A stretch of DNA of 64,000 nt from Botrytis cinerea B05.10 (lineage: Eukaryota > Ascomycota > Leotiomycetes > Helotiales > Sclerotiniaceae): positions 62,001 to 126,000 of the forward strand of contig NC_037315.1 of NCBI RefSeq assembly GCF_000143535.2, read 5' to 3'. Every line of letters begins with the position of its first letter. The first letter of the stretch is position 1. Of this stretch, positions 1 through 64,000 are shown piece after piece. A program made the position numbers and the translations under genes. The notes under the pieces were generated by a model that was not told the DNA's origin, searched no databases, and saw nothing but the letters and a program-made list of their open reading frames with translations.

Positions 1-1993
1 TCCCGCAAGGATTGAGGGTTAAGGGTTCCAACTTCAATAACCAGTGAACTGAAGAAAGCTTATCATACGACTTGTAAGCTTACATTTCGAGCCTTCTTAA
101 AGGTATCGAATACAATAAATGACTTCAGAAAAGTGCGAGTTGAAAGCATTTACACAACCTCAGAAAAATTATCTATTCATTTAAACTTGGGAATCTGCGA
201 TGCTTAAGGCTACATTCTAGCAAGCTTAGAAAGTCCTCATAAACTCCGAAGTAAGGTCAAGAGCATTCAAGACTCAATATACTGATTTAGCCTGCTGTTT
301 TTGCTTGTGTTTCGAGAAATTTATAGAATTTGCAAAAGCTTATCTATCTTTTGAAAAGCAACTTGCGATTCTCCCCGTTAAGAAGAAGCATCAAGAACAT
401 CAAAAACACAGCTCTTATATTTGATTTTTCTGGATAATGTTCGTGATATATAAGTAGCTGAATGAGGAAAAGTCTGAAACCTATGACATCCTCTTGGTGA
501 TTGATAACGATGAAGCCGAGAAAACTGGAGCTCATTTAGATGACCCGCTCTGGAGCAACCACAGAAGGTCAATTGTCATTCTCATTTGCATAAAGAGATC
601 AGAGAGATATGTGAGGATATGGTCTAGCTACGCTTTCAGATAGATGTATGCTCAGCTACTCGATTGAGTACTTAGTAATATCAAGAAGCTCAAGAAAATA
701 CACCACTGTCCACTTAAAACAACCTCGAAAGTTGTTCTGATGCCATTCCGAAAAGCCATGAGAGTTCATTTGGTAGAAAATTATATTTTTCAAGAAACTT
801 CTGGACGAATACGCAGATACATATTTAGCAGTTCTGAAAGAGTCGATCAAAACTTACGAAGAATTGAAACGCAATCGAGATTTCCACCGCATCCAGTATT
901 GGCATAGTAACTGATCATTGCTTATTGATGTGTTTGTATATGGTAATTGCTGTGCGATCTGAAAGACGAGGAAAGAGGCAGTCGGCGGAAACAAACCGCC
1001 CAGAGAATCTCTCGCAAATCACCAATGCGCAAGAGAGTTTGTTTGTGAGAGGAGATAGAAAAGACCAATCCATCCTATGATGCTCTGCGTACTCGTAGCA
1101 GATTACAAACATCCTCTATGGAACGATGACATAAAGCTTGTGATCCCTGATTGGGTTGTTGAAGTAACACGCCTACATCGATATCCTTCCTGCCTTTCAG
1201 TCACGATGACAGGAACTATTGATCGTGGTCTCAAACAGTAGTCATAGAATATGCCTGGGGTCTAAGATCCGCCAATTAATGACCAATAGGATTGAAGAAT
1301 GGAGAATGTGTCGTCTCAAATGAAGCTCCGAAAAATTACATCTTGTGTGGCTAATCAAATTCTCGACATGTGATAATCACATGATAAATAGAGGTAAGGC
1401 TATTTGTTGCACATCTCAAAATCCGTACAAGACGGAGTGGATGTTGGAATCGTCATTCACCTTCAGGATGAATGGCGGGGAAATGTTAAGGTTACATAAG
1501 CATATATTCACGTACTGTTCTTCTACATCACAGATCATCAATTATATGTGCGGAGGGTTTCATATCACTCTTGGATCATCTTCAACACAATACAGACACA
1601 CAAGCACGTAGGTATTCAAGCAAAGAATTCACCAATACATATTGAGCTCATTTCATCTCCTTCCTTATATTTGGGTATCTTATCCCAAATCACCAACTCC
1701 TCAAAGTCCATCATAACACAATGTGTGCAAACTAACATATTCATAACTTCGTATTGTACCATATCAAGTGTCTCAACGCAGATCATCAGTACCATCGACA
1801 GCATCACCAGCAACTGCTGAAGCATATGGATCCGTATCAAATGATCGAATGGGATCCTCCTCTTGTCGTATTCATCGTCAAAATTTTCAAAAACTACCAA
1901 TTGCCCATATCTCCTTCCTCAGAGTCATCCAAGGGAGCTGGGATTCGGTGGATCCCTGGATGAGAAAGCAATTGCCGCTTCCAGATCAAAGCA
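1..1993. other. Non-coding or unresolved left edge
   Basis: No gene recognised. Only short open frames occur and none has a domain I know. A minus-strand frame around 1616-1900 is acidic and could be 3' sequence linked by splicing to the gene at 1994-2791, but no frame-consistent splice joins them cleanly. Confidence 0.4.
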
Positions 1994-2791
1994 TTATACT
2001 GGTAGCTTTTCAGTCGGGTGTGAAACAAGAACACCTGGACAATTCTCGCACTTGCATTCATATGCAGCAGCATCAACTTTCAATTGCGTATTTGATCCAT
2101 TTGTCGCACGATGAAACTCTAAAAGAAGGACCAAATCAATCAAGAGATGTTGTAATCGACGCAATCTGAAAGTGGCAATGGGATCTTGTCGTCGGCGTGC
2201 ATCCACAAGCATATTGACACCCCTTTCAATTGGTAGGAACCACTTCTTGAAATCGGCGTCGGTATGGTATTTCTTTGCAAATGCAGCAAATCCCATGCAA
2301 TAAAGTTGTTCCTTTTCTTCTTGCATAGTCATTACTTCTCCAATGGCCATCTGTTGTCCGCGCCATAGCATGAATGGATCCTCTCCTGCGTGTCTGTCCC
2401 AGCTGAATTGCTCTGTAATAGCGTCCAGAATTTTGTTAAGTTGTTGATTTGTTTTTTCCGTGGAAAATTGCATGAATTGTGCTTGTCGACGTAAAATATA
2501 TGTCCACGAAAGGTATTGGCCGATCAAAAAGGCGGTGTAAACATATATGTTCTCTTGCTTCTCTTCATCTTCATAATAATCAAGTAATGTATTTACAAGA
2601 CCCCAAATTCGAGATTGAAGATCGTATGCAGCAAGTGTGAGAGGATCTCGATATTTGTGAATCAAGGCTTTAGTGGCTTTACGTTGTTTGGCTTGGTCCA
2701 AATAATATGAGATCCATCCTGTGAAACCTGCTGCCACAAGTGAGCCCACCAGGGAAACAACGGCGATGATAATGGATACACTGTCGGCCAT
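1994..2791 (-). CDS. Hypothetical membrane-anchored protein, 265 aa
   Basis: I do not recognise a named family. The ATG at 2791 opens a single uninterrupted frame. Residues about 6-28 form a hydrophobic segment (SIIIAVVSLVGSLVAAGFTG) that is a plausible signal anchor, followed directly by a basic stretch, so a type of N-terminal membrane anchoring is likely. The rest is soluble and helical-looking, with repeated WDRH/FMLWRGQQMAIGEVM features and a Cys-rich tail, CKCENC, near residue 246. A possible intron with a GTATAA donor near 1996 and a CATCCAG acceptor near 1950 would replace the last residue with about 23 others, so the 3' end is not certain. Single-exon coding with good codon flow makes the gene itself credible; the function is unknown. 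Confidence 0.7.
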   Translation of the reverse strand: MADSVSIIIAVVSLVGSLVAAGFTGWISYYLDQAKQRKATKALIHKYRDPLTLAAYDLQSRIWGLVNTLLDYYEDEEKQENIYVYTAFLIGQYLSWTYILRRQAQFMQFSTEKTNQQLNKILDAITEQFSWDRHAGEDPFMLWRGQQMAIGEVMTMQEEKEQLYCMGFAAFAKKYHTDADFKKWFLPIERGVNMLVDARRRQDPIATFRLRRLQHLLIDLVLLLEFHRATNGSNTQLKVDAAAYECKCENCPGVLVSHPTEKLPV

Positions 2792-3917
2792 GATGACGGA
2801 ATTACTTGGTGGGATTATGCTGCAGGTTCATGCGTCACCGTTATTTTTCCGTAAAGCTTCCTTTCTCACAAATGAGTATCTGGAACGTTGCGGTCGACGC
2901 CAAGATGGTTTTGATAGATATTTTGTTGAAGAGGAAAGTTTGTCTTTGAGCTACAGCCAATTCTTAGGGTTGTCCAGATATTTGAAGGGTTTTGAAATCT
3001 TCAAAGGGTTGATATGCAGAGATTAGGTCCTCACGTAAGAAGCTGGCGCTTACAGTGAGCTTGAGGGGCCAATGGACTAGGGTATGGGGGCCCCATCCAA
3101 AAATACTCGAAAAGAATAAGCATTGAGTCCATGATGAATGTAGTTCAAAGCGGCAATAGAATTGACCCAGCATCGGAAATAGATCAGTAAATCACTTTTG
3201 TATTGGGTACTGAGTATGGATGCAGGGCAGGGTTAAGATGGAGGGTTCCAGGGCATTCAAATTAAGCTTATAATGGCTATTCGACAAAATATCCACATCG
3301 ACCCACAAGCACACGGCGAGAAATATCCTTACGCCATGCGTGCACCATTATACGTAGGTTACTTGATCACGAGATTTCTTTTTGCAAATCGTGTTCTATT
3401 ATGATATGTTCACGCCTACATCAAAATGTCAGGCTGAATCTTGTCCAGATACTACCTAGCCAAGTATGAAGATTATGACCTCATGTATAGCTAATTCAAT
3501 GAACAATACCAGTGATAACTTAGCAATAATAGATATGATAATTTACATGGTCACTTGGAAAGCGTCAATGGGCTATCGCATGTTTCGAATCTCGATGTCA
3601 TGAAAAAGGTGGTTGGGATAGGTTGATCACGAAATTCTTTTGGCTTTGTGGATGAGTTTTGGGAATCCGGGCCTGGTTGGTGGGTCTTCTACCCAATGTA
3701 GGGAATACAATTGGTCAAGGTACGAATCTATGAACCGACGTATGATTTCATTTACGTACCTCACACGTACGTAGGTTCTTTATACACCACGTGATACACA
3801 TCCTCCACAAGCCACTGTGGCAGAAATTCAATTTTTTGGGGTCCACAACATCAAAATGGCCACATGTACAAACGTAAACAATATTCATTTTAAAATAATA
3901 CACTCATTCTTTTGTAT
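2792..3917. other. Intergenic region
   Basis: About 1.1 kb with no long open frame on either strand and no repeat structure that I can see. It would hold the promoter of the minus-strand gene ending at 2791. Confidence 0.5.
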
Positions 3918-4625
3918 CTAGAACGGGTGTACCTGAATACCACTCAGAAACATAGCCGGTATCAGATCCTCATTTTCGTTCAAATTCATGATAGCAGTTC
4001 TGTGCCCTTTCGGAACCTGTTGAAGAATGGTGTCATTCAAAATCGCCTCCACCCTCTCACCCCAGATGTCAGTGAGTGTCTGTACAAGTTCGGCACAATG
4101 ATTGTCTCTCTCCTGAAAAGAAAGTCTTAGCTTTTCTTTATTATCTGAACCCTCTTGATCTGAATCGTCGTCAATCTCAGTCTTGATCTCCGAGCTGGTA
4201 ACTGAGTCCGTATATTGTCGAGCTATCCGTCCTTGAATCAATACGTTTACAGTACGACAATATTGGGTTTTCTTCTTCTTCATATAGCTTTCCCAGTGAT
4301 CCACAAGTCCAGGCTCAGGTACCACGTTCTCGAAGTCAATTTTATCTGTAGCGATTCGTCGACCATAGTAACTGTGGGTGGACCCCAGTACCAATTAACA
4401 TAGGAACCATTTTGCCCCTTCGACGCCTGTAAACCTGGCAAGAACCCATTCGCCCACAATGAGGTTAATATCATTTTCTTGAACGAAATCCAACATACGA
4501 ACCACACGAAGTTGTTGTGAATTTCCGCCTAGATCTTGAGTTTGAGCTTGAGTTGAGAGATCTGGAGTAGAGGCATTCTGATTTTGTTCTCCTGTGCAAC
4601 CGACAGTTTCAGGTACTTTAGCCAT
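3918..4625 (-). pseudogene. Hypothetical protein gene interrupted by an in-frame TAA
   Basis: Two open segments lie in the same reading frame: ATG at 4625 to a TAA at 4395-4397, and then straight on to 3918. Joined, they would give about 235 residues: a Gln/Thr-rich N terminus, a core around GEWVLARFTGVEGAKW, a Lys-rich MKKKKTQYCRTV segment and an acidic linker (EIDDDSDQEGSDNKE) before a C-terminal helix. I do not recognise the family. The stop lies in the context TGT-TAA-TTG; CAA to TAA is the change expected from C-to-T repeat-induced point mutation. A 36-nt GT...AG segment spanning the stop (about 4377-4412) could in principle be spliced without shifting frame, but it is shorter than any other intron in this window and lacks a clear branch site. 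The neighbour at 5062 is also broken by TAA codons. Confidence 0.5.
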
Positions 4626-4768
4626 CAAAGTAGAGAACAGAAAACAAGTTTTTGGTAATAACTATCACTTTCTTGTCCTGTGGCGAGAGTGTGGTGAGAG
4701 TTGGTCTGAAATTTATCAACCCAAATTTTCTCTTCTCCTCTCGTTCAGACAGAGATCTCTGAATCACA

Positions 4769-5002
4769 TCACAAAAGTCTAATTGCTTTTTTTAAAGCCC
4801 CTGCCTCACAACTGAAATTGACTTTTATCATTGATAGTGCAGTACTGATCGGACAGTGACTGCTTATCTTCTGACTATCGTTCACTGCGTTTTGTACTTG
4901 GTACCGGAGCTGTTCAGGATTTTCCATCTCGATTATGACTCTCTGGATATCAAAGACACCTCCAGTACCAGAAGTTCTTGGAATTTCTGTGGCTTTTGAC
5001 AT
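4769..5002 (-). CDS. Small hypothetical ORF, 77 aa
   Basis: An ATG-started frame just 59 bp downstream of the end of the HET-domain pseudogene, same strand. The product (MSKATEIPRTSGTGGVFDIQ...) has no signal peptide, membrane segment or known motif. It could be a detached piece of either broken neighbour. Support is weak: open frame and protein-like composition only. Confidence 0.25.
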   Translation of the reverse strand: MSKATEIPRTSGTGGVFDIQRVIIEMENPEQLRYQVQNAVNDSQKISSHCPISTALSMIKVNFSCEAGALKKAIRLL

Positions 5003-5061
5003 TTCCTCATATGAGAACCATTCAATTTAGAAGCTTTGATCTCATCAAAGAGTGATTGAAA

Positions 5062-7430
5062 TTATTCAGGAATGTTTTTGATATCTTGATCTTCAAATAT
5101 CCAATGATTAACCTCATCAATCAAACTTTTTGGTTCTTCTTCCGTCTGAGAATCTCTCACTGAAAGTTCTGGGTCGACGTGAAGTACTGGTGAAGTATCT
5201 ACACTCTCTTTCATAGGCGGCTGTGATTCCCTTGTCTTTTTGCCAAAACCTCCGAGTCCTAAACTGAGCTTTGGTGCGGAAATATGTGGCATCTGTGGCA
5301 TTTGTGGTATATGTGGTATTTGGGGCTTTTGAGGTCTTTTAAACCCAAACCTCGAAGTGATGTTTCCATTGTTTTGAAATTTTGGCTTTTCTTCACGAAT
5401 GAGTGCTCTTTTAGCCTTTTCCTCCTCAATTTTATAGCCAATCTTTGGTTTGTACTTCTCGAGGCCTTGAGTATTCTCGAGGTATACCATTAGCTTCCCA
5501 AGGTGGAGCAATTGAGGCCTGAGGTTTTTGAAGCCGACTTTCTTGATGAAGTTGAGAATAGTTTGGAGCAAATTGGTTGGAGTATCTGGATGAGCTGTCT
5601 TTTTGATAAAGTTAATGCTTTGAAGCAACAACAAAGTAATCTTAGACGCTGTATCTTGCAATATATGTCTCTTTTCCTTGGATGCGACTGCCAATTCACC
5701 ATTTATCGTAGTAAAATAAGTCCCCTTCTTTTCTGGGCTAAAGGCAGTCAAACTTGATGGATATAGAGATCTCCCTCTGATTGGGATTCCGAGATCTTTA
5801 CCTGCCCAATTAAAGATTGAGACATCATTAGTAGTAATGACGACCTCATCAAGCAGCCAACAAAGTGCTTTAGTCGGACCTTCTGCATGGAAAGCTAAAA
5901 ACTTTACACCGAGAACTCCCATGAGTGAGTAAACTCTGTCAATAGGAACGGTATATTTCCTATATGATGCCAATGAAAATGTATCGTGAGCTGGTAGGGT
6001 TGGTCTACTAAGTCCGTGACAGCATTCAGATGGAGGCATCTTGGTAAACTCAGAGACTTTGCTTCGATCTGCTTCAATAGCAGCAGTAAAATCATCTGCT
6101 AAGATCATGATCAAAACTTTGACCAAAGTCCTTACTTGAGATCTAAATGAACTGGGATGCAAGTTAAAACCAAGAGCTGTGAACAATTTTCGGAGAATCT
6201 GGCCGGTGGATGTTTCCATTTTGATTCGTGATTCAATATCATACCCTGCCCGAAATATTGTGTCCCGGATATAGGCGCTTGAATTATCGCTTCTCCTGGA
6301 AATTGAACTCCGAGGTAGCCAAGAATACCAATGATCCTTCTCGACCTTCTGTTGAATCAAAGTAAGGAATCTACATTTTTGTTAGCTTATTCTGAGTTTT
6401 GGTTGAATGCATAGACTCATAAGAATCGTGGCATCCATGAGTGATTTCAGATTTTCCAAGTTGGAAAGGAAAGACTTTCCTTCTTCAGGTGCATTGGTTG
6501 TATCTTGGTCGCGAATATGATGTTGAAGATAAGAACAATGATAGTAATAAGGTCCCATGCCTTCTACAACTCTTGGTAAAGGCTCCCAAAGATTGTTTAC
6601 ATAGAACGCCATCTTACTTAGGACCAATTCCTGCAAAGTCCATCCTCTAGTCGACCAGTTTGGCGATTTCACATCTTCAAATTTAGTGAAGTTTGCATCA
6701 CAAGCCCATTCACCAGTTTTGTTCGAATTGACACTATTCCAAGTACTGACCCATTCTGTTGAGCTTGATGTATCGAGATATACCAAACAAAAGTCTGCAT
6801 TATTTTACCACTGTCCCATCATGGCAAGTGATTCATTTTGCTCATTAGCGTCTCCTTTATTGATGCAGACGGTATCGTTCCAAAGATACTGTTTAGGTCC
6901 ATTGGACGGAAAAAGACCAGAACGCAGGATTATCTTTGCTTCCAGAACAGAGCTTTCAATTTTATACATAGGCTTTTGCTTTTCCAAGATGAGTAGGAGA
7001 TCCTCTATCGCGGAACGCAGGCCGGGGATTTGGTTTATGATTTCCTGTTTCCCTGTTGCCTTTTCGAGTTTTGTTTCGGCGAGTCGTATTTTGTTTTCAA
7101 GCTCAAGAATTGAATCGACGTTCGATTAATCGTTGCTAAGGTTCAGACCATTGATTTCATTGGCCTCGCTTTCAAGTGGTGTTTCTAAATCATCAACTCC
7201 CATGTCTTGCTTTTTCTCCTCCAGATTTTTCTCTACCATATTTTTCGACTCCACCTCTTTTATCTTTTTAATAACTCCTTTGCCAAGGTCTGCTCTTTCC
7301 AAAGTAGCTTTTCTGAATTCATTGAAATCCGCGAGAAAAGTTCCTGCATTAGAGGAATCTGATTTCTTTCCAAAATGATCCAAGATGATGCTTCCAAATG
7401 ACCAAATTTCTTAACTCGGAAACTGGCGAA
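5062..7430 (-). pseudogene. HET-domain (heterokaryon incompatibility) gene, decayed
   Basis: The translated minus strand shows the hallmarks of fungal HET domains: YLWNDTVCINKGDANEQ, then ADFCLVYLDTS, then STRGWTLQELVLS, and C-terminally IDRVYSLMGVLGVKF and NDVSIFNWAGKDLG. HET proteins trigger cell death when incompatible strains fuse. All segments from 7410 to 5062 lie in one frame, yet that frame is cut by TAA at 7126-7128, 6805-6807 and 6382-6384. At 6805 the stop replaces the residue after MGQW, inside the core HET motif. No GT-AG intron removes the 6382 stop without breaking frame. A fourth in-frame TAA at 7411-7413 precedes EIWSFGSIILDHFG, which resembles the end of a protein-kinase domain; alternatively the 5' part lies in another frame. 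The C terminus has a short Pro/His/Met repeat (IPHIPQMPQMPHI). It is probably a non-functional allele or relic, unless sequencing errors are involved. Confidence 0.8.
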
Positions 7431-7718
7431 ACTTTTTGCATCCTCGTCTTCATCTTGAGAATTCCGTATCATCTCATACACTTCTCTCTTTCTCGCGTTC
7501 TCTTTGATCTTTTGAAGGAATGTAAAAGTGATATCTTATCCTTTCCAATTGTGACTCAATATTATAATAAAACAAAATTCTAAATAAATAAAGTTTATTA
7601 AACAATATTCATATTATATATATTTTACTCAATCAATCTACAAAAATGAAATATTAATATCTATAGCTACTTATTAATTAATAAATATAGCTTTTTTTAT
7701 CCCCCAAGCTATTTGTAG
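7431..7718. other. AT-rich spacer
   Basis: About 290 bp, very AT-rich from 7550 on, lacking coding potential. It lies immediately 5' of the decayed HET gene and 3' of the next minus-strand gene. No terminal repeats found. Confidence 0.4.
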
Positions 7719-8098
7719 TTATAAATACCTATAGCCAGCTATACTACCTAAGCCACCCATTGCGACCACTGGACGTGGCACTCCATCCGCATTCAAGATC
7801 ACCGGGTCAATGATGTCTTCCTCAAAACTATTATCATCTGAACTCATGCCATTCTCTCTTGTATCAATGAATTCCGGTACAAAGTTGGAATTGATGATCC
7901 ATTTCATTGATTTGTGAACTTTCTCTTGCAGCAAAGGATCAAGCACAGATTTGACGTAGGCATGGCGAGCAACATTATAACCTACGCCCGTGGCAGTAGC
8001 GAGGGAGGAAATGGGAGATTTCTCGGTTGGTGCTGGTGCACCTGTCGTATCGAAGATTTTCTCCCCAAAACGAAGTAACTCATTCTGATCTGCTCAGG
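7719..8098 (-). CDS. Hypothetical protein, 3' exon only (5' end unresolved)
   Basis: An open minus-strand stretch reads NELLRFGEKIFDTTGAP, then SLATATGVGYNVARHAYVKS, LLQEKVHKSMKWIINSNF and an acidic patch, ending VAMGGLGSIAGYRYL at the stop at 7719. An in-frame TGA sits just upstream, beside a credible acceptor (CTGAGCAG, about 8093-8098), so this looks like the last exon of a spliced gene. I could not place the 5' exons in 8100-8760. Gly-rich YNVARHAYVKS-type segments appear in small fungal proteins of unknown role; I assign no function. Confidence 0.35.
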
Positions 8099-9154
8099 AA
8101 GTCATTTTATTGTCTAATAACCAGCTTGCTAAGAAAGAAAACATGAAAATAAAAGAGGTACAGGCAGTTTGAGCAAGGAAAGCTTGTAGGGAATGCTCTA
8201 ATAAGCTGTTCTGATAAAGTTCACATCCTAGAAGTAACCTGTAGGAACACGATATGATTTACCATCGATATTCGAGAATACCCCCGCAATAATCGATCAA
8301 TCGAATATCTTACCATATTTCATAATTTAGGCCATCAGTCACCCGGAAGTCATGGTAAGAGTTCTCTTACAACAGCGATGAGACAACTGCGACGGTCACA
8401 TTCCACCCGTTCAATTACTCCACGTTCTCGAGAACCGCTCTACACGTGTCTTGCAGAACATAATACCTAACTTGGTTTCTCAGCCAACCAATTTTCCTAA
8501 AGCATGGATTTATTGACAAAATGGCTATAAGTGTGACAAGGTTTGTGAATCCAATACTTGATCCATAATACTTATACGAAGCCCTTGTCGGTTCGGCAGT
8601 TCGATGAATATTTTGACGAGAAATGCTTTGATATATCGATGAAATCGGATGTATTGATCCTGAATACTATCATGGGTGAGGTCCTGTGGTCCCAGAAGAA
8701 AATCAAGAGACTCTTCTAAATAATAATTCATCTTCCACATCTTTTAGGAGAAATCATCATAGATTTTTGTGATGATAAAGCAAGAATAACTTCATATCAT
8801 CCAGTCCTGAAAGTCTTTGGGAGATCAATTGACGATAAAACATTACAATGTGACTGGTGAGCTATTCCTTTTCTTCAAAAATGAGAAGCTCTGTAGTTGG
8901 AATTCTTCATTAAATATTTGTGTAGTGATATAAACCCATGGGAGATTCTCGTCAATGGAGATCGCTGGTCTGGTTGACTTCGAATTATAGGCTTTGTGGA
9001 CGTCTTCTTTCTACTTAGCTATTCTGAAAACTCAAGATTTCATAAAGTGATTATTATCTATAGTAAGTACACACTTTCTTCCATGGAAAGATGATGTAGA
9101 TAATGAATCTAAAAAGAATTAGAGGATAATCGGCACATATCAAAACTTCTAGAT
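8099..9154. other. Intergenic, possible 5' exons of neighbour
   Basis: About 1 kb with no recognised gene. A minus-strand frame at 8525-8740 (71 codons) could be an upstream exon of the gene at 7719, but no frame-consistent splice was found. Confidence 0.3.
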
Positions 9155-9616
9155 ATGGTCGAGAAGAAATTCGAAGACGGGAAACTCGTATCAAAGACCG
9201 TCTCATTTGAAGTAGAATCATCCAATCTCAACGCAACTCAAGCATCAAAGCCAATCTACACAACATTTACCCGTGACTCGGCCGACTATACCACTTCATC
9301 CATAGGCCATCCCATCGGCCTCTGCACCAAATATTCTTCTACAACTATTCAAACCTATACCATACACCTACGTAAACCCTCCGATTCACTCCTGAAACAA
9401 AAGTACAAAAGGGCGCTTAAAGTATACGATACATTGGATATGATACAAGATGCTGCCAAACTTGGATTGGTAAGTTTTGCGGAAATTCTGGGTCATGGGA
9501 TAGGATATACCGGTCGAGGAAGTAGTACTTTGGACATTGGGAAAGGATTTGTGGGAGGTCTTGGGGCTGGTAATGAAAGTCCAGGATGGATAGGATTGAG
9601 TGGTGATAGGGGATAG
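9155..9616 (+). CDS. Hypothetical protein, 153 aa
   Basis: An ATG at 9155 opens a single exon of 153 codons. The N-terminal half is polar with several Thr/Ser runs; the middle (LLKQKYKRALKVYDTLDMIQ) looks helical; the C-terminal 50 residues are rich in glycine (ILGHGIGYTGRGSS, GKGFVGGLGAGNESPGW). No signal peptide or membrane span. The Gly-rich end loosely resembles the C terminus of the divergent minus-strand gene ending at 7719, but the similarity is too weak to claim homology. Family unknown. Confidence 0.5.
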   Translation: MVEKKFEDGKLVSKTVSFEVESSNLNATQASKPIYTTFTRDSADYTTSSIGHPIGLCTKYSSTTIQTYTIHLRKPSDSLLKQKYKRALKVYDTLDMIQDAAKLGLVSFAEILGHGIGYTGRGSSTLDIGKGFVGGLGAGNESPGWIGLSGDRG

Positions 9617-10069
9617 GATCGGTAACTCAACATCAAGGTGTAGGAGAATTAGGGGATTCCACCAGTCGAGATTGAGTCGAGTAGGCTGAATCAGTTGACA
9701 TTTTTACAACAATCAAACTCGATTCGTGTGCACCATATCTTTACTTCCCTTCGTCGAATGAATTACCAAAGCTTCTAGACTTGTGCATATTAAAAGTGTA
9801 TAGATCATTGAGATTGTGAGTTCTCCACAATGCAACTCACAGACCAACGGACTACTATACTTACATGATACACATGAACTAGAAATGTACAACACAATCC
9901 ACTGCCTAGGTAAACATACTATTTTGGCTCCAATGCTATTCCTGCTGCTCGTTTGCCAGATCTAACCAAAATGGAAAAAGAAATAAATATACATAATAAT
10001 CAGTCCACAAGAATCAAATACTTAATTTTTATCAAGTCCCCACATCCTCTGCTTTAATCCACCCAATCA
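9617..10069. other. Intergenic region
   Basis: About 450 bp between convergent genes (plus-strand gene ending at 9616 and minus-strand gene ending at 10070). It should hold both 3' ends. Nothing else seen. Confidence 0.4.
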
Positions 10070-11497
10070 CTACATTCCTCCACCAATTATCCATCCTATC
10101 GTCTCTAAATCTGTATGATAGCGAGTTACCCTGCGACCTTCATCAACATCTTGATCTTCCAACCATCTCCTCAATTTTCTTGCTCTTCGTCCCTTCATCT
10201 CTTTTCCAAATTCTCCTAATTCTGCCCCTTCTGGCATATCATGGTATCTATGCAACCTACTAGGATGCCCCTCTCTTATTCTAGCTTTCTCAATCAATTC
10301 CACTTCACCAAGTCCTCTCCAAATATTTGATGCATTCCACTGAGCTAACTCTCTCGGCAACAATCTTCTAAACACCTTGTTGTTAAAATGTAGCCATCGA
10401 GTACCCCCTCTTCTCTGTCTCGCATTGTCTATCCAAGGCTGCTTCTCCTCTTCCTTATATGGACGATGACCAAAAATTCTTTTAATTCTAGGTTTAAATT
10501 GCCGATCCGTAATGACATTTGAGAAGTATCCAAGATAGAGATCGACCGTAATAATCATTGCTTTTCTCCAATTCACAAAATCATATTCTTTGCCGTAATA
10601 ATTCATAGTTTCCCCAAGATGCATTGGGTAATCCAAACGAACGTTGTGTCCTAAAGCTTGACCTAGAGCATCTGTACAAACGTGAATCTGACTTCCTCTC
10701 AATCTTGCAGGCGGTCGGTCTCTAACCTGATCCGCTCCCTTATTCTCTCCAGTTCTAGATTTCCAATCTGCAAGTTCAAGCCATGTGCTATCTCGATCTG
10801 GATCCACACGAGAGATGACATTCATAATATCACCTATTATGTAATGCTTATCTGGGTGATCCAAATAATCAAAATATTCTATTGTAGCTGCTCTAGGCGT
10901 TATTACCAGCAAGGTACTGTCTGGTTTCATAGAAAGATGTGTAGGAAATGGTGTGATATGAATGAACAAGTGGGTAAGAGCTCTAAGTCTTTGAGGTGGG
11001 AGACGTGCTTTCGTCCTTATGAATTTTGCCCTATCTTCTATGTATTCTTCTGTAGGCGGATTAGTTGTTGGAGCCCAAAAGTCATGAGGCAAATAAGCCG
11101 CTGTTGGATAATCTTCACGCCCAGTTCGAATTGGTGAGTGGCTATTTACGAATAGACAAATCTGACGGAGATAAGCATCTGTTACTTTAAGAATGCTGGC
11201 GCCTATGTTTTCATTGTAGGCCGTTTGATCATCTGGACCGCTGACTGGACCACAGAACGCCAGGAATCTTTGAAGATCGAGTAGCGACAATTGTTGAAAT
11301 GGAAGGAGATTGGTGTCTTTTGGATCTCCACCGGGAACTCTTGGTGGCCCTCTTCTATCATCATAAATGGCTTTTTCGATGATTTCGAGAGATATCTCGT
11401 CTGGCTGTTCATATGTTTGTCTATGACCTTGAGTAATTAATTCTCGATCCCTAAATGACAAGATGGGTTTAGCTGGATCTATCACTTGTTCTGCCAT
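10070..11497 (-). CDS. Hypothetical protein, 475 aa, weakly Ulp1-peptidase-like
   Basis: A single exon from ATG 11497, no signal peptide or membrane segment. The central region (about residues 190-330) follows the order seen in Ulp1/C48 cysteine peptidases: STLLVITPRAATIEYFDYLD (compare the strand-rich hWxl-x-FDS region), then ADWKSRTG, then RLRGSQIHVCTDALGQALG where a Q...C pair could correspond to the catalytic Gln and Cys. A clear catalytic His is not visible at the start of the strand (the residue is Ser or Asp), so even if related it may be inactive. The C-terminal 120 residues are strongly basic (RQRRGGTRWLHFNNKVFRRL, KGRRARKLRRWLEDQD), suggesting nucleic-acid contact or nuclear location. 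The gene call is firm; the peptidase relation is inference. Confidence 0.75.
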   Translation of the reverse strand: MAEQVIDPAKPILSFRDRELITQGHRQTYEQPDEISLEIIEKAIYDDRRGPPRVPGGDPKDTNLLPFQQLSLLDLQRFLAFCGPVSGPDDQTAYNENIGASILKVTDAYLRQICLFVNSHSPIRTGREDYPTAAYLPHDFWAPTTNPPTEEYIEDRAKFIRTKARLPPQRLRALTHLFIHITPFPTHLSMKPDSTLLVITPRAATIEYFDYLDHPDKHYIIGDIMNVISRVDPDRDSTWLELADWKSRTGENKGADQVRDRPPARLRGSQIHVCTDALGQALGHNVRLDYPMHLGETMNYYGKEYDFVNWRKAMIITVDLYLGYFSNVITDRQFKPRIKRIFGHRPYKEEEKQPWIDNARQRRGGTRWLHFNNKVFRRLLPRELAQWNASNIWRGLGEVELIEKARIREGHPSRLHRYHDMPEGAELGEFGKEMKGRRARKLRRWLEDQDVDEGRRVTRYHTDLETIGWIIGGGM

Positions 11498-13203
11498 CTT
11501 GACTTAATGTTGAGACATAGGATTATAAACTTGAAAAATAATGTGAAGAATTAGAGTAAGTTTTCAATAAAATCGTATCTGAAATTTCAAGACTGGTTAA
11601 TTTACTGGGACTTGGTATATTTGTTTTGTTGGCAATAAATTTCACAAAGAGATAAAGCACAAGTCAAATCTTGATGGAGAATAAAGAATCAGCGATTTTC
11701 TATCGTTTCCGGAAGTGCCTTTGTAAAATGAATTCAAGTGAAAATCACTCTTTTCCACAACAAGGAACTTATACCACAAGATGAGATTACTTGAATTAGC
11801 CATTGAATATGAATAAAAACTTTAGAGTAAGAGCCAGTGAGATGGAGTGAGTGACAGGTGATTTGAATCAGGAATGTGAGATGTCACTGAGATGGGCAAT
11901 GATGATTTCAAATATATCTTCCAAATCTATGTATCTAAGATCTATGCTTGTTTATGAAAACATTGGGGTGATTTTAAACGTGGTAGGGAGTACAAAAGTA
12001 AATCTCAATGGGTAGAAAGTTTACTTCAAGCATCTATGGAAAGTAAATTCGATTAAATTTTCGCCCAGCGGTACCCTCAATACATTCATACTGCTCCATC
12101 TCGCTCATCATCATAGCTCATAGCACCCTATGGAATGAGAATAGAATATGGGATCTATCCGGAAGATGATTTCGTATCTGATTTTGAAGCAGTGCCTGTC
12201 AAGCTGTTGGTGTTTATCAAATCAATGGGATTTGAAGCATCTATTCTCTCTATCTCGTCCTCGAAAGCATGGCCTGCTGAACTCTAGATCAGTCCTGTTT
12301 CATTCCCCCTCAATCGGTAGGTATGCTCAGCTTAACTGATAATCATAAAGAAGCCTTGCGAGTGAGAACATCACTTTTGATATTGGATTGGTAACCAGAC
12401 CCTACTATGCGGAGTTCCAACTATGAGTGATACGTCTGAAGTAAAAGTACGCGAGTAGTTAGTATAAGCTCATAGTCTCAGCTTTTGAATACCATAATAG
12501 AAAGAGCTACAAACACTTAAGCCAAAGGAACAAACCAAGTACCATTATAGTTAACCCTTGGTTATGATTCACACGCCTCCCTTCCATTGTCTACAAAGTT
12601 TCATCGGTATGCTTATACCAGGGATGGATATCAATCCTAGGCTGTATAGTTATTATGAGTCTTACCATCACACGTATGATCCTTGGTGTTTCAATGAAGC
12701 TCTCATAGAGAACATAGAGTCTAGCATCAACTATCGTTTTAGCCATTAGTAACAGCAATTAGTGATAGCCATCGATAGCCATAGTTTTGAAAGTAGTATC
12801 AGCATTTCAGTGAATAATTCATTGAATTTATCGCAATGCCACAATGGAATGTAAGTGCTTTTCCGTTCTTTCCATTTCCAAAACTAGTATGTTTGCGCAG
12901 TTAATTAGTGTGTGAAGTATATATGTGCCTCTTGTAGAAAATAATTGCGACACGGATGTTATCATCGGCGTTCAGATTTCCGTGAGAAAGGAATGCTCAG
13001 CGTCTGGTTTGTCAACCGAGGAAAGTCACGAGGTCAATTTGTAGTTTTTAATGTGTAAAATCTTCGAGCACCTTAGTATAGACGCGGAATCATTCTCAAA
13101 TTATGTTTCTGTCATATCAACGAGTGAGATCAAGGGCTAGTCGTTTTAAATAATCTATTCGTCCTTGCACTGGTTACGTAACTAGCTAGTCTCATTCATG
13201 TGG
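11498..13203. other. Gene-poor intergenic region
   Basis: About 1.7 kb holding only short open frames without recognisable motifs. The right part abuts the inverted-repeat element at 13204. The first few hundred bases should contain the promoter of the minus-strand gene starting at 11497. Confidence 0.5.
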
Positions 13204-13650
13204 CCACCAGTGGGTGCACAGACTCACGGGACAGCGTAACAGGAAAGCACAATTTCATATTCAAATTTACCAACTTCAAAATTCAATCAAAATCTGAATT
13301 CTAATTTAATATTTTTCAAATTGATTCATGACGTTTTTTAAATATAACGAAGTGATATTTTCCAGATTTGTTTCAGAAAAATGAGATCTGAATTTATAAA
13401 TTCAATAATATTCTTTCCTATCGTAGTTTTTAATTGGATATTATATAATTAATTATAAAAACTTGAATTTCATTTTTTTAAATCCATTTTTATATTATAT
13501 TAAATCACTATACTTCAGAGATCTTTTTGTTTAATTGAAAAGAAATAAATAAATAATTCGAATATTGATTGAATTATTAAAACCGATTTTTTTGATGTGA
13601 AGTTGTACTTTCTTCGTGAGTGTCCTGTGAGTCTGTGCACCCACTGGTGG
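13204..13650. mobile_element. Non-autonomous DNA transposon (MITE) with 26-bp inverted ends
   Basis: The left end reads CCAC then CAGTGGGTGCACAGACTCAC from 13208; the same 20 bases occur inverted at 13627-13646, followed on both sides by one mismatch and GGACA. The inside is AT-rich with no open frame. If the element starts at CAG, the flanking 8-mers are gtggccac and gtgggctg, matching at five of eight positions, which would fit a decayed hAT-type 8-bp target duplication. If it starts four bases further out, no duplication is seen. A short non-coding copy mobilised in trans is the simplest reading. Confidence 0.75.
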
Positions 13651-14209
13651 GCTGAACATGCTAATTAGTCATCATTTGTGGCTCTAGGCAACATCTATTG
13701 AAACTTCACTACGTACAGTTTTCATCTTCTGTTCAACTTTTCATAAGTATAATAAATTGACATTGTTAAAACTATGTATACTTTCCACTATCTATCATGT
13801 GTGCCTTCACTTTCTCATATCAAGGAAAATGTTTGTTGGTTGTTTTGTTCCCATCTTGCTACGCTTTCATATACACGTAATCTTGCACCGCGAGTCTGTC
13901 AATGATTTCTCAGAGACTCAGCCAAGATGCGGTCTCTTTTTGCAAACACGTATGAATTCATTTGTTGTCAATCAGATTGCAATGTGAGAAAGTTCTTAGT
14001 TATTGACCTTGTGTTATTATCACTCCGGCCAGGTTTAAAGAACCAGCATACCCTAGTGGGAACACGAAAACGCTGGCTAGAACAACCTTAGGATCTATGC
14101 AAGTAACTATGGAAATTGAAGTCAGGTCCACCATCCATAATAACGCCCTTTGATGCCATCATAAGTCTTCATTATCATACTCCATGCTTCATCTTTACCC
14201 ATCGGTACA
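13651..14209. other. Intergenic region
   Basis: About 560 bp between the inverted-repeat element and the dioxygenase gene. No gene recognised; the right part should contain the 3' end of the dioxygenase transcript. Confidence 0.4.
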
Positions 14210-15176
14210 TCAGTCAGAAGATTCCTTCTCGCCGTCTTTCTCCTTTGTAACTGCTGGCTCAACCAATCCTTCGATAGTAAGCATTGGTGTACCATACGCA
14301 TAATCCTTTGAACCATTGATATAGTTGACGCCGGGGATTCGGTGGTGAGTGGATGGATATCTCTTGGCACGCTCAAGGTAATACGCGTCGTGGTTGTCGC
14401 CATCGACTGCACGATTGTAGGTAGCATAGAGAACTCGACGATCATCGGTGCTGTTGTTGGGTCCACTCCTATGAGCAAAAGAGGTTCCGAAGATGAGGAT
14501 ATCACCTGTGCGAACTCTGTTAGTTTTGATTTTGATCTGTGATTGAGGAAGTTTGTCTTACCAGCTTCAAGGTTAACTGGGATCCATTCTTGAGCCTCGA
14601 CCCAACTCTTTTCAAGAGTCTTGTCAGCGCCGATTGGAATTTTCATCTTGTGGCTACCAGAAACCACCTCCATACCGCCGTTCTTTTGGTTGGCTGGGTC
14701 AATTGCGATGGCAATAGACAAGTGTTTGAGGTTACTGAAGGCACCATAGCCAGCACGGTCAACATGTGCAGCAAATCCACCAGAGCCAGCAAACTTGTAG
14801 TTCACTTGGAAAGTTAGCAAAGTCTTGAAAATTTGAAGGGGTAAGACTCACACTTGTCTTTAAAAAGAACCATGTGGCCATTTGCCAATTGGCTAACAAT
14901 GCTCACAAGTTTCATGCCACGTAGAAGTGAGTTGAAGCCTGGAACAGCAGTTGTGAAGTTCTCAACTCTACACAGCACACGTTCTCCATTCTTGTTGATC
15001 TCATCGTATTGAAGGTAATCGCAAGCCTCTTTGACTCGTGGAAGATCATGTGCAGTTTGAGCCCAGAATTTGTGATTTTCAATCTCTTGTTCATTGAGAG
15101 CATTTGTGATGACCAAGTAGCCATTCTCTTCAAAGAAGAGGTGCTGCTCACGAGTGATAACATAAGCAGACTCCAT
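14210..15176 (-). CDS. Phytanoyl-CoA dioxygenase (PhyH) family protein
   Basis: Fe(II)/2-oxoglutarate-dependent oxygenase of the PhyH family. Three exons, ATG at 15176: 14852-15176, 14562-14804 and 14210-14505, separated by introns of 47 nt (GTGAGT...CCAAG) and 56 nt (GTAAGA...CACAG), giving 287 aa. The N terminus has the family opening FFEENGYLVITNALNEQEIE. The metal triad is visible: H and D in GSGGFAAHVDRAG (start of exon 2) and the distal His in LIFGTSFAHRSGPNNSTDDR (exon 3); the 2-oxoglutarate Arg follows in RRVLYATYNRA. Length is normal for the family and all ligands are present, so it should be active. It is not next to an evident biosynthetic cluster, so the substrate is unknown; related fungal proteins act on lipids or specialised metabolites. 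Confidence 0.9.
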
Positions 15177-18127
15177 TTTGAAAGACAGTGTTTGATAAGG
15201 TGTCAGATTAAAGAGGTATTAGAGAAGAAGAAAAGCTCAAAGACGGTATAAGCAAATAGAAGCAAAAAGTTTAAAAAACAGAGTGCAAAGAAGCAGAGTA
15301 AGTGCTCAAAGTGCTGTGTAATAGAAGCAATCGTTGAAAAGAAAATTTGGGGATCGCAGAAACTTGCAAGAGAAAGAAAATAAAGAGCGCAAACTCCAAT
15401 TAGAGGTCGAATATAAACAGAGAAAAATTCTTCTTCAAAACACGGGACAGATTCGAACTACAAAGGTTGATAGCTTTTATCTGTCCCGCTTCCACGTGGT
15501 GCCCGATTGTTGACGAGAAGGGGAAAGGTTGTTCCGATCTCTCACTTTTATTTACTGCTGATTCTCATCTTTTCACAATATCTGGATTTCGTTTGCTCCG
15601 ATATACGTTGACCTGGCAATCTCTTTTTACAATAATTGGTGACGCGATAACAGAATACTCAGCGAATGGCAAGTACGAAGTGAAATACAGATATCTTTAT
15701 ACAAAGATATCTGGCTATAAGGATAAGAACTCTATGAAAGACCAAAAGTTGTAGTTCGATACTTAGTACATAGAAATTCCATGAAATATCTGTGGGGCTA
15801 AACAAAGCGATGATTGGCATATCACTTTTGCTCTTTAAGATGTTATGAAGATCTTACAATACGCTTGTAGTTCTTGATGAAGCGTTGTGGTTATGGCAAG
15901 AAGCAGAATTCGCTGAGATCAGTCAACATGATGAATACTTGTGTTATTATGAATTATAACCAATATGTAAAGATGTCATGAAGGAGACTAAATACTCAAA
16001 GTAATCTCCATAGACAATCAACGTGATATTTCCCCTTCCTTTCTTTTTAATTATCATTGCCTCTGAATTCTGACTCAAAATATTCTCGGGCCGTCAAATC
16101 TCCAGCCAGCTTCATCAAAACAATAGGATGACTGATTCCCAATTACTTCGGATGAGAACTCTATTGCCTTTCCGTACTTCCCCGATCTCAACAAACTGAG
16201 CCGACCGAGGGGAACTAGTGTTTCCCCTCGTGCTCTCATACTTCAACAGAACTTCTGGGATTGAGTGGGGCACTTAGTCTAGATTCATTATCTGGATGAT
16301 CTTGTCTTCCGTTGACCAGGAGATTGTGTGCTTTCACTCTTTGGTTCCCATTCAACCATTCTTCTTAGTTTCTTGCTATAAATACGCATATACATCCACC
16401 TTTCCTTTCCATAATTCACCAAAAGTCCTGTGATTTTAAAAAGCCACTGAATCTCAACTTACTCTCGACCTAGCGAAGATATTGTAAAATTATGAAGATA
16501 TTCTGCTATTTGCGCGAATTCCTCCACCCTTCTTATTGATTGATTTTGTGATCAAACAACAATCAATACCAAACATTGGGAGCTTACCGGATTTCATTAA
16601 GAAGTTAACTGTTATGTTTGTATATCTGTATAGCTACAGAAGAGTGAAGGCAGCAATATCTTATCTCTGGTAATAACACATGAGGCTATAACTAATACCT
16701 CACAAACACCACCGAATGTACAGCTGCACATTACAACATATCGTCAAATTTGAGGAACTTTCTACTTCTCACTACTAAAAGCACTTCACTAGTAAAAAAG
16801 ACTGTCGCCATGATCTGAATCTCTTGACAATAATACATGATGTTGAAAGATCGAGGCACGTGCACTAGCGTTGCATGTCTCTACCACTTCCGCTTCCCGA
16901 GTTTTAGATTTTGGTTCCCTCGTTCCATACGACCAATGTACATAGTCAATATCACATAAATTCCGCTAGCCTCCCTCCTGAATTGTAAACATGTATTGCC
17001 ATGCATGAAATATCCGCCCCTACTAAGGGATCGCGTAGCAAGTGAGTCATACCGACGCTCGCATGAATCTTCTGTGACAAACTTTGTGACTACTTAATAC
17101 CTACATTTTCCCATCAGGTATTCCTCGCTTTCTCGAATAACTCGAGATTGGCATCCTTCAAGAAAAATTCCAGACAGGCTGTTGTTTCCATTATACTTTA
17201 TCGTGGAGTATTCGCTAATGTTATTAATGAGTAGACCTGTTATCACTAGAAACGCGCCTTCACTCGGGATTTCGGCCCCGAGCTTTGGCCCATGGTAGTA
17301 CGTTATCTGGTGCTGCGTAACAACAGCCAATTGCGTCAAGAAAATATCTACTTCCCGTTATCGGTTCCTCGGCCCATTTGACTCCTGCCTTTTTCGTATA
17401 ATATATTGGAATAATCCTTTGATAGTTCTTCATCGAAAATAGTTACAGAATCGACGATCTCAAGTCAATTCGTGAACCGTTGTCCAATGACCTTCGTGAT
17501 GTTACCAACTCAATGGTGCAGAGCTCGGTTGATTTGCGGCTTTGTGGATGCTTTACCCCACTGTTGCGAACCATATCATTGCCCTCCTATCTTGCCTGTA
17601 TCTTGCCTGCATTTCTGCATGCAACTTGAGCATTCAAGTTCCGCACGCATGTGGAGGCCACTGCAGAGCGTCTTGTGATTCTTCTCAGAATATTTCAACA
17701 AGAATGTTTGCAGGCTTTCATGACAGGTGGCAAAAGTAATCGGTATCGGGTAAAGCGATGGCATGTGTTTTCTGTGAAGGTGCAAGAGCAAGTGCTCATT
17801 CCGGGGATCGTCAAGGGTATTGTAGGTTCTAAGCCATAATTCTTTTCCCCTCGGGTTCTTATCTCTCAACAGAATTGAGTATATCAATTTTTGAATGCAG
17901 AGTGTATGGTTTACCGAATCTATCTAAAATCGCAGATCTTCGGGTATGCTACCTCTTTGGACTACTATACCCACTTTTGAATGATAGCGTCCACGAGTTT
18001 TTGAGGTTTTCGCTATCCAGTCTGCATAACTGTCGTGTAATCTGATGGTTGCAACCATTTTAAATTGCCGCTGCGATGCAGAAACCTCAGTGAGTAGATA
18101 AGGCTTGTAAGATAACACAAACGCGGG
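15177..18127. other. Gene-poor intergenic region
   Basis: Almost 3 kb without a gene I can defend. A minus-strand frame at 17576-17887 contains ITFATCHESLQTFLLKYSE, reminiscent of the HVCRESR-type segment in fungal 2EXR proteins, but the flanking sequence does not continue the domain, so it could be a fragment only. No inverted-repeat element detected. Confidence 0.4.
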
Positions 18128-18128
18128 G

Positions 18129-18137
18129 TATATAAAG
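18129..18137 (+). promoter_or_regulatory. TATA box upstream of first OPT gene
   Basis: TATATAAAG lies about 95 bp before the ATG at 18228, preceded by a GC-rich GCGGGG. Between it and the start codon is an ATG at 18145 opening a 14-codon frame that stops at 18187-18189; if the transcript begins upstream of 18145 this would act as an upstream ORF. Confidence 0.5.
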
Positions 18138-18227
18138 ATATGCCATGGAAGCAAACCCCAAGAGAATTCTGTGTTTAAGCCGTTGTTAAGTTTGTGTATT
18201 TCCTCTCCTCACAGACTTGTCTTCATC

Positions 18228-20871
18228 ATGGATACTATTAATGTACACCCAGAAGGAGGGGACTCTGCATCTCAAATTTCCACAAAGTCCCCTGTTTCCG
18301 ACAAGAAGACCGCGGATATCGAAATTGAAGCTGTCGACTCAAATGATTTCCAAGATATTTCTGACGAGAAACTCATTGTACCTGAGGAGAATGATATCTT
18401 TATAGACCCTCGTCTCAAAGATTATCCTATCCCATTAGTAGCCAAGACAGTTGACCTGCACAATGATCCTACGTAAGTTCTTGCTGTAGTGAAAGCCTAA
18501 ATTTTTAATACTGACAGTTGTAACTATGTTACAGGGAACCAATTCTTACATTTCGATTCTGGTTCTGCTCTACATTCTGGGTGGTTATTGGATGTGGAAT
18601 ATCTTCGTTTTACTACTTCAAACCTTACTACATGAACCTTACGAGTTATGCTGTACAACTTCTCTCTTGGGGTATGGGAACTCTAATGGCTGCCTACCTA
18701 CCAAAGAGAGTTTTTAATACCTTTGGCTACAAATGGAGTCTCAATCCAGGACCATGGAACGCAAAAGAACATGCACTCGTAGTAGTAGCTTATTGGGGAA
18801 GTGTCAGTATATCTCTACACCAAGTTGTTTTGCCCCGCTAACTGTAAAGAAGTGTTACACAGCATATGGCCTCGGCCCACTTTCAGCTATGGAATTGTAC
18901 TATGGCCGTAAGATGAATCCTGGTTGGGGAATCTTGTTTCTCATCACTACTCAAATGATTGGTTATGGATTTGCAGGACTTTTTCGGGATATTCTTGTTC
19001 GACCTCCGAATATTTACTACCCAGGAGTGCTACCAAACGTATCTCTTTTCAATGCTATGCATAAAAATCCCGCAGTTACGAAGAAGTCTCTTAAATTCTT
19101 CGCTATTGTGGCTTGTTGTGCATTCTGTTATGAATGGTTTCCAAGTGTCATTTTTCCATTATTAAGTTCCATTCCGTTAGTTTGTTATTTTGGTCATGGA
19201 AACTGGAAAGCATATTTGATGGGATCAGGCTATTATGGTTTTGTAGGTTCTTATTTTTAAGGTAGCGATCATGATATACTAATGATCACCATAGGGAATA
19301 CTCGATATCAGCTTAGATTGGAACTACGTCGCCTTCTGGTCACCACTTTACACACCATTGTGGGCAAATGCAAATCAGTTTATCGGCGCAATGCTCGCAT
19401 GCTGGTTGATATACCCCCTCTTATATTTTAGTAACACTCTCAATGCCTTGAACTTTAAAGCCATGGGGTCTGGTACATACGATAGCACTGGCTCCTCTTA
19501 TAACATTTCTCGCATACTTAATTCTGATTATACACTGAATCAAGAAGCAATGGACGCTTACTCTCCACCATACTGGTCCGCATCATATGCTCTTCAATTC
19601 TTCTTCGGTTTTGCTGCATCTACTGGTGCTATGGTTTACGCTGCTCTATGGTATGGCATGCCTGCTTATCATGGAATGAGAGATGCTTTCAGAAATCGAA
19701 GGAGTAATTATGATGATCCTTATCTCAAACTTATGGAAGTGTCTCCTCGCGTTCCACATTGGTGGTATGGATTACTCTTACTCATTTGCTCTGGACTTGC
19801 CATCGGTCAACTATATGGAGGAGAAATGCAACTTCCTTGGTGGTAAGTCTCTTTCGCTGTGATCAAATGCTTTTTGTTGACTAACTGATTGATTTAGGGG
19901 ATTTATACTCATCTCCATAATCTCATGTATATTCACATTTCCAAATGGAATCTTATGGGGTGTTGCCAATATGCAAGTTGGAATGCAATTCTTATCAGAA
20001 GTAATTGCTGGAGCTCTTTTTCCAGGAAAACCTCTTGGAGTTCTTACATGCATGGTCTACGGTCGACAGATCTTGGAACAAAATCTCAATTTGATCTCTG
20101 ACTATAAGTTTGGTTTCTATATGAAAATTCCGGAAACCGAAATGTTTATCGGACAGGTTTATGGTACACTTTTAGGTCCATTTATCAATTACGGCATGAT
20201 GAGTAAGTCCAAAGCCTTTGTATCTAGGAACACATTAACTTATTTCCCATCTCTAGGATTTATCATTAATTCCGAAGGTCCCAAATTGACCGGTGCCGTC
20301 GCCTCTCAGGCTTGGAATGCTGTCAAAACTCGAAATTACTACTCCCTTTCCGTAATCTGGGGTGTTCTTGGCCCTAAAGTATTCTTTGGCGAAGGCTCTA
20401 TGTATTCCTGGATTTATTATGGATTTTTCGTAGGACCTGTGCTCGTCATTCTCACATTCCTAGTTCATAAATGGAAACCTCAGTGGAAGATCGAAGAGAG
20501 ATTCAATCCAACATTGATTTGTTTTGGAGCAACCTGGTTTCCGGTATATCAAACTACGAATTTGATGACTAGTGCTGCTGTTTCAGTTTTCTTGTATGTG
20601 TTATTCTCCATATTCCTTTCTCTCAAAATAATCCGCATACTAACAATCGAAAAGCATGGGCTACGTCTATCGCTACCATCCCGTCTGGTTTAGAAAGTAC
20701 AATTACCTTCTAGGAGTTGGTCTAGATTGCGGTACACAACTTATGCAAACGGTCATGGTATTTGGTCTTAATCTTCCTAATGCGACATTTCCAAATTGGT
20801 GGGGAAATAATGCAGTGGCTATTGATAGATGTTTTGCACCAGGAAATATTCCAGTAAACGCAATGGGTTGA
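18228..20871 (+). CDS. Oligopeptide transporter (OPT family), 769 aa
   Basis: Proton-coupled OPT transporter, plasma-membrane type, expected to import small peptides or glutathione-like substrates. Seven exons: 18228-18472, 18535-18802, 18853-19242, 19295-19842, 19898-20202, 20257-20593 and 20655-20871; introns are 50-62 nt and all junctions keep frame. The second intron uses a GTCAGT donor. About 80 polar residues precede the first hydrophobic segment. Family signatures: DPTEPILTFRFWF, SLNPGPWNAKEHA (the NPG motif), SCYTAYGLGPLSAMELYYG, YMKIPETEMFIGQVYGTLLG (the KIPP-type motif with PP reading PE) and the end NWWGNNAVAIDRC. Length and the roughly 14-16 hydrophobic segments are normal for the family. 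A TATA box is at 18129. A second, diverged OPT gene follows 2.5 kb downstream on the same strand. Confidence 0.93.
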
Positions 20872-23341
20872 GGTTCTATATAAAAATCTTTATCTCAGAG
20901 GGTGAATTGAGAAATGTTGAAAATCTGGAACAAGAAACAAAGGTCGTGGGGGGGGAATTAGTCGATTGTCTGTATTTAGTGTTTTAGACTTCAATTCTTC
21001 ACCATTACAAAATTGGAACTTAAAGTATATACTGCTCATGTAGGTTGTTGCTGATTACAGTAAGCGCCTCTTAATCCACTACCAATCAAAACGTTCTGGC
21101 GCTTACTCCAACCCATGTACATAAGCATATTCTTTTAACATGGAAGTAATCTTCATAGAATGTCACATTAGTAGGAAACATATCTTATCAACGAGACACT
21201 TAGCTTCTGGGGGCAATGAATCTTTCAAGATATCTCTCTTGAATAAAGCTTAGCATCTATTCTGTAATTAAGTCTAACCACCAGATTTGTTTGCCACAAG
21301 TGGGGGGAAGGGGGATTTCAACGTGGGTATGAGGGGTTGCGCACGGAAGTTTGACTATTTGCCAGGGCTCTGTGGTTTGTGCTTTCTCGAATGAATTCAA
21401 GGGTATTCAATAATTTATTTGATAAATGGAAGGGTCAAATTGTCAAGTTTTAGATGTTTGTTGGTTCGTTGGATATTCATGACTTGCGATTAGTTGTAAA
21501 TCGCATCATTTTCTATGAAATTAACGAAAGCTACAGAAGCTCGCACGCGAGCACTTAAAAAAAGGTGTCAGGACCGAGCGATGGTCCGTGGTATATTTTC
21601 TTCTAGAAGCTAATAATTGGCACATCATAAACCAGAATAATGGGGGAAGACTGAACTAACACATGACCAAGCTTTCTTTACCCACCTGCCTCTTTTTCTC
21701 ATTCACATCTGTGCCTCTACTTTGCAGGGGAGACACCACTTATCTTTTCCCTCTGCCCGATCTATTGTCTTGGGATCCCACGAACATCGTATCGCGATGT
21801 GATTTCAGCTTTTCATTATCAAGATAGAGTATATGGCTCTTCAAAGTCATATTCGAATTACTAGATTGTCAAAATAGCCAATTAATCTCAGTGTTTTTGC
21901 GCTCGCTCATATGCCAAGATATAAGCATCAGCTCGGATAGATAGATGGATGATTAGACAAGATAAGTGAGCTAGAACAACTGTTGGAACATTTGTCTCCT
22001 GACAACTGGGAAATTCCCAGTTTATCTTAATCAATACATCAGACGAGAATTTCAATTCTAGATTTGGAAAGTCCTTATCAATTCAGCAAATGTCGATAGC
22101 GATTCCACCTTCTTATTGTGGAGTGAAAGTTATCATCCGGCTTGGCCCGTCGGCAGGATGTAACCTAGCCAAGCCAAAACGTTTAACTGGTGTGTTTGAA
22201 CGACTTGTTGTCCCGTTGTGAGAGGTACGACATGAACAATGGATAGTGTGATATGGAATTGGTGGTAGGCTAGGCGATTAATGAACTGATCGGTTCCTGT
22301 TGGGGATTTATGCCCAAAGCTCTTTCTTGTGCCTTCAAAAGTACTGTGATTACCTACAGTCTGAATCAATAACGACATTCAGGTTAATTCATCAGACATT
22401 AGTCTCGGTTTTCGATTAAAGATCTTACTGAAGGGAAGCAGGATGGTCGTAGTATGGTCCGTGGTAACAACACAAGCATCTAGTGCTGGGTAAGGTATCC
22501 TTCGTGGCTAATTAGAAAGGTCTTGGAAACGAGAAGCCTTCATTTAGCACTTGGCACAATTATCCCTGCACATACTGATACATACATCGACTAGCATTCT
22601 CAATCTGGACGGACATGCCGTGAGATAACATGATTGTTTAATCGCTGGCCCTACCCCCTGATAAATATCTCCAAGAAAAATAATTAAGGAGGAACATGAT
22701 CTCAGTTGTTATCCCACCTATCACATCATCTACATCAATATTTGTTCTTCCTTCTAGATTGCCTCTGAATATAGCAGTGTACCAGGAAGTATCCGTGGGA
22801 ACCCCGAACTTTCACCATATCATTGTATATGGTCAAAGCCTGTCCAGAAAATAGCCCCAGCAAGTACTCATGCCCAGCGGTAGTGTAGGGTTTGGCGCCA
22901 TCCAAATGGTAGCAATCCATGCAAATTACTATCAATTCAGTTAGGGTCATCCGATGGAACAAGATCCCATGTTCATTTTTCTCAAAAAGAACCTAGGATT
23001 TAAACTTCGATCGTCGGGTTTTTATGTGGCAAAGATATTTTGGACTCTCGCGCGGTCAGTTGGGATTCTAGTGAAGGCGTGCGATATGGCTACGATCACA
23101 CAAGGATCCTATTTGCCTTATCGTGCTCGTACGAGATATCGGTTCTGTATTCCGCAACACCAAGACTTTCTATTTCCATTGGCAAGCATGGGTATCACCA
23201 GAGAGCTGGCAAAGCGACATATATGAGAGAGTGTGTAACTCCCTCTGAATTTTCTGCCTGTGTCTCAAATAATTCTTTTCTTTCAGCCGCAAACTGGTTG
23301 TGACTTCCCAACCCAAAGTCAACCACAGTTAATCCGACAAA
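20872..23341. other. Long intergenic region between the two OPT genes
   Basis: Nearly 2.5 kb without a recognisable gene. It contains a perfect 10-bp inverted repeat (AGTAAGCGCC at 21059-21068 and its complement at 21098-21107) just downstream of the first OPT gene, and a 13-bp direct repeat ATGGTCCGTGGTA at 21581-21593 and 22454-22466. The right part is the promoter region of the second OPT gene. Confidence 0.5.
21059..21107. repeat. 10-bp perfect inverted repeat
   Basis: AGTAAGCGCC and its exact complement GGCGCTTACT flank a 29-nt loop, about 190 bp past the stop of the first OPT gene. It could form a hairpin in the 3' untranslated region; function unknown and chance is possible. Confidence 0.4.
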
Positions 23342-26071
23342 ATGCCAGTTGCTAACACTGATATATCAGTTGTTGGGGCATTCAATCCTGTCGAGGGTCA
23401 TATAGTTTCCGTTCCAACACATCATGAAATCGACGAGAAGCTACGTATCTCGGCTGACAATCGAGAAATCTCCAAGGATACATTAGATATTGACACCAAG
23501 GAATTGTCTGATGGATCTAAAGATGATGATAGTGACGATGTCATCATTGTTACTGGTGCGGACGCAGCTGCTCACTTGTTGCCGCTTAGAGATGATGGGC
23601 AGCCAGCGTTGAGCTTCAGAAGCATTTTCTTAGCTACCATTCTTTCGGGATTTCAGGCGGTCATGTACCAGATCTACTCTGTCAGTAGTCATTGACACCA
23701 TTCCTATCATGAACAAAAGCTGATATCTGTATTTAGTTCAAACCCACATCGTTGGGTGTTATTCAAGGTACCTTCATCGTACTGATTGCCTACTTCTTGG
23801 GCAAGACATGGGCAAAGGTACTTCCTCGCGGTGACAAATTTGAAGCTCGCTGGAGAGAAAGAGGTGGACAAGGCACTATACCATTGCATATTCGGATCAT
23901 CTCCTTCTTCAACTATGGACCATGGAACCTCAAAGAACATGCTATCTGTGCAATTACTGCAACATCAGCATCCAATGCAGCAGAAACAATCACCGTTTTC
24001 GCAGCTCAAAATCTCTTCTATGGATTACCTCTTAGTGCTACCACGGTCATATTGGCAGTTATATCCATTGGTCTATTTGGATATGGACTCTGTGGAATGC
24101 TTCGCCCAATTATGGTTTGGCATCCAGAGTCTGTATACTGGAGTACACTACCAACGGTCAAGACACTTCAAGGACTTCACTGGCAAGATTTGAAACATTC
24201 CAAACCCCTCAGATACTTCTGGTATGCATTTGGAAGTATGTTTGCTTATGAATTCCTTCCGGCCTATATCTTTCCTTGGTTGAATTCTGTTTCAATTCCA
24301 TGTTTGGCAGCCATGAATGCTACGGGAAGTAAGGCTGCAGCACTCACTAATGTCTTTGGGGGTGCGACAAACAATGAGGGCATGGGACTTTTCACCCTAT
24401 CATTCGACTGGCAATATGTAAGTCGGAGATTAGTCATCCATTTCTTTCGAGGTTGATTCAAAGAGAAACTAATCAAAGTAAACTCGTAGATCACATCTTT
24501 CAACACTTCTCTTCCTCTCAAAACACAAGCTCATAGTTTGGCCGGATACATTGTCTGCTTTGCTGCCATGGCTGGTATTTACTACACCAATGCCTGGGAT
24601 TCAAAATCGCAACCATTCATGTCAACACAACTTCGTTCGGAAAATGGCTCAAGATATCCAACTGGACAAGTATTTACCAATGGTTTCCTAAACGAGACTG
24701 CTCTGGAGGAATATGGCACTCCAAGTCTAACAGGAAGCTTTGCGTATGCTATGTTCATGGCAAATGCTGCTGTAAGTTTCTCCAATACGTACGTTTATTC
24801 TTTCACGAACATTGACTTAACTTCTTTAGATCGGTGCTCTTATCACTCATTGTTTTGCGTTCTGGGGTGGAGATGTTGTCCGAGCATTCAAAAGTGCGAG
24901 GGCAGGAACTTACGAAGATCCACATCATGCTCATATGGCTAGAACTTACAAAGAAGCTCCATGGTGGTGGTATGTTGCTATCCTCGTTATCAGCTTTGTT
25001 CTTGGCCTTGTCGTCGTGATCAAAGAGAATATTACTCTACCAGTCTGGGCGTACATAGTTGCGTTACTGTTAGGATGTTTCATCGCCCCTCTGGTACGTA
25101 TATCGTGACTAGTTTCATCTCTCTGTCATTCTGACGTTCTCATAGAGTAATCTTCTATATGCTCGATACGGAAACGGTATTGCCACAAACAACTTGTCAA
25201 AAATGTTGGCGGGTCTCATGCTTCCTGGACGTCCAGTTGGAAATATGTATTTTGCGGCTTGGTCCCATAATGTCATTGCCAACACAGTCAATCTTTCCAA
25301 TGATCTGAAATTAGGCGAATATCGTAAGTATCCACAACCTTTCATTCACCAACCACAAACTAACTCGACAATCAGTCAAAATCCCTCCTCGTGTCATGTT
25401 CCTTACCCAAGTATACGGTACTATCTTGGGAGGTTTCGTCAATTATGTTGTGATGATATCCATCGTGAATGAGAATCGGGAACTTCTCTCCACGGGAAAT
25501 GGTAATAGTTCCTGGAGTGGTGCTACCATCCAAGCTTTCAACACCAATGCAGCTTCTTGGGCTTTGGCAAAACAACTCTATAAATCGGGAGCGAAATACT
25601 CTGTTGTCCCATTGGGATTGGTGGTTGGCGCCGGTATTGTTCTCGCTCATCGTATCACAGTATATGTAAGTGCTCCCGATTTTTTCTTTCCTTGCCTTTA
25701 GAAATCACATGCTAACTTCAACTCTAATACAGTTCATTCCCAAGATTCGTGGTTTCGCCTTGACAGAAATCAATATGCCTCAATTTATCCAATACGCCGG
25801 ATATATTCCTTACAACCAATCTCAAACCTGCGTAATTCTCAGTCAAGTGCTAGCAGGTTTCTTCACCCAGTTTTATCTCCGTAATTATCGACCAAATATC
25901 TTCAAAAACTATTCTTATTTGATTACCGGAGCTTGGGATGGCGCGAGTTATACCGTGCTTTTCATTCTGAGTTTTGCAGTTTTCGGAGCCGGTGGATTTG
26001 CGGCACCATTCCCACAATGGTGGGGAAATAATGTTAATGGTAATTATGATCATTGTCCTATTGCGGAGTAG
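23342..26071 (+). CDS. Oligopeptide transporter (OPT family), 790 aa
   Basis: Second OPT-family transporter. Seven exons: 23342-23680, 23737-24417, 24490-24771, 24830-25093, 25146-25323, 25376-25665 and 25733-26071, introns 52-72 nt, all in frame. The first donor is GTCAGT. An acidic N-terminal region of about 90 residues (DDDSDDVIIV) precedes the first membrane span. Signatures: ISFFNYGPWNLKEHA, where the NPG motif reads NYG; GEYLKIPPRVMFLTQVYGT with an intact KIPP motif; FPQWWGNNVNGNYDHCP at the C terminus. It is clearly diverged from the OPT gene at 18228: different intron positions and low identity outside motifs, so the pair is not a recent duplication. It resembles the OPT branch that includes isp4-like and siderophore/peptide transporters; substrate unknown. 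Confidence 0.93.
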
Positions 26072-26438
26072 ATAAGGATGAATGGCAAGAGAGGATAGGC
26101 AGGATTGTTGGGATCAACTTGTGGAGGACTTCATTCAATGTATGTCGTGGAAGGCTCTTGGGTGGTCTTCCTCATCCCGCACGCGTGGATCTCGATCGTG
26201 CCCCAGAGGCAAACAGAGTCTCGTATGAAATAGACGTCCTGTTAATATAACCATGATAAGAACATGTCCTCCACTTGTTGTTTCATCTGTTTTGTTCCTT
26301 CTTTGTGCAAGTTTTATATACGAGTGAAGTGATATCTATAAACCACATTTTTATATCAAAATAACTATAAGCGTGAATACACCGAATGACTCACTTGCCG
26401 ACTTGATCGGATATATCCGGTAATAACGGGTCGTGATA
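26072..26438. other. Intergenic region
   Basis: About 370 bp after the second OPT gene. No gene; it includes a short partial palindrome (ggatatatccgg, 26409-26420) close to the element at 26439. Confidence 0.4.
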
Positions 26439-26800
26439 CAGAAAAACTTGGCTATACCGGACTGGTATATACCGGAATCTATATACCGGAATAATTTCCT
26501 GATTTGTGCACTTTTTATATGGTGATACCGGATTTTTTGGATATACCGGTATACCGGACACTTTTTTTGCGAATCCGGTATAAATTTTGGTGGTAAATTT
26601 AGCTGAATAAGCTTTTTTTTGATTAATAAGCTTGATTCGCTATAGTCACATGATTTTTTCCGAAAATATCGGGCTTTAAAGCTGAAATCGGATATAAATC
26701 TTGGTTAGAAAGCTTGGACCACCATTTTTTATACCGGAATCTTCTTTATACCGGATTTGATTGGTCGAAAATCTGAGTCCGGTATAACCAAGTTTTTCTG
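26439..26800. mobile_element. TA-flanked non-autonomous Tc1/mariner-type MITE
   Basis: A 25-bp terminal inverted repeat with one mismatch: CAGAAAAACTTGG, then C or T, then TATACCGGACT. TA dinucleotides flank both ends (26437-26438 and 26801-26802), as expected for Tc1/mariner-type insertion. No open frame inside. The interior is filled with about ten copies, in both orientations, of the octamer ATACCGGA or a close variant, an unusual density of repeated subterminal motifs. Confidence 0.85.
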
Positions 26801-27478
26801 TACGAGTCATGAAGATAGCTGAAATAACCGAAAATAACCTCGGAGCTGACAAATGTGACATGTAATCCTTAGCAAAACGAAGAAAGTGGGATACCAACAA
26901 ATGTACTTTCCAAAATTCGATATCAATTCAGATAAATATTTCAAATATGACTCTCTACAGGATATGACAGGAAGCATGTGCTAGAATATGAGGGCATTCA
27001 GAAATTGATTGAATTCAGTGTACTAACTGACTAGAAGGACAAGGGCCCTGACATATAGATTTCTGACTGATCTATATGCCAGAGCTCTTGCTGATACGAA
27101 TTGGAGCTAGCTCCCCCTGCTCTAGTACCCATAAAAAACAATATCTCTCAACAATATTCTTGATTTTGATACAAATATTTGTATAATATATATATTCATG
27201 AAATAAACTATTATTCAATCATTTCAATCTTGATTTACAGTGATAATATTGAGTGGTTGAGTGTTCCCATAATTTGCGGGGTAGATGAACGCGGGGGCGG
27301 GAGCCTTCCGTGTTTAATAAGTCTGGAAATATCACCACCCAGTGGATAGTATGTTGCATGTACATTGTATCATCTTTTGGACAGTGATAATTCATTTTGA
27401 TTCCCTTCCATTTTCTATCTTTACGGATCAATTCAATTCTAGTAATCCCTCTGTTCTAAATAACTACACACACCCAAA
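26801..27478. other. Intergenic region upstream of the acyl-CoA ligase
   Basis: No gene. An imperfect hairpin is present at about 27044-27086 (CATATAGAT and ATCTATATG arms, CTG-type extensions). The remainder is the promoter region of the ligase. Confidence 0.4.
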
Positions 27479-29613
27479 ATGCCCATTTCCTCTCGCTGGC
27501 ATCTCTCCATCCCTTCCATCTCCCTCCCAACCTACCTTTTTACTTCCTCCACGCACCCCCTCCCAGATAAACTGGCCTTCATTGACGCTTCGAATCCTTC
27601 TCAATTCCTCACTCAATCAGATTTTCGACTATATTCCCAACGTTTAGCTGCTGGGTTGATCAAAAATGGTTTACAGCCGGGAGATAGAGTTCTACTCTTT
27701 TCGAGTAATAATCTCTTCTTTCCAGTGATTATCATGGGAATTATTATGGCAGAAGGAATTTTTACAGGTGCAAATCCGGGGTTTGTGGAAAGGGAATTGG
27801 CTTATCAGCTTAGTGATTGTGGAGCGAAGTTTCTACTTTGTGGGGAGGGAGGTTTGGAGGTGGGAATCAAAGCAGCCGGGAAAGTAGGCTTAGGGAGGGA
27901 GAAATTGTTTGTATTTGACGATATAGAGAAGGAAATTGGTATCATAAAACAGGAGACGAAAGGACTAAGGAGTTGGTGGGAACTTCTAGAGACTGAGGAA
28001 GTAGGGGGAAAGTTTCAATGGAAGGAAGATTTTGATCCGAAGGAAGCGGTTTGTTGTTTAAATTATAGCTCTGGTACAACGGGTGTACCTAAGGGAGTGA
28101 TGATCACGCATTATAGTAAGTTCTGACATTCTTTCAAATCCTCATTTTCCCCCAAGGAGATACTACCGAGGTTTGATCGAAGATTAACAGTCATGTTACC
28201 TAGATTATGTTGCAAATTCGATACAATACAGACATTTACATGAACTCCATCCGGAAACACCAGAAAGAAACAAGAAAGCGTAAGTTCCACAGTCAAAAGC
28301 AATCATTTTCCGCTAATAATCTTTAAAAATAGAAAATGGTTATGTTTCCTCCCTCTGTACCACGCAATGGGTCAAACGATTTTTGGAGCTGTGGCACCTA
28401 AACGCGGTATTCCGGTTTATATCATGAAGAAATTTGATTTCAAAGAGATGTTAGAAGCAGTACAAAAGTATAGAATTACTTCGTTGAGTATGGTGCCGCC
28501 AATCGTTGTTGTTAGTATTCATCATTCTGTCACATTAGCCGAGGGGCACGAAACATTAACAAAGACATGTATAGATGCTCGTCAAATCGCCGCTCACGAA
28601 ACAATACGATCTTAGTAGTATCCTCGATATGGCTTCTGGCGCCGCGCCACTAAGTGGTGAGGTGATAGATGAGGTAGAGAAGCTGTGGCCAAATGGGAAT
28701 GTCAAACTTACTGTAATTTCCTCTCCGTATTTTAATTTCTCAATCACTCCATTGAAACTAATTATTGATTAAACAGCAAGGATGGGGAATGACTGAAGCA
28801 ACTTGCTCACTTCTAGGCTGCGATCCTCGACAGGATCCTGTACCGAATTCAGTAGGCGAACTTAATGCCAATTGTCATGCGAAAATTATGGATCCGGAGA
28901 CATTAGAGGAGCTTAAACAAGGTGAACGGGGTGAAATTTGGGTTCAGGCACCTAAGTACGTTATATTTCTCAGTATTAACCGACATTTACATTTTCTTGT
29001 ATTGATGTTCCATATCACTCATAACATATTACACAAAGCATCTAACAAATCAAAGTGTAATGAAAGGATACTGGAAAAAACCTTCTGCCACCCAAGAAAC
29101 CTTGATAAACTCCCCATCTGGTATCTGGCTTCGCACAGGAGACATCGCTTACGTCGATTCTCGAAACCATTTTTTCATTGTAGATCGGATGAAAGAACTT
29201 ATTAAAGTAAAAGGCAATCAAGTGGCTCCTGCGGAATTGGAAGCTTTGTTATTAGAACATCCGGAGATTGCAGATGCAGCCGTAATTGGAGTAATGATCG
29301 GGGAGGGAGAAGTACCCAGGGCTTATATCGTAAAGAGTGGTGGCAGTGGAAATAGACTAAACGCAGAAGAAGTGATGGGATGGGTGGAAAAGAGGACCAG
29401 TAGATTTAAGTGGTTGAAGGGTGGTGTGGAGTTCGTAGAGGCAATTCCTAAGAATCCGGTGAGTTTTCGTCTCCACTCTTGGATGGTAGTCTAAGGAAGT
29501 TTCATAAAATACACGAACTAACGGGGTTTTAGAGCGGGAAAATATTGAGGAAGTTGTTGAGAGAGAAGGCTAAGGAGGAGATCAGTAAAATTTACACAAA
29601 AGCTCGGCTTTGA
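27479..29613 (+). CDS. Acyl-CoA synthetase / 4-coumarate-CoA-ligase-like protein, peroxisomal
   Basis: ANL-superfamily enzyme that adenylates a carboxylic acid and forms its CoA thioester. Seven exons: 27479-28115, 28204-28279, 28333-28510, 28575-28712, 28777-28955, 29056-29458 and 29533-29613; 563 aa. Motifs: P-loop YSSGTTGVPKGVMITH, FLPLYHAMGQT, QGWGMTEAT, WLRTGDIAYVD, the hinge and linker IVDRMKELIKVKGNQVAP, and PKNPSGKILRK with the catalytic lysine in the last exon. All expected catalytic residues are present. The protein ends in Ala-Arg-Leu, a permitted type-1 peroxisomal targeting signal, which suggests peroxisomal location as in many fungal 4CL-like ligases. The substrate (aromatic acid or fatty acid) cannot be read from sequence alone. 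The next gene, a quinate/sugar-type transporter, could fit aromatic-acid use, but that is speculation. Confidence 0.92.
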
Positions 29614-30656
29614 GACTCAGTATAGTCGGAACGAGGTTTTGGCAATATGTAAATGTAATCTCAAATATCAATCAATGTAGTCAAATGATAATGAAAGACT
29701 ACATGATCGTGTGCACCACGAAAAAACACTTTCAAAACAATTATCGAGAAGTATGTGAATTTCTCATGACTTTTCTTCCTCAAATTTATGTCACCAAAGC
29801 AAATAGTTGACACATCCATTTTTTATACCAATTCATAGTCTTTTGGAAGCGCAGGGGAGCTTTCAAATGCCAAGATTGTAGAAATTTCAGACCACATTAG
29901 CTCATCACAGTCATTATATAGTTAGGTCTAATTACACAAACGTTTCAGCGTCTTTAACATGACAGATATACAAATATACATGTTCATGATTGCTCTGTTA
30001 ATGAATGAATTACACTATCCCACTCATCATTTTAAGTACCGGAAAAGTCTCGGGTAACCCCTCTTCCCCGTGGGGTACATGCCAACCCCCACGTTTTTGA
30101 CTTACACGCAGTATGACGTGAAAGAAACTCCACTACTCCATCATTCGTCAACTTCTTTCCACCAAACGAAAATTTCCCCGAGGTATAGCACGCGGACAAG
30201 ACTATTAAGGAAATCCGCTCCAAATCCTAGTCAAAAAATGCTTCAAATCCCGCCTCTTTTCCACAATGGTCTTATTTCACGAATGCTTTTCTACTCTGAT
30301 ACCCCGCAAACAGTAAATGTACACGCATCAATTCGTGAGTTAGCGAGTTTGATCTGTTACACCCCAGATCTTCGTGGTACGAGTAATGGCGTGGGGGTGG
30401 ATTGAAAAACGGGATGAGGTGACGGCAATGACTATGGTTACATCGCATAATAAAAATTAATGATCCACTTGCTGTTTATACAAGTAGATGTGGAAGAATG
30501 AAGCAAAATTCATTTTCCCCCTCGTCGATTGATTGCTTTTGTCCTCTCTGCCTCCCATAATTAGCAATCGTTTGTTGTATTGTTCTCTACTCCACGCAGA
30601 CATATTGGACAAATTATCTTTACAATATTTGATGATAGTCACAAACAATTGCCACT
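29614..30656. other. Intergenic region
   Basis: About 1 kb between the ligase and the MFS transporter, same strand. Nothing recognisable; it should hold the ligase 3' end and the transporter promoter. Confidence 0.4.
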
Positions 30657-32396
30657 ATGTCCACATCTCACACTATTGGATCACCAAGCACCAATTCTCA
30701 AAATATTCTTGAAACATCAACTTCATCAAGACCATCACGTTATCGTCAATTCATCGATGATATATCCGCAAACCGCAATGCATATTTTCTCACAGTAGTC
30801 GCCTCATTTGGCGGCATGTTTTTCGGTTGGGATACCGGACTTATCGGTGGAATTCTCACGATGCCCGCATTCCAAGATTCATTTGGACTCGAAAAAGGAT
30901 CCTCAACTTACACTAATGTTTCGGGAAACATTGTTTCTGTCCTACAGGGAGGATGTTTCTTTGGTGCATTGTCAAGTTTTTATATTAGTGATGTTTTTGG
31001 TAGAAAAAAGGCATTGTTTGTAGCTGATTTCATCTTTTTGGTGGGTTCGATCATTCAAACCACCAGTGGAATGGGAACAACGAGTTTAGGACAACTTTAT
31101 GCGGGAAGATTCATTGGAGGGTTTGGGGTTGGATTAGTGAGTGCGGTTGTACCAACTTACATTGGAGAGAATGCTAGTAAGGAGATAAGGGGGAGATGCG
31201 TGGGGTGTATGCAGTTGTTTAATGTGTAAGTGCCCAATTCTCGTTATTCCCGAGAGATCATACTAACAAATCATAGAACTGGCATAATGCTCGCTTATTT
31301 TATAAATTATGGTATGAACAAGAACATAGCCGGCAACAATCCGCTTAAATGGAGGGTTCCTTTCGCTTTACAAATGCTTCCAGGTGTCTTTCTCGGACTA
31401 GGACTCTTTTTCCAAAATGAAAGTCCACGATGGCTCGTCGAAAAAGACCAACATGAAAAGGCTCTTCATGCACTCTCCCGTGTTCGTCGTCGTTCTCCCA
31501 CAGATCCACTGATCCAACGCGAATACAATGAAATAATTGCGGACTTTCACGGAAAAGAGAAATTAACCCTCATTCGACAAATGAAACTCACGGTCTCGAA
31601 CAAATCTTCGTTCTACGCTGTTTCTTTAAGTGCAATCCTTATGTTTTGGCAACAGTGGACCGGGACAAATAGCATCAATTATTATTCTCCAGAAATATTC
31701 GAGACGGTGGGCCTGAAAGGCACATCTGCAGGACTTTTTGCAACAGGAATTTATGGTGTCGTGAAAGTTTGCGTTACTGCACTAGGACTTATGTTTGCGA
31801 CAGAGCAAGTTGGCAGGAAGTGGTGTTTGATTGTAGGAGGATTGGGACAAGCATTTGCTATGTTCTATATTGGTATAAACCAAGCTGTCAATCCTCCAGT
31901 TGATGGAGCACCCTTGGACGGAAACTCCACCTTCGCAATTGTTTGCGTCTACCTCTTTGTTGTATTCTATTCCTTTGGCTGGGGACCCATTCCATTCGTT
32001 CTCAGTTCCGAATGTTCTCCCAACCATCTACGCAGTTTTAGTATGGCACTTGCTATTGCAGTACAATGGTTATTCAACTTTATCATCTCGAAGATCACAC
32101 CATTTATGCTAAGTGGGATTACCTACGGAACTTTTTTGCTTTTTGGTGGGTGTTGCATATTGATGACAATTTATGCGGTTATCTTTGTTCCGGAGACGAA
32201 GAATGTTCCACTAGAGAGAATTCATACGCTTTTCGAAGGAGAGATCATAAAAGGGGCATGTAAGGATACGATACCTCGATTGAGAAGATCTAATATGTTG
32301 AGGGAGATGAGAAGGGATGGGGAGGAGGAGGATTTCGGAAAGGGGGATGACAATGGAATGAGTGTACATGTTGAGAGGGTGGATGGAAGGGTTTAA
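30657..32396 (+). CDS. MFS sugar porter family transporter (quinate/hexose type), 562 aa
   Basis: Major facilitator of the sugar-porter family, plasma membrane, about 12 membrane spans. Two exons, 30657-31225 and 31277-32396, with one 51-nt intron (GTAAGT...ATCATAG). Signatures: ASFGGMFFGWDTGLIGG in TM1, SDVFGRKKA between TM2 and TM3, AGRFIGGFGVGLVSAVVPTY, PRWLVEK in the central loop, QQWTGTNSINYYSPEIFE in TM7, EQVGRKW between TM8 and TM9, and FVPETKNVPLERI after TM12. These include both halves' GRK motifs and the PETK signature, so the protein should be functional. The cytosolic tail is about 60 residues and acidic. The overall look is nearest to fungal quinate and hexose transporters; substrate not determined. 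Confidence 0.92.
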
Positions 32397-33158
32397 AAGG
32401 GAAATGAGATTCATTAAATGTTGAGAGTCAGCTTCGGTAGAAAGTGTACATTTTAATATTCAAGGAAAATTAATGTGTTCTTGAACATATAGAGAAAGAT
32501 GGGCATCAGTGTGAAAACCACTCTTTCAGAGTTTCGCGAACAAAATTTTCTCATCTCTAGAATGACACGCAACGAACGATTTATTTTCATGTATATTTTG
32601 CAAAGCCACAACGCGGAATAAGATAATGAACGCACATTTATGATCGTTCGACGTCTGTAGCTTGAGAAGAATGGCGTTGATTAAAAACGAACGCCGCGAC
32701 AACGAACATGTGGCGACATACTTTATGCCATACATCGCTGACTATATGGGCATAGAGGAGCATATTTATATCAAATCATGATGATCACAATCAAGATCAC
32801 ACATTTGATCGTGTGATGAAACTTTTGGCTGCTCTACTCGTAGCACCTTGGGTGCGATTTAGGAACGATTTCGATCGTCTTCCCTCAACTAATACATTAT
32901 TGCAGCCCGCAGAGACTATCTACTGACAAAAAAATTCAATTCCAATAACATCGCAGATACGGACTTCATTTTGGATAATAATACTTGGCCATATAGCTCA
33001 AATGAAAAGACAATTATAAAGAATTACTCAATATTACAATGGGTATATCCTTGAACTAAAAGATATTAGTTCACTAGTCGTCTTCCTGACTGCGAATAAT
33101 CTGTCAAGAATCAATCAAAGACAACATCTCCTATATTTCCAATTCTCAAAGAGCTCCT
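32397..33158. other. Intergenic region between convergent genes
   Basis: About 760 bp holding the 3' ends of the MFS gene and the minus-strand methyltransferase. A small palindrome (TCACAC...GTGTGA near 32800) is present. No gene recognised. Confidence 0.4.
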
Positions 33159-34644
33159 TTAAGGTTTCCTTCCATACACTAGAACCCTAATTCAGCATGT
33201 TAGCTTATCATTCCCACACAGTACAACGGAAGGAATATAGCAAGAGCCTAGTACGTACCCTTCAGAATAGCAGTGTATCTTAGTGTTTTCAATATCTGCT
33301 CTCACGCCAATCAACAGCTCATTTACCTGCTCTTTTTCCATTCCCAAGACTCTTGTGAAAAGTGCCATACTCAATCCTTCCAAGCCCATCAAGATATTCC
33401 TTTGTACCCATACGCTCAAGACTTTATTCCTTTGACCTTTTGCCCATGGACTCATCGGTGCATATTCCCTTCTCTCCACAATATCAACGAAACCGCTTTC
33501 TTCCATCCACTTCTTATAATGTGCTCCATTTGTCCAAGGTCGCCCGGCTCTCGTAGAAGCTTCTACTATCATATTGTTCCATTTTACCAATGCACAATTC
33601 TCCGGCGGCGGTGACGCATATTTGAAAGGAAAGATTGGATCTCGAAGCTCGAGGTATCCTCCTGGTGCCAGAGCTTGGAATGCCGATGCAATGACGGTTT
33701 TGGGAGAACGAAAGCAGGTCAACAAGGCGCGACCATGAATCAAGTCGAATTTTAAATCGTCAAATTTCCATGGATCTTCAGCGTCTTCGATTCGGAATGA
33801 GCAGTTCGTGGGGATACTAATTCCGGGTAAATACATCGGAGAATTAAAATCTGGGGAGTTTTGACACCTACTAATGCGGCTGAATGGGGCTAAGGTCAGT
33901 ACCAATCACCGTCGAATTGGGGTATTCATCTGCTACGCATTGTTAGAATTGTCTCATCTCGAGATTCAAGAGATTACCAAATTCAACTGCCCAAATACCA
34001 GTTCCAGTGGCAACATCTAAAACATTTATTGGGCGATCCGTGTCGATTGGCGATACGCATAACTTTCCGTCGATGGTCATGCGTAGGAACCTATGTTGAA
34101 ATTCTACAAGATCATCAGAACAAGCTGTCTCAGCCCTGAATGATGTGTGAATACATACCTAGTCTATTTTGTTCAAGCTGAGTGTCGCAAAATCTATCAG
34201 CCAATGCTATTTCCACAAAATTTCACTAGAACGTACTGCATCATTCGGCAGCGGATATTCTGTCTCATGAATCATTAGTTGCTGCTGACAGGTATATACT
34301 ATCATCGGTTACCACTTACGACCATGTTTATAACGATGATACGTTCTTCCATTTTCTTCAATGTGACGATAGAATTCCGATTCGACTGTGAAGTTAGAAC
34401 TCCTTATGTATCGTTAAATCCAGTTTAAATCTTCGATATCAGGGTTATTACCTTAAACTCATTCCACCAAGAGCAGAATCTGCATCGTTTTCTGACTGAA
34501 CTTGATCAGTTCTTGCACCCGGAAATTGGCGGGAAGATAACTCACATCTAACTCGGGTTCTCCTGCATCTACATAGGAACCCAACTCTTCAACTAGATAC
34601 GAATTAGGAGAAGGAGTGGTCTTTGGATCATCGTCTATCTCCAT
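33159..34644 (-). CDS. LaeA-like SAM-dependent methyltransferase, 5' exons problematic
   Basis: Class I methyltransferase of the LaeA/Llm type. The 3' two-thirds splices cleanly: exons ending at 34159, then 33978-34103, 33872-33932, 33259-33816 and 33159-33186. Motif I is LDVATGTGIWAVEF, followed by YPNSTVIGTDLSPIQP, motif II FDLIHGRALLTCF and motif III ALAPGGYLELRD; the protein ends VLVYGRKP, usual for the family. Upstream, the expected N-terminal pieces are all visible (ENGRTYHRYKHG near 34330-34370, QYPLPNDA near 34240-34260, and an acidic start from ATG 34644), but they cannot be joined in frame: one base is missing or extra near 34450 and again near 34200-34235. The gene may be a recent pseudogene, use unusual splice sites, or contain assembly errors. 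LaeA-like enzymes influence secondary metabolism and development. Confidence 0.75.
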
Positions 34645-35746
34645 GATACAATTTTGAACGAATTATTTTTTGGTGAAGACCAATCGAAGATTTCTAGAAT
34701 CTCCGAAAGCAATGATAGATCAACTGTCAAATAATTCGGTACTTTTGAACTCCACTAGTGTTTCCACTTGACCCACTAATCGGAATGCGAATGCAAGTTC
34801 CGGATGGAGACATTAGGCACCTTACCATATTCAACGACAAGCGGGATGTGAATATGCACGCGATGAATGAAATAAGTTTACACATGAGAAACTTTACAGT
34901 CAATTTCCTAATGTATATCTGTCAGTCAAATGCTTTTAACGTTCTAATATGAATCCAACAACAATCAAACACTATACTCCTACCGATCTGACTTGAATCG
35001 GATATCTAAATATGCATTTGGAGATATATTGTGGTACGAGCCGTATTCCATCCAAATGAAGTTACGGCTTCTCCTGCATTAAATTAGTCAAGTGCAGAGG
35101 ATCCAAATAGATGCAAACTCGACGGCTAGAAGGACGAAAATGATATGTGTTTGGTTTTTATTAGTGGATGTATACCGAGGAGATGGTTTCTAGGTGGGGA
35201 GACCTCAGGGGTTATTTGTGGCACGTGCCAATGAGAGGTAAAATATTTTTACGAGCTGATGAGCTGACGTTGCCATCATGTTGGTTGTGTCTGCATGGAG
35301 TGGGGTTGTTATCGATATTGCAGAAATGGGATTGATAAACATTTGGGAAAAATGCAATTCTGTAGATTGAAAAATTCCATACTCTGATTTTAGATTAGTC
35401 TAGAAACTCGAGGGGTTGGGCGCGTGCGTAGTGTTCTGCCATGTTTGTAGGATCACGATCCATTCATGGTGTTTCCGTGAATCTTGCGAATGACGTGAAG
35501 TAGACCTGTTGCGTCATTAATCACAAACTACTTTTTTATTGAAAATCCATGCAATCTCTTCGTAAAACGCCTTGCATAAAGGCTTCACATAATGGCCGCG
35601 ACCAGCGCAACCGCGGGATACCCTTACACCCAAATAACACCAAAGCCGGTCTAATAGAATACTATGCCTGCGTTTCTATTACCCTAGAAGTAGAAAGTTA
35701 GTTTGTCTGCTTAAATAAATCGGAACTGTTTGTGCAAGTTTGACGG
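34645..35746. other. Intergenic region
   Basis: About 1.1 kb with no recognised gene. It includes the promoter of the methyltransferase (minus strand) and the 3' end of the secreted-protein gene. Confidence 0.4.
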
Positions 35747-36310
35747 CTACCAAAGATTCAATCCAGAGGTAATGCCACGTCGATATTTGCGAACCAAAAA
35801 TTTACTTACAAGAATTGTCTCGCAATTATCAAATGATTGCCAGCCGATGATTCGACCATCCAATACTTTTGAAGTCGTGGTGGGAAGGAGGAACCAGCTC
35901 CTATACCAAACGGAGGAAGGGAATTTACTTTGAGCGTCATTGGTTATTCGTACTGAGATATTATGTACTAATGGTGTTTGTCGAGTATCAATTTTAGTGT
36001 TAATGTTGTAGCTTAAACCAAGCTGGACTAACACCTTTGCACTGGCATCGAGATTTCTATCGCAGACGTAGAAGTTGAAAGCATCGACATTTTCAAGTAT
36101 CTCATATACGTAGGTGTTCGAATCCACAGGCGGTGGTGCAGTGCCGTACCAGCAAAGTATATCTTTCGTGGAAAGGTCACGAACGGCATTTTCAGTCGAC
36201 TGGGTACCACTGGTAAATGAGGTAAGTGCACTAGAGTTGTAAGGGTGTGGAGCGGAGCTGCTGTTGGATATGTAGAGGCAAATAGATAGAAATAATACCT
36301 GGAAAAGCAT
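35747..36310 (-). CDS. Small secreted protein
   Basis: The start is placed at ATG 36310 and not further upstream, because it opens a classic signal peptide (MLFQVLFLSICLYISNSSSA). The mature protein is about 165 aa with three spaced cysteines (ILCWYG, FYVCDRN, DNCETI), several possible N-glycosylation sites (NSS near the signal cleavage, HNIS) and no known domain. A strong donor GTAAGT after ETIL (minus strand, near 35807) may start an intron; reading through gives the tail YRRGITSGLNLW, splicing to an acceptor near 35747 gives a short different tail. First of three adjacent secreted-protein genes on this strand. Confidence 0.6.
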   Translation of the reverse strand: MLFQVLFLSICLYISNSSSAPHPYNSSALTSFTSGTQSTENAVRDLSTKDILCWYGTAPPPVDSNTYVYEILENVDAFNFYVCDRNLDASAKVLVQLGLSYNINTKIDTRQTPLVHNISVRITNDAQSKFPSSVWYRSWFLLPTTTSKVLDGRIIGWQSFDNCETILVSKFLVRKYRRGITSGLNLW

Positions 36311-37457
36311 CGTGATATTATTTATCAATGGGAGGTCGATATGGATTTCAATTGGTGGCCTGTGGAATGAATTTCGCTGTGGGTAGATTTGATATGAGAT
36401 CGATACTCTGGTGTTGATAATTTTAGGGGACATCAGTGTGGGAAACCAGTGCGGGATTCTTGAAGGTATAAGAACGCAGTGAAGAACATCGGCGATCGAT
36501 TTATTACAGTCATATTGGTAATTCTAATGCTACTCACTAGTGAGTCATATCAAAAAGTCACCTCATTCTGGGGAATTCAACAGTAAGACAAGATACCACA
36601 AACTATTCCCAGGAGAGTATGTTGAATCATACGTCGATTAATTCAAACAGCATCTGGAGTACATGATGGCATGATTCTGGACTAGTAAGAATGCTGAAGT
36701 CAACAAATACCAACATTGAATCTCTCACTACATTCTCCTAAACCACGAAAAACTTGACATCCACCACAGGCCAAATCAATCCGTAAGCTCTAAATAACAA
36801 TCGCCATCTACATGGCACAGAATCCTAAGTCTGGTCCCGGGATTTAATCGAGTCTGTATGCGGAATTTTGAAGGGAAATGATGCTAAATGTCAAGTGCAA
36901 CCTCTAGTAGGCTTGGAAAGACTCTTATGTTCAGGAAGCTCGTATACTTAAGATAGATCTTCATCTCATGTCTTGTGAACCTACAATAGATCTTCATGTG
37001 CGTCGGTAAGCTTGAAAAAGGCCCTCGTCGCTCGTAGATCTGAGATAGTTTTTCACCCTCAATTCTCTTGCAAACTTGAGAGAGTTCTTCGTCTTCTGCA
37101 CATCTGTAGACTTGCGAAAGATCATGGTCCTTTATGCCAGTCTTCGAGGTATCACGACTGTAAAATTGGGAGAGTAGAAGAGGGCATCAATTGAATTTCT
37201 TGACTATTTGTTTTTCCAATTCATTAGTATGAAGACTTTGCATACAGTTAGGAGTTAGCAGAAATCACAACTAAAGTGTTCCATATAATTCTGTCGTAGA
37301 GTTCTTTAATGGAAACGACATTTTTGAAAAGCAACGAGTATAATTCTTGGTAGACCGCCATTAGCTAATCCAGATTGTCTTATTCCACCTGAAGTTTCTA
37401 TACTGAAACATGACTTGTGCATCGCTATGCATGAGCACAACATCAAAATCAGACAAA
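36311..37457. other. Intergenic region
   Basis: About 1.1 kb with no gene. It contains loosely repeated units around 36960-37130 (AAGATAGATCTTCAT, TAGATCTTCATGTG and variants) of low complexity and unknown meaning. Confidence 0.35.
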
Positions 37458-37916
37458 TTATCTCATGTGACAATCAAAAGGTGCAGTATGGATTTTTCTT
37501 GCATCAGCACTCGCAGGAGGATGCCAAGACAATGTTTTTCCATCTGCCTTGATCTCAGGCGAACCATTCACAACACTTTTTATCGTAAACTTTGTTACCG
37601 GATCTGTTCGTCTGGAATCTGTTTCGAAATCTGGAAGAGTGGAGCCTATGTCTAGGTTTCTTGCACCACCAAGTGCATCACCGCAGTTGTTATCGGTAAC
37701 CTGGATGGTGATTGGATGAGGTTTCGTTAAATCGATGATGTATGCAAGGGTACATGTTCCGAGCCTCTCGGTGTGGCACCAATTGTAGCCTTCTTGTCTA
37801 GGAGCGATATTTGGAGTCGTAGAAGAGGGGTGAACCTCTGGAATAACGAGGCCTACGGTAGTTTGGAACATACTAGTTAGGAAAGCAGTGAATGCGATGA
37901 TGTACTGGCTGTACAT
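37458..37916 (-). CDS. Small secreted cysteine-containing protein, 152 aa
   Basis: ATG at 37916 begins a signal peptide (MYSQYIIAFTAFLTSMFQTT) with cleavage likely around residue 22-25. The mature part contains four cysteines (NWCHTERLGTCTLAY, NNCGDAL, FDCHM) and no recognised domain. Single exon, stop at 37458. Size, signal peptide and cysteines fit the usual profile of fungal effector candidates, but no functional claim is possible. It is the middle one of three consecutive secreted-protein genes, each about 1 kb apart in the same orientation. Confidence 0.65.
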   Translation of the reverse strand: MYSQYIIAFTAFLTSMFQTTVGLVIPEVHPSSTTPNIAPRQEGYNWCHTERLGTCTLAYIIDLTKPHPITIQVTDNNCGDALGGARNLDIGSTLPDFETDSRRTDPVTKFTIKSVVNGSPEIKADGKTLSWHPPASADARKIHTAPFDCHMR

Positions 37917-38909
37917 AGTGATTTATGCTTGATGAATTTATGATTTGAAGTGTTGGTTTCGAGAACTATCGATAGAATGTGAATGTTTTGAAGTTGTATT
38001 GATCCTTTTGGGTTTTAGAATCTGAGTTGATATACGGGCGAAAGGCAAGTCTATAAGAAGTAACGAATATGAGTTTTCAGTAATGATTCAAATATCTTTG
38101 TTGGAGTCATGGTGATAATTGATCAAGTTATCATCATTCACAACCTAGTTTACCCTTTCCTGCGTAACCGTGTGAACAAAGTGAATGACTTCAATTCAAT
38201 TACTACTGTAGTAAAGCTACCGTAACAAAGCCTTAAGCAAATAAAGAAGAGTCTAGCTCTTTCAGTAGATCTATATAAGGCCTACTACCTCTTATACATA
38301 GCTAGCTCTTCAGATACAATACAATTAGACAATTAGGACCTACACATCGTGGGTGCTACGTCTCCTGTATGCTTCTCGTACAAACAGTAACAAGTCCCAG
38401 CGATATTCTCTTTTGACGATACGATTACCCAGCATGCATTGAGATATCTTGAGAACTTACCCTTCAATAGCTTTTTATATCGAAAGGAGATTCTTTTGCA
38501 ACATAAACTATGGTTATCTTGAATTGGAGAGCTTTGGAATAGTTCAGGAATCCGTAAAGAATGTATGGGCTATCAAGGGAACTTACGCCGTAATGAACAC
38601 TCTAGATATAAATGGTAGACAAAGATTAAACGATATATGACGAATGAAAAACAACGAATATCGATAAATTTGTGAGACCTAAAAGATCTACAAAGAAGTG
38701 TTATATAATGTAAAGCAACGATATTGTTATTGTCTCCAACCCTCCCTTTAATGAAACATCATCAAATCTGCCTTCCTGCATGGCGTTTTCTCGAAACTAT
38801 CTATGGATATCTAAGACTAGGACAGATTTCTAATGATGATAACACGAATCACCACACAAGAAAATGTACAACATCTTTATGGCTCTGGTAGCATTACGAC
38901 TTCAGACAT
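37917..38909. other. Intergenic region
   Basis: About 1 kb without a recognised gene. The segment 38200-38340 is rich in CTAG and TATA-like runs but has no terminal repeats. Confidence 0.4.
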
Positions 38910-39476
38910 CTACTTCTTGCAAGGATAGCTAGCCACCAATATCAAACGATCACTGGCATCTGCCCAGTCCTTGGCTATAACATCTGCATTCGTAACGGAC
39001 AACAGGTGACCTTCTATGCTGATAACTGGAGCGTGTACTGGTCCTTTCAAGTCTCCGTACTTGTCGATACTTATTGTTAAATTATTGTAACCTGATTTTA
39101 CGGTCCCTGAAAAGGTACGGAAGTCGAATGCTTGATTGAGATCATGGTATTGTGTTGATTTCTCATGGTTGAATTTCTCCAGAATGGCACTACCATCGCA
39201 TGGAAAAGCAAATGTTCCCACCTCAATGGGGCTCTTGTCTTTGTTTCCAGCATTGGTGATACCATAGGCAACCATGCAGGCACTCGGATTCTTGGACGAA
39301 TTTAAACAGAACTCGGAATTTTTAACAATGGTGTTCAACCTCGAATTACCCCGGGAATAAACTAACATCTTCTTATTCGTTCTTGAAGAGGTTGCGAATC
39401 GATCAATGACAGAAGCAAACAAGAGTGGGAGAACGCAAAGAATAGCAATAGCTGATTTGATATGTGAGAGATACAT
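38910..39476 (-). CDS. Small secreted protein, 188 aa
   Basis: ATG at 39476 opens a signal peptide (MYLSHIKSAIAILCVLPLLF) followed by a Ser/Arg/Lys-rich stretch and a globular-looking region with cysteines in EFCLNSS, SACMVAYG, FPCDGS and the final YPCKK. Single exon. The spacing C-x9-C-x2-AYGI recalls CHTERLGTCTLAYII in the neighbouring secreted protein at 37458, hinting at distant common origin, but the remainder does not align by eye. Function unknown; effector-like by size and export signal. Confidence 0.65.
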   Translation of the reverse strand: MYLSHIKSAIAILCVLPLLFASVIDRFATSSRTNKKMLVYSRGNSRLNTIVKNSEFCLNSSKNPSACMVAYGITNAGNKDKSPIEVGTFAFPCDGSAILEKFNHEKSTQYHDLNQAFDFRTFSGTVKSGYNNLTISIDKYGDLKGPVHAPVISIEGHLLSVTNADVIAKDWADASDRLILVASYPCKK

Positions 39477-40229
39477 GACGAAGTTTAGGTAGACGAATTG
39501 ATGAAGTGCTTGATTTGATTAAATCAAAAAGCGTTGATGTTGTTGTCTCTAGGAGTTCAAGCTGCTTAGTTTGTTTTCCTATGTAGGAAGGTTTGTAGCT
39601 TAGTTAAATTCCTTATTCATTTTTTTGTCTGTAGAATTGTGTAAAAGTATGTGAGAATGAAAAGAAGGTTGGGGAACTGAAGCTATTAATAGGAGAACTT
39701 GAATGTAATGAGACTTATGAACTTGTAACTCGACCTATCAATGATTCGAAATTATACTTTATTGGTGATTAGAGATTAGAATCACTGTTTATTTGATGAC
39801 CGAATTATTCACACAATTATACTTGCACTCTCACGAACTTGCAGTCATATTGTCTTTTTTGTGATTCTATATTCGAATGAATCATGTTATGATATAAGTC
39901 TCAGATTTTATAACTCACAGATTAATCTACAACCCATGCCCTCCAAGATTGAATGTTAGCACAGTTTGGAAGGGACAGGAGATAGATTCGGAAGAAAAGT
40001 GGCGGATAAAAAGTAATATCATTAGTGAGATATTAAAATTGTATGTTGCGAGTGGGAATAATGACGAGATGGCGTCGAAGGATGTTCTAGAAGCAATATT
40101 AACTACAGAAAGGAGAAGAATAAGAATGATTATAGCGAGATAGTGAGACCAGAGTGGAACTTTATCTGTCAGTGAGATCTGATTGAATCATCAATATTAG
40201 CTGACGAATCGGCAATGGCCTTAGCAACT
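39477..40229. other. Intergenic region
   Basis: About 750 bp. A plus-strand frame at 39949-40143 is charged and helical-looking but lacks an ATG and has no known motif; not annotated as a gene. Confidence 0.35.
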
Positions 40230-40600
40230 TCAAATATATCTATGACAAGACACCGCTGCTGCAAAGAATTTGGGATACGACAGTCCATTACGTTTAGCAA
40301 AAGCCCGAAATGATCTCGTCATACTCGCCCAGAATTCAAAAAGCGTATGAAAACTAATGATGATATTGGTACTCATCAGAGCGTGTGTCGCTGGTTTTGA
40401 ATTTGTGGCTTGATAGTATATCTCCATAACAGGATAACCATTTGGCAATTCGATTGCTCTATTGAGGGGTCCCATGATACAAAGTACAATGATGAAGAAT
40501 TAAAATACAGGTACACCGTTGATGAAATTTCCCAACACCACGTCGATAACCAGAGCGCTAGAATTTGGTTGAGTTCCGCGAATGATGACTGGTTATTCCC
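40230..40600 (-). pseudogene. Amino-acid permease (APC superfamily) relic
   Basis: The minus strand reads VIDVVLGNFINGVPVF, an in-frame TAA at 40500-40502, then FFIIVLCIMGPLNRAI, ELPNGYPVMEIYYQATNSK and FEFWASMTRSFRAFAKRNGL. In fungal GABA/amino-acid permeases the corresponding stretch reads like N-GYP-x(2)-E-I-F-Y-x-A-T-x-S, followed by a helix and TASRQ-x-W-SFARD-x-GLP. The order and spacing match, so this is a fragment of such a gene. It covers only about 120 codons, has a stop inside, and neither end continues into the rest of the transporter. Non-functional remnant. Confidence 0.65.
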
Positions 40601-43371
40601 CCGTGCTATCATCCTTGTATGATGGGCAAATGCTCCGAAGAACTAATGATCTATCTCAGAGTAATCGGTATGTCTGTATCAATGGCGGCCGTCAATGACG
40701 ATCTAAAATCACCAAAATAACTCAGAGCCGAATGAATATGTTTGCTTATTATACCCCTTCCTTTCCCGACACAATATCCTCGAAATCTTTCTCGTGATTT
40801 ACAGTGTGAAAAGTCTGTTTTACAGTTACACTACAATAGTCGACCGAGTAACGTTCCTCCTAGTGTTCTTGAATTAGCCGTACCTGTTGCCTGAAGATTT
40901 TCAGCAGGATTTTGGACATCGTACTGCTTCATGAAACACGCTGTACTCGTTTTCAGTGTGAATGCTGTGTCATTGTTTAGTGAGGAAAGCCGTGTATAGC
41001 ATTTTCAGAATTGACACAAATAGTGTTTTTGCATCAATATGCAGACCTTTCTTTGTATACTTTTCAATGAAGAGATTGGATTTAAAATGTGGATTATTTT
41101 CCCAACCGATTTCATTCCTATCATGCAAGTAATAATAAGCATGATTATGACAATCACTCGCTTGAGCTAACCATCACTTGTAGACTGCCTCCGCATTATA
41201 GAGACAATCATGCTCAAGAGCATTCCATCTAGATGCTACTGATTCTTACCGAGGTATGAAAATTCTTACAACTATCAAAAAACCAAAAGAACTCAACACA
41301 CAAGATACAGAATACACTTATTAATTTTGAGATGCCCCGCAACTTCGAAGGTTATGGGATCCTACTTCGAACCCTACCCAATACAAACAAATGGGGTATC
41401 AATGGATATGGCAAACTCATTACCACTCGGTTCAGGTACAGTAACCATAATTTATTTCAATGTACCAACAACGAGTTCGAATGAAAAAGCATGGTTCTCA
41501 ACGATATCTAAAGCAGTGTCATGCATGTGGAAGAGAAGTTGTTTGCTGAACAAGCCCCGGGATGACTCAGCACAAGCTAAGGCTTATCTTATCAGCAGTC
41601 AACATCTGTAATAATGAGAAAGCAAACTAACTGAGCAATTCCACCTTTAGCTCCACGAATCTTGCATTGGATTTTTGATCCTATCCTGTGCTATTGACGA
41701 ACAGTACGTCTGCTGAAGGTCCCTCGAAAATTTCATCGCAAACTACTAGTCTTTATTAGCCATCCAAGACACACTACTCAGAGCATTTCGATTCCATATA
41801 GTGAATACACACAACAAGGAAATCAATACATAATTTCGCTAGAAAGGGATTCCGCTGAATTAGGAAAAAGAACTGTAAGGTGGAGTGGATGAATCGGCGG
41901 TGCTGTACACAATTCGGAAGCATCTGAGTTGAATCTGATGACAAGTGTCGTTTGAAGGAAATAGGTAGGAGAGAAGGTGAGCTGGGGTATAGGGAGGAGA
42001 AATAAAACAATATTTGTGGAGGTTGTGCATAGTGTCATCACTGAAGCCGCGGGCTTCCAGGGCATTAAGACTTTATACGTTGGTATCGGCGATATTTCGT
42101 TGAGGTGTAAAGTCATCTTCGGGATATCCTGCCCCCCAGTACTGAATTGGAGGAATGAAGCATGTTGTTGGAGGTGACTTTCGGGCCGTCGTTCCACAGA
42201 AAGCACCAAGGTAAGTTGCAATTTTGGATATGATGAGGATCCTAGGGAAATTCTTATCCACTTCGATTTGTTGTTTTGCTGGAAGTCCGACCATTTCAAA
42301 TTCTCGTCGTATGTAGGTATTTGTCAAAAGGCTTTAACTCTTTCAACTATGGTTCTTGTCTCTTGACCTAACTGCTATTTCTTCACATACGCCATGTCTA
42401 TACTATGATCGGAAGTCCAGATGCGAACTTCCAATTCGAGAAAGCTCTCGATCGTAACCTCCTTTGACTTCAGAGGGGTGAATTCTTAACTATCACGAAA
42501 ACACTTTAGGTTCGGGCCAACATTTGTGTCAAGGATTTTCTGAGTTATTCGAAATCAAGAGTTCACTTGGAATCTCAACTTTGATATTTAAAGTCGAGCT
42601 GCGGCCTTAAATGCGGCCTGGGTGGGTCCACAGGTGGATATTTTGTAGCTTCAGACCTTACTCCGGAGGGGAGATGTTCTTGCCTGCTCTATAATATTGA
42701 CAACACTTCACTGCGTAATCCTTATTGAAGCTCAGTTGTATGGTTTCTCCAAGTGCTTTGGATCATATAAAGGGAATCCAGTCATTATTTTACGGCATAT
42801 ATATAAGCAAGAAAAAACATGTTGGAAATGATTTCGAATGTCCCAGTTCTGTCTCTGTTGAAGACTCTTGACTAAAGATAGACTGGGAATATATGGTTAT
42901 GGGTATTGAAAACGCTTCGGTGGTACTTAACATACATTTTCAGTTCGTTGTGATGAGCTTGGAGAGCCATGCTTCACCAAAGAAACCTTTCGAGATCACT
43001 GTACCGTGTTTGGGGCTTTATGCTAATGCCGGCTCATGATATTATCTCAATTGTCAGCAGGCATCTTATAATATCATTTTATGATCCATAAATTCATAGA
43101 CTTACTAAAAATACAGACCCACAACATTAGTGCGAGCAAGCGCTATGAAATCAAAGCCTCCATAAGTATCCTGTTCCCAACCGCAAGTTCTTCATGTCGC
43201 CCACAAAAATATTAGGACTTCATACAGTCTCTTGGGTGCTATCAAGTGAAAAGAGCCTGGAATATCAGAAATAAAAAATGCAAGAAGTCACCCTCGAAGT
43301 ATCTGATCGGACTTGTATTCTTTCTTAGTCTAACATCTATTGTACGTCATAGTATTTCCACCCTTCTTTGC
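40601..43371. other. Gene-poor intergenic region
   Basis: About 2.8 kb. A minus-strand frame at 42073-42294 (73 codons from an ATG) looks protein-like (FIPPIQYWGAGYPEDDF) but has no known motif and no splice partner; other open frames overlap it. No inverted-repeat element seen. Confidence 0.4.
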
Positions 43372-46083
43372 TCAGTGCTCACTTCTTTCCTGGGTACCCA
43401 AGTCCTCGAAATCCTCAACGTACTCATAGTTGGCGGAGGTACGCTCTCTCGTTTGAGTGCCCATGACACTAGGTACTGGAAACTGAGCTTGAGATTGCAG
43501 CATTGGATCAATTAAGCTGTTAGAAATTGATCGCATTCCTCCGAGTATGTCTTGGGGGTATACATGACCATTCGATCTGAGGACCTGCGCATTTTGTCCA
43601 GACAGATATGATGGGATGCTGTTGCCACCGTTTGCCATCGTTGGATTTGCAAGATTTATTTCAACTTGATGCGTCGACTTTCTGGTTCCATATATTGATG
43701 CAGCTGAGCGTTGGGAAAACTGAGGCTGAAAATTACCAAATTTTTGCATTGATTCTAAATTTGGTGGCGATGGAACATTACTTCTGCCGTAGCTGACTCT
43801 AGCCTTTTGTTCGGACTGACTATGGAACGACCCGAGGTGCTGGTTATGGCTGTAAACAGCCCGAGTTTGGTGTGGTCCATCATATTCAGGGCGGCTACTT
43901 TGGCCCATGGATGGATATGCAGCACCGTATGCAGGCATTGAGTCCAAGGCTCCATTTCGTGTCATTCCAGAGCTCGGCGCCCCACTTCCCAAAGAGGGGT
44001 CAGTATAGTGAATGCCGATGTAGTTATTGTTGCCATAAATATCGCCATAATTGTTGTTGATATTACTATTGTAGGTTGGGCCACTGCTGGTAATCCCCTG
44101 ATTCATCTGGCTAGTCATGGGGCTTGCATTGGAATATGGGTCGTTACTCATACCACGATTGAATCCATCTATTACAGGCATCGAACTGGCATATGTGTCG
44201 TGGGTTAATCCCTCATTCACCCCTCTAGTTTCGGAACTTAATGCGAACCAATTGCTTTCTTCTAGTTTCAGCTTCTTCGAGTCAGGTTGTGTTTCTGCCC
44301 CCGATATCTCGCGACCCTTTCTCTTCCCGCGAAGCTTGGGCTTTTCCAAAAAGAGTTCGCGACCTGACTTCCCCTGGGCACGACGGCGACTAAAGTATTA
44401 GGGTTAGCACATGTTCATCAATGAAGTACGTGATATCACGGTAGGGACTTACTTATTTAAACTTTCCTTCTCCCATACTTCAATGTGGACACCTCCTTTA
44501 AATTTCTTTTGCTCCTTGGGCTGAGGTCTAGGCATCCCCGCCTTCTCAAGTGCATTGGCCTCTGCTTCATCCTTCAATCTCTGCTCGGCAGCCTTCTTTC
44601 GCTGATTTTCGAAAACATCACGTGGTCCCTCGTTTGGTCGCAGCCACTGAAATTCTTCCTCGGTCATTCGAACTCTAGGCCTAGTGGCATCAGGTCGCGT
44701 CTCCCAGCTGGGCCGTTTCTTTGGATCTTTGTTGGTTTTACTACCGTGGTAATTTTCACTGCTTTGAGATGCCACATCTCTGGTATTATAAACTCCGTTC
44801 TCTACACCGCCAGGCCCGTTGCCCGCTCGTTGCATTACAAATCCCGCTCTGAGGTTAACGTTGCCAGATGCTTGAAAGCAAGGATACGGTTGCGGAGCTT
44901 GAGCCGTGTTGAAATTTCCATACGGTGCATCGAGATACTGATGCGGTGGTGGAGCATGTGTCTGATCATCTTCATTCTGCATCTGCATCTCCGTGACCCG
45001 ACTGTACTTTTCTCGACCACCTAATAAATTTTGCTCAAATCTATTTTGAGCGGCTCCAACTTCATTCTGACGCATTTCTAGCTGCTGGACTGACATCACA
45101 GGTTCTGATTCCCGAATTTTAGTTGGTGATTGAGATGTTGATCCCTGATGATTTCTTGTGGTATTTTCATCATGGTTCATTGGCGATGATGGTATGCTCT
45201 GCGCCGGAAAGAAAAACTTATCGTATTGATCAAAGTTCAAAATACTCGCTGGAGACTCCTTTTCAGTCGATTTGGTGAACACATTCAATCGATCTTGTTT
45301 TGTGACTTTGTCTTCGGGTTTAACGGAACTAGAAGTTGGATCTTCGAGGATATCCGTGTTGCTCGTACCACCTAATTGTTCCGAGCCTTGAAGAACAGCA
45401 TCCTGGGCAGTCAGGGTCCCCGAACTTTGAGAACTTGTTATGCTCAATTCATTTTGGGCTAGGTACTTCATGGAAATCTCATTAGCGATCGTCGGTCTAA
45501 AAGAATCCAATATGGCTTGATTTTCATCGGTGAATTCGAGGATTTGTTCTATATTTTGTTCGGAAAGTGCATCAGAATTTCCCTGGGTGACCACTGCGTT
45601 GGCATACCATGAGCTGATCTCCTCGGAGCCAATTCCATTCAAAGTATTCAAAAAATCATCTTGTTGTTCCTGGCTCCATTCAAAGTCTTCAAGACTTGGT
45701 ATCTCGGCAGGTGTCTTGTCAACGACATTTTGCTCAATTCTTGGCTCATTTGCAGAAGCGGACGATGTTACAATAGGGTGCTTTTCGTTGGTCGTGATAG
45801 AGGAAGTATTTAGATTTGGGTTTGAACCAATCGCGTTTGATTGATCAAAATCTTCGGTTACTTGCCCCGCCGAATCAGGGTCGAACATTGACGCGGCATC
45901 GAAATCAAAAAGAGATGAGTATTGTTTGATTTCGGTGTCGGCAAGGGTCGGTGCAGTTGTAGGCTTAGGCATGGATTCCGAGCTTCTCTTTGGTTCATTG
46001 AGAACGTTTTCACCTGTCTCCTTCATGGTCTCGAAGGTCAATTCTGAACGAGGCATTGCGTCTTTGTCTGAAAAATTAGACAT
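43372..46083 (-). CDS. Disordered basic protein, member 1 of a local three-gene family, 882 aa
   Basis: Family not recognised. ATG at 46083, exon 1 44453-46083, intron 44390-44452 (GTAAGT...TTTAG, 63 nt), exon 2 43372-44389. The protein is almost wholly low-complexity: a Ser/Thr/Glu-rich acidic N-terminal half, Gln/Asn/Gly/Tyr-rich segments (including NSNINNNYGDIYGNNNYIG) and basic patches such as KPKLRGKRKGRE. The one ordered-looking block, about residues 470-545, reads KKRPSWETRPDA, then RPRVRMTEEEFQWLRPNEG, then a basic helix. This block recurs in the genes at 50738-52462 and 54259-55420, each followed by an intron in the codon after Leu-Asn. Features suggest a nuclear, perhaps transcription-related protein, which is inference only. 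Confidence 0.85.
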
Positions 46084-47177
46084 TGACAAAATTCTTGAAC
46101 GATTGTTGAAAATATTGTTGATATTTGTTATTCAAGTTCGATAGTTATTTGTTCTTCGAAAATTGTTGACTCTTTATCAGCTCAGAGATTTGATGGAGTT
46201 ATTTGGAAGTAGAAATCAGGAGAGACGCGGTCCTTTTGTATCATCTCCACGCTCATCAAAAACCGTTCCTAAAAGTCTTAGTACTGTCACTAATTGACCG
46301 TGATGCCATCAACGACCGCCCAACGAGGCTTGTATACATTGTCTACATTGTTCAATACAGCATTGAATTGGTTCGCGGTCTTAATTCTGTCACGCGCTAA
46401 TTAGTTTTCTATTTCTGCTACCCTAAACGCGTGGAAAAGTTACCGTACATGATTTTGGCTGAATAACAACTGCCCATACGGTCGATGCTTAATAATGGTT
46501 GGTATGTTAGCACTTCAATAATGCAATTTTTGGCCGGAATATCTAGTGTACATACTGATGTTACCAGGTGAAGAGGTAACTAGGGTTTTTTCTTAGGCTA
46601 CAGAACTGGCGGTTGCGATAATTGATCATTTCCAGAAGTCTCCAGTCTGTTGAAATCTGTCCGTTATCATTGTGAAGAAGCTCTCTCATCCCTTGTATAC
46701 TACACAATGAGAATGTCTTTCTTAAAACTTTATACTTTGCTCATGTATATACCAAGAGCCTATACGATTTTCTGTTGTGGGTTTTCTTTCTTTTTGTCAT
46801 CAAGAGCTTTATGACGAATTTAGGAAAGTTTTCGAGCATTTCACTTTTTCTATCACAAAAGTATTGTTTCAGGTCAATTAAAATGTGGGAGAGAATTTGA
46901 GATGGATCTTCACGATATTCACAGTTATCATGCTTACGTGTGGAAAAAATATAGGTAGAAACCTTTCACTAGTGTCTCGCCCGTAACGAACACCCTAAGC
47001 TACTCATTATTCCACGAAACATTCCTTAATATCAAGAAATTGTTCGTAGACGAATTCAACAGCTTAATTAAATGTCAAAAGAAACTTTTCGCGTGAATTT
47101 GAGCCTAGACAAGATGTCTAGGTAGTTGCTGGTATTCTAACATAAGCTTAGGTAATTAAGCGAAGTTACTTGAATAA
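46084..47177. other. Intergenic region
   Basis: About 1.1 kb: promoter region of the minus-strand gene starting at 46083, then non-coding sequence. No gene recognised. Confidence 0.4.
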
Positions 47178-47522
47178 GGGCCCGTTCGGATCGTTTTTTC
47201 AATTTGTTGACTAATAATTTAGCCTAAATTTTGTAGATTTATAAAATATAAAGTAATAAATATTAATAACTACTAATCAAAGCTGTATTACAGATTTAAC
47301 GAGACTGTTTCGAGACTATCATATAAGTTTTCAAATTTTGTAAATTCACATTTTGTAGCTTTTTGTAGCCAAATATTACATTCGGTAAAACGCTTTTTTT
47401 TATTAATTTTATTGTCAATATATATTATTAGATTATATTAGCGCTCAGTGAACACTTATTTGGACCTATATTGTCAACAAATGTAGTTCTACATTGCCTA
47501 AAAAATCAATCCGAACGGGCCC
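47178..47522. mobile_element. Harbinger/Tourist-type MITE, 345 bp
   Basis: Terminal inverted repeats GGGCCCGTTCGGAT at 47178-47191 and its exact complement at 47509-47522, flanked by the trinucleotide TAA on both sides (47175-47177 and 47523-47525). A 3-bp TWA target duplication with GGGCC-type ends is the profile of PIF/Harbinger elements. The interior is AT-rich with no open frame, so the copy is non-autonomous. Confidence 0.9.
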
Positions 47523-47525
47523 TAA

Positions 47526-48970
47526 GTTTATCACGATTTTACTATCTTTCAAAATTTTAGAGAGGAAAATGAAGAGATCCGAGTCTCTAGAACACTTTCA
47601 AATAGCTCGAAGATTCGATAAGACAATCAATTTGTAGCTTATTCACTGCGACATTTCGCACATACTATGCGTCACCATTCCTCTCTCTTTCGTCAATTGC
47701 ATCTATTTATTCGCCCCCTACTTGTTCGACTCGTCTTTCGGTTTCCAGATACGTAAGTAATATTGACGGTACATTTTAGAAGTTCATGAGTTCCAAAAAG
47801 TCTTAATATGATTTTACACTCTGTGATGACAGAATCCGTGATTGACGAAGTGGTTGCTTTATTAGTCTCAGAAAATAATCAATATTTTTATAATGTATTG
47901 AAAAAAGTGTTTTTAAAGTATTAATTAGGGGGCTTTTTTTTTTATATAAATAATTAGAAATTTTTATTCTAAAGGAATTTAATAAAACTTTTGAATTCTA
48001 GTTTGAATTTTAACTTAAGATGATTACTACTTTATTTATATTGAATTCGATCAGTAATTGAAATAAATATGAATATATAGATTAGAGTTAGGTAGATAAT
48101 GTATATAAATAGTATATTTTGTATAGTATGATATAGTAGTAAAGTTTTTGATTGAAGAATAAATTGAAAGTGAAGTAAATAATCCTTTTTAAACTTTCGA
48201 TTAATACCTTTTTTTTCCTTTTAGCTCCTACACTCACTCCTTTCCTTTTTCTAGTTTTTATGTTTGCTCCCCTTTCGTTCATCTTTTCTACAATTTTAAT
48301 ATTCATCGAATCTTGAAATCCTTAAAACCCTTTAGGGTTCTCATTTTCTTTTTTTTTATTAAAAGTTAATACTAAACGGATCTCATTCTATACCGATTCT
48401 ATTTATTATTAATGAATTGATTATATCGTTATTGATGAATTGAATATATTATAAATGTAATGTATGTATAAAAATTTGTATGGGGATTTATATTGAATTT
48501 CTTTTCATCGAAATTATTAACTTTGCTACTACAGGGACAATGTATATAAAGTAACTAAATTTCAAAATACTATTATTTCTTCATCATTTCAGTATAGTAC
48601 TTTGCAGATAATAATTACTTAAGTATAGCATAACGGAATGATTAAATGCTTATTTTATAGTTACTATAACATTGAATTGTCTTACTCCTATAACTAATTT
48701 ATACATGAGTATTGCTTTGTAAGAGTTCTGGTTATAGATTGTAATACCCTTAGCGAAAATACACCAAAAACTATTAAAAATATTTCATTCATTTTTTCTG
48801 AATTATTGTCTAGCAAATTTATAACATAACACTTTGAAAAATTATTAAATATTTAATTTTGTATAGTAAAACATTATTTTTATAGGGATTTTGTTACAAA
48901 TTAATAAGGGGTGCTACGAGCTAAAGCCACAACTCTTACGATTGAAACAGTTATTGTTTTATTAATTGAC
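47526..48970. other. AT-rich intergenic region
   Basis: About 1.4 kb, AT-rich especially at 47880-48500. No gene. A short inverted repeat AACCC-TTTA-GGGTT lies near 48327-48340; it is not a telomeric array. The right end (48974 and below on the minus strand) would be the former 3' untranslated region of the gene interrupted by the transposon. Confidence 0.4.
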
Positions 48971-49022
48971 TTAGCGAACAAGTTTTGAAGATTTGGAATT
49001 CGCAAATACTCTGACTCTGTTA

Positions 49023-50859
49023 AGTTGAGTACCCCACTTTCGAACCACCCCTTTTTTGGATTATTTAAAAATATATATATATATGAATTTTAAATTTCAA
49101 TAATTTAATTATTATTTAATTTCAATATAATCTTTTGTAGTGTTAGTTTTATAAATATTATTAAAATCTTTTATTTCAATTTTTCAATTACTAATTTTAA
49201 TTTGAATTTGATATATAACTTTTATTTTTGTAAATTTTGAATTTGGATTAGTTTTTATTATCCTTTTTTTTTTTAGGTATAATCTTTTCTAATTTTTGTT
49301 TCAATTGTTTTATTCGTTTTTTGGATTGTATAAGTTTATAATTCTTAATATCAAATTCTTTTTGAATCTTTTGAAAAAGTAGTTGGTGAATTAGAATATC
49401 GATTTTATCAATTTTCTTTATTATATTAGTATATTTTCGAATATCATTTTCTTTTTGAGGGGTTTTTTATATAATAAAAGATGAATGTATATTTTATTAA
49501 AGTTTGAGATTATTATTTGAAATAGGATTTTGATATATAATCTTTTGATTATTGTTTTCAAATAATAATTTAAATAAAAAAGGTTTAATATAATTTTGAG
49601 GTTATAAATTTGAAGTTTTTTATTTAGAAATGATATTTCGAAGTGTTAAAACTTTTAATTTAATTTTTTGATAGTAGGTAAGAAAGTTTTTTTTGTTAAT
49701 AGAAATAGAATTTATTAATGAATCGAAAGTATTGAAGTAATATTGATATTCTTTTTTTAAAGGTGAAAATATTGATAAATTAAAAGGTTGTAGTATATAT
49801 AATGTATGGGGTGGTAAAAATAAAAGGTGTATATTATTTTTGAAGTATTTAAGTATAAATTGAGTGGTTTTATAGTTTTTATATTTATTTAAAATAAGAA
49901 ATTTTATTTTTTTTAATTGAATTGATATTGATTATAATATAAATATTTCTTTTAATTATTTCAAATTTGTAGAATTTGTAGTTTATTTATTATTTATAAT
50001 AATAAACTTTTATTTTTTATAATTATTAAGTTTAATAGGAAATTATTATTATTGAAATGTTTTATTTTTGAATATAATTAAAAATAAAAATGTTTTTTTT
50101 GTAATTGAAATATATTTAATAAAAGAGGTTTATGTTTTTGAATTGGGTTGTTTTTTTTGAATAAAATATTGTTTTAAATTTTCAAATATTATATTATTGA
50201 AATTTTAATTTTTTATTATATTAGTTTTATTTATATTTTATTTGTTTTTGGGTTTGATATATTTAATTGTTGGTAAATTCAATTTTTTAAAGAATTTACT
50301 TATAATTTTAATAATTGTATTATTGATATAAATATTATTGATTTTATATTGTTTTTTAATTTTAATCTTTAAATTTTTTTTCAAAAAATTATATATTTAT
50401 TATTTATTTAAAAATAAATTATTTTTTTTGAAATTAAAAATAGATTCTTTTAATTTTTATATTTGATAATAAATAGAATTAGTTTTTAAGGTTTTTTGTA
50501 TTAAAATTTAATTTATTAAAGCTTTTTTTTATATAGGAATTATTTTTTGTAGATTTTGTGTATCTTTTTTATATAAAAGGTAGTTATTTATATAGTTATA
50601 TAAAGTGGTGTAAGGAATATTATATTTTGAATAAATCTTATATATAAATATGTTTTTTGTAATTATAAAAAGTATTATAGTAATATTATTTTCAGTATAA
50701 GGTTTTGTTATAATTTAATTGATAATATATTAAAATCTTATATTAATTGAATATATAATTGTTGATTTATTAAAAATGAAATTGGAAAATAATATTTAAA
50801 ATAGGGTAAGATTTTAGGTGGTTTAAAAGAAGAGTGATCCGAAAGTGGGGTACTCAATT
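49023..50859. mobile_element. TA-flanked inverted-repeat transposon, strongly C/G-depleted
   Basis: The ends match as inverted repeats: A, A or G, then TTGAGTACCCCACTTTCG, then A or G, A, C or T, CAC (left from 49023; right ends at 50859). TA flanks both ends (49021-49022 and 50860-50861). The size, 1,837 bp, and TA duplication fit a full-length Fot1/pogo or Tc1/mariner-type element. The interior is close to pure A+T with poly-T and poly-A runs, and base composition changes abruptly at the two ends. C is much rarer than G on the plus strand. No transposase can be read. Repeat-induced point mutation is the likely cause. It sits inside the 3' end of the minus-strand gene at 50738-52462. Confidence 0.9.
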
Positions 50860-52462
50860 TATTGTAGGATTGCATTTCCTCTTTCTTTTTCCGTGCTACT
50901 TGAAAGGCTTCAAAATCCTTGTGCTTTTTGGGTTGAACCTTAAAGTCTCGAGGAATTTTTCGACCAGTGGGGTTCTTCTTTTCTTCTTCTCTAGCCTTCT
51001 GACGTTGCCTAGTTTCTGTTAGCAGTGATATCTTGGAAATTCTTTGTGAAACTCACGCATTGAGTAGATTAATCATTCTTATGGACATTACGATATTTTT
51101 CATCCCAGCCTGCCTCGAGAATTTCATTCTTTCGGGAAGAAATGCTTTGAGGGGATGTTCATCATAGTCAGGATCTATGGCCTTCATCTCTTCCAATGAC
51201 ACACTTACTCGAGACATGCAACAGGCACGTTGCTCAACTCGTGGCTGATAAATGCGATTGGTTTTGGCGAATTTGTTTCTCTTTGTGGGGTTGGGAGATC
51301 CCCGATTGATCCCACCCAACTCAAATCCATCTTTAAGGTCTGATGGGCCCCCAGCAATATTCATAGCATCGGCTTGTACTGCTGTAGCCTCTACGCCAAG
51401 GGTTCGAGTGCGCTTTCGAGAAATGGAGCAGTGATTTTCTTGTTGGTTTTCTTGACTCAGCTTTCGGAAGACTGGGACCTGATTACCATGAATCTCATTT
51501 TTACTCCCACCTCCATAGCCACTACTGTTCACATTGAAGTATTGGGTTTTTTGTTGTGTCGAATTCATGCTGTGTTCTGCAGATCGATAGGTATTTAAAT
51601 AGTCGTTAGGAATGGCCCCGTGGCTTGCGGACGTCCAATTCCCGTCTGATTGTGGATAACCCGTGAATTGATCGTGAAATTGCGAAAATTTTGGAGGCCT
51701 GATGAACTCTGGAGTTTGATTATCAAGGATAGGCATTCCATATTGACTGCACAATTGCTCAAGTCCAGTTGAGTTTTCTATGGCTGATAGCCCGCGTTTG
51801 AGAATCTTCTCTTGGTTGCTTCCTGATAGACCTGCCATCCGATCATCGAGACCAGTTCCATCCCATGTTTCATAACGGTTTTCTCTCAATTCGCCGTTGC
51901 TTGTATGAAAATTTGAGCTATTAATATCACTCAAGATGACTGATTGCCTTTCATTACTGAGAGGCAAAGCTGTCTTAACTTGTGATGGCACGATAATACA
52001 ACCTCTGGTTGCAGGAAGCATTCCCCAGAGACGACCCGTCTCCTCTGGACTTACAATTTCAAACTCGCAGTCATCATCCTCTGTGGACTTGAAAGATAAC
52101 ATATTTTGCACAGTAATAAAACTAGTTCCATTTCGGAAGCCTTTGTCTTGTTCTATGGTTCTTGCAATTAGCATGAGTGTCTTTATTGTCATGTTTGGAA
52201 TGCGCTTACCATCTTTTATAAATACTGTGCCAAGGGAATTAAGGAGTCGGTGTCTGCTTTGAGTATCATCGAGATCAGATGCTAGATCTTCTTGCCTTCC
52301 TACCCTGATATTGTCATTAAGGGAATATTGATCGATTGTCAGGTTTATACCAGGCTCATAGACCCCATTATCGTTTGTCATGTTGGAGTTGGTATGAATC
52401 TTGATTGACAGATTGTTTCGTGAAAGATTTCCCAAGTACTTCACAAGATGTTTAATTAACAT
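50738..52462 (-). CDS. Disordered basic protein, member 2 of the local family; 3' end altered by transposon
   Basis: Family not recognised. ATG at 52462 (a second Met is at residue 28), exon 1 51057-52462, intron 51009-51056 (GTGAGT...ACTAG, 48 nt), exon 2 50738-51008. The N-terminal 200 residues look more ordered than in the other members (RLLNSLGTVFIKDG, MTIKTLMLIARTIEQDKGFR, GCIIVPSQVKTALP); the middle is Asn/Ser/Gln-rich with basic patches (SRKRTRTLG, PTKRNKFAKTN). The shared motif here is SRVSVSLEEMKAIDPDYDEH followed by Leu-Asn and a basic tail (QRQKAREEEKKNP). After the codon for SYN the reading frame enters the transposon at 50860 and runs 40 residues into it before a TAA at 50738. 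Before insertion the frame would have ended at 48971 with about 16 other residues. Confidence 0.8.
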
Positions 52463-54258
52463 ATCTTTTAAACTATCCAGCTAAACAGAAGTTGTACTTT
52501 AGAAGACAAATCAATCGTATTGTTCACAATTAAGGGAGTAGGCTAGTGGAATGCATGTAGTATTGACTATGTAGAATTGCTGTAATGTTCTAAGTATAGA
52601 AGTGGAAGATATTATATATGTGTATATAAAGTGCACGTGCCATATTTTCCAACACATATTTAAATAATTTGGTACTATGAATAGAATACGCGAAGAGGTA
52701 GAGGAGCCGTATTGACGCGCTAACGCATGCGCTACTCAAGCGAGATACCATTGCCTACTACAGCACCTGCTAAGTGTTTCTGATACACGTATATATGTCA
52801 AAGATAACACCATACGGCTTTTGGCGCCGCATACATTGATACGTATTTTCTTGGTTGTTATTGCATAGTTCTCGTGAATTTTTGCTTTTCAATCCCATAA
52901 CTCCGTGCAAGCTGCAATAGAATCTTATGATTCAAATGATTGAATGAATGACTTTGGCAATTTAAGTCACTTATCAGTAATATGTAGCAAGTCATTCTCT
53001 CAAGTCACCAGGGTCTCTGTACTACTCTTCTCTGTGAATTCTCGTAACTCTGTCGTGAACTTATTCAGTAGATAATTGCTACCATCCCATTCCCAACTAA
53101 GATAAAAGACAATGGGAGGAATGTAAGAAAGCCACAGAATTGGGAAACGAGAGTTAGAGAGAAAAAATAGAAATTTTAAAGTAGTAGTAGAATATCACGG
53201 GTGTGGCTCTATCACCGTTTTCCAATTTGCGCATCTAGTTGTAAATTCAATCTGAACTCGTGTCGAGAGAAAAAAAAGTATAGACATTCTATTAATCAAC
53301 GAACTTGTCTTTCTAAAAGTCGAATATGACATGCTGCGAGTATAAGCGAAAATGATTTACGATGGCCACAGAGTTTTTGACTTTTTGTCTTTGACATGTT
53401 ATTTTTTACCTGCGATATCAGCCCATGTCGAGAGAAGCAAGATGGCAGAAAATCATGGATGTTTCTACAATATGAATCTAGTAAGTAAAAGAAATCTTTT
53501 CCCTCAAAATTAGCTTGGCATTTACAGTCAGGATCTTGTGAACAAAGGAACTAATGGGCAGGAAGACTTTTAACATGAAATTTCAAAATAATCGGGACAT
53601 AAAATTTTATTCTCTCTTTCATCAATATTATTGGAAAATATAGAAGATACACGGGAATTTTTATTGATATAAGAACTAGTAACTGTTCTGTGAGATCCTT
53701 TGGAAGCATTTTAAGTAGACAATCTTCTTTTCATTGCTCAATTTCATCCAGCTTCAAAGCTAGATGAAAATTGCCTTTACTGATACCACTTATTCCTCCC
53801 CGTTTCTTTTGGGCTGGGTTTTCTTGAAGTATGGCTTCTGGGGTTTTCTCAGAGAGTTAAAATTACTTGTCTTATGAAAATTCGAGTCTTCTGGTGTAAA
53901 AGAGCAGAAGGTGGTAGACGTCACACAAGAAAAGCCTTCGCATATACCATAGTCAATCTAATATATAGCTATGTACATTGAATAGAGGTGAATCACTATA
54001 CAGCGGTAGCGAGGTGTGGGGATACATTTGGGGCAATATCATACAATGCAGAGGTCAAGTTAAGAGGGGAAAAATTCGGTCTTCTTTAGTCTATAGAAAA
54101 AACTATAAATACTAAATAACAATATCACGTGACCAGTAGGTCACGTTTTTCCGCTCACACTGGATGTCTGGCCACGATTGTATCCAGGTGATATTTAAGC
54201 TCCGGATTTGCCATTCGATCAGTTATCGCATACTAACCTCTCATTAATTGCGATGAGA
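52463..54258. other. Intergenic region
   Basis: About 1.8 kb with no recognised gene, moderately AT-rich. It contains the promoter of the minus-strand gene at 52462 and the 3' flank of the gene at 54259. No inverted-repeat element detected. Confidence 0.4.
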
Positions 54259-55420
54259 CTACTGGGTAGACTCACGCTTTAGCTCAGGTTGGTACCGTTT
54301 ATGATCGGCCGTTCTTCTTTTCCGATTTGTCCAGGAATCCGAAACGTCTCCCATTTCCTTCTTTCTCAACCACTCATCACGACATTCCCGAAGTCTGCCC
54401 TTTGGGCAGTAGATCTTAGGCACAAAATTTGGTACGTATGTTCCAGGAGCGTAGCGCTTCATAAGCTCATTCTCCTGATGCACAGCATTACGACGGTGTC
54501 TATAGATTGGTTAGTGACGGAACTTTAAGGCAAAGGGCAATGACACACAAAGGGAAAAAAAATCATATAGATTACTTACTCATTCAGTACCTCTACTTGA
54601 TCCCAGTTTATCTGGAAAGACTTCATCCCATTCTTAGCGTTTGTCATATCTCTGAAGGCCAATCGAGGATTCTTCTCATATTCGGGATCTATAAGCTTCA
54701 TTTCTTGTTCAGTCATCCAAACACGCGGATAAGCGGACTCAGCACGCATTGTCCAAGGTGTGCGCTTTCTCTTAGTTGTTCCCTCATTCCTAAAATTTCT
54801 GGTCTCTGGGACCTCGCTATATGAGCCCTCCGATTCAGAATATCCATACCGATCGTCAATCTGTGTGCTATGCACTTCTCTGTCAATCGAGCTTGGAATC
54901 TCACGGCTTTGGTCTTCCATCATAGTGGCGTGGTTACTATTGTAGTTATTTGCCGCGATAGATTCACCAGCTACTGCACGGGATATAGCAATTGATGCTT
55001 CGAAGCTTGCTTGTTGTGCTAGGACTGGAACATCTGTGCTATTCAAGTTATTTTGGATATAATACGGGTCTGTGGGTGCTATTTCACTGTTAGTTCGAAG
55101 GTTTTTAGAAACAAGGAGCTATGCTTACTATTTGAATTTGGTGGGTCTGGATACGATCTTCTCAAATTATTTCCAATAGGCGATGAAAAGTTATATTCTT
55201 CGTCCCCCTGGTCAGTCTGGCTAAGAGTTTCCGGTGAAGGGTCTATTCCCCGTAGACTTGGGCTGTCATACATGACATCACTCGGATCAACATAATTGCT
55301 GGACTGATATTGTGGCAATGGATTAAGATAGACATTCTCCAGAAACTTTTGATTATCCTGTATTCTTTGCCCGGATGTCATGTTACCATCCATTCGTTGT
55401 CCATAGTTGGTGTTCTTCAT
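54259..55420 (-). CDS. Disordered basic protein, member 3 of the local family, about 343 aa
   Basis: Family not recognised. ATG at 55420; exons 55129-55420, 54580-55078 and 54259-54499, introns of 50 and 80 nt, all junctions in frame. The first 200 residues are polar and low-complexity. The shared block is KRKRTPWTMRAESAYPRV, WMTEQEMKLIDPEYEKNPRL and onward to VEVLNE, after which the second intron falls in the codon after Leu-Asn, in phase 2 as in the other two genes. The last exon is basic (HRRNAVHQENELMKRY, RLRECRDEWLRKKEMG, NRKRRTADHKR). A GTGAGT site just before the stop might start another intron that would change the last few residues and move the end to about 54224. Shortest of the three paralogues. 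Confidence 0.8.
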
Positions 55421-57350
55421 ATTTTCTCTTTGGGGTATCGCTGGCTGAGAAAAATGTGTAACTTAAGTGCAGTGAGATATGTGACGTAGTGAGAGTAATG
55501 ATTGAAATTTTTGGTTAAGTTGTTCAAAGTTGTTAAATCTTGAAAGATAATAATATCGATCTATGTCTGGACGAAGCCTTATATGTCTATGTAGATGAAC
55601 ACTGTACGGCCCCCGATTCCAGACACAATTTTTATACTGCGGTAAATATCTATGAATTCATTAGCGTAAACTATAGATCTATGGTAGCAATGATATCGTA
55701 CAGCGCCTTAGCAAAATTGGCGTGCGAATTAGAAGAACGTTTGTGGATGTAGAGAGACATATAAGACTCTACAGTACGCGCTCATCTCATCATAAATGTT
55801 TATGGTAGCATATAACTACGGCTATAGAGTTGCTGTTGTAAATCAAATCTTTCAGTCAATTGGAATGTCATAAAGACCAAGAAAATTGTCGATTCATGGT
55901 CGCTTACGAGTAATTTTGAGATGACCTTACACCATTGCCATACAAGACGTCTTGTTCCTGTCACTTGAGTTGGACCCTTAACTGCTTAACTACTTTGGAT
56001 TCTTTCCATATGTTTCTTCATTGGTCTTATTTATTCCTAGGGCTCGATAGTTAGGAAAATGCTCTAGGTTCTATAAAGCTTGAATGTATTGTTTGATAAG
56101 ACCACAGAAAGATAAGCCACAATTTGAAGTTATTCGAAGGTCTCTTTCTCTGAAGGAAATAAAAAATAAAAAACTTTAGAGTGGTAAAGTCACGCATCAT
56201 TATTTCCATATACCTGCTTTTGCTACCCAAGATTTATCATGCCATACAATAGACCTCAAACTAGCTCGCTGATTCAACAAATTGATGCTCTAGAATATAT
56301 CTAAATGCCTAGAAAGACATGACGTATCGATCAGAAAAGGGCCGTCGGAACAATTCAGCTCGTTTTGACTTTGATTTGTGCAAAAGATACACTGGGTGAC
56401 TATCATTCGGTAAGTATATCTCCTTATATCCATCCGATTGTTCCAGTATGCGTCTTGTCGAATTTTCGGATAATTAGATTAGCTTATCAACGCCGATATG
56501 TGTAAAGAGTCAATTGAAGCACAAATTTTGATTCGGATAAATGCCAAGAAAAGTATAAACTCTTCGTTGAAATGATTGCTGTTCTTATTGCTCATCTCGA
56601 CGCTGATAGTATGGAAGATTAGTTGGATGCTATTAGTCTGTAACACAAAAATTATGCCTCAACCTGACCTGGAGGCTCAATCATCTATAATTCGGCATAT
56701 AGATACCTGTAACATTTGAAGACGGACCTTTAAATTTTATAGCGAGATAGTCATTCTAGAGCACTTGTTTTTGGACAGCGAGCTTTCAGATCTTAGCTGC
56801 GATCAGATATACGAAAGAATTCTTTCGAAACTAGGCACTTTAGTTAAAATATCCGAACATAATTTTCGTGAATAGTTCTAGGAGTACTTAACCCAGAAAA
56901 ATTTGAGTCCCCTGGCAGTAACTAGCAAACTCATTTAGATGACCCCGCATTTCGCTAACAGTTTTCGCAAATGTGATTGGCCACTTCTAAAAAGTTGTGT
57001 GATTGGCTAGCAAGATCCTCCCCTTTACAAAATTTGGCTCAGGACACTAATAAAAACAAGTTAGTGAAGGGACTCCAATGAACTGGGAGTGTTTCTGATA
57101 GAAAACATTGCTCAAGGTCTAAATTGCTGCAGGCCAAGGTTGTTAACCTTAGAGCGAAGAAGGATCCCATTCGCCGAGGAGGAAAAAGTATTCTGCACTG
57201 TGATTGGCGGATCAGTCCGGAAAGATTGGGGTAGGCATCAGCTTATCTTTCAATTCTGCGACGACATTCAACAACAGTTCTAACATCACACCCAAATATC
57301 GAATATCGAGTGGTGGTGATCGATGTCATTACCCCAAAGTTAACTCCGAA
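55421..57350. other. Intergenic region
   Basis: About 1.9 kb between divergent genes. No gene recognised. The sequence immediately before 57351 is the promoter region of the acetyltransferase. Confidence 0.4.
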
Positions 57351-58130
57351 ATGTCATCACCAATCTCCAGCCCAATTCTTTCACTCGCAGAAATTCGAGA
57401 TGCCCGTGAACTTGCTGCTATTACGACCAGTGCTTTTGAAGTTAGCGACACTATATATCCGATTACATGGGGAAACACCGATCCTGGGGCTCACGATACC
57501 GCTGTAATGTTGTTGTTCAATCCGATGCAGAGTGAAACTATAGTTACGTGGAAGGTAGAGATTGATGGGAAGATTGTGGGTTATGCTCGGTGGTCATTAC
57601 CTGAGATTTGTAAAGTCACAGAGGGCAATGCGGTTGGAAAAAATGGTGAAGATGATAAAAGCGCCTCAGCACAACACAAGAAGAAGGTAGAGGAGGGATG
57701 GAAGACACCTGATGGTATGAACTTTGATTTATTCATAAAAAAGGTGAAGAGTACGGTTCAGTGTAAGAAACGTGATTGTAATGCAGAAAAAGACATGTGT
57801 AAGTGAATCACTCGTCTCTTTTGGCTTTCACATCTTTTCCAGGTTTTAACGTACATTGCTTACCGTCTAGTTCTTCATCTCTGTTTCGTTGATCCAGCGT
57901 ACCACAAACAAAAAATAGGAAATTTGTTACTGCAGTGGGGACTGAGTACGGCGGATAAAGAAGGCAGAAAAATATATTTGGTTAGCACTCCCCAAGCCAG
58001 GGTTTTCTATGAGAAGAGTGGATGGCTCGTGAAGGAAAATCTAGCGATAAATCTAGAAGTATATGGGGGAAGAGGAATTTATCAACGGAGTTGGATGATC
58101 AGGGAAGCTCGAGACAAAGAGGGCTTGTAG
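57351..58130 (+). CDS. GNAT-family N-acetyltransferase, 235 aa
   Basis: Acetyl-CoA-dependent acetyltransferase of the GNAT fold. Two exons, 57351-57798 and 57871-58130, with a 72-nt intron (GTAAGT...CGTCTAG). Signs: an N-terminal helix-strand start (EIRDARELAAITTSAFEVSD), a beta-4-like strand IDGKIVGYARWSLPE, and the acetyl-CoA binding motif spanning the intron, LHLCFVDPAYHKQKIGNLLL, followed by QARVFYEKSGW, which is the usual Y-x-K-x-GF/W end. A Lys-rich insert (DDKSASAQHKKKVEEGWK) lies between the two halves. Start chosen at the first ATG in frame. Substrate cannot be predicted; many fungal homologues with this shape are uncharacterised. Confidence 0.88.
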
Positions 58131-58759
58131 GTCTTTGATTGTGTATCTTTATGCATCCGGGTTCGCCATTGAATTTTACAAGAAACTAAACCTGCTGATG
58201 ATGTGTTTCAAGCGTGTAGATCTTCTGGTTCGTCTATTCAGATTACCTGCTACCATTCATTGACTCAGTAGAGCTCCAATGATGACAGAAAGAGAAACCT
58301 AAGACTCAATCCATCAACGATATATTTACCACAATATGTTAGCGAACGAAGCAGGCATGAATCATCTGAATGGAGAAATATCAGAACTGCTAAGATCTCA
58401 ACAAGTTGCCCACCAGAGCTGAGAGAGGAAAGACAGTATGTTACAATGATATCACCAGGAGCGACCAATAATCTAGTGAATGTGGAATTTCGGCGGAGTT
58501 GGGGCTCAATATTACGTGGCACCAATTTACGGAGAAAGTTTGACTAGGTATCGATATTTGATGAACTAATAAGTAGATGCAAACCCTTGTCTGAAATAAA
58601 CAAATAATTGAAATATTACTCTGTTGAATGAAAAAAGCAAGAAATCGGGCAAATAGAATAAACCACCCATACAAAGACTTCAATCCTCCAGATACGTTCG
58701 AAATCATGACCTCATCTAGAAATCCAATTCAAACTTATACTCAGAAATCTACAAAAGAT
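58131..58759. other. Intergenic region between convergent genes
   Basis: About 630 bp. Open minus-strand frames at 58265-58707 overlap each other without motifs; not annotated. Expected to contain two 3' ends. Confidence 0.4.
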
Positions 58760-60157
58760 TCAATACACCTTTTCCTTTATCAACGCCTCAAGCTTGCCAC
58801 AATGAGTCGTTTCTTTCAAGGATCCCCTATTTTCTCGTTCCCAAATACATTTATGAACCTTCCAAATTGCTCTCGGACGATTTGGGTGACCTGGGAATAT
58901 TGAATCGAAGTTATGATGAAAGGCCAGATCTCTGAGTGCTTTTTCTAATTTATCAATGTAACATACAGTCGATGAAAGCTCCTGAATTCCATTCTTCTCA
59001 TCCGAAAAATCATAAACGAGTTCTGAAACCTGTTTCGTAATGTCGACTAGTGCTTGCTGAAATTGGCGGACTGAGTTGGGCATCTCCACTTCACGCACAT
59101 TTTCACCGGCCGCAAATTCATTATCGAGCCAATAGGTCATATAACCGATTGTATCATTGTCATGTCCTCTTCCAGCTCTGCTGTTTGAGCGTGTAATAAA
59201 TGGAAGCATTCTTAAAATCTCTGAGCGAGGTACAAATGCAGGATTTGTCAAATTCTGATCTGTCAAGACTTTGTAAATGCCAAACTCTACAGTGAATCGT
59301 AGCGCTCGACTTGCATCTTTGACCTCTTCAAACTTGGGCAACAATTCATTGCCTGTCTCGATGACTTCATGTAACCCCACGGATTTTTTCAGATGGGAAT
59401 TTGACTGCGGTAGCACATATCCTTTTTGTAACCCTTTCAGATATTCAATGAATATTTGTCTAATCAGTCTTGATCTTATCGGCTTCTTGGAAAGATATCT
59501 CCAATAGAAGCGGTTGATTATCCGTTTTTTGAAATTTGAAGTTTTGACGAGTCCAACATCAGAAATAAGTTCGTTCAAATCCTCTATCACGGCATTTGTG
59601 AGTAGCATTGCATCTTCCGTGTGTCGGCGAACCAGATCATAATATGCCATATATTCATGATATATCTCGTCAGCATCAGCTTGTACATCCTCAAATAGTT
59701 TCGGGAATTGGCGGCCTTGCGGGTAGTCTGGCATCTCATTAATGTACCTGTTGAAAGTCAAAAGCGTGTTGCCTGGAAATGTATCCAATCGTCCCCGAAA
59801 TATGTCTCCTTCCTTTTTGGTTGCGTTGTACGTGATATCCTTGTATAACAACGGAATTGCAGATACACAACTTGGGGTGATGAGTTTGACATTGTAACCA
59901 CTTCTGAGTAGTTTCTCATGATGGACCCATCGGGTCATATAGGGTATCATATATGCCCAATTCAGAAACAAAATCAGCAGAAGGAGTCCTATCCACATCA
60001 TCAGAGTTGCGTGAGAGCCTTCAAGCGATGAGCCGCCGGAGCCAACAGGGTCTGTTTGTTTGCCGTCATCTGAACTAGAATCAGACTCACTTGCACTTGC
60101 GCTTGGGGCTCGTCCCTTGCGTTTGGGCTCGATCTCTCGAAGGTTTTTGGTGGGCAT
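58760..60157 (-). CDS. Single-pass membrane protein of unknown function, 465 aa
   Basis: No family recognised. The first ATG in frame is at 60157; upstream in-frame codons lack ATG. Residues 1-50 are basic then Ser/Asp-rich (PKRKGRAPSA, ESDSSSDDG), residues about 52-72 form one membrane span (LMMWIGLLLLILFLNWAYMI), and the remaining 390 residues are soluble with a mostly helical look: long charged segments, GRLDTFPGNTLLTFNRYI, NRFYWRYLSKKPIRSRL, YDFSDEKNGIQEL. No signal peptide. Likely N-in/C-out type II orientation, with the large domain in the ER lumen or cell exterior, or else an organelle membrane. Single uninterrupted exon. Confidence 0.8.
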   Translation of the reverse strand: MPTKNLREIEPKRKGRAPSASASESDSSSDDGKQTDPVGSGGSSLEGSHATLMMWIGLLLLILFLNWAYMIPYMTRWVHHEKLLRSGYNVKLITPSCVSAIPLLYKDITYNATKKEGDIFRGRLDTFPGNTLLTFNRYINEMPDYPQGRQFPKLFEDVQADADEIYHEYMAYYDLVRRHTEDAMLLTNAVIEDLNELISDVGLVKTSNFKKRIINRFYWRYLSKKPIRSRLIRQIFIEYLKGLQKGYVLPQSNSHLKKSVGLHEVIETGNELLPKFEEVKDASRALRFTVEFGIYKVLTDQNLTNPAFVPRSEILRMLPFITRSNSRAGRGHDNDTIGYMTYWLDNEFAAGENVREVEMPNSVRQFQQALVDITKQVSELVYDFSDEKNGIQELSSTVCYIDKLEKALRDLAFHHNFDSIFPGHPNRPRAIWKVHKCIWERENRGSLKETTHCGKLEALIKEKVY

Positions 60158-61101
60158 TGAAGAAGTAGTGAAGCTTATGCGGCTCAAGTATTATGTATTA
60201 AACTTTACAGCTTTTAGCTGTCTACGAGTTGACGGTAGACTTGAATGAATCGTTGATAATGTGCCAGGAGAATTTTGTGTATGTGATGGCAATCCGTTGA
60301 AGTCAAAGGTTGATCGTGAGCGTAGAACATTACAAACTTTGTTTTTTTTTTCATAAAATCTTCTTTGAATGATACCGGAAGAAGGAGCTTAGGACGTTCT
60401 TTGTCGAAATCGACGAGAATTTCAGAAAAATTCGAAAAGTTTCCATTGTTACGTTGTGCGCTCGGATGTGACAAAGAGACAGTTGTTGAGATAAAGAAAC
60501 TCTATACCTTTTGGCAACTGTGATAAAAGACGAGCTTCCAAATTTAGGAACCTCGATCGTCGAAGGCCCAAGAAATAGACAGCCTTTGGTCTGAGTCAAA
60601 TTTTGTATCACAAGCAATGACTATCACAGAGTTGTTTAAAACTAGGTAGGTTCTTGAAGAAATTGACACAAGGAAGTAAGAAGAAGGACATTTGAAGAAA
60701 TTCGGATTTTTCCACAGTCCACAGAGAAGCCTCCTCTCAATCCTGTGCAAGAATTAGTTTATGGGAGGTTGTACCATTATGCTATGTTAAGTAGATTCTT
60801 CTGTTATGGAGCTATCTTATTGCCGCAAATACTCCCCTTTTGAATAGACTGTTAAACGTAAGACTATATCTTCACCACGAGGCACAGAACAGAACAAAAG
60901 AAGTCGTGGTTTATTTTAATTTTCATTAATTCGAGGGAAATACTTACTTGTAATAGAGGAGATCTGAAAATGAATGATGTTGAAATAATCAGACGTAGAA
61001 GAAATTAGTTTCAGGTCAATCAAATATCGAATCCATGCAGCTGAGATTTATTAGCCATTCGTGAAAAAGATATAGCTCTCGCGCAGAATTGAACCACAGT
61101 C
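60158..61101. other. Intergenic region
   Basis: About 940 bp. Minus-strand frames at 60214-60750 overlap one another and show no motif. Promoter of the gene at 60157 and 3' flank of the SprT-like gene. Confidence 0.4.
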
Positions 61102-62058
61102 CTAGGTGCTGAAACCGATGTCCCTGATCAACTTTCCCTCATCGAATCCCCATCTACTCACGTCGATCTGTCCTTTCCAATCCGGCTTATCGCATAGCTC
61201 ATGCAGAAGACTGTAATATCTACCCATATTTAAGTTGAATCCTAAGATATCCTTCTTTTCTGCCATTAACTGGATATCGAATGCTAGTTCCTGGAACATG
61301 ACTCCGTGTCTTTGCGTTCCCAGTTGCTCCAAAGATCCATGGTTACAACAGCGTCCAACACAACTGTATATGTGGAAAAAGGCATGACACATCTCGTGTA
61401 CTAATATACCAAATAACTTTTTCAATCTTTCTCCATTGAGCGGCTCAACCTCCGGTCCAACAAAGATGGTGATGGTGCTCATTGGCCTGAAGCGGCATTG
61501 AATAACATCTTTTCTACCTCTCCTGTAAACGGCCTTGGATTCTTGAGACGCGTGTCCTTGACAACCAGGGAGAGTGTTGCCGGGTAAGGAAGTAGTCAGG
61601 ATGATGTATTCGGTCAACGTACCCCCAAAGAACAAGTCATCGAATATGTGAAAGTATTTTTCCAGGATGGTTTTCGTTGATACGAGACGAAGATGATTTG
61701 GGGTGTTGAGGATATCAACCACCTTCCACTTCACAATCGCCTCTTTCTGGAGAGGACTTAATTGTGAATCTGGATTGATATGTTTCCAGACGGCGCCTAC
61801 AAGACTTGTAGGTCGATGCTTAAATACTTTTAGGCGATTTAAAGTCAAAGGTCGACGAAAAAATAGTCTCCCTGAAAGATACCCCAGCTGGGCATTTGCT
61901 CGTCGAATAGTCAAAGAATGCGGAAAGTAATTCGCATCTCTGTCTTGAGCGAATTGCTCTAGTTCAGGCCGGCTTTTACGAAGTACTTCGCCGTCACATC
62001 CTGTCACATTTGTTCCTCTGCCGATTCCATTTGATATTTTTGAAGGTATTTGGCCCAT
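61102..62058 (-). CDS. SprT-like zinc metalloprotease domain protein, 318 aa
   Basis: Single exon, ATG at 62058. The zinc site is plain: ILVHEMCHAFFHIY at residues 218-231, giving HExxH at 221-225, with Cys/His residues just after (CVGRCCNHGS) and a second His region TQRHGVMFQELA near 249-260, the arrangement of the SprT-like family. A preceding strand, MSTITIFVGPE, fits the edge strand of the fold. SprT-like proteins include Spartan/Wss1-type proteases that digest DNA-protein crosslinks, but fungal members of this size are mostly uncharacterised. The start MGQIPSKI has Gly2 and Ser6, matching the N-myristoylation consensus, so membrane attachment is possible. No other domain seen. Confidence 0.88.
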   Translation of the reverse strand: MGQIPSKISNGIGRGTNVTGCDGEVLRKSRPELEQFAQDRDANYFPHSLTIRRANAQLGYLSGRLFFRRPLTLNRLKVFKHRPTSLVGAVWKHINPDSQLSPLQKEAIVKWKVVDILNTPNHLRLVSTKTILEKYFHIFDDLFFGGTLTEYIILTTSLPGNTLPGCQGHASQESKAVYRRGRKDVIQCRFRPMSTITIFVGPEVEPLNGERLKKLFGILVHEMCHAFFHIYSCVGRCCNHGSLEQLGTQRHGVMFQELAFDIQLMAEKKDILGFNLNMGRYYSLLHELCDKPDWKGQIDVSRWGFDEGKLIRDIGFST

Positions 62059-63141
62059 CGTGCGAGGTTTTCCGATGAATTCTGAATAAAGGTCAATATT
62101 TGGAAAATCTTGTGAGGTTTTCTAATGTCATGGAATTGAAGAAATCGTGTCTGGCCAGTACGTGTGGTGATAAATATAGCAAATGCCACCACTAGGGATG
62201 ACTATCTTGAGCATTAGCAACCATAGTAACCGTAGGAATAAACCCGTTCAAGGTGATGGATCTCCTTCCCAGCCGTACTTGAGAAATGACATACGATGTA
62301 CGGCATCTCATGATTGCAACACTATTCAGATTTGGACATCCAACGAACGACTAAGAGCATATACTTATATTCCATGCTAGGACTGACAGCAAGGTAAAGA
62401 TTCAACTCCATAAAGACACGAACAAAACCAGAATAAGTCAATAGATAAGTGGACATCGAATAGCTCAAAAATTTGCGCATCATACCTAAGGTTGAGCAAC
62501 ACCGGACAACGAATCAAACTCATGCTTTCAACAACCCCAAACCCCCGTCTTCTCTTCCAAAACGAAGGAATTTCATTATGCATTTGAAAGGGTAAGATCA
62601 ACATTTCTACTGATGTCCTCCGTTAATAGTCCGGATAGAAGACGAATTTTCTATACTCCCCAACATGACCAGATTCCGTAAGAACCAAATAGTCATAAAT
62701 ATAGCTGCACTACTGACCTACATCCCTTTAGTAGATAGTATAGAGGTCAGGAGGCTTTCTGTGGCACCTTCAATATCCTATCACTGATCGGTGTTCTTGA
62801 CACGGATCTCATGGGCCAAAATTGATATATCCATAGATGTGTTTGCTTCGATTTGCTTTTTAATTTTAGGATCGTTCGTACTAGTCTTGTTACATGTGAC
62901 TCTCAGAACCGACATCAGACCTGGAAGCAGGTAATGTGCCAAGTGCATGCGTCAGAGCCTTGTACTCAATTTGTTCGCGATGGTGAGAAATATTGTGAGC
63001 AGCATTCCCAGCGGCGAGAGCCCAAGATTTAAAACTTTTGTCATTGATTTTGTCTATCATTCTCAAGAGGCAGAAAAACGCATACTTCTATAGTTTTATA
63101 AAGGATCTAACATCTTGACATCATAAAAACTTTTAGGGGAA
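62059..63141. other. Intergenic region
   Basis: About 1.1 kb without a gene I can support. Short frames only. Confidence 0.4.
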
Positions 63142-64000
63142 TTAGTTTGAAGGGGCTGCGAGGTTTCCTCTAACACCTCCCTTCTCTCCGACTTCGCGTG
63201 CAGTAACAGTGACTGACAAATCCTTGCTAATGTTGATCATGACTTCGATCTTGCTACCCTTCTTAACACCTCTAACTGCGGCTTCTGCAAGAACATTTCC
63301 GACCTTCCAGATTTTCTCACGTTGCTCTTCTTCTTCCTCTTCGCTATCATCATCCTCAGAATCATCAGAGTTTGCATCCTCAACCTTGGCCTCAGTTGTC
63401 TTAGGTTTTGGCTCTGGCTTAGTGACCTTGATGTGAGATCCACCCTCGACAATCTTGACTAAAACATCACCACCTTCTTTAGGAGCGGCAATTTCGACAG
63501 TTCGGCGGGCTGGGACAGCAGTTTCGGCAGCAACAATTGGTGTGAAAACACCCTTGTCAGTCTCTCCGGAGATGGAAAGAACTCCAATGGCGTTTGTAAG
63601 GTGCTGAACAGTAGTGACGGCAGCGTGAGTAGATTGCTCAATATCTTGAGCATCGAATTCTTGAATGAGAGATGCTTGAAGAGCAGCTCCACGGGCTTGC
63701 AATTCGGAGGGGTTGATTGCGGTAGGGCTGGTGGATGGAGCAAGAACTGTAGCATTTGGGTAGATGTATTGGACGTTGGATGCGATTTTTGGGGTGTGCG
63801 ATGTACCACCAGAAAGGATGACCTCGTCAATTTCCAAAGCATCCAATCCAGCCTTCTTAACAACACCCTCAATCAATCTGTTGAATCCTTCAAAGACCTT
63901 GCGTCCGATAGTCTCATATCTAAGTCTGTTAATGGTAGAAGAGAAATCAATACCCTCTGCCAAGCTCTCAACACTGAAGTTGGAGTTTTGTCCGATACTG
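63142..64000 (-). CDS. SSZ1: SSZ1-like Hsp70 of the ribosome-associated complex (3' part)
   Basis: C-terminal part of an Hsp70-like protein; the gene runs off the right edge, so the start is outside the window. The visible frame reads SIGQNSNFSVESLAEGID, then INRLRYETIGRKVFEGFNRL, the ATPase-lobe motif DEVILSGGTSHTPKIASNVQ, and RGAALQASLI, then a substrate-domain-like region with the acidic stretch NSDDSEDDDSEEEEEE. The combination ESLAEGIDF, a shortened peptide-binding domain and absence of the EEVD-type tail points to SSZ1 (Pdr13), which pairs with zuotin on the ribosome. It ends VRGNLAAPSN at the stop at 63142. No intron in the visible part. Confidence 0.9.
   Translation of the reverse strand, partial: SIGQNSNFSVESLAEGIDFSSTINRLRYETIGRKVFEGFNRLIEGVVKKAGLDALEIDEVILSGGTSHTPKIASNVQYIYPNATVLAPSTSPTAINPSELQARGAALQASLIQEFDAQDIEQSTHAAVTTVQHLTNAIGVLSISGETDKGVFTPIVAAETAVPARRTVEIAAPKEGGDVLVKIVEGGSHIKVTKPEPKPKTTEAKVEDANSDDSEDDDSEEEEEEQREKIWKVGNVLAEAAVRGVKKGSKIEVMINISKDLSVTVTAREVGEKGGVRGNLAAPSN

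What the first reader, a model, noticed from the sequence alone, without database searches (positions are those of the whole stretch)
43372..55420. Local three-member family of undescribed disordered proteins with a shared motif and intron position
Three minus-strand genes in 12 kb (43372-46083, 50738-52462, 54259-55420) are low-complexity except for one shared block: PRV-x-M-T-E-x-E, then ID/RP-x-Y/N and a basic helix, ending at Leu-Asn. In all three an intron interrupts the codon after that Leu-Asn in phase 2 (AAT AA|, AAT GC|, AAT GA|), and the exon after it starts with a basic stretch (RRRAQ, QRQKA, HRRNA). The same intron position and phase in three diverged proteins is strong evidence for tandem duplication. 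I recognise no known domain.
Basis: partly seen in the sequence, partly recalled or inferred. Interest (0 to 1): 0.75.

Follow-up and report, generated by a model that had tools for sequence, protein, structure and literature searches.

The report
Three-gene orphan family in Botrytis
Three neighbouring genes of a grey-mould fungus are old, strongly diverged copies of one gene that share one small basic domain not named in the libraries searched; the family looks real and restricted to this fungus and its relatives as far as could be searched, but its function is unknown.

Summary
The observation largely holds. In this Botrytis cinerea chromosome-6 window, minus-strand genes A (43372-46083), B (about 50.86-52.38 kb) and C (54259-55420) share one block and one phase-2 intron after Leu-Asn. 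Database proteins show the same splices. The motif PRV-x-M-T-E-x-E is exact only in A and C; B reads SRVSVSLEE. B-C homology is strong and A-C moderate; A-B is seen only through C. A, B and C were all found in 8 of 15 named Botrytis species, with consecutive locus tags in 5 of those 8. Outside Botrytis only A-type relatives appeared, in Sclerotinia sclerotiorum and Monilinia fructicola. AlphaFold2 gives strand-helix-strand-helix for C and, from A sequences alone, for A with an inserted helix; the intron cuts the last shared helix. Pfam, PDB sequence and fold searches give no relative; a homeodomain lead failed. An acidic arm plus basic domain, without hydrophobic segments, suggests nuclear nucleic-acid-binding regulators; that is inference. 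Paralog distances exceed the Botrytis-Sclerotinia distance about 3.4- to 8-fold, so the duplications are old or were followed by fast change. New: gene B's 3' end is split here by a 1.84-kb Fot1/Flipper-like transposon, whose sequence the finding took as coding.

The parts
43372..46083 (-). Gene A (BCIN_06g00200): exons 46083-44453 and 44389-43372, 882 aa
   Evidence: Spliced model; annotated protein P0013, 873 aa, starts 9 residues later
44390..44452 (-). Shared phase-2 intron of gene A (63 nt)
   Evidence: GTAAGT..TTTAG after L-N; spliced proteins such as P0013, P0042 and P0043 continue in frame
44290..44721 (-). Conserved block of gene A (KKRPSW...; about 123 aa, intron inside), with an A-only helical insert
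   Evidence: Mean pairwise identity 0.83 in the block versus 0.60 elsewhere over 9 Botrytis orthologs; AF2 model
50862..52381 (-). Gene B up to the transposon: 52381-51057 (possible extra intron 52209-52153) and 51008 to about 50862
   Evidence: Model; tblastn of P0026; intron coordinates
51009..51056 (-). Shared phase-2 intron of gene B (48 nt)
   Evidence: P0026 reads LLNAQRQKA across it
50862..51286 (-). Conserved block of gene B (TKRNKFAK...)
49023..50859 (.). 1,837-bp AT-rich (14.7% GC) terminal-inverted-repeat transposon copy in the 3' end of gene B, flanked by TA
   Evidence: TIR arms 49021-49070 / 50812-50861; length and GC; seven further terminal-repeat pairs in the genome; the one sibling examined encodes a DDE_1 / HTH_psq transposase
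48974..49021 (-). Separated tail of gene B on the far side of the insert
   Evidence: P0026 residues 473-488 match here at 93.75%
54259..55420 (-). Gene C: exons 55420-55129, 55078-54580, 54499-54259, 343 aa
   Evidence: P0001 is 99% identical over 100% of the query
54500..54579 (-). Shared phase-2 intron of gene C (80 nt)
   Evidence: C-type proteins P0001-P0012 read through it
54259..54773 (-). Conserved block of gene C (KRKRTPW...)
   Evidence: AF2 model of the orthologous block P0003

Best explanation
A, B and C are an old tandem paralog family. Its A type is shared with Sclerotinia and Monilinia, while B and C types were seen only in Botrytis. Each protein is an acidic, Asn/Gln/Ser/Thr-rich, probably disordered arm attached to one compact basic domain of about 65-90 aa: strand (RVxM) - Thr/Ser-capped helix - variable loop (a long helix in A) - strand - basic helix. 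The shared intron cuts that last helix and was inherited from the common ancestor. The most likely job is nuclear: the basic domain binds DNA, RNA or chromatin, and the acidic arm recruits partners, as in many transcription regulators. Shown: gene models, B-C and A-C homology, intron identity, conservation, and the range found. Predicted: the fold. Inferred: disorder of the arms, nuclear location, nucleic-acid binding.
For: Homology: (intron-anchored gapless 24 columns: A-C 9.3, reached by 0 of 319 windows of C, 2 of 849 windows of A and 1 of 1000 column shuffles; B-C 39.6, reached by none). Own genome at E<=10: the C query finds C and B, the B query finds B and C, and the Sclerotinia A query finds A plus one E=0.44 match. 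Orthologs. Block identity 0.80-0.83 versus 0.60-0.64 for the rest within Botrytis. AF2 of the C-type block (27 rows of all three types; pLDDT 76, pTM 0.66) and of the A block from 14 A-type rows only (pLDDT 78.5, pTM 0.60) give the same order of strands and helices. Net charge +11 to +17 in the block and -12 to -38 before it in all 5 proteins measured; highest 19-residue hydropathy 0.92.
Against: A-B similarity is not detectable directly, and A and B/C do not find each other in the genome searches at E<=10. The A-C alignment beyond about 40 columns rests on the intron and the predicted structures; other aligner settings pair A differently, and A rows in the C-type AF2 input were partly in that other register. 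A crude composition count does not separate arm from block: disorder-promoting residues are 47-53% of the arm and 53-72% of the block. AF2 confidence is middling and no DNA-binding relative is found by fold. Basic charge does not prove nucleic-acid binding. No expression or localisation data.
Confidence: 0.45

Rival explanations
1. The same paralog family, but the block is a protein-protein interaction module of scaffold or condensate-type proteins and does not bind nucleic acid.
For: Arms rich in Asn/Gln/Ser/Thr, 31-36%; no fold match to a DNA-binding domain.
Against: The block is strongly basic in all 5 proteins measured, with KR-rich stretches that look like nuclear localisation signals (by eye; signal type recalled, not tested).
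Confidence: 0.3
2. Only B and C are duplicates; A is unrelated or shares just a short motif with C, and the common intron position is coincidence.
For: A-B similarity not significant; A-C profile match covers 39 columns only.
Against: A-C E 1.4e-5; intron-anchored A-C score reached by 1 of 1000 column shuffles; same predicted order of strands and helices from an A-only alignment; the genes are neighbours.
Confidence: 0.1
3. The block is a degenerate homeodomain with the intron in its recognition helix.
For: The first profile (A2) gave as its only two PDB matches, at E 0.012 and 0.044, two homeodomains.
Against: No homeodomain match with the larger alignment A4 or the A-only alignment A5; no Pfam homeodomain for A, B, C or the 11 A2 members; AF2 shows strands where a homeodomain is all-helical; the profile alignment does not place LN-xx-RR on WFxNRR.
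Confidence: 0.04
4. The proteins are secreted and act on the plant host.
For: Found only in a small group of plant-pathogenic fungi with the searches used.
Against: No hydrophobic segment that could serve as a signal peptide: highest 19-residue hydropathy 0.37-0.92 in 5 proteins.
Confidence: 0.04

Closest known systems
Uncharacterised A-type proteins of Sclerotinia sclerotiorum (P0042) and Monilinia fructicola (P0043)
   Same: Same block (59% and 55% identical to A of B. cinerea over the aligned block), acidic arm and basic block, LN-xx-R at the junction
   Different: One member found per species; no B or C type found there with the searches available. Their DNA could not be read, so their intron was not checked
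Fungal transcription regulators with a basic DNA-binding domain and acidic arms (general layout, recalled)
   Same: Layout: acidic arm plus basic compact domain
   Different: No DNA-binding domain recognised in Pfam or PDB sequences
Homeodomain (PF00046)
   Same: Weak profile resemblance with one small alignment
   Different: Predicted strands, no WFxNRR helix 3, resemblance lost with more sequences
Flipper / Fot1-like (pogo) transposons of Botrytis (for the insert)
   Same: Terminal inverted repeats, TA flanks; DDE_1 plus HTH_psq transposase in the sibling copy examined. [quoted passage not shown]
   Different: This copy is 14.7% GC; it was not compared with the Flipper reference sequence

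Membership tests
Tandem paralog family A/B/C | Sequence homology above chance | tested here: met
   B-C and A-C met; A-B only by way of C
Tandem paralog family A/B/C | Shared intron position and phase in all three | tested here: met
   Phase 2 after Leu-Asn in all three; six intronless ORF calls end there
Tandem paralog family A/B/C | Common fold of the block | tested here: inconclusive
   Same order of strands and helices in two predictions of middling confidence; not superposed; B not modelled on its own
Homeodomain | Profile match to PF00046 | tested here: not met
   None in A, B or C at E<=1, in 11 A2 members at E<=10, or in 5 orthologs at E<=10
Homeodomain | Three-helix fold with WFxNRR in helix 3 | tested here: not met
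   Strand-helix-strand-helix predicted; L-N-x-x-R at the junction
Nucleic-acid-binding nuclear regulator | Binding of DNA or RNA | not testable with these tools
   Only charge and layout
Secreted effector | N-terminal signal peptide | tested here: not met
   Crude test only: no hydrophobic 19-residue segment in 5 proteins
Fot1/Flipper-like transposon (insert) | TIRs, TA target site, DDE transposase | tested here: met
   TIRs and TA in this copy; transposase shown only in one sibling copy, L016

The most novel reading that the evidence does not exclude
The block is an undescribed nucleic-acid-binding fold of Sclerotiniaceae or near relatives. It founds a new family of fungal regulators whose B and C branches arose by tandem duplication and are now kept only in Botrytis.
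Probability: 0.2. Interest if true: 0.55.

Novelty: new member of a known kind. Interest (0 to 1): 0.3.

Why it matters
Lineage-restricted gene families of unknown function are common in fungi (general knowledge). This one is unusually tractable: three adjacent genes, one conserved domain, clear orthologs in many Botrytis species and one-gene outgroups. If the domain binds nucleic acid it would be a new type of fungal regulator. The transposon-split allele of gene B in this genome, beside an unsplit protein recorded from another B. cinerea source, also warns that a gene model taken from this genome alone is misleading.

Tried and rejected
Homeodomain reading: raised by the A2 profile, dropped after A4, A5, Pfam and both AF2 models. 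The homeobox loci of the own genome were listed, but their introns were not examined once the reading had failed.

Weak matches judged chance: ribosomal L8, E 0.49; hnRNP A2/B1, E 0.37 and 0.5; Styelin 0.012, EF-hand_7 0.02 and DUF3847 0.39 in P0043, the last lying inside the block, all under their Pfam cut-offs; Rad52_Rad22 0.079 and Chromo_2 0.27, each in 1 of 11 members; all Foldseek rows (24, 2 and 20), none with E<=0.001; and an own-genome match on C11 at E 0.44, whose surroundings I only glanced at in translation.

Distances: a 38-column tree gives A-C 2.03, B-C 1.36 and A-B 3.20, versus 0.40 between Botrytis A and Sclerotinia A. The columns were anchored by hand and are few, and 27 of the 43 proteins were used, so this is a rough guide only; branching order was not read from it.

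Rows left out: for the conservation figures A used 9 Botrytis rows (11 with Sclerotinia and Monilinia: 0.74 in the block versus 0.49 elsewhere), without P0016, P0022, P0024, P0025; B used 12, without P0036, P0040, P0041; C used 12, without P0039.

Literature: text searches for BCIN_06g00200 and neighbouring tags found no paper; a search for lineage-specific or disordered Sclerotiniaceae proteins listed two papers, of which I saw only titles and abstract starts, neither naming these genes there. Supplementary tables could not be searched. Of PMC4188875, PMC3158057 and PMC10971195 only the passages were seen.

The A-only search missed the Sclerotinia and Monilinia homologs that the later profile search found, and only 7993 candidates were scored, so relatives in other fungi, and B/C types in Sclerotinia, may have been missed.
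Full report
Origin. The window lies at G000:C6:62001-126000 of a 42.63-Mb, 18-contig genome. Gene A is 100% identical over the searched region to the cluster named BCIN_06g00200 of Botrytis cinerea B05.10.

Gene models. All three genes are on the minus strand. A: 46083-44453 and 44389-43372, 882 aa. C: 55420-55129, 55078-54580 and 54499-54259, 343 aa. In each, an intron interrupts phase 2 of the codon after Leu-Asn. Spliced database proteins continue across the junction with the same residues. Six ORFs called without introns end exactly one codon after LN. Three of these, one of each type (P0025, P0039, P0041), are listed with the same longest contig length, 14,466 bp, which suggests that all three genes sit together, with these introns, in another sample.

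Is the sharing real? Pairwise local scores: B-C 90 (0 of 2000 shuffles reach it), A-C 67 (1 of 2000), A-B 38 (548 of 2000). Profile-profile: C-B E 8.6e-12 over 106 columns, C-A E 1.4e-5 over 39 columns, B-A nothing (E 0.37 over 7 columns). With the intron as anchor and no gaps, 24 columns of A and C score 9.3; 0 of 319 windows of C, 2 of 849 windows of A and 1 of 1000 column shuffles reach that. B-C scores 39.6 with none reaching it; A-B scores -5.7, reached by 69 of 1000 shuffles. So A belongs through C. The motif PRV-x-M-T-E-x-E is exact in A and C but is SRVSVSLEE in B.

Range. Protein searches gave 12 C-type hits, 13 A-type hits and, with a profile, 37 hits that include B types and two A-type proteins from Sclerotinia sclerotiorum (E 1.7e-20) and Monilinia fructicola (E 7.2e-13). 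Sorting the named hits of the three calls by species, A, B and C were all found in 8 of 15 Botrytis species (cinerea, calthae, convoluta, hyacinthi, aclada, globosa, byssoidea, paeoniae). In 5 of these 8 the source locus tags are consecutive (calthae, hyacinthi, aclada, globosa, byssoidea). In convoluta A and B are next to each other and C two tags on; in paeoniae A and B are next to each other and C is on another contig tag; the cinerea records come from different strains. The other 7 species gave one or two members. In the own genome at E<=10, C found C and B, B found B and C, and the Sclerotinia A block found A plus one E 0.44 match; A and the B/C pair did not find each other there.

Age. 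In a rough 38-column tree (27 sequences) A-C distance is 2.03, B-C 1.36 and A-B 3.20, while Botrytis A to Sclerotinia A is 0.40. The duplications therefore either predate the split of the genera, with B and C lost or not detected elsewhere, or were followed by fast change. 'Tandem duplication' is right as far as the evidence goes, but not for a recent event.

A lead that failed. The first, smaller profile picked two homeodomains as its only PDB matches (E 0.012 and 0.044). With more sequences, and with A alone, no homeodomain appeared, and both models show strands. I reject the homeodomain reading.

Likely role. In the 5 proteins measured (A, B, C, Sclerotinia, Monilinia) the part before the block is acidic (net -12 to -38) and 31-36% Asn/Gln/Ser/Thr, and the block is basic (+11 to +17); the highest 19-residue hydropathy is 0.92. 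A crude count of disorder-promoting residues does not single out the arm (47-53%) against the block (53-72%), so disorder of the arms rests on low conservation and composition and was not tested with a predictor. The layout fits nuclear regulators with a nucleic-acid-binding domain. That step is inference; a protein-interaction role is the main rival.

Gene B is split in this genome. An inverted-repeat element with TA flanks, 49023-50859 (1,837 bp, 14.7% GC), sits in its 3' end. The tail matches P0026 residues 473-488 at 48974-49021. Seven other pairs of the same terminal repeat lie about 1.83 kb apart in this genome, and the one sibling examined, L016, encodes a DDE_1 / HTH_psq / HTH_Tnp_Tc5 transposase, i.e. 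a Fot1/pogo-type element. [quoted passage not shown] an earlier paper reports four Flipper copies in another B. cinerea genome release (PMC4188875, passages). P0026, from another B. cinerea record, is unsplit. So the finding's end coordinate 50738 and the last 40 residues of its gene B are transposon sequence. The block itself is intact on the near side.

Verdict. A real, old family with a small predicted domain for which the libraries searched hold no name; the surprise is moderate because orphan families are common and no function could be shown.

Noticed in passing
49023-50859: AT-rich Fot1/Flipper-like terminal-inverted-repeat transposon copy splitting the 3' end of gene B; seven further terminal-repeat pairs elsewhere in the genome.
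   Followed up: yes
47178-47522: Short element of about 345 bp with inverted ends (GGGCCCGTTCGGAT); the 16-base end occurs at 15 places in the genome with up to one mismatch, both ends of this copy included, versus 2 for the reversed control. MITE-like.
   Followed up: partly
52153-52209: Possible additional phase-1 intron in gene B (57 nt, no stop, GTAAGC...GCTAAT...ATAG), left out in P0026 but read as coding in P0027. Gene C has a phase-1 upstream intron with the same donor GTAAGC.
   Followed up: partly
14122-33905: Neighbouring exons with Pfam matches: PhyH dioxygenase, OPT transporter exons at 18.7-20.7 kb and again at 23.7 kb (the early part of the profile matched twice, so probably two genes), AMP-binding enzyme, sugar transporter, methyltransferase; possibly a metabolic cluster.
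   Followed up: no
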